36,243 nucleotides of DNA from Lachnospiraceae bacterium (GTDB lineage Bacteria > Bacillota > Clostridia > Lachnospirales > Lachnospiraceae), in contig JAFWZV010000018.1 in assembly GCA_017517305.1 (NCBI GenBank), forward strand, positions 1 through 36,243. Direction: 5' to 3'. This document shows positions 1-36,243 of this stretch, in pieces. The notes below the pieces were generated by a model. It had not been told where the DNA came from and made no database searches. It saw only the letters and a list, made by a program, of their open reading frames with translations. Numbering within the stretch: position 1 is the first letter of the stretch; every line of letters begins with the position of its first letter. The position numbers and the translations under genes are program-made.

Positions 1-34
1 AAAACAGGAAACCCTTATAAATTAAGGGTTTCCT
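1..34 (-). terminator. Rho-independent terminator of the 72-aa gene
   Basis: A 12-bp perfect stem (6-17 pairing with 23-34) with a 5-nt loop lies directly after the stop codon of the minus-strand gene ending at 42. Read on the minus strand it is followed by GTTTT at the window edge, so the T-run is cut short by the end of the sequence. This is a direct sequence observation. Confidence 0.8.
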
Positions 35-41
35 TAGCTTC

Positions 42-260
42 TTAGAATAACTTCTTGATTGAACCAAGCATATCTCCAGCTTTATCAGCTGACATTTTTG
101 CTTTAACTCCATCGATAATCTTTTCTACAGCGTCATCTGGTAAATCTTTACCTATTACCTTCTCAACTGCTTTGATAGGATCTGACTTAAAATCCTTCAT
201 AAGGTTTTCGTCCTTTGTGATTTTCTCTACAGTGTCTTTAATCTGATCAATAACTCCCAT
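42..260 (-). CDS. Small charged helical protein of unknown function (72 aa)
   Basis: I do not recognise a specific function. The protein is short, Lys/Asp-rich, has no cysteine, no signal peptide and no membrane segment, and looks almost entirely helical. The segment around residues 20-42 (DFKSDPIKAVEKVIG then DLPDD) resembles the 'F..dP..al...lG..lP' pattern of Nif11/NHLP-type leader domains, but there is no double-glycine cleavage site and no modification enzyme nearby, so a peptide precursor role is only a weak possibility. The start is well supported by GAGGAGA about 6 nt upstream. The gene is monocistronic: it has its own extended -10 promoter and its own terminator, which suggests strong independent expression. 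It may be a small stress-type or DNA/RNA-associated protein, but that is a guess. Confidence 0.8.
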   Translation of the reverse strand: MGVIDQIKDTVEKITKDENLMKDFKSDPIKAVEKVIGKDLPDDAVEKIIDGVKAKMSADKAGDMLGSIKKLF

Positions 261-299
261 AATACGTCTCCTCTAATATGTAGTGTAGTGTTTTTTACT

Positions 300-315
300 G
301 TCTCTCTCCAGAGAC
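300..315. repeat. Inverted repeat in the 5' leader of the 72-aa gene
   Basis: GTCTCT (300-305) and AGAGAC (310-315) flank a CTCC spacer. The repeat lies just downstream of the -10 box of the minus-strand promoter, so it is in the early transcribed leader. It could be an operator half-site pair or a 5' stabilising hairpin; the sequence alone does not decide. Confidence 0.5.
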
Positions 316-326
316 TCTATAGGGGA

Positions 327-355
327 ATAATAGCATTTTTTTAATTCTATTACAA
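327..355 (-). promoter_or_regulatory. Extended -10 sigma-A promoter for the 72-aa gene
   Basis: Read on the minus strand: -35 TTGTAA (350-355), a 17-nt spacer, and -10 TATTAT (327-332) preceded by TGC, an extended -10 motif. The leader to the ATG is about 60 nt. Confidence 0.75.
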
Positions 356-446
356 GAAAAACAAACTATATCTTGTTGGATTAGGTGGAAAAAACTCAAT
401 ATTTTGGAAATATAACACAAAATATAGTAAATTTATGCTAAAACAC

Positions 447-475
447 TTGAATGTTTATTGGAAATATAATATACT
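447..475 (+). promoter_or_regulatory. Sigma-A promoter for the PH-domain / zinc-ribbon operon
   Basis: TTGAAT (447-452), a 17-nt spacer and TATACT (470-475). It lies 50 nt before the start codon at 526 and is the best -35/-10 pair in this intergenic region. Confidence 0.65.
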
Positions 476-525
476 TAACTTGATTTTTTGGATTTTTTAC
501 TCAGGTAAAAAAGGAGGACTAAGCT

Positions 526-912
526 ATGGTTGATGTAGTGTGGAAGGATAGAAAGAGAATAATATTTGGTTTACCATGGACCTTTACTAAGTATGGTTTA
601 TCTGAAGATAGATTATTTATAGAGACAGGAATTCTTAATTTGAATGAGAATGAGGTTCGTCTTTATAGAATTATGGATGTTTCTCTGACTAGAAAGCTTT
701 GGCAGAGATTGTTTGGACTTGGTACAATTACTTGTCATTCATCCGATAAGTCAATGGGGACTTTTGAGATTAAGAATATAAAGAAGCCTAGTGAAGTTAA
801 GGAACTGATTTCCTCATATGTTGAAGAGGAACGTTCTAGAAAGAAAGTATCTAGCAAGGAATTCCTTGTGGATGATGAAGGCTTTGATGAAGATGGAATG
901 GATGAGATGTAA
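526..912 (+). CDS. PH-domain (bPH_2-like) protein
   Basis: This 128-residue protein matches the bacterial pleckstrin-homology type domain (bPH_2/DUF304 family) over about residues 18-100. It shows the typical pattern of an early 'Y.lsedRl.ie.GiL' strand pair, a central 'v.l.rI.dv.l...l.qrlfg.Gti' stretch and a C-terminal helix. The last 30 residues are acidic. No membrane segment is visible, unlike many relatives that carry two helices before the domain. AAGGAGG precedes the start. The next gene, a zinc-ribbon membrane protein, begins 30 nt downstream, so the two are probably co-transcribed. The ligand and cellular role are unknown; a membrane-associated or assembly role is inferred from the neighbour. 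Confidence 0.8.
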   Translation: MVDVVWKDRKRIIFGLPWTFTKYGLSEDRLFIETGILNLNENEVRLYRIMDVSLTRKLWQRLFGLGTITCHSSDKSMGTFEIKNIKKPSEVKELISSYVEEERSRKKVSSKEFLVDDEGFDEDGMDEM

Positions 913-942
913 AAGGAGAAATACATTTAGAGGAGGGGTAAT

Positions 943-1749
943 ATGAAAACTTGTCATGTGTGCGGATGTGAAGTAGATGATAGAGAGTTAGTATGTCCGG
1001 ATTGTGGCGCAACTGTTGTAAAGCATAGTGGATCTTTATCCATTAAGAGTGCGGAGGAATCTAAGAAGAAGCTTAATCCTATGGGAATGACTGTTAGTAC
1101 AGGATCAGGCCTTACAGATATTCTTAGAAATGAATCAGAATTTGACAGTGTTGATGTTGATGATGATTATTTTGGTGGTTCTATTCCTCTTAGTATGGCT
1201 AAGACAGTTATTGAGGATGATGGCAAGAAGAAGAGTGATGTGGGCAAGGTTTTTGCTACAGTAATAAAGATTATTATTTTTGCTGCTATAGCATATGGTA
1301 TATATTGGTTTGTAGTTAATGTTGCTCTTAAGCGAGATACTGTAGAGACTCACGAGGAAGCTATAAGCATATATGTTACTGCGGTAAATGAAGCTGATGA
1401 GGATATGATGCTAAAGATAATACCATCATATTTGAATGATCCAAGTGCACCAGCTAAGAATATTCTTGAAGAGTTAAAGAATGTAAACATTAAGAGATAC
1501 GACATAATTAAGGTAACAGATCTTAATAGTAGTGAGATTTCTGCATTGCAGGAGAAAATCAAGCTTGCTACAACAAAAACTGCTAATATTAAAGAAGCAG
1601 TAGTGGTAAAGGTTCGCTTCTATGGTACAACTCTTAATGCTTCAGGACAGACAGTTGAGAAGAATTCAGAGGTAGATCTTACACTTATTAAGGTTAAGGA
1701 TAATTGGTTGATAGAAACTGAGTCCTATGAGGTACCAGACATCAAATAA
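943..1749 (+). CDS. Zinc-ribbon membrane protein with extracytoplasmic C-terminal domain
   Basis: The N-terminus carries a zinc ribbon formed by C4-x2-C7 and C18-x2-C21. A low-complexity acidic linker follows (about 30-100), then one hydrophobic helix (about 103-128), then a domain of about 140 residues that would lie outside the cell. The C-terminal domain has the look of an NTF2-like or DUF4878-type fold: helical start, then strands ending with 'vkdnWlietesyev'. The topology (cytoplasmic zinc ribbon, single helix, outer domain) is common among uncharacterised Firmicute proteins. AGGAGGGG precedes the start. It follows the PH-domain gene and ends just before a strong terminator. Function unknown. 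Confidence 0.8.
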   Translation: MKTCHVCGCEVDDRELVCPDCGATVVKHSGSLSIKSAEESKKKLNPMGMTVSTGSGLTDILRNESEFDSVDVDDDYFGGSIPLSMAKTVIEDDGKKKSDVGKVFATVIKIIIFAAIAYGIYWFVVNVALKRDTVETHEEAISIYVTAVNEADEDMMLKIIPSYLNDPSAPAKNILEELKNVNIKRYDIIKVTDLNSSEISALQEKIKLATTKTANIKEAVVVKVRFYGTTLNASGQTVEKNSEVDLTLIKVKDNWLIETESYEVPDIK

Positions 1750-1758
1750 ACTAATTAT

Positions 1759-1795
1759 GAGCCATTAGCTTATTGCTAATGGCTCTATTTTTATG
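1759..1795 (+). terminator. Rho-independent terminator after the zinc-ribbon gene
   Basis: An 11-bp perfect stem (1759-1769 with 1775-1785), a TTATT loop, and a T-rich tail (TATTTTTAT). It sits between two convergent genes and may also help stop the minus-strand gene ending at 1801, although the T-run on that strand is poor. Confidence 0.85.
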
Positions 1796-1800
1796 TTAAT

Positions 1801-3054
1801 TTATACATTTTCACCTATTTTGGTTACACCTACATATATTTGAGAGATTTTATACCAGGTTGGGTAGTCTACGATGCCAGATGCAGGCAGGTTAAATATT
1901 TCTTGGAAGCTTCGAACTGCATTTGCTGTATTGTTACCAAAGATTCCATCAACTGAGACAGTGGGAAGTGCAGGATAGTTTCTTGCAATTCGGTTTAACT
2001 GCTCTTGTATGGTTATAACAGGATCCCCTGTTGAGCCAATTGTAAGATTATAGCCTGGATAGGAGGCAGGTATGCCGGATATTATTTCCGCATTATTGAT
2101 GTAAACATCATCACCGTAATAGTATCTCAAAATCTGAATGGCAGATAGACCGTCGTCGCCTAGGGTTTTTGAACCCCATTGTGTCATCCAGTTAGGGCAG
2201 GATACACGCTTCCCGTCACAGTATTGTGTTAGAATTGGCTGCTTTACATTAGGTCTTGCGATGAAGCTTCCATATAGACTATCGGCAACTTGAGATATTT
2301 TGTTGTAAATGGTTTTGTTATATGTCCATTTGTGATCAAAGGCTGTAGAAGATGTGATTGTAAAATCATATCCTTTGTTTCTGTACCACTCAGTGTATAC
2401 TCTGTTAAGTGTAAAGGACATTATGGCTAGAATATTAGCCTTAATTGTTTCTTCAGGCCAGGTTGTATAGATTTCGCAGCTGGCTACATTTTTTATGTAG
2501 TCTAGATAAGGGACGAAATAATTTGTGGCTGTATCGTCTGAAGGGACACCGTCGTGTACAACTATGGTTTCGGGAACAACCACTCTGCTTAAAACTATTT
2601 CGCCACTACTATTTGTATCTTTTATCTCGGATTCTGCGATTTTTGGTGGAAAGAATTCCCATAAGGTATGGCCAGGTATGACTGTTGGGCTATAGATAGG
2701 TGAAGATATAGCAGGAGAGAGGCGAACCTGTTGTACTGCTGGTTGTCCTGAGAAAATCTGTATATTTGTGATGATTTCTTCGTCGTAATCATCAGCAAAA
2801 ACCTTTACATTATATTCTGAGTATGGTTGGTTATCTGTAGGGGACATGCTGTATTCTAATGGAGGTGCCTGTAAGCTTATGGATGGAGTATTTCCACTAG
2901 AATCTGTAGTTAATTCTTCTATCACTATGTCTGGTTCACCAGAGCTTGCTATCTGAATTCTGGCATTTGGGATAGGAGTATAACCTGTATTTGTTACAAC
3001 GGATATTCTTAGAGAGCCAAAGTCAGTTCCAGATATGGTTGTATTATTGTCCAT
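1801..3054 (-). CDS. SpoIID/LytB-like protein with peptidoglycan-binding domain
   Basis: This 417-residue protein has three parts. Residues ~8-115 form a beta-rich, carboxypeptidase-regulatory or Ig-like module. Residues ~180-316 resemble the SpoIID/LytB fold as found in Clostridia cell-wall proteins, with 'SCEIYTTWPEETIKANI', 'SFTLNRVYTEWY', 'QYCDGKRVSCP' and 'MTQWGSKTLGDDG' stretches. Residues ~341-408 are a PG_binding_1 domain (DGIFGNNTANAVRSFQ). It probably binds or remodels peptidoglycan, perhaps in the spore cortex or wall. No signal peptide is visible, which is odd for a wall protein and suggests export by another route or a role inside the mother cell or forespore. I chose the inner ATG at 3054 because a GAGG site lies 6 nt before it; the ATG at 3066 overlaps that site. 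It has its own divergent promoter. Confidence 0.8.
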   Translation of the reverse strand: MDNNTTISGTDFGSLRISVVTNTGYTPIPNARIQIASSGEPDIVIEELTTDSSGNTPSISLQAPPLEYSMSPTDNQPYSEYNVKVFADDYDEEIITNIQIFSGQPAVQQVRLSPAISSPIYSPTVIPGHTLWEFFPPKIAESEIKDTNSSGEIVLSRVVVPETIVVHDGVPSDDTATNYFVPYLDYIKNVASCEIYTTWPEETIKANILAIMSFTLNRVYTEWYRNKGYDFTITSSTAFDHKWTYNKTIYNKISQVADSLYGSFIARPNVKQPILTQYCDGKRVSCPNWMTQWGSKTLGDDGLSAIQILRYYYGDDVYINNAEIISGIPASYPGYNLTIGSTGDPVITIQEQLNRIARNYPALPTVSVDGIFGNNTANAVRSFQEIFNLPASGIVDYPTWYKISQIYVGVTKIGENV

Positions 3055-3114
3055 AATAATCCTCATAATGGTTTTTGTTAATTATATTTCTATAGGAATA
3101 AAAAAATGAGTAAT

Positions 3115-3143
3115 ATTATTTTTATAAACAAAAAATATGTCAA
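3115..3143 (-). promoter_or_regulatory. Promoter for the SpoIID-like gene
   Basis: Minus-strand -35 TTGACA (3138-3143, perfect consensus), a 17-nt AT-rich spacer and -10 AATAAT (3115-3120). It is back to back with the ylxM-ffh promoter. Confidence 0.6.
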
Positions 3144-3159
3144 GAAAAAATGCTTGACA
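3138..3159. repeat. Inverted repeat formed by two divergent -35 boxes
   Basis: TGTCAAG (3138-3144) and CTTGACA (3153-3159) form a perfect 7-bp inverted repeat with an 8-nt spacer. Each arm contains the -35 box of one of the two divergent promoters. Confidence 0.8.
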
Positions 3160-3182
3160 TACATATTTTGCTGTTGTATTAT
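3154..3182 (+). promoter_or_regulatory. Strong sigma-A promoter for the ylxM-ffh operon
   Basis: TTGACA (3154-3159), 17-nt spacer, TATTAT (3177-3182). The predicted transcript begins near 3189. It carries an early hairpin, GTAAAG (3194-3199) with CTTTAC (3208-3213), before the ylxM ribosome site. Confidence 0.85.
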
Positions 3183-3237
3183 ACTAGAGGTGTGTAAAGG
3201 GAATTGACTTTACGTGTGTTAAATAGGTGGTGTTATT

Positions 3238-3594
3238 ATGGAGAAGATAGTAAGACAGTCTTTGCTGTATGATTTTTACGGTGAGCTACTTACAGACCAT
3301 CAGAAAAATATATATGAAGAAGTGGTTATGAACGATATGTCCTACTCTGAGATAGGTCGAATATATGGTATTTCCAGACAGGGTGCATATGATTTGATTA
3401 AAAGGTGTGACAAGATATTAGAGGACTACGAAGCAAAGCTAAAGCTTGTGGAGAAGTTTGTTAATGCCAGAGAGAAGATAGCCACTATGAAGTCCAATAT
3501 TATCAAGCTAAAGAGTGATAATAAGGATAGTGAATTAGAGAAATTGATTGAAGAAATTGATATAGAAACAGCCAAATTGTTGGAAGAGTTTTAG
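3238..3594 (+). CDS. ylxM: YlxM-type helix-turn-helix protein of the SRP operon
   Basis: This 118-residue protein belongs to the YlxM/p13 family, which is almost always encoded just before ffh in Firmicutes and is reported in streptococci to modulate SRP GTPase activity. Residues ~18-60 hold a sigma-70 region 4-like helix-turn-helix (MSYSEIGRIYGISRQGAYDL). A long charged helical, probably coiled-coil, tail follows. AGGTGG precedes the ATG. The gene ends 20 nt before ffh, so the two are co-transcribed from the strong promoter at 3154. Length and position fit the family well. Confidence 0.92.
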   Translation: MEKIVRQSLLYDFYGELLTDHQKNIYEEVVMNDMSYSEIGRIYGISRQGAYDLIKRCDKILEDYEAKLKLVEKFVNAREKIATMKSNIIKLKSDNKDSELEKLIEEIDIETAKLLEEF

Positions 3595-3614
3595 AGTATT
3601 AATGGGGGATATGC

Positions 3615-4961
3615 ATGGCATTTGATAGCTTAACAGACAAATTGCAAAATGTATTTAAAAAGCTTAAGAGCAAGGGTATGCTTACTGAGGCTGACGTTAA
3701 GGAGGCTATGAAGGAGGTTAAGCGTGCGCTTCTTGAGGCGGATGTAAACTTTAAGGTTGTAAAGCAGTTTATTAATTCCGTAAGTGAGAGAGCTGTTGGT
3801 GAGGAGGTTCTTAAGGGACTGAATCCAGGACAGATGGTTATAAAGATAGTTAAGGAAGAGATGGATAAGCTGATGGGTTCTGAGACTACAGAGCTTAAGC
3901 TACTTCCTTCCAATGAAGTCACAGTTATTATGATGTGTGGTCTTCAGGGTGCAGGTAAGACAACTACCGTTGCAAAGCTTGCAGGTAAATTTAAGAATAA
4001 AGGTAAGAAACCACTTCTTGTAGCCTGTGATATATATAGACCTGCAGCTATTAAGCAGCTGGAGATTAACGGTGAGAAGGTTGGCGTTCCTGTATTTACT
4101 ATGGGTGATGGTCATAAGCCAGTTAATATAGCTAAGGCGGCTATAGAGCATGCCTCTAAGAATGGAATCAATCTTGTATTTATAGATACAGCAGGACGTC
4201 TTCATGTAGATGAGGATATGATGGCTGAGCTTCAGGAAATTAAAGAAAATGTTGCTGTAACCTACACATTACTTACAGTAGATGCTATGACTGGTCAGGA
4301 TGCTGTAAATGTTGCAACTACATTTAATGAAAAAATTGGTATTGATGGTGTTGTACTTACTAAGCTTGATGGTGACACAAGAGGTGGTGCTGCACTTTCT
4401 ATAAAAGCCGTAACAGGCAAGCCTATACTTTATGCTGGTATGGGTGAAAAACTAGAGGATTTGGAGCAATTCCATCCATCACGTATGGCAAGTAGAATTC
4501 TTGGCATGGGAGATGTGGAGAGCCTTATTGAGAAGGCACAGAGTGCCATCGATGAGGAGAAGGCTAAGGAGATGGAACAGAAGATGCGTAAGGCATCCTT
4601 TGACTTTAACGATTTCCTTGAACAGATGGAGCAGATGGAGAAGATGGGTGGTATAGGAGATATGCTCAGTATGCTGCCTGGTTTCAGCTCTAATAAGCAG
4701 CTTAAGAATGTGGAGATAGATGATGACGCTATGAAGATGCCTAAGGCAATCATTCAGTCTATGACTATGAAGGAGAGAACTAATCCGGATATTATCAATC
4801 CTAGTCGTAAGAAGAGAATTGCAGATGGTGCAGGAGTTCAGATAGCGGATGTTAACAGACTTCTTAAGCAGTTCGAGCAGTCCAAGAAGATGATGAAGCA
4901 AATGTCTGGAATGTTCGGAGGTAAGAAAAGAGGAGGCTTTAAGCTTCCGTTTGGATTTTGA
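3615..4961 (+). CDS. ffh: Signal recognition particle protein Ffh
   Basis: Ffh is the SRP54 GTPase. It binds the SRP RNA and signal sequences of nascent membrane and secreted proteins and docks with FtsY. At 448 residues it has the usual length. The N-terminal helical bundle covers about 1-88. The G domain has G1 GLQGAGKT (109-116), DTAGR (191-195) and TKLDGD (249-254). The methionine-rich M domain (about 330-448) contains the clusters EQMEQMEKMGGIGDMLSMLPG and KMMKQMSGMF expected for signal-sequence binding, followed by a basic tail. A G-rich ribosome site (GGGGG) precedes the ATG. It lies between ylxM and rpsP with no terminator on either side. Confidence 0.98.
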   Translation: MAFDSLTDKLQNVFKKLKSKGMLTEADVKEAMKEVKRALLEADVNFKVVKQFINSVSERAVGEEVLKGLNPGQMVIKIVKEEMDKLMGSETTELKLLPSNEVTVIMMCGLQGAGKTTTVAKLAGKFKNKGKKPLLVACDIYRPAAIKQLEINGEKVGVPVFTMGDGHKPVNIAKAAIEHASKNGINLVFIDTAGRLHVDEDMMAELQEIKENVAVTYTLLTVDAMTGQDAVNVATTFNEKIGIDGVVLTKLDGDTRGGAALSIKAVTGKPILYAGMGEKLEDLEQFHPSRMASRILGMGDVESLIEKAQSAIDEEKAKEMEQKMRKASFDFNDFLEQMEQMEKMGGIGDMLSMLPGFSSNKQLKNVEIDDDAMKMPKAIIQSMTMKERTNPDIINPSRKKRIADGAGVQIADVNRLLKQFEQSKKMMKQMSGMFGGKKRGGFKLPFGF

Positions 4962-5011
4962 TAATAGGTTTACTATTATATAGATAAGAATTTTAAGGAG
5001 GTGAAAATGAC

Positions 5012-5257
5012 ATGGCAGTTAAGATCAGATTAAGAAGAATGGGATATAAGAAGCATCCTTTTTATAGAGTAATCGTTGCTGACTCTAGATCACCTAGAGA
5101 TGGTAGATTCATCGATGAGATAGGTACTTACGACCCAAATCAGGAGCCAGCTGCAGTTTCAATTGATGCAGAAGCAGCTAAGAAGTGGCTTGCAAATGGT
5201 GCTCAGCCAACTGACACAGTTGCTAAGTTATTTAAGCAGGCAGGTATCGAGAAGTAA
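5012..5257 (+). CDS. rpsP: 30S ribosomal protein S16
   Basis: This 81-residue protein matches S16 end to end, with the hallmark start '[20 protein letters not shown]'-type motif (here [20 protein letters not shown]), then [21 protein letters not shown]16 binds 16S rRNA early in small-subunit assembly. A near-perfect AAGGAGGTG ribosome site lies 8-15 nt upstream. It sits 50 nt after ffh and 19 nt before khpA, its standard neighbours in Clostridia. Confidence 0.98.
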
Positions 5258-5276
5258 GACTAGGGAGGTGCTAGTA

Positions 5277-5504
5277 ATGAAAGAATTAGTCGAAATTATT
5301 GCAAAATCCCTCGTTGATTGCCCTGATGAAGTTGTTGTAAATGAGACAATCGAGGAAGATACTATTACAATTGAACTTAAGGTTGCACCAGATGATATGG
5401 GTAAGGTAATCGGCAAGCAGGGCCGTATTGCCAAGTCTATTCGTACTGTTGTTAAGGCAGCAGCGTCAAAGGGTGACAAAAAGGTAATTGTAGACATTAA
5501 ATAA
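5277..5504 (+). CDS. khpA: KH-domain RNA-binding protein KhpA (YlqC)
   Basis: A 75-residue single KH-domain protein. The KH loop is GKVIGKQGR (a GxxG motif), followed by IAKSIRTVVKAAAS. KhpA forms a complex with KhpB/EloR in Firmicutes, binds RNA and influences cell elongation and division. The start at 5277 follows GGGAGGTG at 5263-5270; the same frame stays open further upstream inside rpsP but those codons do not resemble the family. The gene is followed at once by a strong terminator, so rimM and trmD downstream may depend on read-through or a separate start. Confidence 0.95.
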   Translation: MKELVEIIAKSLVDCPDEVVVNETIEEDTITIELKVAPDDMGKVIGKQGRIAKSIRTVVKAAASKGDKKVIVDIK

Positions 5505-5510
5505 TTCTAG

Positions 5511-5547
5511 AATTCCCCGGTTTTTTAATCGGGGAATTGTTATTTTT
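5511..5547 (+). terminator. Terminator between khpA and rimM
   Basis: A 9-bp stem AATTCCCCG / CGGGGAATT (5511-5519 with 5530-5538), a 10-nt loop and a GTTATTTTT tail. It lies inside an otherwise co-directional operon and could set different levels for the upstream ribosomal genes and rimM-trmD. Confidence 0.8.
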
Positions 5548-5565
5548 AAAGCAAAAGGAGAATGA

Positions 5566-6072
5566 ATGGAAGAATTTTTTAGAATTGGTGTGATTACATC
5601 CACACATGGACTTAAGGGAGAGGTTAAAGTATTCCCTACCACAGATGATGTAAATAGATTTAAAAAGCTTAAGAAATGTATACTTAGAACACCTAAGGGT
5701 GATATGGAAGTGGAGAAGAATAGCTGTAAATTCTTCAAAAATATGGTAATCCTTTCCTTCAAGGAGTTTAAGGATATTAATGAGATAGAAAAGTACAAAA
5801 ATTGTGAGTTATATGTAAAAAGAGAGGATGCTATGCCTCTTGATGAGGACGAGTTTTACATTGCAGATGTTATAGGTATGGAGGTCTGGGAGGAGAACAA
5901 GAAGCTTGGCGAATTGTATGATGTAATACAAACTGGAGCCAATGATGTGTTCTCCATAAAGCTTCTAGATGGAAAAGAATTACTTATACCTGTAATTAAG
6001 CAGTGTGTTATAGATATTGATTATGAAGCAAGAAGGGTAAATGTTAAGCTTATGAAGGGAATGCTTGATTAA
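5566..6072 (+). CDS. rimM: Ribosome maturation factor RimM
   Basis: RimM binds S19 and the 3' domain of 16S rRNA during 30S maturation. This 168-residue protein has the expected N-terminal barrel ([25 protein letters not shown], shown only as the start of the family pattern) and the C-terminal PRC-like barrel ([14 protein letters not shown], then [15 protein letters not shown]). AAGGAG lies about 6 nt before the ATG. Its TAA stop shares one base with the trmD start (TAATG), which indicates translational coupling. Confidence 0.96.
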
Positions 6073-6836
6073 TGAGATTTCATATAATGACATTATTTCC
6101 GGATATGATTATGAATGGGTTAAAGGAAAGTATAACCGGAAGAGCAATTGATAATGGAATATTCTCTGTAAATGCTGTAAATATGAGAGATTTTGCTAAT
6201 AATAAGTATAATCATGTGGATGATTACACCTATGGTGGTGGAGCCGGTATGCTTATTCAGCCGGGACCAGTTTATGATACCTATCAGTATATTAGAGATG
6301 GTTTGCACAAGAATCACAACATTGATCCTGAGAAAAAACTTAGAGTTATATATATGACACCTACAGGAACCCCCTTTAATCAGGCTATGGCAGAAGAATT
6401 TGCCAAGGAAGAGGACTTGGTGATTTTGTGTGGTCATTATGAGGGCATAGATGAGAGAGTGTTAGAGGAAATTGTTACAGACAATGTATCTATAGGAGAC
6501 TTTGTTTTAACAGGTGGAGAGCTTCCTGCCATGATGGTGGTAGATGCTGTGTCCAGACTTATTCCTGGAGTATTAGGGTGTGATGAAAGTGCAATCTATG
6601 AGTCCTTCTATGATGGTTTGTTAGAATATCCTCAGTACACTAGACCGCCAGTGTTTATGGGCAAGGAGGTACCTGAGGTACTTACCAGTGGACATCATCA
6701 AAATATTGAGTATTGGCGTTTGGAACAATCTCTTAAGAGAACTAAGGAAAGAAGACCTGACTTATATGAAAAATATATAGTTGAACATAAAGATAAGCTG
6801 GATAAACTTGTTAAAAAGGGAAAAATCAAGATGTAA
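6072..6836 (+). CDS. trmD: tRNA (guanine-N1)-methyltransferase TrmD
   Basis: TrmD transfers a methyl group from S-adenosylmethionine to N1 of G37 in tRNAs that read CNN codons and so prevents +1 frameshifting. The 254-residue protein has family motifs in order: [50 protein letters not shown] (the trefoil-knot cofactor loop) and [21 protein letters not shown]. The ATG overlaps the rimM stop by one base. In most Firmicutes rplS (ribosomal protein L19) follows; here a lipoprotein gene with its own promoter follows instead. Confidence 0.97.
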
Positions 6837-6844
6837 GGTTATTC

Positions 6845-6873
6845 TTGTCTAATAATGCAAAATGTTGTATAAT
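6845..6873 (+). promoter_or_regulatory. Promoter for the 190-aa lipoprotein gene
   Basis: TTGTCT (6845-6850), 17-nt spacer, TATAAT (6868-6873, perfect). It begins 9 nt after the trmD stop. Confidence 0.8.
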
Positions 6874-6904
6874 AACTTCATAAAAAACTCGTAAGGAGAT
6901 TATT

Positions 6905-7477
6905 ATGAAGAAAAAAATATGTGTAGCTTTAACTGGAATTATAATGGCATGCGCTCTTGTTGCATGTGGTAAAGATAAGACAGAAGAAGTAAAGGTTGAA
7001 GAGACTAATGTGGTTCAGGAGGATTTGGTAGAGTTTATTAATGAAGAGCTTCCTGCAATTGCAGCAGACAAGAATAATGCATTATCTATATATAATTCGT
7101 ATTTTACAGGTGGTGATATAGATAACGTAGCTCTTGTAGCAGACCTTAAGAATAATGCTATTCCAAGTATGGAAACATACATTACTAATTTGAATGCTAT
7201 TGAAACTGAGACCACTGAGGTGGCTGAGATTAAGCAGCTTTATCTTATGGGAGTTCAGAAGCAATATGAAGCCATGAAGATGGTTGTTAATGCTATAGAA
7301 AGTGAGATGCCTGATTACTTAGTTCAGGCCGAGGCCCTTATTGTTGAGGCGCAGCTTTATATGAAGGATTATGAGGATAAGGTTGTGGCAATTGCAGCAA
7401 GTAACCAGATAACTATAAATAGTGACACAATTTCTTCTGGTGCTGTAGAGGAAGTAACTACAGAACAGGCACAGTAA
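6905..7477 (+). CDS. Small extracytoplasmic lipoprotein, function unknown
   Basis: A 190-residue lipoprotein with a basic N-terminus, a hydrophobic signal and a lipobox LVAC with the acylated cysteine at residue 21. The mature part is helical and acidic, has no recognised catalytic motif, and ends with a Thr/Glu-rich tail. AAGGAG lies 5 nt before the ATG. It has a strong own promoter and a terminator, so it is a single-gene unit. I do not recognise the family. It could be a cell-surface helical bundle, but that is only inferred from composition. Confidence 0.85.
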   Translation: MKKKICVALTGIIMACALVACGKDKTEEVKVEETNVVQEDLVEFINEELPAIAADKNNALSIYNSYFTGGDIDNVALVADLKNNAIPSMETYITNLNAIETETTEVAEIKQLYLMGVQKQYEAMKMVVNAIESEMPDYLVQAEALIVEAQLYMKDYEDKVVAIAASNQITINSDTISSGAVEEVTTEQAQ

Positions 7478-7483
7478 AAAGAT

Positions 7484-7520
7484 TAAGCGACAACGTTTTT
7501 AGGTTTGTCGCTTATTTTTA
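7484..7520 (+). terminator. Terminator after the lipoprotein gene
   Basis: A 10-bp stem TAAGCGACAA / TTGTCGCTTA (7484-7493 with 7505-7514), an 11-nt loop and a T-rich tail. Confidence 0.85.
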
Positions 7521-7538
7521 TTAAGAGAGGTGATAGGT

Positions 7539-8096
7539 TTGGATAAAATGATTGTGGACGGATATAAATTCGCTAGTAGTAGAGATACAAAGCTAGCTAT
7601 CAAAGAGAAGAATGCTATAGGAAAGCTGCAGGAAAGTATAGATATTAATAATACAGAAAGTGTATATGAAACATACAATAAGCTTGTTTCTAAAAATTAT
7701 TTTACCACACCTGTAGGCTTGGCCTTTCTTAAAGAGATGAGAGATTATCTAAAGCAATATTATAGCGAAGATGAACTAAAACCAATTAATGTGATTGATA
7801 GAACACCGAGAAATGATAATAACGGACATATGGAACTGAATTATAGACAATTTGAGAAGCTGAAGCAGGAGAATGAAAGTCTGAATAATATTAAGCAAAA
7901 GCTTATTATAGCTATTGTTGCTATGCTTGTAGTTATTGTTGGTATGGTATTTATTGTTATAACCAATGATAATCTAGGGTATTTTAATGCTGAAGAGAAG
8001 GTGCTGAATAAGTATGCAGCGTGGGAGGAACGTCTGTCTGGTTGGGAGGATGAGCTTATTCGAAGAGAGGCAGAGCTTTCAGAACAAGGAAAATAA
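7539..8096 (+). CDS. Conserved Lachnospiraceae-type membrane protein, function unknown
   Basis: About 185 residues. The N-terminal half begins DKMIVDGYKFASSRDTKLA and has a helical pattern followed by 'FTTPVGLAFLKEMRDYL'. From memory this resembles a family of uncharacterised Lachnospiraceae proteins with the pattern 'DGY.F....dA.lA...FxTPvGw.yL..LR.yL'. One membrane helix lies near residues 122-143 (KLIIAIVAMLVVIVGMVF), and a charged amphipathic segment closes the protein (AWEERLSGWEDELIRREAEL). I chose the TTG at 7539 because AGAGAGGTG lies 6 nt before it; a GTG at 7530 would overlap that site, and an ATG at 7548 is a further alternative. No enzyme motif is visible. Confidence 0.8.
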   Translation: MDKMIVDGYKFASSRDTKLAIKEKNAIGKLQESIDINNTESVYETYNKLVSKNYFTTPVGLAFLKEMRDYLKQYYSEDELKPINVIDRTPRNDNNGHMELNYRQFEKLKQENESLNNIKQKLIIAIVAMLVVIVGMVFIVITNDNLGYFNAEEKVLNKYAAWEERLSGWEDELIRREAELSEQGK

Positions 8097-8098
8097 TT

Positions 8099-8115
8099 TG
8101 TGTAAATATTTCACA
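8099..8115. repeat. Imperfect palindrome upstream of the response regulator
   Basis: TGTGTAAATATTTCACA, a 17-bp imperfect palindrome with 6 of 8 base pairs matching. It is placed 20 nt before the -10 box at 8136, where an activator or autoregulating response regulator might bind. Confidence 0.4.
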
Positions 8116-8135
8116 GATTAAACATAAAGGTAAGG

Positions 8136-8141
8136 TATAAT
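8136..8141 (+). promoter_or_regulatory. -10 element of the two-component operon
   Basis: A perfect TATAAT stands 20 nt before the GGAGG ribosome site of the response regulator. No good -35 box is at 17 nt; TTCACA is 20 nt away. A weak -35 box is typical of promoters that need an activator. Confidence 0.5.
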
Positions 8142-8177
8142 CGTGTTTAACAATATTTATGGAGGTATGTGAACTAT

Positions 8178-8852
8178 ATGGATAGTTTAAAAATATTGGT
8201 AGTAGATGATGAAAGTAGAATGAGAAAGCTAGTTAAAGATTTTCTTGTTAAAAGTGGATATACAGTATTAGAAGCAGCGGACGGTGAAGAGGCTGTTGAT
8301 AAATTTGTTGCAGACAAGGAAATTTCTCTTATTATTATGGATGTTATGATGCCTAAGCTAGATGGATATGAGGCAGCGTCGGAAATAAGAAAGATATCTG
8401 ATATTCCTATTATCATGCTGACTGCAAAAAGTGATGAGAGAGACGAGCTTAAAGGCTTTGAGATAGGTGTGGATGAGTATATTACAAAGCCATTTAGTCC
8501 GAAAATACTTGTTGCCAGAGTTGGAGCTGTTTTGAAACGAAGCAATGTGTCTTCTGATGAGCAAAATCTATCTGTAGGTGGTATCAATATGGATATTGCG
8601 GCCCATCAGGTTTCGGTTGATGGAGAACTTATTGAGCTAAGCTATAAGGAGTTTGAGCTTCTTAATTATTTCTTGGTTAATCAGGGAGTGGCCTTATCAA
8701 GAGAAAAGATATTAAATAACGTATGGAATTACGATTATTTTGGTGATGCAAGAACTATAGACACTCATGTTAAGAAGCTAAGAAGTAAACTGGGAGCAAA
8801 AGGTGAGTATATTAAAACTATATGGGGTATGGGGTATAAGTTTGAGGTATAA
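8178..8852 (+). CDS. OmpR/PhoB-family response regulator
   Basis: The N-terminal receiver domain has the acidic pair in ILVVDDE, the phospho-accepting aspartate in IIMDVMMPKLDG, the conserved Thr in IMLTAKSDE and the Lys in YITKPFSP. The C-terminal winged-helix domain (about 130-224) has ELSYKEFELLNYFL, REKILNNVWNYDYFGDARTIDTHV and a 'GMGYKFEV' end, which is the DNA-binding module of the OmpR group. Two starts are possible: GTG at 8169 is 3 nt from GGAGG, ATG at 8178 is 12 nt away. I prefer the ATG, and the difference is three codons. The partner kinase follows after about 40 nt. The controlled genes are unknown; the lipoprotein at 10424 is a reasonable candidate. Confidence 0.93.
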   Translation: MDSLKILVVDDESRMRKLVKDFLVKSGYTVLEAADGEEAVDKFVADKEISLIIMDVMMPKLDGYEAASEIRKISDIPIIMLTAKSDERDELKGFEIGVDEYITKPFSPKILVARVGAVLKRSNVSSDEQNLSVGGINMDIAAHQVSVDGELIELSYKEFELLNYFLVNQGVALSREKILNNVWNYDYFGDARTIDTHVKKLRSKLGAKGEYIKTIWGMGYKFEV

Positions 8853-8893
8853 TGCAAGGTTATATTTTAAAAATGGTTTTTGAGGTTTAGTTA

Positions 8894-10363
8894 ATGAAGA
8901 TTTCAATAAGAATGAAAATTACATTTATGGTGGTTGCCTTCACGGCCTTTGTAGTTACAGCATCATGGTTTATCTGTAATTACCTGATTAGTGACATTTT
9001 TACAAGTAATCTTAAATCCAACTTAAAAACCACCTATGAATCATGTAATAAAATATTTAAGTCCAATGCGCCTTATGCTGATAGTGGTGATTTGTATGGT
9101 CAAATAGAAAATCCACTGGAAGCAATTGTAATTATTTACGATCCTGTCAACAAAAGGCTTTTTTCTACTATAAATGATGAAAGCCAGATGATGGACAGTA
9201 TGAGTAGAATAATTGAAACCTTGAATAAGTCTCAGGATCAATTAAAGCAAAAACCAGGGGATTATACTATTAAGAGAAATCATGATATTTTAATGAATGC
9301 AGATTATTATGATTTGACAGGAAGATTAGATAATGGATATATCGTTATTATTAGAACTCCTATAGCTCAGATAGAAAGTCTGATTGTTTTGGTTAATGAT
9401 GTGTTTAATACAGTAGCTGTTGGTCTTATTATATTTGGATCTGTGTTTATATTAATATTTAGCAATATTTTTTCCTGGCCTATTAAGGTGCTTAGTAATA
9501 GTGCAAAAAAGATGGCTAATCTGGATTTCTCCGCTAAGGTGCCAGTTGTTACAAAGGATGAGATTGGTGATTTGGCTTATTCTATGAACGCTTTGTCGGA
9601 TAGATTGGAGAGAACTATATCAGAGCTAAAAAGTGCTAATATTGAGCTTTCTAAGGATATAGAGAAGAAGACTCAGATAGATGAGATGCGTAGAGAATTT
9701 TTGTCACATGTATCTCATGAGCTTAAGACACCTATAGCCCTTATTCAAGGATATGCGGAAGGGTTAAAGGACAATCTGTGTGATGACGAGGAAAGTAGAG
9801 AGTTTTACACAGAGGTTATTATTGATGAGTCTATGAAGATGAATACAATGGTTAAGAGACTGCTTACTCTTAATGAGATTGAATTTGGTGGTGTAAAGCT
9901 TAATATAGAGCGTTTTGAGTTAGTTGAATTTCTTAAGGAGATTATTTCTACTAAAAGTCTGCTCCTAGGAGATTCAGGAGCTAAGATAATATTTGAGGAG
10001 AAAGGCCCTTTATATGTATGGGCTGATGAATACATGATAGAGGAGGTATTTACTAATTACTTAGTAAATGCTATTCACTATGTAAAGCCTGATGGTGAGA
10101 TAAGAATATATTTTGAAAAGTATCAAAATTTGGTTAGAATTAATGTGTTTAATGAGGGGGAAAATATTGCCCAAGAGGATATTGACAAGATATTCGACAA
10201 ATTTTATAAAGCTGATAAGGCTAGAACAAGAGAATATGGAGGCAATGGAATAGGTCTATCAATTGTAGCGGCAACTATGGTGGCTCATGGTAAGAACTAC
10301 GGAGTATATAATATTCCTGATGGAGTTGTATTTTATTTTGATTTAGACGCTAATTTGCCTTGA
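8894..10363 (+). CDS. Membrane sensor histidine kinase
   Basis: A 489-residue kinase. Membrane helices lie at about 10-32 and 172-195, enclosing an extracytoplasmic sensor of about 140 residues with no recognised fold. A HAMP linker follows (about 195-250). The dimerisation/phosphotransfer domain has FLSHVSHELKTP with the phospho-accepting H275. The ATPase domain has the N box (NYLVNAIHYV), a 'FDKFYKAD' F box and GGNGIGLSIV. One deviation is visible: the G1 box normally reading D-x-G-x-G appears as NEGENI. TGAGGT lies 7 nt before the ATG. It is paired with the regulator immediately upstream. Confidence 0.93.
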   Translation: MKISIRMKITFMVVAFTAFVVTASWFICNYLISDIFTSNLKSNLKTTYESCNKIFKSNAPYADSGDLYGQIENPLEAIVIIYDPVNKRLFSTINDESQMMDSMSRIIETLNKSQDQLKQKPGDYTIKRNHDILMNADYYDLTGRLDNGYIVIIRTPIAQIESLIVLVNDVFNTVAVGLIIFGSVFILIFSNIFSWPIKVLSNSAKKMANLDFSAKVPVVTKDEIGDLAYSMNALSDRLERTISELKSANIELSKDIEKKTQIDEMRREFLSHVSHELKTPIALIQGYAEGLKDNLCDDEESREFYTEVIIDESMKMNTMVKRLLTLNEIEFGGVKLNIERFELVEFLKEIISTKSLLLGDSGAKIIFEEKGPLYVWADEYMIEEVFTNYLVNAIHYVKPDGEIRIYFEKYQNLVRINVFNEGENIAQEDIDKIFDKFYKADKARTREYGGNGIGLSIVAATMVAHGKNYGVYNIPDGVVFYFDLDANLP

Positions 10364-10388
10364 TGGAAACTTAATTTAGTGGTAAAAT
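10360..10388 (+). promoter_or_regulatory. Promoter for the lipoprotein-cheV unit
   Basis: TTGATG (10360-10365) overlaps the stop codon of the kinase gene. A 17-nt spacer leads to TAAAAT (10383-10388), which is preceded by TGG (extended -10). Confidence 0.65.
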
Positions 10389-10423
10389 TACTATATGACT
10401 ATGTCAAGAGATGGAGGATATCC

Positions 10424-11260
10424 ATGAGAAGGATAAAGCTTTTATGCAGTATAGTGATTTTATCACTTTTTGCTGTTGGATGTACCAAAACAATTGAATT
10501 AACAGATGAGGAAAGTAAGCTTGTGGCTGAGTATGCTGCAGAGCTGTTACTAAAGTATGATAGGAACAACGATTCAAAATATTACAATGATGAGTATTCT
10601 GATAGGGATCCATATGCTACAACTGAATTTCTGACTACAGAGACACCAGTTACAGAGGAACCGACTACAGAGGCTCCAGTGGTAGAAGAACCTACCACAG
10701 AAGCATCAACTCAGACTGCTGTTGATGGTGAAGGTACAGAGTCTTCTGGTGGTGATTTGGAACAGGAGGGAGTTGTAAACTCTAATGTTAATTCTACTGA
10801 GGATGTATCAGGAATAGTAGCAGACGCAGATAAAAACTATGATTTGGCTACATTTTTAGAAGAGAATAACGTATCTATTAAGTATGATTATTATATGGTG
10901 TTGGATGAGTATCCATCTTATGATAGGGATGGCGTGTTTATAACTATAGAAGCGCCACAGGGGTATAAGCTACTTGTTCTAAAGTTTAAGATTGAGAATA
11001 AAACCAACGAGGACCAGTACATAGACTTGTATAGTAAAGATATCGAATACAAAATAATAGTAGATGATAGCAAGAGCGCGAAATCCATGCTGACCATACT
11101 TATGGATGATCTCTATACTTATGAGGGAACAATTGCGGGAAGTATGTATAATGAAGCGGTGTTACTGTTTCAGATATCAGATGACATTGCACTTAATATA
11201 AAAGATTTAAAGCTAAAGACTATATATAATGGCAATGATGTCATTATTTCATTACAATAG
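10424..11260 (+). CDS. Lipoprotein with Thr/Glu-rich linker and DUF4352-like domain
   Basis: The signal peptide ends in a lipobox AVGC with cysteine 20. A helical stretch is followed by a Thr/Glu/Pro-rich linker (about residues 58-110, with repeated TTE/EEPTTEA units). A C-terminal beta-rich domain (about 150-278) has the look of the DUF4352/DUF5067 immunoglobulin-like group found in Firmicute lipoproteins (YKLLVLKFKIENKT). I chose the ATG at 10424: GGAGG lies 6 nt before it, and it gives a proper signal peptide. It is followed after 17 nt by cheV, so both are probably co-transcribed. It could be the target or an accessory sensor of the two-component system upstream. Function unknown. Confidence 0.85.
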   Translation: MRRIKLLCSIVILSLFAVGCTKTIELTDEESKLVAEYAAELLLKYDRNNDSKYYNDEYSDRDPYATTEFLTTETPVTEEPTTEAPVVEEPTTEASTQTAVDGEGTESSGGDLEQEGVVNSNVNSTEDVSGIVADADKNYDLATFLEENNVSIKYDYYMVLDEYPSYDRDGVFITIEAPQGYKLLVLKFKIENKTNEDQYIDLYSKDIEYKIIVDDSKSAKSMLTILMDDLYTYEGTIAGSMYNEAVLLFQISDDIALNIKDLKLKTIYNGNDVIISLQ

Positions 11261-11277
11261 ATGAGGAGGTAGAATAT

Positions 11278-12189
11278 ATGGATAACAACATTTTATTGGA
11301 AAGTGGTAGTAACGAGCTTGAGGTGCTTGAATTTGTGATTAATGGTAATCACTATGGTATTAATGTAGAGAAGGTAAGGGAAATTCTTACTTATCAGGAG
11401 ATTACACCGGTACCAAATTCTCATCCATGTATTGAGGGTATATTTATGCCTAGAGGTGAGATTATTACAGTTATCGATTTGTTCATGGCCTTAGGGTTTA
11501 CTAATGATAACAAGAAGAATAATTTCCTCATCGTTACAAATTTTAATAATTTGAATATTGCCTTTGATGTTCAGACTGTGCTTGGTATTCACAGAGTATC
11601 TTGGTCAGAGGTTGTTAAGCCAGACGCTACAGTAAGTGGCCCTGGTGTTGGTATTGCTACAGGTATAATTAAGAATAGAGATAACCTATTAATAATTCTT
11701 GATTTTGAGAGAATTGTAGAGGGTATTTGTCCAGAGACAAGTCTTAAGGTATCTCAGATTGAAGGCCTTGAGTCTAGAGAGAGGAATGAGATTCCTATAC
11801 TTATAGCTGAGGATTCCATGATGCTTTGCCAGCTTATTAAGGATTCTCTTAATAGAGCAGGCTATACTAAGCTGACTATCAAGAATAATGGTCAGGAGGC
11901 TTGGGATTACCTCTGCGAGCTTAAGAGAAAAAATGGTGTTGAATATGGTGCTAAGTGTGTTATCACTGATATTGAGATGCCACAGATGGATGGACACAGG
12001 TTGCTTAAGCTTATTAGAGATACAGAGGGCTTAAAGCAAATACCGGTAGTTATTTTCTCATCACTTATTAATGAGGATATGAAGCGTAAGGGAGAGCTTT
12101 TGGGAGCTAACGCCCAGATGACTAAGCCGGAGATTGGAAAGCTCGTTAAGATTCTTGACGAACTTATTGCAAGTCAGATTTACGGATAA
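11278..12189 (+). CDS. cheV: Chemotaxis protein CheV (CheW-receiver fusion)
   Basis: CheV couples chemoreceptors to the CheA kinase through a CheW-like domain and adapts through a receiver domain. Residues ~12-155 are CheW-like (EVLEFVINGNHYGINVEKVRE, then PCIEGIFMPRGEIITVIDL). Residues ~172-300 form a receiver with ED in ILIAEDSMM, phospho-accepting Asp in VITDIEMPQMDG, Ser in VIFSSL and Lys in MTKPE. All key residues are present. GAGGAGGT precedes the ATG. No other chemotaxis genes are in the window, so it is an orphan locus; its presence suggests a motile cell. Confidence 0.95.
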   Translation: MDNNILLESGSNELEVLEFVINGNHYGINVEKVREILTYQEITPVPNSHPCIEGIFMPRGEIITVIDLFMALGFTNDNKKNNFLIVTNFNNLNIAFDVQTVLGIHRVSWSEVVKPDATVSGPGVGIATGIIKNRDNLLIILDFERIVEGICPETSLKVSQIEGLESRERNEIPILIAEDSMMLCQLIKDSLNRAGYTKLTIKNNGQEAWDYLCELKRKNGVEYGAKCVITDIEMPQMDGHRLLKLIRDTEGLKQIPVVIFSSLINEDMKRKGELLGANAQMTKPEIGKLVKILDELIASQIYG

Positions 12190-12202
12190 GATTAGACAAT
12201 AT

Positions 12203-12235
12203 ATGCCGGTGGATTATCTGCCGGCATTCATTAAT
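12203..12235 (+). terminator. Probable terminator after cheV
   Basis: ATGCCGG (12203-12209) pairs with CCGGCAT (12221-12227), and the stem extends inward through two G-U pairs to a 3-nt loop (12214-12216). The following tail (TCATTAATTATATT) is only moderately T-rich. Confidence 0.6.
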
Positions 12236-12258
12236 TATATTACAAGGGGAATTAAATT

Positions 12259-13473
12259 ATGAAACTGCAGGATGTAAATAAGACAAAAGATGATATTAAG
12301 GATATGTATAATACATATTTTTATGAGACCTTTAAAAGGCTTGATTTTATAGCTGAGACAGGCGAAGGCTCATATATTATAGCTGAGGATGGCAAAAAGT
12401 ATTTGGACTTTATGGCAGGTATTGCTGTTAATAGTACAGGACACTGTAATAAGAGAGTTGTAGAGGCTATTAAGGCTCAGTGCGAGACTATGATTCATGC
12501 TTCTAATTACTGCTATACAGTGCCACAGGTTATGCTTGCTGAGCTTATATGTAAAAACATAGGAATGGAGAAGATATATTTCCAGAATTCCGGTGCTGAG
12601 GCCAATGAGGCTATGATTAAATTGGCAAGAAAGTATGGAAAGGATAATTTTGGACCTAATCGCTATAAGATAGTTACAGCATCAAATAGCTTCCATGGAA
12701 GAACATTGGCTACTCTTGCTGCAACAGGACAGCCAGGAACTCCTATTCAGAATAATTATGATCCATTTATACCAGGATTTACATATGCTGAATATAATAA
12801 TCTTCAGTCCTTTATTGATGCCTGTGACGAAGATACTATAGCTGTTATGGTTGAACCTGTACAGGGTGAAGGTGGAGTAATTCCTGCTACTAAGGAGTTT
12901 TTACAGGGACTTAGAAAGCTTTGTGACGAGAAGAATATGCTTCTACTTTTTGACGAGGTACAGACTGGCTGGGGAAGAACAGGAGAGCTTATGGGCTTTA
13001 TGACCTATGATGTAAAGCCGGACTGTGTAAGTATGGCTAAAGCTATGGGTGGTGGAATGCCTATAGGTGCTATGTGTACAAGTGCTAAGCTTGCCTTAAC
13101 CTTTGGGCCAGGGGCTCATGGAAGTACATATGCAGGAAATCCTGTGTGCTGTGCTGCTTCATACGCGCAGATTAGTGAGATTATAGAGGAAAAGCTAGCT
13201 GACAATGCCAAGGAGGTAGGTGCTTACTTTATGGAGAAGCTTAAATCCATACCTGATGTAAAAGAGGTTCGTGGTAAGGGACTTATGATTGGTGTGGAGT
13301 TTAATTCGAATATAGCTAATGATGTAAAATATAATTCAGCTGATGAAGGACTTCTTATGACAGCAGTTCGACCTGCAGTAATTAGATTTGTTCCACCCCT
13401 TAACGTTACAAGAGATGATTGCGATAAGGCATGGGAGATTCTTAATAAGGTTGTTAGTGAGCTTGTGAAATAA
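12259..13473 (+). CDS. argD: Acetylornithine aminotransferase (class III, PLP)
   Basis: ArgD converts N-acetylglutamate semialdehyde and glutamate to N-acetylornithine and 2-oxoglutarate in arginine synthesis. At 404 residues it has the usual length. Motifs include QNSGAEANEAMIKLARKY, NSFHGRTLATLAATGQ, VMVEPVQGEGGV, LLLFDEVQTGWGRTG and the PLP-lysine region SMAKAMGGGMPIGA. The substrate and cofactor pattern (short loops, GSTYAGNP) matches ArgD rather than GabT, but related omega-aminotransferases cannot be fully excluded. AGGGGAA precedes the ATG. No other arginine genes are nearby. Confidence 0.9.
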   Translation: MKLQDVNKTKDDIKDMYNTYFYETFKRLDFIAETGEGSYIIAEDGKKYLDFMAGIAVNSTGHCNKRVVEAIKAQCETMIHASNYCYTVPQVMLAELICKNIGMEKIYFQNSGAEANEAMIKLARKYGKDNFGPNRYKIVTASNSFHGRTLATLAATGQPGTPIQNNYDPFIPGFTYAEYNNLQSFIDACDEDTIAVMVEPVQGEGGVIPATKEFLQGLRKLCDEKNMLLLFDEVQTGWGRTGELMGFMTYDVKPDCVSMAKAMGGGMPIGAMCTSAKLALTFGPGAHGSTYAGNPVCCAASYAQISEIIEEKLADNAKEVGAYFMEKLKSIPDVKEVRGKGLMIGVEFNSNIANDVKYNSADEGLLMTAVRPAVIRFVPPLNVTRDDCDKAWEILNKVVSELVK

Positions 13474-13479
13474 CTGTAT

Positions 13480-13505
13480 TATTATTTCATAGAATGGAAA
13501 TAATA
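13480..13505. repeat. AT-rich inverted repeat between argD and the aminopeptidase gene
   Basis: TATTATTTC (13480-13488) and GAAATAATA (13497-13505) form a perfect 9-bp inverted repeat with an 8-nt spacer. No T-tract follows, so it is not a standard terminator. An operator or a weak mRNA hairpin is possible. Confidence 0.45.
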
Positions 13506-13534
13506 GTAAAAACGTTAATTTGAGGAGATATAAA

Positions 13535-14914
13535 ATGACTAGGAAAAATGCATGGAAGACCTATAACAAGAAGCAACTTGGCGAATTAGATAAGTTTTCT
13601 AAGGGATATCTTGAGTTTCTTGATAAGGGTAAGACTGAGCGTGAGTGCGCAAAGGTTATAGTTGATATGGTTAAGGAAGCAGGATATATAGAGCTTGCTG
13701 ACGTAATTAAGAATAAGAAGAAGCTTAAGAGTGGAGATAAGGTTTATTCGGTTTGTATGGGTAAGACAGTTGCCTTATTTAATATAGGTACTAAGAAGCT
13801 GGAAAAGGGTATGAATATTTTAGGCGCCCATATTGATTCACCTAGAATGGATGTTAAGCAGAATCCTTTATATGAGAATGGTGACTTTGCATATCTTGAT
13901 ACTCATTATTATGGAGGAATCAAGAAGTATCAGTGGGTAACTCTTCCATTAGCACTACATGGAGTTGTTGTTAAGAAGGATGGAACAGTTATTGATATTA
14001 ATATTGGTGAGGATGAGAAGGACCCTGTTTTCTGTGTGACAGATCTTCTTATTCATCTTGCTGGAGAGCAGATGGAGAAGAAGGCAGCTAAGGTTATTGA
14101 GGGCGAGAATTTAGATGTTCTCTTCGGTAGCCAACCTGTTAAGGATAAGGACAAGGATGCGGTTAAGGAGAATGTACTTGCTCTCCTTAAGGAAAAGTAT
14201 GACATAGAGGAAGAAGATTTTATATCAGCAGAGATAGAGGTTGTGCCTGCAGGAAAGGCTAGATATGCTGGTATTGATAAGAGTATGATTATGGCATATG
14301 GCCAGGATGATAGAGTGTGTGCTTATACTTCACTTATGGCTATGCTTGAGGTTAATGAGCCAACCAAAACCACTTGCTGCCTTCTCACTGATAAGGAAGA
14401 GATAGGTTCAGTTGGCGCTACTGGTATGCAGTCTAAGTTCTTTGAGAACTGTGTGGCAGAGGTAATGAATGCTATGGGAGAATTTAGTGAAATTTCTCTT
14501 AGAAGATGCTTGGCTGCATCAAGTATGCTTTCATCTGATGTAAATGCTGCATATGATCCGCTTTTTGCCAGTGCATTTGAGAAGAATAACGCATCATACT
14601 TTGGAAGAGGTATGGTATTTAGCAAGTTTACTGGATCAAGAGGTAAATCAGGCTCTAATGATGCCAATGCAGAATATATTGCAAGAATTAGAAAAATGAT
14701 GGATGATGCAAAGATATGCTACCAGACTGCAGAGTTGGGTAAGGTTGACGTAGGTGGTGGTGGAACCATTGCATATATTTTATCCCTCTATGGTATGGAG
14801 GTTATAGATTGTGGAGTTGCAGTGTTAAATATGCATGCTCCATGGGAGATTACATCAAAGGCTGATGTATATGAAACATTTAAGGGATATAAGGTATTTC
14901 TTAAAGAAGCATAA
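13535..14914 (+). CDS. M18-family metalloaminopeptidase
   Basis: A 459-residue cytoplasmic peptidase of the M18 (aminopeptidase I / aspartyl aminopeptidase) family. It removes N-terminal residues from peptides using two zinc ions in a tetrahedral particle. Metal- and active-site regions are visible: ILGAHIDSPRMD (H99 and following Asp), GQDDRVCAY, LLTDKEEIGSVGATG, DVNAAYDP and the C-terminal MHAPWEITSKADVYE. The ATG at 13535 follows GAGGAGA by 6 nt; an in-frame TTG at 13520 lies before that site and is rejected. The hybrid sensor gene starts 20 nt after the stop. Confidence 0.95.
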   Translation: MTRKNAWKTYNKKQLGELDKFSKGYLEFLDKGKTERECAKVIVDMVKEAGYIELADVIKNKKKLKSGDKVYSVCMGKTVALFNIGTKKLEKGMNILGAHIDSPRMDVKQNPLYENGDFAYLDTHYYGGIKKYQWVTLPLALHGVVVKKDGTVIDINIGEDEKDPVFCVTDLLIHLAGEQMEKKAAKVIEGENLDVLFGSQPVKDKDKDAVKENVLALLKEKYDIEEEDFISAEIEVVPAGKARYAGIDKSMIMAYGQDDRVCAYTSLMAMLEVNEPTKTTCCLLTDKEEIGSVGATGMQSKFFENCVAEVMNAMGEFSEISLRRCLAASSMLSSDVNAAYDPLFASAFEKNNASYFGRGMVFSKFTGSRGKSGSNDANAEYIARIRKMMDDAKICYQTAELGKVDVGGGGTIAYILSLYGMEVIDCGVAVLNMHAPWEITSKADVYETFKGYKVFLKEA

Positions 14915-14934
14915 TTTGGGTGGAATATTACTAT

Positions 14935-17900
14935 ATGAAGATGAAGCGTGTTATCAATAAAATACTTGTATGGACTATGGCATTCCTGATGGTGTGCCTT
15001 GCCTTTGTGCCACAAATTAATGTAGTTGCAAAGGATTCATTTGTATCATCATATATACAGACAGTATATAACCAAAAGAGTGGTATAGGTAGTAATGAGG
15101 TTAACTGCCTATATCAATCCTCTACTGGATACATATGGATTGGTACTGAGGGAGGACTTTATCGTTCAAATGGTTCAAGCTTTCAAAGTATTAATCTGTG
15201 GGATACTGATAGAGCGGATATATACGCCATCAATTCTATAATGCAGGATACTGATGGAAGAATGTGGATATCCACTGATAATTATGGCTTATTCTACATA
15301 GAGGATGGTGTAAGTATACATCTACAAGATGAGTATTATGATGGTGTAAAAGACATATCTGATGTGTGCCAGACTGAATCAGGTACTATATATGTGGCGG
15401 CAGAAAATGGTTTATATACCTGCCAAAAGGATACTGCAGGTACTATGAGATTGTTTCCTTTTGCGGAGAGAAATCAAGGCTATGATATAGTTGATCTAGA
15501 GTCTCAGGGGAATTTGCTTTGGGCTATAACTGGTAATAACGAGGTATTGGTATTTGACGAGACAGGTCTCGTGAAAAACCTTAAGGTAGAGGAGTTTACC
15601 AATGATGATCTTACTTGTTTGGCTAATCTGGCAGGAAGTATATTTATTGGTACATCAGGAAGAACTATAATCAAATATCCTATGATGGATAAGCCGGCTA
15701 CCACACTTACTGCTATGGTAGATGGAATCAATAACATAATGATTGATTCTAATGGTTATGTTTGGATATGTGCTGATAATGGCTTGGGTTATTTCAAAAA
15801 GTCAGATGAATTCGTTAAAATAAATGACTGTGAGATTGATAGCTATCTGTCAGGTATGATTCAGGATTATGAGGGTAATTATTGGGTTGCATCAGATAGA
15901 ATGGGTGTACTGCTTCTTAGCAAGAGCAAATTTACAGATTTTAATATGTCAGTTGGAATGGCAGAGAACATTGTAAATACAGTGTACACCTATAGAAATC
16001 ACAAGTATATAGGAACAGATGACGGACTTATTATTTATGATGCTGCCTACGAAAAGGTAACTAATGAGCTTACAGATTACCTGTCAGGAATTAGTGTTAG
16101 ACATATAGTAAAGGACGATAAGGGGAACCTATGGATTAGTACAGGTCGTGTATATGGTGTGGTGAAGGTTGCATCAGATGGAACAATCACTAATTTTGGA
16201 CGTAATTCAGGAATTCCAAGTATATATATTAATGCTACACTTCCTCTTAAGGATGGAAATATTGCTGTTGCTACAGAAGAAGGTGTGGCAATATTAGACC
16301 AAGAGGGAAAAATTCTAAAAACCTATGGCAGGGAGCAGGAAATTTATAATAATAATTCCTTGTGCTTATATCAGGATAAGAATGGTATGTTATATGTTGG
16401 AACAGACGAGGGTGGACTTTATGTGATTGACTTATCTGATGATGAGATAGTTAATTACACCAGTAATGATGGTCTTAATTCCAACGTAATCACTTCTATA
16501 GATGAGGGGCAGCAGGGACTTTGGATAGCCACTGATAATGGACTTTGCTTCTATAAGGATTCATTTAGAGCTATAAGTAATATAGAGTACACTAATAATA
16601 TATATGATATAGCTATGTATGAGGACTTTATGTGGTTGGTTGGCTCTAGAGGAGTTCTTAGAACCACAGAGGAGGAGCTTCTTGGAAGTAAGGGTATATC
16701 AGGAAGATATTATGACAATAATGATGGTCTTACTAAAACTATAAATACAACTGGTAATGCATATATTGATAAAGATGGTATGCTGTTTATCTGTTGTAAC
16801 GATGGAATATGTACCATGGATACTAAGAATATTCCATATAATCTAGTTGCGCCTAGAATAAAGGTTACAGCTATATCCTTAGATGGAGTTACCTATGAGT
16901 TTGATGACTTAGAGGATGGTCTTAAGGTTAAGAGTGATGTATCAAGAATTACTATAGATTTTGCGGTGTTTAGCTTCTCGAATAGAAGCAACATTCAGGT
17001 TCAGTATTCCTTGATGGGCTTTGATCAAGAACCTATAGTAATTAGTGGAAATGATACTATGCAAGCGGTATATACTAACCTTGATGGTGGTGTATATGAA
17101 TTCGAGGTCAGTGCCTACAATAGTGATGGAACTCCTTGTGAAGCACCTATTTCATTTGTTATTGAAAAGGAAAATAAGCTGACAGAAAGTCCTATGGCAA
17201 GAATAGGAATAATATTTATCTTTGTAACAGCTATAATAGTGATAATTATTGCAGTGTTTGGTGTGAGAAAGATACTTAAGAGTAAGGATAGTGCCTTGGA
17301 GAAGCTTTCTAAGGAGCATGAGGAGGCAGTTAAATCAAGTAGTGCCAAGAACGACTACCTTGCAAATATGAGTAATGAAATCAAAACTCCAATTAATGCC
17401 ATGATGGCTCAAGCCGGAGAACTTCTTGATATGTCAAAGGAGGATGAGGCATATAAGGAAAATATAGAGAATATTCAGCAGATTGGACGAAATGTTATTA
17501 ATAAGGTTGATGATATTATTGTATTAGCCAAGCTTGAGGCTGGAAAATACGAGAAGGTCGAGAAGCCATATTCGGTTACAACTTTAATGTATGATTTATC
17601 AGAGATTGTAATGGAAGACCTTGGGGAAAAGACAGTTAAGTTCTTCGTAGAAATTGGAGAAAATGTTCGAGATAATCTTGTGGGAGATAAGCATAAGATT
17701 AAAGATATTTTAAGAAGATTGCTCAGCAATGCTGTAAGATATACCAAGGAGGGTTCAATAACTCTTTCTGTAGATTGCTATGAGTATCCAGATAAGGCAC
17801 ATTTGGATAGAGTAAACATTGCATTTACAGTGTCAGACACCGGAATTGGTATTCAGGAAGAAAGATTAGATTCCATATTCGAGGTATATAATATTGCTGA

Positions 17901-19224
17901 TAATAAGAGGAATAGCCCACATTCCAGCAATGGAGTTGGTTTAGCTATAGCTAAGGGATTTGCAGAGCTTATAGGTGCAGAGCTTGAGGTTGAAAGTGTT
18001 TACGGAGCGGGCTCTACATTTACCCTATCCTTAGACCAGAAGCTGGCAGATAATATTTCTTCAAATCAGAAGATATCTCGAGTGGAGGAAACTGTATCTA
18101 AGGAGGTTGCAGATAGCTTATGGCTTCCTGATGTACAGGTGCTTCTGGTAGATGATGAAGAAGTTAGTAGACAGGTTGCAATAAAAACCCTCAGCGAATT
18201 CGATATGAAGATAGATGTGGCTACCTCAGGTGTGGCTGCTATTGATATGATAATGAATAAGCAGTACAATGTAATCTTTATGGATCTTACAATGCCAATT
18301 ATGAATGGTGTAGAGGCCATGAAGGAAATTAGAGAGCTAGAAGGCACTGAGTATATGATGCTTCCTATTATTGCAATGGATACAGATGCCATAGAGGAGC
18401 ATGGTCAAAGTCTTATAGAGGAGGGCTTTACAGACAGTGTTGTAAAACCACTAGAACATAGAAGAGTAGCTGCAATCCTTAAGGATTGTCTTCCTGAGGA
18501 TATGATTAAGGAGAAGAGTAGTGAAACAGAGCAACATATCGATAATTCTAGATATAGAGATGGTTTAGTTAAACTTAAGAATACTATAGAAATTGAATAT
18601 GCCATCGAGAAGATTGGTGGAAATATTGATATGTACAATAAGCTTGTAAGTAGCTTCTATAATCATAACACTATCATAATAGATGAGCTCTATGATAAGA
18701 TAGATAAGGACGCGAGAGGCTTTAAGACAAGGATTCACTCTCTTAGAACTAACAGTATTAATATAGGTGCCCTAGAGCTTGCCAAGAAGGCTGCTACCTT
18801 AGAGGCGGCGATTAATATCAATAATAAGGAGTACGTCAAGGATAATCTAGGTGACCTTATGAGTGAGCTTAGAGAGACCTTAGAAAATATCTATGAATAT
18901 CTTACATTTATAGAAGAGGTTTCAGGCTTAAGCGACGAGGAGTATGAGAATAAATACAAGAATCTAGATGAATCTAAGGAAGATGCAGTGATAGATATAA
19001 GCGACATTCCTTCAGATGGAATCTTTGGTGAACTAGAAGCTATGAAGAGAAGTGCTCAGGCTGAGGATTTTACCGAGGTAAACAATGCTATGAACAGACT
19101 GTTATCCTATGAGTACGAGGGCGAGGATAAGGAGTTTATGGACGCCTTATATGATGTGGTAAGCTCAGGTGATAAGGATGCTGTAGTGGAGCTTGTTGAT
19201 ACCTATATGGCACTTAAGATGTAG
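14935..19224 (+). CDS. Hybrid sensor: propeller, Y_Y_Y, kinase lacking His, receiver, Hpt
   Basis: About 1,429 residues. A signal peptide (about 1-35) is followed by two-component propeller (Reg_prop) repeats (about 50-640; e.g. GYIWIGTEGGLYR, GNLWISTGRVYG), a Y_Y_Y domain (about 680-745), one membrane helix (about 752-778), then a kinase core. The phosphotransfer motif reads YLANMSNEIKTPINAM: the usual His is Asn814. The ATPase domain looks intact (LLSNAVRYT, DTGIGIQEE, NGVGLAIAK). The receiver has MDLTMP with Asp1117 and VVKP, but the conserved Thr/Ser is Asp (IIAMDTDA). An Hpt-like domain follows with RIHSLR (His1268), and a short helical C-terminal domain. There is no DNA-binding domain. 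The start is uncertain: a GGGTGG site lies 10 nt before ATG 14935; GTG 14920 and ATG 14941 are alternatives. Confidence 0.9.
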   Translation: MKMKRVINKILVWTMAFLMVCLAFVPQINVVAKDSFVSSYIQTVYNQKSGIGSNEVNCLYQSSTGYIWIGTEGGLYRSNGSSFQSINLWDTDRADIYAINSIMQDTDGRMWISTDNYGLFYIEDGVSIHLQDEYYDGVKDISDVCQTESGTIYVAAENGLYTCQKDTAGTMRLFPFAERNQGYDIVDLESQGNLLWAITGNNEVLVFDETGLVKNLKVEEFTNDDLTCLANLAGSIFIGTSGRTIIKYPMMDKPATTLTAMVDGINNIMIDSNGYVWICADNGLGYFKKSDEFVKINDCEIDSYLSGMIQDYEGNYWVASDRMGVLLLSKSKFTDFNMSVGMAENIVNTVYTYRNHKYIGTDDGLIIYDAAYEKVTNELTDYLSGISVRHIVKDDKGNLWISTGRVYGVVKVASDGTITNFGRNSGIPSIYINATLPLKDGNIAVATEEGVAILDQEGKILKTYGREQEIYNNNSLCLYQDKNGMLYVGTDEGGLYVIDLSDDEIVNYTSNDGLNSNVITSIDEGQQGLWIATDNGLCFYKDSFRAISNIEYTNNIYDIAMYEDFMWLVGSRGVLRTTEEELLGSKGISGRYYDNNDGLTKTINTTGNAYIDKDGMLFICCNDGICTMDTKNIPYNLVAPRIKVTAISLDGVTYEFDDLEDGLKVKSDVSRITIDFAVFSFSNRSNIQVQYSLMGFDQEPIVISGNDTMQAVYTNLDGGVYEFEVSAYNSDGTPCEAPISFVIEKENKLTESPMARIGIIFIFVTAIIVIIIAVFGVRKILKSKDSALEKLSKEHEEAVKSSSAKNDYLANMSNEIKTPINAMMAQAGELLDMSKEDEAYKENIENIQQIGRNVINKVDDIIVLAKLEAGKYEKVEKPYSVTTLMYDLSEIVMEDLGEKTVKFFVEIGENVRDNLVGDKHKIKDILRRLLSNAVRYTKEGSITLSVDCYEYPDKAHLDRVNIAFTVSDTGIGIQEERLDSIFEVYNIADNKRNSPHSSNGVGLAIAKGFAELIGAELEVESVYGAGSTFTLSLDQKLADNISSNQKISRVEETVSKEVADSLWLPDVQVLLVDDEEVSRQVAIKTLSEFDMKIDVATSGVAAIDMIMNKQYNVIFMDLTMPIMNGVEAMKEIRELEGTEYMMLPIIAMDTDAIEEHGQSLIEEGFTDSVVKPLEHRRVAAILKDCLPEDMIKEKSSETEQHIDNSRYRDGLVKLKNTIEIEYAIEKIGGNIDMYNKLVSSFYNHNTIIIDELYDKIDKDARGFKTRIHSLRTNSINIGALELAKKAATLEAAININNKEYVKDNLGDLMSELRETLENIYEYLTFIEEVSGLSDEEYENKYKNLDESKEDAVIDISDIPSDGIFGELEAMKRSAQAEDFTEVNNAMNRLLSYEYEGEDKEFMDALYDVVSSGDKDAVVELVDTYMALKM

Positions 19225-19301
19225 TATGACACATTAGCGTATGAATAATATAGCTTTGTGTAGGTGAATATAACGCGCCTGGTGATATGATGAAATAATT
19301 G

Positions 19302-19315
19302 AAATATTAATATTT
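19302..19315. repeat. Perfect 14-bp AT palindrome
   Basis: AAATATTAATATTT lies in the gap between the hybrid sensor gene and the DUF4037 gene, just before the GAAA hairpin. It contains only A and T, so chance is a real possibility. Confidence 0.4.
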
Positions 19316-19320
19316 GTAAT

Positions 19321-19344
19321 CAAGGAGAGGGAAACCTCTCCTTG
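19321..19344 (+). ncRNA. Perfect 10-bp hairpin with GAAA tetraloop in the leader of the DUF4037 gene
   Basis: CAAGGAGAGG (19321-19330), GAAA loop, CCTCTCCTTG (19335-19344). It is a perfect stem capped by a GNRA-type loop. No T-tract follows on either strand, so it is not a standard terminator. The left arm contains an AGGAG ribosome-site sequence that the stem would hide. It lies 95 nt before the likely start codon at 19439. The rest of the 19225-19438 gap shows no other clear gene or strong promoter. Confidence 0.5.
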
Positions 19345-19438
19345 AGGTGCATATATGTAAGAGCAATGTAGCTGGTGGTAAAGTATGTATGAAAGGCAGA
19401 GGCGTGTCTGTCTGGGAAGGCTGGAGGGTTATAAAATT

Positions 19439-21898
19439 ATGGATATTAATAAAATTTTAATTCAGTATGATGGAATGTTTGGTAGCTATGACTTAGGGGA
19501 TATTGAAGAGTTTTTGGTAGATAATATTGAAATGGCAAAGGATGAGGGGGATACATCAAGCCAGTTTACCTTACTTAATGAGATGATTGGCTTTTGCAGA
19601 GATACAACGCAGCAGGACAAGGGTATTATGTATTGTCAGCAGTTAACCACTCTTATGGGAGACATGGGGATAGCAGGCACATTTGAATATGCTACAGCAC
19701 AGCTAAATATAGCTAATGCTTATCGTGCCTTTGGACGTTCAGATGAGTCTATGGAATGTTATAAGGAAACCTTGGAAATATATAATGCAATGCTTGATGA
19801 CAATGATTTTGGTTATGCAAATCTATATAATAACTGGGCTCTTCTCTATCAGGAGATGGGAGATTTTGAGAGTGCAAGAGATTGCTTATACAAAGCACTT
19901 AGGGTAGTAGATTCTTATCAGGAGGCAGAGGTTCAACAGGCTATAACTAGAACAAATCTTGGAAGTAGCTTGGTTGCTATAGGAACCAAGGAAAGCTGTG
20001 ATGAAGCGGAAAAGCTTTTGCTTCGTGCTTTAGCCATATTTGAAAGAGATGGAGGGAAAGATTTTCACTACAATGCAACCTTGGTTGCCATTGGAGATCT
20101 TATGTGCAAAAAGAAATGCTATGTTGAAGCAGTGGATTTCTATGAAAGAGGCTTGGGCGAGTTAGAAAAGCATGTTGGTAGAAATGAGAATTATGACAGA
20201 GTTAAGAAAAAGCTTGACTATGCCATCAAGAAGTATGAGGACAGAGAAACTGAATCTATGCTAAGAAAGAGCATGGCTGTAGAAGAGAAGGAATGCTTAG
20301 ATATAGAAGAAGATAGTGTAGTTGAGGTTGATGATAGTAGTGCTTGGAAGAATAATATGGATCGAAGCAGAGCCTTTTATGAAAACTACGGCAAAAAGAT
20401 GATTCATGATAGCTTCCCTGAATATGAGGATAAGATTGCTGTTGGAGTGGTTGGTATGGGCTCAGATTGCTTTGGCTTTGATGATGAGATATCTACTGAT
20501 CATGATTATGATATAGGATTTTGTATGTGGCTTACACCAGAGGTTTATGATGAAATTGGTGAACAGCTTATAATGGCTTACAAGGATTTGCTTAAAAAGG
20601 TTGGCGTAGATGAGGACGATTATGGAAGATTAATAGAGCGAAGAGGAGTATTCGAGATTAGAGATTTCTACCGAGAATTCTTAGGGGAAGGCTATAATTT
20701 AGGTGGTGCAATATTCGGATATGAGGATTATCAGTTGGCTGCAGCTACAAATGGAGAGGTCTTTAGAGATGATTTAGGAGAGTTCACTGAAGTTAGAAAT
20801 AGACTGCTAGAATACTATAATGACAGGGCTTGGGGACTTAAACTCGTAAAGGCAGTCCATAATTTCTCACAGTATGGACAGAGTAATTATGCTAGAATGA
20901 TGGCGAGAAAAGATTATGTAACTGCAAATATTTGCATAGGAAAAGCCGTGGAAAGTGCTATGGATTTAACATATCTTCTTGCTAGATCATATGCTCCTTA
21001 CTACAAATGGAAATTTAAGGGCTTAGAGAAGCTAATTAATGAGAGAAAATGGATTAATATAGATAAACTGTTTGAATTAAGAGGGCTTCTTGTTGAACTG
21101 TCAGACCTTCCAGGTCAGGCAAAGGCTTGGGAGGGGGTAAAATATGACCCTTCAGTGGTGAATTACAATGACAAGAAGCTTGTGCTTATAGATAAGATCG
21201 CGGAAGCTTTGCTGTCTGAGCTTAAGAGCAAGGATTTAGCCACAGGTGATGAGCTATTTTTACAGTGTCACGAGCCATACATAACCAGACATTTGCGTAA
21301 TAGTAAAGTTAAGCAAATTATTGAAATGGAATGGGAAATGTTTGACAAGGTAAAAAATGAAGGTGGAAGAGCAGACTGCCAGGATGACTGGAATACATTT
21401 TCTATAATGAGGAAAAGTCAGTATATGGCATGGACTAGAGAACTTCAGGAAAGCTACCTTACAGATCTGGAAATAGCAAGCTCAAAGGGCTGGAATATGA
21501 TTATGGAAAAGTACGCTAGAATGATGGAGAGCACCTGCCCTGCTAAGTATGATGAGCTGAAGAAGGATTTGCCTAGACTGACAGAGGATAGAATCGCCAT
21601 ACAGGAAAGTATCATTGCCATCCAGGTAGAGTGGATGGAGAGCTTTGCTGCTCAGTATCCTAAGATGGCTGGAAATTCTAGAAGCATCAGAACTCATACT
21701 GATAATGAATATAACACCTCCTACGAGACCTACCTTAGAGGGGAGATAAGCACTTATTCAGAGAGAACCTTTGTACTGTATGGAAAGTTTATAGCTAATC
21801 TCCATAGGCAGGGAAAAAATCTGGCGTATATGATTATGAATAATACTGCAAGGCTGTATGGTTACATGGATGTAGATGATGCGGAGAGTAGGTTGTAG
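19439..21898 (+). CDS. TPR - DUF4037 (nucleotidyltransferase-like) - DUF4125 fusion protein
   Basis: About 819 residues in three parts. Residues ~30-270 are tetratricopeptide-type helical repeats (NLYNNWALLYQEMGDFESAR, TRTNLGSSLVAIG patterns). Residues ~310-600 match DUF4037, a nucleotidyltransferase-like family; the motif GMGSDCFGFDDEISTDHDYD (about 339-358) carries the G-S and the acidic residues expected for metal binding. Residues ~620-810 match DUF4125 (IEMEWEMFDKVKNEGGRADC, WNTFSIMRKSQYM). ATG 19439 is preceded by GGAGGG at 10 nt; the frame is open upstream to 19385 but lacks a ribosome site there. It ends 2 bp from the end of a convergent gene. Substrate and role are unknown. The enzyme-like motif and TPRs suggest nucleotidyl transfer onto a protein or small molecule, by inference only. 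Confidence 0.85.
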   Translation: MDINKILIQYDGMFGSYDLGDIEEFLVDNIEMAKDEGDTSSQFTLLNEMIGFCRDTTQQDKGIMYCQQLTTLMGDMGIAGTFEYATAQLNIANAYRAFGRSDESMECYKETLEIYNAMLDDNDFGYANLYNNWALLYQEMGDFESARDCLYKALRVVDSYQEAEVQQAITRTNLGSSLVAIGTKESCDEAEKLLLRALAIFERDGGKDFHYNATLVAIGDLMCKKKCYVEAVDFYERGLGELEKHVGRNENYDRVKKKLDYAIKKYEDRETESMLRKSMAVEEKECLDIEEDSVVEVDDSSAWKNNMDRSRAFYENYGKKMIHDSFPEYEDKIAVGVVGMGSDCFGFDDEISTDHDYDIGFCMWLTPEVYDEIGEQLIMAYKDLLKKVGVDEDDYGRLIERRGVFEIRDFYREFLGEGYNLGGAIFGYEDYQLAAATNGEVFRDDLGEFTEVRNRLLEYYNDRAWGLKLVKAVHNFSQYGQSNYARMMARKDYVTANICIGKAVESAMDLTYLLARSYAPYYKWKFKGLEKLINERKWINIDKLFELRGLLVELSDLPGQAKAWEGVKYDPSVVNYNDKKLVLIDKIAEALLSELKSKDLATGDELFLQCHEPYITRHLRNSKVKQIIEMEWEMFDKVKNEGGRADCQDDWNTFSIMRKSQYMAWTRELQESYLTDLEIASSKGWNMIMEKYARMMESTCPAKYDELKKDLPRLTEDRIAIQESIIAIQVEWMESFAAQYPKMAGNSRSIRTHTDNEYNTSYETYLRGEISTYSERTFVLYGKFIANLHRQGKNLAYMIMNNTARLYGYMDVDDAESRL

Positions 21899-21900
21899 GT

Positions 21901-23772
21901 TTACTCCCTAAAGTAAAATACCTCCCCTCTTGGTCTAAAAGGAAGTCTTGCACCCTGTGGCAGAAGAAAAGCGTGTTCATGCTTGATATCTAGATGATCT
22001 TCGATTTCGCCATCAGTGATTATAAGGATAGGGCCATCCTTAGGAAAATCCTTTGCTGATTCAAGTGCATCAATGCCGGGCTGAAGGATTGTGCCACCTC
22101 GTCCCTTTACAGCTACGCGACCAGCTATATCTTCTGGGGAGATGTAGCCAGCATCATAGGCGGCAGCATCACAGAATATAACTCGGACGAAGCAAACATC
22201 GTGAGATACGGAATAGCTTGCGATAGTGCCCAATGCTTTGCCTATGGTTTTTGCATCCATAGAGCCTGATGTGTCTATGACAACGCCAAAGGTACGGCTG
22301 TCAGTTGGAATGTCGGCAGGGGTGTATCTTGGACGTGGTATATCAGGAGTAGATGCCTGTCTACGGCTTGGCCTAGAGTAGGTTCTGTGTTTTTCTAAGG
22401 GGGCAAAGTATATATCAAACCATTTAGCTAGAGCGACATCCCATGGAATTGGTGGCATAGCTAGAGAACGGATTTCTTCAATTAAACCGGCAGGGATTAG
22501 GCCTCTGCCGGTGGACTGATGATATTCTAATCCTTGGCTAAGGGCGTTTTTGCAGAATTCATCAAGTGTTACATTTCCCATACCTTCTTTTCTGTATTTA
22601 TCTCCTATAATATCACCTTTTCCAAAACCACGAAAGGTGCCTAATTTCTCGTATTTTCTCATATTTTCCAGCAGGATATCATATATGGATTCCGCAGATA
22701 AACCACTAAGCTTAGCGTCGTATAGAAGTCCGTCTGCTGGCATAACACCAACCTGTAATTCCACTAACCAGCTGTTTATTACGAAGTCACAGGCTACATT
22801 CCATAGATATTGGTTACGACCATTGCATCGGTTGTGGTGTTGCAAGCCAGCGTGAAGGTATTCGTGCGCTAGTACAAATTTCCATTCTTCCTCGGATAGG
22901 TTACTGTTTGGATTCAAATAGATTTCACCATCAACAACATCGATAGCAGCTATATGAATATCATTTCTGTTACAGTAGTTTGTATCCTCTATTATTTTGA
23001 AATGTGATGCCAGACCGCCTAGAAGAGGATAGTGGTCTATAAACCAATTGGCAGCTCTTTGCCCTATTGTTAGAGAAAGATGTCGCTTGGGGCTGTGTCC
23101 TCCAGCTTCACTTATGACATCAGATACTGAATTAGCTAATGCGATGGAAAAGTTTCTAGTAAATGTATTGTATTGATTTTTAGCCTTGTTATAAACTAAA
23201 GGTTTGTCAAGTCCCTTCATATCTAGTGTGCCCATTGCAGCAGTTCCATAGTGATTATGTGTTGCAGAAATCTTTTGGTCACAAAGGGATTGGTATATTT
23301 TTGCTTCGTCGTTTGATGTTCCAGAGATAATATTTACATTGTCATTATTAATTGGCTGACCAAATTTTATATCAGCTAAAAACTTAGTTATATAAATATC
23401 ACATGCCATATTCCAAAGGGCAATGTCACATTCGATTTTCTTCTCCTTTGTACCATCGGAGAGTGTGATGCAGTAGCCTGGCATTTTTTCGGCATCAAAA
23501 TGCCCAAATGCCAAGTGAAGAATATTATGTGCTAACACATAGGACCATTGTTTTGGTGACAATGTATAATCTTCATTTGCTTTAATTGTTCCATCAGAAT
23601 GGACTATGCACATGGTATTAGTACCAATGTCCGTTTTATTGGCAATATGTATTATCGGTGTACAACCTTTGAAAAGAGGGTGCTGATATATGATTGATAT
23701 ACCGCTTTGTAAATTCTCTCTATTTATTTCTTTTTGTGTTTTCTTCTTCTCTTTATTTCCTTTTTTTGCCAT
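21901..23772 (-). CDS. VWA protein with duplicated metallopeptidase-like (DUF2201-type) module
   Basis: A 623-residue protein, no signal peptide. It contains two copies of a zinc-peptidase-like unit. Copy 1 (about 50-140): WSYVLAHNILHLAFGH, then LWNMACDIYIT. Copy 2 (about 272-345): WKFVLAHEYLHAGLQHH, then LWNVACDFVIN. Copy 2 has an intact HExxH (303-307); copy 1 has Asn in place of Glu (82-86), confirmed in the codon (AAT). The C-terminus (about 493-620) is a von Willebrand A-like domain with MIDAS motif DTSGSM (500-505). This fits the VWA-like/DUF2201 family that pairs with MoxR ATPases. AGAGAGGTGG precedes ATG 23772; an in-frame GTG at 23784 overlaps that site. It lies 26 nt after its MoxR partner. 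Confidence 0.9.
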   Translation of the reverse strand: MAKKGNKEKKKTQKEINRENLQSGISIIYQHPLFKGCTPIIHIANKTDIGTNTMCIVHSDGTIKANEDYTLSPKQWSYVLAHNILHLAFGHFDAEKMPGYCITLSDGTKEKKIECDIALWNMACDIYITKFLADIKFGQPINNDNVNIISGTSNDEAKIYQSLCDQKISATHNHYGTAAMGTLDMKGLDKPLVYNKAKNQYNTFTRNFSIALANSVSDVISEAGGHSPKRHLSLTIGQRAANWFIDHYPLLGGLASHFKIIEDTNYCNRNDIHIAAIDVVDGEIYLNPNSNLSEEEWKFVLAHEYLHAGLQHHNRCNGRNQYLWNVACDFVINSWLVELQVGVMPADGLLYDAKLSGLSAESIYDILLENMRKYEKLGTFRGFGKGDIIGDKYRKEGMGNVTLDEFCKNALSQGLEYHQSTGRGLIPAGLIEEIRSLAMPPIPWDVALAKWFDIYFAPLEKHRTYSRPSRRQASTPDIPRPRYTPADIPTDSRTFGVVIDTSGSMDAKTIGKALGTIASYSVSHDVCFVRVIFCDAAAYDAGYISPEDIAGRVAVKGRGGTILQPGIDALESAKDFPKDGPILIITDGEIEDHLDIKHEHAFLLPQGARLPFRPRGEVFYFRE

Positions 23773-23798
23773 ATGAATAACCACCTCTCTAAGACAAA

Positions 23799-24860
23799 TT
23801 AATTGCTTTGTATAAGTCTTGGAAGGTCACGAACTATTTCAATCATAAACCATTCTGGTAAAACCTTTCCTTCATCAGCAGAGACTACCATTTGAGCAAT
23901 TTCATAGCTTATGCTTGATAGCTCCTTGATAAGGGCTTTTGCGCGATGAACAAGATATTGACCATCCTTTCCAAGATTCTGTTTGTTTTCAGGCAATTCA
24001 TGGAGTAGCTTTGCGCGGAAGGATTGTGAGATAAAGTATAATACATCACGCTCCTCAGGCTTGGATGGCCATTTTGCTTCGCCCTTAATTATGTCTGTAA
24101 GTAGATGTGTATTACCAAGTTGTTTAACAAAAGCCATAAACATTCCTGCATGACTAGCAGAAATGCATCCATATGTAATCATTTTTAATGTTGTATCGGG
24201 TATATTATTTGTCTCGGCGCCATACTCCTTTAAGGCATCACTAAGCATATGCCAGGATCGGGGGGTAGAGTAAGGCTCTTCGGTCTTAGGTGGTTCCGAA
24301 AAGAGATGATCAGGTCTTTGAGTTATATAATTGATAACCCAAGGGTGTAAGCCTTCTTCGTAAGCCCAATTAAGCCACTCTTTTGGATCTGCCTTTAACT
24401 GAACATGAAACATACGGTTAATGAGAGCAGAGGACATAGTTTTAACAATTGCTGAATCCTGTGCTCTGTTGCCGGCACCAATAACTATACTTCCTTTAGG
24501 TAAGTGATATTCGCCGATTCTTCGTTCGTGAATTAAGCTATAGAATGCTTTTTGTACTTCCTGAGAGCAGGCATTAAGCTCGTCTAAGAAGAGTACATAG
24601 GGTTCCTTTCTTGCAATCATCTTAGGTGGAAGAAATGTGCTTACATCGTCCTGGATTTGCGGTATACCGATAATATCCTCAGGAGCAAGCTGACTTCCTA
24701 AAAGTGATACACAAGGGAGTCCCACCTCATCTGCAAATTTTTCCACAAGAGCAGATTTGCCTATGCCGGGAGCACCCCATATAAATACAGGACGAATAGT
24801 GGCGACATTTAATAAAATATCTAATAGTTCACTTTGAGTAACTGATATAGGTAAATTCAT
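23799..24860 (-). CDS. MoxR-type AAA+ ATPase
   Basis: A 353-residue AAA+ ATPase. Walker A is GAPGIGKS (29-36), Walker B VLFLDELN (89-96), sensor 1 GAGNRAQD, and an arginine finger region ALINRMFHV is present. MoxR ATPases act with VWA-domain proteins as chaperones that insert metals or remodel protein complexes. ATG 24860 has AAAGGAAA 8 nt upstream; an in-frame ATG at 24893 lacks a site. It is the first gene of a two-gene minus-strand operon with the VWA-metallopeptidase protein. Membership of the MoxR group is inferred from motifs and from the partner. Confidence 0.93.
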   Translation of the reverse strand: MNLPISVTQSELLDILLNVATIRPVFIWGAPGIGKSALVEKFADEVGLPCVSLLGSQLAPEDIIGIPQIQDDVSTFLPPKMIARKEPYVLFLDELNACSQEVQKAFYSLIHERRIGEYHLPKGSIVIGAGNRAQDSAIVKTMSSALINRMFHVQLKADPKEWLNWAYEEGLHPWVINYITQRPDHLFSEPPKTEEPYSTPRSWHMLSDALKEYGAETNNIPDTTLKMITYGCISASHAGMFMAFVKQLGNTHLLTDIIKGEAKWPSKPEERDVLYFISQSFRAKLLHELPENKQNLGKDGQYLVHRAKALIKELSSISYEIAQMVVSADEGKVLPEWFMIEIVRDLPRLIQSN

Positions 24861-24918
24861 ATATTTGTTTTCCTTTCTGGTGGCTTCGTACATAAAAATA
24901 TATCTAGTCTAGGGGGCG

Positions 24919-24950
24919 ATTATAACAGTCTATATGATATTGTAATTAAA
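24919..24950 (-). promoter_or_regulatory. Extended -10 promoter for the MoxR-VWA operon
   Basis: On the minus strand the -10 TATAAT (24919-24924) is preceded by TGT, an extended -10. The -35 region is weak: TTACAA at a 15-nt spacing is the best available. Confidence 0.55.
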
Positions 24951-25016
24951 GAAATAAAGAAGAACAATAAACTTACAGTTTAATATTTATATATCATATT
25001 ATTGGGTTTGGCTTTT

Positions 25017-25045
25017 TTGCGATGATATTAAACCACAGGTAAAAT
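25017..25045 (+). promoter_or_regulatory. Possible promoter for the 95-aa gene
   Basis: TTGCGA (25017-25022), 17-nt spacer, TAAAAT (25040-25045). It lies about 90 nt before the start at 25136. Confidence 0.45.
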
Positions 25046-25135
25046 GACAATAGTCAGAATAAATAGTAGAATAATTGATACCAAACATGGAGTAAAATAT
25101 TGGAATTTATCTTGAAAAGAGGAGAGAAAGTATAT

Positions 25136-25423
25136 ATGAAAAGGATATTTGAGGTAAAGGGACCGATGAGCTATCCTGAACCAATAAAAAAAGGAGATAA
25201 TGGTCATGATATTTTGGGTCTAGATAAGGAAAACACATTTACCCATAATGGCGTTAATTCCTATGGTGATTTCATTAGAAGCTATAGAACTCTAGAAGAG
25301 GCAAAAATAGGAGCGGTGGAACGTTGCGGTTGGCAGGGGATTAATAGAGACACTATTATAAGAGCTGATGAATATGAAGGTAAAACAGCAGAGCAATTCG
25401 TGGCGTCAAATCAGAAATCATAA
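25136..25423 (+). CDS. Small hypothetical protein (95 aa)
   Basis: I do not recognise a family. The protein starts MKRIFEVKGPM and is polar, with no signal peptide or membrane helix. A stretch YGDFIRSYRTLEEAKIGAVE looks like a small alpha-beta fold, and the tail contains ADEYEGKTAEQFV. AGAGGAGAG lies 9 nt before ATG 25136, which decides the start over a TTG at 25100. It stands between two divergent or independent units (MoxR-VWA and the Lon-like gene), each with its own promoter, so no functional link is implied. Confidence 0.7.
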   Translation: MKRIFEVKGPMSYPEPIKKGDNGHDILGLDKENTFTHNGVNSYGDFIRSYRTLEEAKIGAVERCGWQGINRDTIIRADEYEGKTAEQFVASNQKS

Positions 25424-25447
25424 TGTTACATAATATAACAAATCGCA

Positions 25448-25476
25448 TTGAGATACACTCCAAATAATGATATAAT
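25448..25476 (+). promoter_or_regulatory. Strong extended -10 promoter for the Lon-like gene
   Basis: TTGAGA (25448-25453), 17-nt spacer, TATAAT (25471-25476) preceded by TGA. It is one of the best promoters in the window. Confidence 0.85.
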
Positions 25477-25515
25477 TTACATATAAATTTAATTCCCACA
25501 AGGAGGTACAATGTT

Positions 25516-27933
25516 ATGAACACTGTTAAAGAATTAGACTATACACAACTTAAGAAAATATGTAGTCCTAGTGATTTTGATTTCAAAACCACCGCAGAGC
25601 TTACACCTTGGGAGGGGATTATTGGACAGGAGAGAGCTGTTAAAGCCTTTGAATTTGGCCTTGCAGTTAAGATGAAGGGGTATAATATTTATATGTCTGG
25701 TTCCTCAGGAACAGGCAAAACCTCCTATGCAAGAGCAAATATAGAGAAGCTTGCTGCGACAGAGCCAGTACCGGATGATTGGTGTTATGTATATAACTTT
25801 GATAAGCCAAAGGAACCTATAGCACTTAGATTTAAGGCGGGAATAGGTAAGTGCTTTAAAAATGATATGGAAGAGCTTATGTCTGTTGTGGAGAAGGAGC
25901 TTTCAAAGGTTTTTCAGTCTGAGGAGTATGATAACAAGAAGAATGAGCTTATGGCCGAGTACGAAGATCGTCAGGATGAATTAATTGATCAGGTAAGTGA
26001 AACTGCAGAAGAATATGACTTTGTACTTAAACATAATAAATCAAGTGTATATTTTCAACCTATCGTTGATGGTTCTCCAATAGATGAAGAAAGCTACGAA
26101 ATGCTCACAGTAGATCAGGTTAAGGAAATTGAGAAAAAATCTGAGCTTATGCAGGAGAAGGTAAGCTCTTTTATGCGTGAGCTTCATGAGATGGAGAAGG
26201 AGTGCGAGAAAAAGCTTGAAGAATTGGACAAGGAAGTTGGAGATGAAACTATTGGGCATCATATTCAAGACTTTATAGATAAATATAAAGATTATGAGAG
26301 AGTTATAGAGTATATTAATGACGTGAAGGAAGACATTCTGGATAATTTGGATTATTTTATGGAAGAAGAGGAAAACCAGCAGGATGTTCTCTCTGCATTA
26401 TTGCCTTTCTTGGGAAAGAAGCAGGATGAAGATGTAATGCACAGATATGAGGTTAATCTTATTGTTGACCATTCAGACAGCAAAGGGGCGCCTGTTGTGG
26501 TTACATTTAACCCTACATATACTAATCTTATGGGTGAAACTGAATATGACACAGAGTATGGTAGTCTTACCACAGATTTTATGAAGATAAAGCCTGGTTT
26601 ATTCCATCAGGCAAATGGTGGATACCTAATAGTGCAGGCACAAGATATTTGTACTGTTCCTCATGCATGGGAGTCTCTTAGAAGGGTAATTAAGACCAAG
26701 GAGATTAATTTAGATTCAATCAGAGAGATGCTAAGCTCTATAACAGCACCATCTCTTAAACCGGAACCTATTGAAGCACAGCTTAAGGTTATTATGGTGG
26801 GAAGTGATTATTTCTATGAACTGCTCAGTGAAGGAGATGAGGAGTTTGATAAGTTCTTTAAGATTAGGGCAGATTTTGATGATGAGATGGATCATAATCA
26901 TGAAAATATATCTAAAATCGCAGGATTTATCAAGAGCTTTGTAAAGCGTGAGAATACATTGGATTTTGATGTAAGTGCAGTGTGTGCCATTATAGAATAT
27001 TCTTCAAGAGCTGCAGCTAGACAGGATAAATTGTCTACAAGATTTAATTATCTGTCAGAGATACTTGGTGAGGCATATACCTGGGCAAAGCTTGAGGGTG
27101 CCAGTATTATAACAGCAGACCACATCCATAAAACTATCTTTGAAAAAGAGGATAGGCTTAAGCTGTATGAGGAAAAGCTTAATGAGATGCTAGAGGAAGA
27201 TGTAATAATGGTTGATACAGATGGGGCCAAGATAGGTCAGATTAATGGTTTGGCAGTTCTTGATATGGGTAGCTACGCATTTGGAACACCATCAAGAATA
27301 ACGGCCACAACCTACGTTGGAAAGTCAGGCATTGTTAATATAGAAAAAGAAGCCCGCATGAGTGGTCATACTCATGATAAGGGAGTTCAGATAATTACAG
27401 GATTTTTAGGACAGACTTACGCACAGAAATTCCCTATGGCGTTGTCATGTAGAGTTTGCTTCGAGCAAAACTATAATGGGATAGATGGAGATAGTGCATC
27501 AAGTACAGAGTTATATTGTATTATATCCTCGTTGGCAGAGCTTCCTATACGTCAGGATTTAGCCGTAACTGGTTCTGTTAATCAGAAGGGTGAGATACAG
27601 GCTATAGGAGGAGTTACTCAGAAGATAGAAGGTTTCTTTGATTTATGTAAGAAGAGAGGTTTGACCGGAAGACAAGGTGTATTGATTCCAGTATCTAATG
27701 TTAAAGATTTGGTTCTGAAGACAGAAGTTATAGAAGCTGTAAAGGAAGGTAATTTCCACATCTATCCTATAACACATATAGATGAAGGAATTGAACTTCT
27801 TATGAGTTGCTCTGCAGGGCAGAAGGATGAAAATGGTGATTTCCCAGAAGACAGTGTTCACGGTATGGTATATAGAAAGCTAAAGAATTTTGCAATGCTG
27901 TCTAGAGAATTTGAGAGTGGGAAGGATGCTTAG
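25516..27933 (+). CDS. Lon-family AAA+ protease with long coiled-coil insertion
   Basis: An 805-residue cytoplasmic ATP-dependent serine protease of the LonB/LonC-like branch. The AAA+ part starts with Walker A GSSGTGKT (62-69). A long acidic helical insertion (about 130-290) separates it from the second half of the ATPase domain (LFHQANGGYLIVQAQDI). The C-terminal Lon peptidase domain carries the catalytic pair Ser660 (DGDSASSTE) and Lys703 (GGVTQKIEG). Unlike LonA it has no N-terminal LON substrate domain. AAGGAGGT precedes the ATG; a two-codon ATG-TTA-TGA overlaps the start. It has its own promoter and terminator. Confidence 0.93.
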   Translation: MNTVKELDYTQLKKICSPSDFDFKTTAELTPWEGIIGQERAVKAFEFGLAVKMKGYNIYMSGSSGTGKTSYARANIEKLAATEPVPDDWCYVYNFDKPKEPIALRFKAGIGKCFKNDMEELMSVVEKELSKVFQSEEYDNKKNELMAEYEDRQDELIDQVSETAEEYDFVLKHNKSSVYFQPIVDGSPIDEESYEMLTVDQVKEIEKKSELMQEKVSSFMRELHEMEKECEKKLEELDKEVGDETIGHHIQDFIDKYKDYERVIEYINDVKEDILDNLDYFMEEEENQQDVLSALLPFLGKKQDEDVMHRYEVNLIVDHSDSKGAPVVVTFNPTYTNLMGETEYDTEYGSLTTDFMKIKPGLFHQANGGYLIVQAQDICTVPHAWESLRRVIKTKEINLDSIREMLSSITAPSLKPEPIEAQLKVIMVGSDYFYELLSEGDEEFDKFFKIRADFDDEMDHNHENISKIAGFIKSFVKRENTLDFDVSAVCAIIEYSSRAAARQDKLSTRFNYLSEILGEAYTWAKLEGASIITADHIHKTIFEKEDRLKLYEEKLNEMLEEDVIMVDTDGAKIGQINGLAVLDMGSYAFGTPSRITATTYVGKSGIVNIEKEARMSGHTHDKGVQIITGFLGQTYAQKFPMALSCRVCFEQNYNGIDGDSASSTELYCIISSLAELPIRQDLAVTGSVNQKGEIQAIGGVTQKIEGFFDLCKKRGLTGRQGVLIPVSNVKDLVLKTEVIEAVKEGNFHIYPITHIDEGIELLMSCSAGQKDENGDFPEDSVHGMVYRKLKNFAMLSREFESGKDA

Positions 27934-27945
27934 TTTAACCATACA

Positions 27946-27986
27946 TAAAGCTCGTGGTGTTTTATACCACGAGCTTTATTGTTTTT
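27946..27986 (+). terminator. Strong terminator after the Lon-like gene
   Basis: A 13-bp perfect stem (27946-27958 with 27966-27978), a 7-nt loop, then TTGTTTTT. Confidence 0.92.
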
Positions 27987-28048
27987 GAATTTTAAACCAT
28001 TAGTTAAAAGACAACAAATTATATATAAGATAGAATTATAGAGAATAA

Positions 28049-28077
28049 TTGGATATAGGACTTACAAATGCATTAAT
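28049..28077 (+). promoter_or_regulatory. Possible promoter for the 59-aa / ATPase pair
   Basis: TTGGAT (28049-28054), 17-nt spacer ending in TGC, ATTAAT (28072-28077). The -10 is weak, but the TGC before it would help. It lies 50 nt before the 59-aa gene. Confidence 0.35.
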
Positions 28078-28126
28078 ATAAAACATTAGATGATTTTGAG
28101 TGAAAAAATATAAGGAGTGATTACAT

Positions 28127-28306
28127 ATGAGGGTATATAATCCAATCAATACAGAGCAGTGGATCGATTTACCTGCAGATATAGAAGAAAACTACAAATT
28201 GGTTATGGAGAAATATGGCATATATAAGAACCTTAACAAGTGTAGTTTAGATGAAAATGATGATTGTGATAATAATATTAGATCATCAAGTAATAATAAC
28301 AGGTAA
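28127..28306 (+). CDS. Small acidic protein (59 aa) upstream of an ATPase gene
   Basis: A short open frame with a strong ribosome site, AAGGAGTGA, 6 nt before the ATG. The protein starts MRVYNPINTEQWIDLPADIE, continues with a helical ENYKLVMEKYGIYKNL stretch, and ends in an Asp/Asn/Ser-rich polar tail (about 42-59). No known motif is visible, and I do not recognise the family. It ends 73 nt before an AAA/ABC-type ATPase gene that has its own AAAGGAGAG site, so the two are probably co-transcribed and may work together. The strong ribosome site supports it as real despite its size. Confidence 0.65.
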   Translation: MRVYNPINTEQWIDLPADIEENYKLVMEKYGIYKNLNKCSLDENDDCDNNIRSSSNNNR

Positions 28307-28379
28307 AGACAAGATGGCATTAAGGCGGGGAAACATACTGGTTCCTCGGTTTGGTAAAGAAAAAAAGGAGAGCAAACAA

Positions 28380-29198
28380 ATGATATATTTAAGTAGTTTT
28401 AAGTTAAGTGAACGACAAGTAAGTAATCCAAATATTTATCCATATAATGTATTTAGAGGGAAATATATTGAACCTTTTATATTTTCTCCTATTACTGTGT
28501 TCTATGGTAACAATGGTTCTGGCAAGTCAACCCTGCTAAATGTTATAGCTAATACGCTAGAGCTAAAAGGTAAGGAGTATGGGCTGAATACGGTATATGG
28601 AAAGGTAGACTATTGTGGTGGATTTTCATCTGAGTGTTCATATAGATTAGGAGAGGATGAGGATGGAAAAACTATAAGATCTATTCCGGCAAATAGTCGT
28701 TACATAAAAAGTGAAGACATATTATATGAGATAAAGAAGGTTCAGCAAAAACAGGTGTTAGAAGATGGTATGGAGTATGACTATGTAAAGAAGGGGATGA
28801 CGCCTAGTCAGGCAAGAGCATTTTTGAATACGGATTTGGGGGTGAAACAGTTGGGACGTATAATGTTTGCCCAGGAAAAGTATTCTAATGGCGAGACGTC
28901 ACTTCAATACTTTCATAATCATCTAAATCCCAATGCGCTGTATCTGTTGGATGAGCCAGAGGTGTCTCTGTCCCCTGCCAATCAGGTGGCCTTGGCGGAG
29001 GAGATTAATAGGATGACTAGGCTATTGCAGTGCCAGTTCATAATTGCCACACATTCTCCATTTATGCTGGGGACCTTGAATGCAAAGATATATAATATAG
29101 ATTCAAAGGAATATGATGTTGCAAGGTGGAATGAGTTGGAGAATGTTAGGTACTTTTATGATTTCTTCAAAAGTCATGAGAAAGAATTTGAGAAATAA
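28380..29198 (+). CDS. AAA/ABC-type ATPase (COG3910-like predicted ATPase)
   Basis: A 272-residue single ATPase domain. Walker A is GNNGSGKST, the signature-like segment is YSNGETSLQYF, Walker B is ALYLLDEPEVSLSP, and the switch His lies in IIATHSPFML. This is the ABC/SMC-like head found in predicted ATPases (AAA_21, COG3910) and in several defence and repair proteins. It has no membrane segments, so it is not a classic transporter. ATG 28380 is preceded by AAAGGAGAG at 7 nt; in-frame ATGs further upstream (such as 28314) lack a ribosome site and one overlaps the 59-aa gene. The partner and substrate are unknown. Confidence 0.88.
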   Translation: MIYLSSFKLSERQVSNPNIYPYNVFRGKYIEPFIFSPITVFYGNNGSGKSTLLNVIANTLELKGKEYGLNTVYGKVDYCGGFSSECSYRLGEDEDGKTIRSIPANSRYIKSEDILYEIKKVQQKQVLEDGMEYDYVKKGMTPSQARAFLNTDLGVKQLGRIMFAQEKYSNGETSLQYFHNHLNPNALYLLDEPEVSLSPANQVALAEEINRMTRLLQCQFIIATHSPFMLGTLNAKIYNIDSKEYDVARWNELENVRYFYDFFKSHEKEFEK

Positions 29199-29243
29199 TG
29201 AAAATTGAACAAAAAATCACATCTTGTTTTATGTATAAAAAAA

Positions 29244-29272
29244 TTGACAAATACTAATAATGTGTTTAAAAT
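29244..29272 (+). promoter_or_regulatory. Strong promoter for hipBA
   Basis: TTGACA (29244-29249, perfect), 17-nt spacer, TAAAAT (29267-29272). Confidence 0.85.
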
Positions 29273-29280
29273 AATAAACA
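29263..29280. repeat. Candidate HipB operator over the hipBA -10 box
   Basis: TGTTTA (29263-29268), 6-nt spacer, TAAACA (29275-29280), a perfect inverted repeat overlapping the -10 box. Autorepression at such a site is typical of HipB-type antitoxins; the match to a specific operator is inferred. Confidence 0.55.
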
Positions 29281-29295
29281 TAAAGAGGTGATTTT

Positions 29296-29613
29296 ATGAG
29301 CAAGAAAACAGTGGCTATAATGCCGTCCACACAAAAAGTGCTTGAGAATATGGGAGAACAGATAAAACTGGCTAGATTAAGAAGAAATCTATCTACAGAG
29401 CTTTTATCAGAAAGAGCAGGAATTAGTAGGGCCACACTTTGGGCTGTTGAAAAAGGTTCTCCTACTGTTGCGATGGGGATATATGCAGCAGTGCTACATG
29501 CTCTAGGTGGTTTGGATAAAGATTTAGAGCTGATAGCCAAGGATGACGAGTTTGGTAGAAGACTTCAGGATATGAATTTGATGATGCCTAAGCGAGCAAA
29601 AAGGAGTAAGTAA
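29296..29613 (+). CDS. hipB: HipB-type XRE antitoxin
   Basis: A 105-residue DNA-binding protein with an XRE/Cro-type helix-turn-helix at about 20-75 (IKLARLRRNLSTELLSERAGISRATLWAVEKG) and a basic C-terminal tail (MMPKRAKRSK). HipB proteins bind and neutralise HipA and repress their own operon. AGAGGTG precedes the ATG. The hipA start lies 3 nt after its stop. The N-terminal extension before the HTH (about 19 residues) is somewhat longer than in E. coli HipB. Confidence 0.88.
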   Translation: MSKKTVAIMPSTQKVLENMGEQIKLARLRRNLSTELLSERAGISRATLWAVEKGSPTVAMGIYAAVLHALGGLDKDLELIAKDDEFGRRLQDMNLMMPKRAKRSK

Positions 29614-29616
29614 TAT

Positions 29617-30870
29617 ATGGATAATCATAAGGAAATATTTGTATATGAAAATTGGAAATGTGATAATCCGTCTTTGGTAGGAAAACTGTACGCAGATGGT
29701 GGACGTGGAAGGCAGATTGTGTCCTTTGAGTATGATGATGAGTGGTTAGGCGATGTTTTAAATGCTGTAAATATTGATCCAGATATAAAACCTTTTAAGG
29801 GCAGACAATACGCACCTACAGATAAGTTGATATTTGGTATGTTTGCAGATTCTTGTCCTGATAGATGGGGAAGGCTTCTAATGAAAAGAAGAGAGGCTAT
29901 ACGAGCTAAGCAGGAAGCAAGAAAGCCAAAAACATTAACTGAGGTTGACTTTCTGTTAGGTGTACATGATGAAACCAGAATGGGAGGATTAAGATTTTCC
30001 GATCGGTCGGGAGGTCCCTTCTTATCTGATGATAATGAATTATCAACTCCACCATGGACTACCTTGCGTAAGCTAGAGAATGCATCTATGGCATTTGAAA
30101 AAAATGAGGATGGCTTAGAAGAAAAATGGTTAAAACAGTTAGTGGCACCGGGTTCATCCTTGGGTGGAGCAAGGCCCAAGGCGTCTGTACTTGCCCCGGA
30201 TAACACACTTTGGATAGCGAAATTTCCATCAAAACATGATGAGATAAATGTGGGCGCTTGGGAGATGGTGGTTCATGATTTAGCGGTGCTTTGTGACCTT
30301 GATGTACCAGAAGCTAAATTAGAAAGGTTTTCTAAGAATGGGGACACCTTTATAGTTAAGAGGTTTGATAGAAATGAAAACAAAAGAATACATTTTGCTT
30401 CAGCCATGACATTGTTAGGAAAGACAGATGGTGCAGATGGTTGTAGTTATTTAGATATTGCATCAATTATAAGACAGTATGGCGAATCCCCTAAGAGAGA
30501 TTTATTAGAACTATGGAAGAGAATGGTTTTTAGTATGGCAGTGTCAAACAGAGATGATCATCTAAGGAATCATGGCTTTCTGCTAGGTAAAGAAGGTTGG
30601 AGATTATCACCTGTATATGATGTAAACCCTAATATTTACGGGGAAACTTTATCCTTAAATATAGATAGTAACAATAATAGTATAGACTTTGGTTTAGCAC
30701 TTTCGGTGTCTAAATTATATGATATTAGTGAAAATGTAGCAAAAGAATCGATAAACGATATTAAGAATGTGGTAGAGAAAAATTGGCGTAGCTTGGCTTC
30801 GAAATATGGATTATCAAGAAGTGAAATAGAGGAGATGAGCCCGGCATTTGATATGATGTATAAAGGATAG
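29617..30870 (+). CDS. hipA: HipA-type serine/threonine kinase toxin
   Basis: A 417-residue HipA-family kinase. The N-terminal subdomain (about 1-110) contains FGMFADSCPDRWGRLLM. The nucleotide loop is GSSLGGARPKAS (about 179-190); Ser180 or Ser181 is a candidate autophosphorylation site. IVKRFDR carries the ATP-binding residues, and the catalytic region is SNRDDHLRNHGF with Asp313 as likely base, then LSPVYDVNPN for metal binding. E. coli HipA phosphorylates glutamyl-tRNA synthetase and causes persistence; the target here is unknown. AAGGAG lies in the end of hipB. All catalytic motifs are intact. Confidence 0.92.
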   Translation: MDNHKEIFVYENWKCDNPSLVGKLYADGGRGRQIVSFEYDDEWLGDVLNAVNIDPDIKPFKGRQYAPTDKLIFGMFADSCPDRWGRLLMKRREAIRAKQEARKPKTLTEVDFLLGVHDETRMGGLRFSDRSGGPFLSDDNELSTPPWTTLRKLENASMAFEKNEDGLEEKWLKQLVAPGSSLGGARPKASVLAPDNTLWIAKFPSKHDEINVGAWEMVVHDLAVLCDLDVPEAKLERFSKNGDTFIVKRFDRNENKRIHFASAMTLLGKTDGADGCSYLDIASIIRQYGESPKRDLLELWKRMVFSMAVSNRDDHLRNHGFLLGKEGWRLSPVYDVNPNIYGETLSLNIDSNNNSIDFGLALSVSKLYDISENVAKESINDIKNVVEKNWRSLASKYGLSRSEIEEMSPAFDMMYKG

Positions 30871-30871
30871 A

Positions 30872-30900
30872 GAGTGATTTTTCTAGGTTACTCATTTTGT
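30872..30900 (+). terminator. Weak candidate terminator after hipA
   Basis: GAGTGA (30872-30877) pairs with TTACTC (30888-30893) with one G-U pair, followed by ATTTTGT. The stem is short, so this call is tentative. No clear promoter was found for the next gene. Confidence 0.3.
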
Positions 30901-30941
30901 GAGCTTTTTCACACCATTAGATAAAAAGTGGAGGAAAATGA

Positions 30942-31454
30942 ATGAAATCAAAAAAGATATTGCTAATTTTGGGTATAGTTGTGGTTATATGTTTACTTAT
31001 AGTTATATTGTTGATTGAAAAAATCAAAGAAGACTCTGAAAAAGAAACCACAGAAGAAATTACAGAAGAAACTACAGAAGAACAGATTGACTATAGCCAA
31101 ATGGTTGATGAAGAGTGTGGAATAAATATTAGTAAGTATTTAGAGTACGATGAATCAATTTACACAGATGAAGATATCTATGAATTGCAATTTAAAGTTA
31201 AAGATGGATGTGAAGTTGAACTTGAAACTGTTTTGCTTAACAAGTATGGTGAAGAATGGCCCGAAGAAAATGCACCAATTCCTAAATCATCAATAGGAAA
31301 TAATATAAAATCAGGAACTATTAAGCATATTTATGGCTTTTTTAGAGAAGGAAAGGTAGTGAGTCCTTCTGGAGAGCGTTCGTTATCTGTTGAAGTGTGC
31401 ATTTATGTTGTTGAAATTGATAATCAATTATATGCTTTTGTGTATACCATATAA
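30942..31454 (+). CDS. Membrane-anchored extracytoplasmic protein with Thr/Glu linker
   Basis: A 170-residue protein. It begins with a basic residue cluster and one membrane helix (about 5-25, ILLILGIVVVICLLIVILLI) with no signal-peptidase site evident, then a Thr/Glu-rich linker (about 33-48) and a small domain (about 50-170) that would lie outside the cell. The domain is beta-rich (VEVCIYVVEIDNQLYAFVYTI at the end). GTGGAGG precedes the ATG. I do not recognise the family, and no neighbour makes its role clear. Confidence 0.75.
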   Translation: MKSKKILLILGIVVVICLLIVILLIEKIKEDSEKETTEEITEETTEEQIDYSQMVDEECGINISKYLEYDESIYTDEDIYELQFKVKDGCEVELETVLLNKYGEEWPEENAPIPKSSIGNNIKSGTIKHIYGFFREGKVVSPSGERSLSVEVCIYVVEIDNQLYAFVYTI

Positions 31455-31475
31455 AACAATTTAGATATTGAAAAT

Positions 31476-31486
31476 CTTGAATTTGT
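31476..31486 (+). repeat. Shared intergenic motif, copy A
   Basis: CTTGAATTTGT, about 40 nt before the GNAT gene. The same 11-mer occurs at 31975-31985, and a close variant occurs at 32773-32787. Confidence 0.5.
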
Positions 31487-31526
31487 ATGATGAATTTTGA
31501 TATTTCATTTAGGAGGGTGATTGAAA

Positions 31527-31946
31527 ATGAATATAAGGCGTGTAAATGATGATGATAGCAGAATAGATGGCTTTATCAACGAAGAATTCTCATCTTATGC
31601 CGAGCAGAACAATGTTAATTTGAATTTTAGTGTATTCTGTTTTATCGCTGAAAGCGATAGTGGTGAAATATTAGGTGCTATTACAGGTCGTGCGTATTAC
31701 AATGAGGTGCATATAGGTGATTTGATTATACATAAAGCTCACAGAAAAAGCGGATTAGGAAGCAAACTTGTTTTAACAGTTGAGGAAGCTTTTCAAAATG
31801 CAGGATATGATAAAATTACACTTACTACTTTTGGGTTTCAAGCTCCTGAATTCTATAAGAAACTTGGGTATATTGTTGAATTCATTCGAGAAGATAATAA
31901 TCCAAATTTATGCAAGTATTTTTTATCCAAGCAAATCACTCGTTAA
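31527..31946 (+). CDS. GNAT-family N-acetyltransferase
   Basis: A 139-residue acetyltransferase. The acetyl-CoA pyrophosphate loop is HRKSGLGSKLV, preceded by the strand IGDLIIHKA; the C-terminal part has FGFQAPEFYKKLGY, a typical GNAT end. The acceptor substrate cannot be read from the sequence; small-molecule, drug or protein acetylation are all possible. AGGAGGGTGA lies before ATG 31527 (TTG at 31521 is an alternative). It is a stand-alone gene in an accessory stretch of unrelated single genes. Confidence 0.88.
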   Translation: MNIRRVNDDDSRIDGFINEEFSSYAEQNNVNLNFSVFCFIAESDSGEILGAITGRAYYNEVHIGDLIIHKAHRKSGLGSKLVLTVEEAFQNAGYDKITLTTFGFQAPEFYKKLGYIVEFIREDNNPNLCKYFLSKQITR

Positions 31947-31957
31947 ATTCCAATATG

Positions 31958-31970
31958 TCTAACAGTTAGA
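31958..31970. repeat. Perfect 13-bp palindrome after the GNAT gene
   Basis: TCTAACAGTTAGA: 6-bp arms around a central A. It is followed 4 nt later by copy B of the shared intergenic motif. Confidence 0.5.
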
Positions 31971-31974
31971 GAAA

Positions 31975-31989
31975 CTTGAATTTGTCGAA
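31975..31989 (+). repeat. Shared intergenic motif, copy B
   Basis: CTTGAATTTGTCGAA, identical over 11 nt to copy A. It matches copy C (32773-32787) at 13 of 15 positions. Confidence 0.55.
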
Positions 31990-32037
31990 TTTATTTGCGT
32001 GATTAATTTTGGTTAATGATAAGGAGTGACAAATAAT

Positions 32038-32730
32038 ATGAAAAAGATTGGTTTGGTTGGTGGAACAGGTCCGGAATCCACTATTATGTATTATAAGGAG
32101 TTGAATTCAAAAATTGATGAGGTTACGGGTGGCATGAATATGCCAGAATTATCAATAGAAAGTGTGAATTTCCGCAAAGCATGGGAATTGGTTTCGACGG
32201 AACAATATAAAGAATTAGCTGATTACCTTTCTGAAAAAGTTAATAAATTAGCTGGAAGTGGAGCTGAAATCATAGCGTTAACTGCAGCTACCATGCATAT
32301 TGTATTTGAAGAAATAGAAAACAATACAAATATTTCTTTAGTGAGTATTCCGAAAACGGTATGCAATGAAGTTATAAAAAAAGGTTATAAAAAAATTGGC
32401 TTATTGGGCACTATTTTTACGATGGAGCAGGATTATATGAAAAAAGATTTGCTTCAAGCAGGAATAGATGTAATTGTCCCGGATAAGGCCGATAGAGAAC
32501 TTGTTGCTAAAAGAATATATGAAGAACTTGAAGTGGGTATTGTGAAAGAATCTACATTGCAAGAGTTTAGTGAAATAATTAACAAAATGCAAAAAAAGCA
32601 TGAAATAGAAGCAATTGTTTTGGGCTGCACAGAATTGCCGTTGATACTGAATAACGATAACTGTACACTTCCGTGTTTGGACAGTGTAGCAATACATATT
32701 GAAGAGCTTATTGAATTAGCCCAACACTGA
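32038..32730 (+). CDS. Aspartate/glutamate racemase-family protein
   Basis: A 230-residue protein of the PLP-independent Asp/Glu racemase superfamily. The start MKKIGLVGGTGPESTIMYY is typical. The second active-site Cys is present in AIVLGCTELPLI. The first site, usually C-N-T-x-H, reads LTAATMH, so the first catalytic thiol is replaced by Ala. A Thr/Cys pair is known in E. coli YgeA, so one-Cys variants exist, but this form is different, and racemase activity is uncertain. ATG 32038 follows AAGGAGTGA; an in-frame GTG at 32026 overlaps that site. Confidence 0.88.
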   Translation: MKKIGLVGGTGPESTIMYYKELNSKIDEVTGGMNMPELSIESVNFRKAWELVSTEQYKELADYLSEKVNKLAGSGAEIIALTAATMHIVFEEIENNTNISLVSIPKTVCNEVIKKGYKKIGLLGTIFTMEQDYMKKDLLQAGIDVIVPDKADRELVAKRIYEELEVGIVKESTLQEFSEIINKMQKKHEIEAIVLGCTELPLILNNDNCTLPCLDSVAIHIEELIELAQH

Positions 32731-32743
32731 TGAAAATTTCAGT
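32731..32743 (+). repeat. 13-bp direct repeat, first copy
   Basis: TGAAAATTTCAGT directly follows the racemase stop codon. An identical copy is at 33240-33252, just after the next gene. Confidence 0.6.
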
Positions 32744-32761
32744 CTCACAGCGAGATTGAAA
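32737..32761 (+). repeat. 10-bp hairpin after the racemase gene
   Basis: TTTCAGTCTC (32737-32746) pairs with GAGATTGAAA (32752-32761) with one G-U pair and an ACAGC loop. There is no T-tract after it, so a terminator role is doubtful. Confidence 0.5.
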
Positions 32762-32772
32762 GTACGCGTTTA

Positions 32773-32787
32773 CTTGAATTTATCGGA
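32773..32787 (+). repeat. Shared intergenic motif, copy C
   Basis: CTTGAATTTATCGGA; it runs into the ribosome site of the next gene. Confidence 0.5.
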
Positions 32788-32795
32788 GGAATATT

Positions 32796-33215
32796 ATGGA
32801 TAACAACAAAATTGCAAAATTTATCAAGAAGCAAAAAGTGGCTTTTATCTGTTCTGTTGACGAAGAGGGATTTCCCAATGTAAAAGCAATGCTTAGACCG
32901 AGAAAAATCGATGGCTTAAGCCAGTTTTATTTTTCAACAAACACTTCTTCAATGAGAGTAAAACAGTATATAAATAATCCGAATGCCAGTATTTACTTCT
33001 ATCATAAAGGATTGATTAAGTACACTGGTGTTATGTTAAAAGGTAAAATGGAAGTGTTAACTGACCAAAAGACAAAAGATATGATTTGGCGCAAAGGGGA
33101 CACGATGTTCTATAATGGCGGCGTTACTGACCCCGACTATTGTGTTTTGAGATTTAACGCAGAAAGCGGAAGATACTATTGTGATTTGAAAACAGAAAGT
33201 TTTACGATCGAGTAA
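32796..33215 (+). CDS. Pyridoxamine 5'-phosphate oxidase-like flavin-binding protein
   Basis: A 139-residue split-barrel protein of the PNPOx/general stress protein 26-like group. Features are VAFICSVDEEGFPNVKAML near the start, FYFSTNTSSMRVKQYINNPNASIYF in the middle and YTGVMLKGKMEVL. These proteins usually bind FMN or F420-like cofactors and reduce small molecules or act in stress protection; they are often not true PNP oxidases. GGAGGAAT lies before the ATG. The gene stands alone between repeated intergenic sequences. Confidence 0.88.
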   Translation: MDNNKIAKFIKKQKVAFICSVDEEGFPNVKAMLRPRKIDGLSQFYFSTNTSSMRVKQYINNPNASIYFYHKGLIKYTGVMLKGKMEVLTDQKTKDMIWRKGDTMFYNGGVTDPDYCVLRFNAESGRYYCDLKTESFTIE

Positions 33216-33239
33216 TATAAATTTCATTAGTAGAGCATG

Positions 33240-33252
33240 TGAAAATTTCAGT
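33240..33252 (+). repeat. 13-bp direct repeat, second copy
   Basis: TGAAAATTTCAGT, identical to 32731-32743. Confidence 0.6.
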
Positions 33253-33335
33253 TTGGTTAAGAGATGCATTCCGGTGCCAAAACGGATACCGGAGTAGTAC
33301 AGTAGTGAAAACGAAACATGGACCGATAAGGGATG

Positions 33336-33371
33336 CCCCAAGTGGTAGAGATACTGCTTGGGGTGTTTTTT
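33336..33371 (+). terminator. Strong terminator before the XRE-TPR regulator
   Basis: CCCCAAG (33336-33342) pairs with CTTGGGG (33357-33363), and the stem continues inward through two G-U pairs and three standard pairs to a GAGA tetraloop (33348-33351). GTTTTTT follows. Confidence 0.9.
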
Positions 33372-33377
33372 AGCTTT

Positions 33378-33397
33378 TAATATTTTGCAAAATATTA
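33378..33397. repeat. Perfect 20-bp palindrome
   Basis: TAATATTTTGCAAAATATTA. It lies after the terminator and about 70 nt upstream of the -35 box of the XRE-TPR gene. It is a candidate operator. Confidence 0.7.
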
Positions 33398-33465
33398 CAT
33401 GTACGAATATGTCTGTGGATGAATAGACACATACCAACAGTATAAAAATAAATAAACAACTCGTA

Positions 33466-33494
33466 TTGCCAGTGTGTTCAAATCAAAATATAAT
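33466..33494 (+). promoter_or_regulatory. Promoter for the XRE-TPR / serine hydrolase operon
   Basis: TTGCCA (33466-33471), 17-nt spacer, TATAAT (33489-33494). Confidence 0.8.
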
Positions 33495-33528
33495 AGTGTT
33501 AAAATAATAGAGGAAGAAGGGCTGTGTC

Positions 33529-34635
33529 ATGAAAATAAGAATTGCAGAAAATATAAAAAACTTGCGAAAAGCACATTCTCTTACACAGGAACAAATGGCA
33601 GAGGCATTGGGAGTTACTGTAGGAGCTGTTTATAAATGGGAAGCAGGATTATCCATGCCGGAGATAAAGCTGATTATGGAGATTGCAGATTTTTTTGAAA
33701 TTTCAGTTGATACACTTTTGGGATATGAACAGCAGAACGGAAATGTTGAAAATAGAATTCACAGAATAAAGCAGTGCATCATAGAAAAGAATTATGAAGA
33801 AGGAGCTTCGGAGGTGGAGAAGACACTGAAGAAGTATCCGAATAATTTTAATGTTACTTATGCTGGTGCGATGTTGTATAGGATGAAATTATTGGAAGAG
33901 AAATGTGAAGAGGCTAAGATAAAGTCAAATCAGTTGTTTGAAAAGGCGATTTCTTTGCTCTATCAGAACACTGAAAAGAGCATCAATGAAGTAACTATTT
34001 TAAATCACATGGCAAGCAATTATCTTGTGGCAGGTGATACAGAGAAAGGACTGGAGTTGTTAAAAGAAAACAACATTTGCAATATTAACAGTGGTCAGAT
34101 TGGTTACATTTATGCAGTAGAATTAAATAAACCGGAGGAAGCAGAAAGATATCTGCTATCTTCTATGTCTGAGATTATTAATAAAGTGATATACACTGTG
34201 GAGGGAATGGCGTGCGCGCATGCATTGAAAGGCGATGCGGTTTGCATTACAGAAGCATTATGGCTGATGCATTATTTTGATAGTTTAAAAGAGGATGCAG
34301 ATGCGGTCACTTTTCTTGATAAACTCAAAGCGATATTGTTAGCGCAATGCGGAGTTTGGGAAGCTTATTTTGGACAAGAGGATAAAGCAAACGAGTACAT
34401 GAAGGTAGCATATTTGTTGGCAAAACAATTTGATGCATCACCGATTTATACAGTACAGAATATTAATTTGTTGAAAGGAATGGAGAAGGACGGAGTTTTT
34501 CTCGATGGGGTGGGAAAGACGGCAATAGATGCGGTAGAGAAATTTGTGTTTGAAAAAACATATAAATCCAAAGCAGTAGAGCAGATGAGAGAGCAATGGG
34601 AGGAATTAAAACGTGGAAGTACAGAACCTGAATAA
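33529..34635 (+). CDS. XRE-family regulator with TPR-like helical domain
   Basis: A 368-residue regulator. The N-terminal HTH (about 5-62, KNLRKAHSLTQEQMAEALGVT then VYKWEAG) is Cro/CI-like and would bind DNA. The rest (about 70-350) is alpha-helical with TPR-like pairs (YEEGASEVEKTLKKYPNN; HMASNYLVAGDTEKGLELL), the layout of Rgg/PlcR-type regulators that often sense peptides; that role is inferred only. AGAAGGG precedes the ATG loosely. The C-terminal codons overlap the next gene by 23 nt. Proline codons are mostly CCG here, unlike the core genes of the window. Confidence 0.88.
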   Translation: MKIRIAENIKNLRKAHSLTQEQMAEALGVTVGAVYKWEAGLSMPEIKLIMEIADFFEISVDTLLGYEQQNGNVENRIHRIKQCIIEKNYEEGASEVEKTLKKYPNNFNVTYAGAMLYRMKLLEEKCEEAKIKSNQLFEKAISLLYQNTEKSINEVTILNHMASNYLVAGDTEKGLELLKENNICNINSGQIGYIYAVELNKPEEAERYLLSSMSEIINKVIYTVEGMACAHALKGDAVCITEALWLMHYFDSLKEDADAVTFLDKLKAILLAQCGVWEAYFGQEDKANEYMKVAYLLAKQFDASPIYTVQNINLLKGMEKDGVFLDGVGKTAIDAVEKFVFEKTYKSKAVEQMREQWEELKRGSTEPE

Positions 34636-36243
34636 GAAACTGGATAAAATCAGTAAAAAGGGTAAGGCGGTTGGCGTAAATCTTGCTCTGTTTAACAGCA
34701 AAGGAATCATTTATAACTATAACTACGGTTTTGCAAATAAGGAACAAGGAATTAAAAGTAATAATGATAGTCTGTATATGATTGGTTCCAATACAAAGGT
34801 TCTGACAGCGTTAGCTATTTTAAAGCTAATGGAGGAAGGGAAACTTTCTTTAGAGGATGATGTCAAAAAGCACATTCCGGAATTCGAGGTGCAATCGTAT
34901 TTCGAATACGATAAGATTTCGATTAAAAACCTTCTGATGCATCGGTCAGGACTGGTTTCCGATTTGTTTCATCTGATATTAGGAAAAACAAGAGATTACC
35001 ACGAAGTGATTCCGGAATTGAGAGAAACATATCTGACGGCTGAGCCGGGTAAAATGTTTTCCTATTCCAATGTAGGTTATACGGTGCTTGGTATTGTAAT
35101 TGAGCGTGTTTCCGGATTGTCTTATACGGAATACATACAAAAGGAAATCGCTAAACCATTGGGGATTCAGCTACATTTTCTTTTAAATGAGGAAGACAGA
35201 CATAAGTTCGCATCCTCAGTTTCCTTATGCTATGACAAAAAGGGAAAAGCAGTAGAGGATAATTTGTCAACGTTGCTTCCGGCAGGTTCTAATACCTATA
35301 TGTCACTTTCAAATTTTATAAAGTTAGGACAGATGTTTTTAAAGAAAGATGGTGTTTTGCTGAAAAAAGAAACGTTGGAACTTATGGAGACGTTAGACTT
35401 AGAAGATCCGATTGATCAGGAAGTGTATAATGTAGGTTTTGGTTTGATTCATAAACAGTATGATATGGGAGAGCAGGTGAGGAAGGTACTTGGACACGGA
35501 GGAAATACCACATGTCATCATTCCATGTTTAACTATATTCCGGAACTGGATGTTGGTATTGTAGTCATGACAAACAGTCAGAACGCGATTGGATTCTATG
35601 CAACGGCAGGCATGACTGTTTTAGTAGAATATCTGAAAGAAAAAGGAATTTTTGTAGAAGAAAGTAAGGCGGAATGTGAGCATATAAAGTGTGACAGTAA
35701 CGATATGGTTGGCAAATATGCAACTGGTCTTGGCATGATGGAAATCAAACGAAATAATAAAAGTGAATTGGTTACGAAGGTGTCAAAAATCCCGATTCGT
35801 TTGTGTCCATGTAAGGATGGATATTATCAATGCACGCCCGTGAAAGTAATACATAAAATTCCTATCTTTAAAAGTTCTATTCAAGGGATGCGTCTGAAGC
35901 CTGCAACATATTTGAGTGAAGATATCATGCTCTTTGAACAGTCCGGTAAATATCATAAAACAAAGGGTGTTATCGGATGTAAGTATGAGCGGACGGATAT
36001 TCCGGATAGTTTCAGAGCGGCTTGCGGTAATTACATGATTGCGAATGAAATATTCAAGGATATAAAGTGTAAATGTCAGCTCAAGGTGGAAGGTGAAGTT
36101 TTAGTGCTGGAGATTGCAGCTTTAAATGTAAAACTCAATAGTTGCCTGAAAGTAGTTGGTGAAGACCTTGCAATTTTACTAGGTTTTGGCAGACTGGCGA
36201 GAGAAATGGTAAAATTACAAAAGAAGGCAGCCTGGTTCGCAGC
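34613..36243 (+). CDS. Beta-lactamase-fold serine hydrolase (partial, runs off window)
   Basis: At least 543 residues, open to the window end. The penicillin-binding/class C fold motifs are visible: S-x-x-K in IGSNTKVLTA (catalytic Ser and Lys), YSN in FSYSNVGY, and HGG in LGHGGNTTC. The region after about residue 350 has no recognised motif. Family members include D-aminopeptidases, esterases and peptidoglycan-modifying enzymes, so the substrate is open. There is no signal peptide at the start. The GTG at 34613 follows GGGAGG by 9 nt and overlaps the regulator stop by 23 nt, which suggests translational coupling. Codon use is CCG-rich for proline. Confidence 0.85.
   Translation, partial: MEVQNLNKKLDKISKKGKAVGVNLALFNSKGIIYNYNYGFANKEQGIKSNNDSLYMIGSNTKVLTALAILKLMEEGKLSLEDDVKKHIPEFEVQSYFEYDKISIKNLLMHRSGLVSDLFHLILGKTRDYHEVIPELRETYLTAEPGKMFSYSNVGYTVLGIVIERVSGLSYTEYIQKEIAKPLGIQLHFLLNEEDRHKFASSVSLCYDKKGKAVEDNLSTLLPAGSNTYMSLSNFIKLGQMFLKKDGVLLKKETLELMETLDLEDPIDQEVYNVGFGLIHKQYDMGEQVRKVLGHGGNTTCHHSMFNYIPELDVGIVVMTNSQNAIGFYATAGMTVLVEYLKEKGIFVEESKAECEHIKCDSNDMVGKYATGLGMMEIKRNNKSELVTKVSKIPIRLCPCKDGYYQCTPVKVIHKIPIFKSSIQGMRLKPATYLSEDIMLFEQSGKYHKTKGVIGCKYERTDIPDSFRAACGNYMIANEIFKDIKCKCQLKVEGEVLVLEIAALNVKLNSCLKVVGEDLAILLGFGRLAREMVKLQKKAAWFA

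Follow-up and report, generated by a model that had tools for sequence, protein, structure and literature searches.

Pseudo-histidine kinases are a known class, and few HisKA proteins without the acceptor His have, to our knowledge, been studied. In RcsD (YojN) of enterobacteria the acceptor His is missing. This pseudokinase sits in the membrane and combines a pseudo-histidine kinase domain with an Hpt that hands phosphate on to RcsB (PMC3762810). RetS of Pseudomonas aeruginosa is a hybrid that is unable to autophosphorylate and whose receiver Asp is phosphorylated by another kinase, with REC2 accepting phosphate from the His of GacS (PMC5992135). In DivL of Caulobacter, the acceptor His is replaced by Tyr across homologues and the other boxes are kept (PMC4211667). 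Moreover, CCNA_03265, also from Caulobacter, is described as a hybrid kinase without the His in which the receiver Asp is retained, and a relocated His, feeding through an Hpt or a heterodimer are the alternatives offered for it (PMC11481889). On a wider scale, the acceptor His is reported to be missing in 0.9 percent of HisKA domains (722/76,471; PMC12632262).

The window analysed here is a stretch of 36,243 nucleotides from a Lachnospiraceae bacterium (assembly GCA_017517305.1, contig JAFWZV010000018.1), and its ORF P0001 (14920..19224, plus strand) encodes a hybrid sensor that can be compared with these proteins. Like RcsD, it is a membrane protein in which a pseudo-histidine kinase domain is combined with an Hpt; unlike RcsD, it also carries a propeller sensor and a receiver in which Asp and Lys are conserved. 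It is not a member of RcsD by the NCBIfam model, which it matches at 88.7 bits where the cut-off is 634. A relay likeness to RetS is proposed, but in RetS the H-box HExxT is intact and the G boxes are missing, whereas P0001 has lost the His and keeps G1, with the H+4 Thr variable in its orthologues; P0001 also has an Hpt, which RetS, as far as we know, lacks. DivL, in which the acceptor His is likewise replaced and the other boxes are kept, combines PAS sensors with a plain DHp-CA module and belongs to alphaproteobacteria, whereas P0001 adds REC and Hpt. P0001 shares with CCNA_03265 the lost His and the retained receiver Asp; in the passages of PMC11481889 that concern it, CCNA_03265 is one protein, is not presented as a conserved lineage, and no propeller sensor is mentioned. 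The propeller hybrid two-component sensors (L061-L066, L072-L087) align with P0001 over the full length at about 25-31 percent identity, and each of these 22 homologues has His where P0001 has Asn. In Bacteroides, sensors of this kind go by the name HTCS. Among the matches listed in literature searches, no publication on the P0001 lineage was found. The P0001 clade is a new lineage of pseudo-histidine kinases: the loss of His has become fixed in five genera and goes together with the loss of a second catalytic residue, and REC and Hpt are conserved. This family separates what evolution keeps in an apparently dead hybrid kinase from what drops out.

Domain layout and the acceptor position

The product of P0001 has 1434 aa when counted from the GTG start, and an ATG at residue 6 is also possible and would give 1429 aa; the length of 1,430 residues in the first-pass annotation is corrected to these values. 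All parts lie on the plus strand, in the order propeller sensor, Y_Y_Y, transmembrane segment, HisKA (with Asn), HATPase_c, REC, Hpt and a C-terminal helical region. That is to say, the Reg_prop, Y_Y_Y, TM, HisKA, HATPase_c and REC series of a Reg_prop hybrid sensor is present in sequence, as called by Pfam with the membrane segment judged by eye. The Reg_prop propeller repeats, presumed to be an extracellular sensor, occupy 15037..16959 (about residues 40-680, boundaries by eye; Pfam 1.7e-23 over the whole protein, best stretch 55-78). They are followed by the Y_Y_Y domain at 16975..17133 (residues 686-738; Pfam 1.4e-7), a putative transmembrane segment at 17203..17265 (a hydrophobic stretch at about residues 762-782), the HisKA (DHp) domain at 17344..17544 (Pfam 809-875), the HATPase_c (CA) domain at 17683..18039 (residues 922-1040; Pfam 8.1e-20), the REC domain at 18139..18480 (residues 1074-1187; Pfam 6.5e-18) and the Hpt domain at 18592..18924 (about residues 1225-1335). 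The C-terminal helical region after the Hpt (18937-19221, about residues 1340-1434) is predicted with confidence towards its end, and no Pfam match above the cut-off was found in it. A fold model of 651 residues of P0001 has a pTM of 0.40, so the arrangement of the domains relative to one another is uncertain.

The HisKA domain is still recognised by Pfam, at 35.2 bits against a cut-off of 26.9. It had been noted from the sequence that Asn stands in place of the phospho-accepting His, and this is confirmed: residue 819 is encoded by AAT at 17374..17376 (plus strand), in the context LANMS-N-EIKTP. In the source genome, 26 HisKA domains were matched and aligned, and His is found in 25 of them, with P0001 as the sole exception. 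The alignment of orthologues that had been proposed to see whether Asn is fixed gives Asn in 95 and Thr in one (L055) of the 96 orthologues covering the site, and His in none, so that the objection that orthologues might mostly keep His falls away; the acceptor His that a catalytically complete kinase has in its H-box is absent from all 96. The Asn codons are a mixture of AAT (58) and AAC (37), which indicates that Asn is retained while the codon drifts. In addition, an Asn-bearing orthologue is present in two database records of Lachnospiraceae bacterium.

Orthologues were called by full-length similarity rather than by reconciled trees, and the alignment holds 99 rows: 37 of the source genus (source protein included), 59 of genus g152 and one each of g36, g65 and g123. 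L021 and L022 (which match G015 and G005 in length and identity) and L067 (which repeats L056) were left out of the counts. Three of the 99 rows are without a residue at 819, namely L143 (half of a split gene) and L144 and L145 (contig ends). At the L143 locus of genome G468, the orthologue is divided into ORFs of 802 and 695 aa with the break near residue 750-765, and the Asn lies in the second ORF.

With regard to distribution, a full-length or near full-length orthologue with at least 47 percent identity occurs in 37/37 genomes of the source genus, and in genus g152 one is present in 59 of 61 genomes; the two genomes in which it was missed are 65 and 73 percent complete. A search of the family (396 genomes, 317 genera, E <=1e-140) matched 21 genomes. 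Six of these hold orthologues with at least 44 percent identity (two of the source genus and one each of g36, g65, g123 and g152), and the other 15 hold 16 homologues at 28-31 percent identity, all with His. The class sample of 291 genomes, searched at E <=1e-160, yielded two matched genomes, both of the source genus, and hence no orthologue beyond the family. At the DNA level, a degenerate pattern for the Asn-type H-box matched 7 of 397 family genomes, of which six belong to the P0001 clade and represent every clade member known among the 397. The idea that Asn-type H-boxes occur more widely in the kinases of this family was rejected, the seventh match (G086) being, by eye, an ORF without kinase features. 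A narrower H-box pattern, which excluded ACG codons and missed the known member G027, matched the source genome alone among 392 genomes of the order and is for these reasons of little weight.

All Asn-type cores form one clade with support 0.998 in a FastTree analysis of 53 Asn-type and 29 His-type cores, for which the Asn-type set was thinned from 96 to 53 at 80 percent identity and columns 800, 819, 822 and 933 were removed. Ten orthologue pairs were compared domain by domain: for each domain with an estimable dS, HisKA and CA included, dN is much the smaller of the two, and many of the dS values are saturated. Since there is a single clade and purifying selection, one ancient and retained loss of His is the simplest account, and P0001 is, as far as sequences can tell, a member of an old hybrid-sensor lineage under purifying selection. 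Sequencing error, a strain lesion or a decaying gene has practically no probability as an explanation: Asn or Thr in 96/96 orthologues refutes it, and the presence of the gene in 37/37 and 59/61 genomes of two genera under purifying selection also stands against it, while the one point in its favour is the single orthologue split into two ORFs.

Other residues of the kinase core

The ATP-binding boxes had been read as intact, and this holds in part. N937 and the G1 box (D973, G975 and G977) stand, whereas the first Asn of the N-box, at position 933, is lost, its place being taken by Arg933 (17716..17718, plus strand). At this position Asn occurs in 0/96 Asn-type orthologues versus 28/29 of the His-type, so the NxxxNA motif is not found with both of its Asn, although the second (N937) is present in 95 of 96 orthologues. 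D973, G975 and G977 are found in every orthologue row with a residue there (G1 Asp and Gly, 96/96). Gly1007 of the G2 stretch is Gly in 34/37 of the source genus and Ser, Asn or His in 49/56 rows of g152. At the H+1 acid (E820) the column reads E 85, D 10 and S 1 of 96; K822 is present in 96/96 Asn-type orthologues; and the H+4 column (residue 823) is composed of T 45, I 29, L 21 and M 1.

The His-type set used for comparison consists of 29 hybrid kinases: seven from the source genome, six homologues spread over four genomes of the genus, and 16 from the family. Their cores were cut out by the string SHEIRTP, so that columns 818-824 are fixed by construction while 800 and 933 are unaffected; the His of these 29 kinases is also seen in BLAST alignments made without that filter. 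Following work on HK853, the transfer-related Asn is taken to be the first of the N-box pair. An N-box Asn and the H+1 acid take part in phosphoryl transfer, and phosphatase activity depends on the residue at H+4 (PMC8292422); metal coordination is typically the task of the second Asn in NxxxNA (PMC10017428). Because Thr occupies H+4 in just 45 of 96 orthologues, a phosphatase role of the DHp domain does not appear to be strictly kept; such a role was considered and set aside, being weakened by Ile, Leu or Met in the other 51.

The suggestion that the protein is a pseudokinase gains support from these columns, the first N-box Asn being lost in 96/96, Thr at H+4 relaxed and His absent in 96/96. 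P0001 probably cannot phosphorylate itself at the usual site, judging from its residues, and with a HisKA domain that lacks His and is kept by selection it falls into the pseudo-histidine kinase class on the combined evidence of sequence, dN/dS, tree and fold model. A viral structure search with P0001 gave generic kinase matches.

One possibility is that P0001 is still half of an active kinase, in which case its CA domain would phosphorylate the His of a partner in a mixed dimer and its REC would then take the phosphate. The retained second N-box Asn, the G1 Asp and Gly and the kept H+1 acid are what such a kinase would be expected to show, but the first N-box Asn is absent throughout and Gly1007 is replaced in most g152 rows, though not in most of the source genus, and this arrangement is regarded as unlikely.

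The main rival to a phosphate relay is action by shape, as in DivL: the dead core would bind a response regulator or heterodimerise with another kinase and alter the activity of its partner, and REC and Hpt would be accessory. DivL itself, with Tyr for His and its other boxes kept, shows weak binding of an ATP analogue and acts without kinase activity (PMC4211667); ChrS and HrrS form a heterodimer, and a pseudokinase variant of ChrS still promotes HrrS signalling (PMC9491836). The CA motifs, largely kept in the P0001 lineage, are consistent with this, as are DivL (4q20) and RetS among the Foldseek matches of the P0001 model, though active kinases match it too. Against a purely conformational role, the conservation of receiver Asp and Lys (96/96) and of the Hpt His (93/95) argues that phosphate chemistry is still in use, and such a role is held to be a genuine but lesser possibility.

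Receiver, Hpt and the proposed relay

The receiver Asp and the Hpt His had been said to remain, and in the orthologues they do. Asp1122 (codon 18283-18285) and Lys1176 are each present in 96/96, and the acidic pair is kept at D1078 (90/96) and D1079 (94/96), which gives the residues of a phosphorylatable receiver. The switch position 1154 departs from Ser/Thr in the source genus, where it is Asp in 34 proteins, Asn in two and Glu in one (n=37, source protein included), whereas elsewhere Ser/Thr accounts for 59/59 residues (56 from g152 and one each from g36, g65 and g123, with three rows gapped). The receiver of the source genus may therefore respond abnormally.

His1273 (codon 18736-18738) is His in 93 of the 95 rows with a residue at the Hpt site and Arg in two orthologues. 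The Hpt of P0001 has no Pfam call, and the NCBIfam alignments that run through it, TorS (793-1322) and ArcB (798-1329), are both below the family cut-offs. PDB sequence matches place H1273 on the HPt His and are weak (E 0.05). The AlphaFold2 model of residues 1205-1434 has a mean pLDDT of 87.6, and its top 21 Foldseek matches in the PDB are HPt proteins, the best with a TMt of 0.87 at 1.6 A and all with E of 0.0076 or weaker; among them is 4euk_B, whose identity was taken from the PDB sequence search. In summary, the region combines a predicted HPt-fold helical bundle with a conserved His.

Since the receiver Asp and the Hpt His are conserved, the reading towards which the evidence leans is that of a propeller-sensor pseudokinase whose REC-Hpt exchanges phosphate with other kinases, so that P0001 would serve as a relay, sink or adaptor gated by its sensor. 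The kinase core would be controlled by the outer propeller and the membrane helix, and it may still bind nucleotide although it has lost both the acceptor His and the first Asn of the N-box. Phosphate could reach Asp1122 or His1273 in trans from other hybrid kinases with a complete catalytic core, or from their Hpt domains, and it would then be passed on or drained. The sequences establish the losses at 819 and 933, the retention of D1122, K1176 and H1273, the single clade and the purifying selection; that the core lacks autokinase activity, can bind nucleotide, takes part in phosphotransfer in trans and is gated by the sensor is what we infer for this protein. Precedents for such a relay are RetS, whose receiver is fed by another kinase, and RcsD, a pseudokinase with a functional Hpt. 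In the source genome, seven hybrid kinases that keep His and also have a receiver-type DxxMP motif are possible donors, and three of the seven have an Hpt-like motif.

Several observations weigh against the relay. The switch residue is other than Ser/Thr in 37/37 proteins of the source genus, Arg stands at the Hpt site in two orthologues, the Hpt is without a Pfam call and its PDB sequence matches are weak, and a relay alone would not need N937, D973, G975 and G977 of the ATP site to be so conserved. The idea of a relay without a kinase is directly testable in a large natural family.

His800 and the gene neighbourhood

His800 (17317..17319, plus strand), in the helix leading into the DHp domain, is specific to the clade: position 800 is His in 95/96 Asn-type orthologues and Asn in one, as against Lys 24, Arg 4 and Ile 1 in the 29 His-type kinases. 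Position 801 is Glu in 91/96 of the Asn-type. Positions 800 and 819 lie on one continuous predicted helix (model residues 2-55) with a pLDDT of about 70. It could be speculated that His800, with Glu801 next to it, stands in for the lost acceptor above the DHp bundle, and the clade-specific His, the adjoining Glu and the helix common to both sites, modelled with modest confidence, would suit this; a nearby substitute His has been proposed for Caulobacter CCNA_03265 too (PMC11481889). However, the two sites are 19 residues apart, or about 28 A along the helix, the HExxT/N-P context is absent at His800, the first N-box Asn is lost, and one orthologue has Asn at 800. In addition, 801 is acidic in 23/29 of the His-type as well, so that Glu801 is not special. 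His800 is also just one of several clade-specific positions, which include D812 (96/96), K822, D864 (95/96; Asn in 27/29 of the His-type) and A870 (94/96; Ser in 29/29 of the His-type), and it may therefore be structural or sensory, serving helix packing or sensing. A relocated acceptor is thus possible but geometrically hard, and it is rated as quite improbable. The fuller version, in which His800 would be phosphorylated instead of the H-box His and a displaced active site would feed the REC-Hpt relay of P0001 itself, is about as improbable; if His800 were used, the active-site arrangement would be a new one.

The gene neighbourhood was compared at 17 of the 99 loci (the source and 16 others), picked for the length of their contigs. 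Upstream of P0001 lie a class-III aminotransferase (12259..13473, plus strand) and an M18 aminopeptidase (13520..14914, plus strand), both called by Pfam, the latter ending 5 bases before the sensor ORF. Each of the two families occurs in 15/17 loci, and upstream aminotransferase and aminopeptidase genes are found in all five genera represented. They are the only neighbours widely common to the source genus and the others, and no universal partner kinase was seen in the 17 neighbourhoods, which also speaks against the relay. A dedicated neighbouring kinase was sought in P0008 and P0009, a pair made up of a kinase and a regulator, and rejected, since the pair lies upstream in 8/9 loci of the source genus and in 0/8 loci of other genera, within stretches of 18-19.5 kb. 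A CheV-like gene is upstream in 9/9 source-genus loci, and a family whose member in one locus looks, by eye, like a pantothenate synthesis gene is downstream in 7/8 loci of the other genera.

Several other genes of the window may be mentioned. The stretch 8169-12189 contains an OmpR-type regulator (by eye), a HAMP kinase, a lipoprotein-like gene and a CheW-REC (CheV-like) gene, which are upstream in the source genus and not kept in the eight loci of other genera. Directly downstream of the sensor, a TPR protein with DUF4037 and DUF4125 is encoded at 19385-21898, followed on the minus strand by a neighbouring pair at 21901-24893, an AAA ATPase and a DUF2201 metallopeptidase/VWA-like protein; a HipA-like protein lies at 29617-30870. 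Elsewhere in the source genome, L010 (G000:C16:56133-58550) is a second membrane sensor with propeller and Y_Y_Y-like parts, 27 percent identical to P0001 over residues 18-821, and its output looks, by eye, like an HD-GYP domain rather than a kinase.
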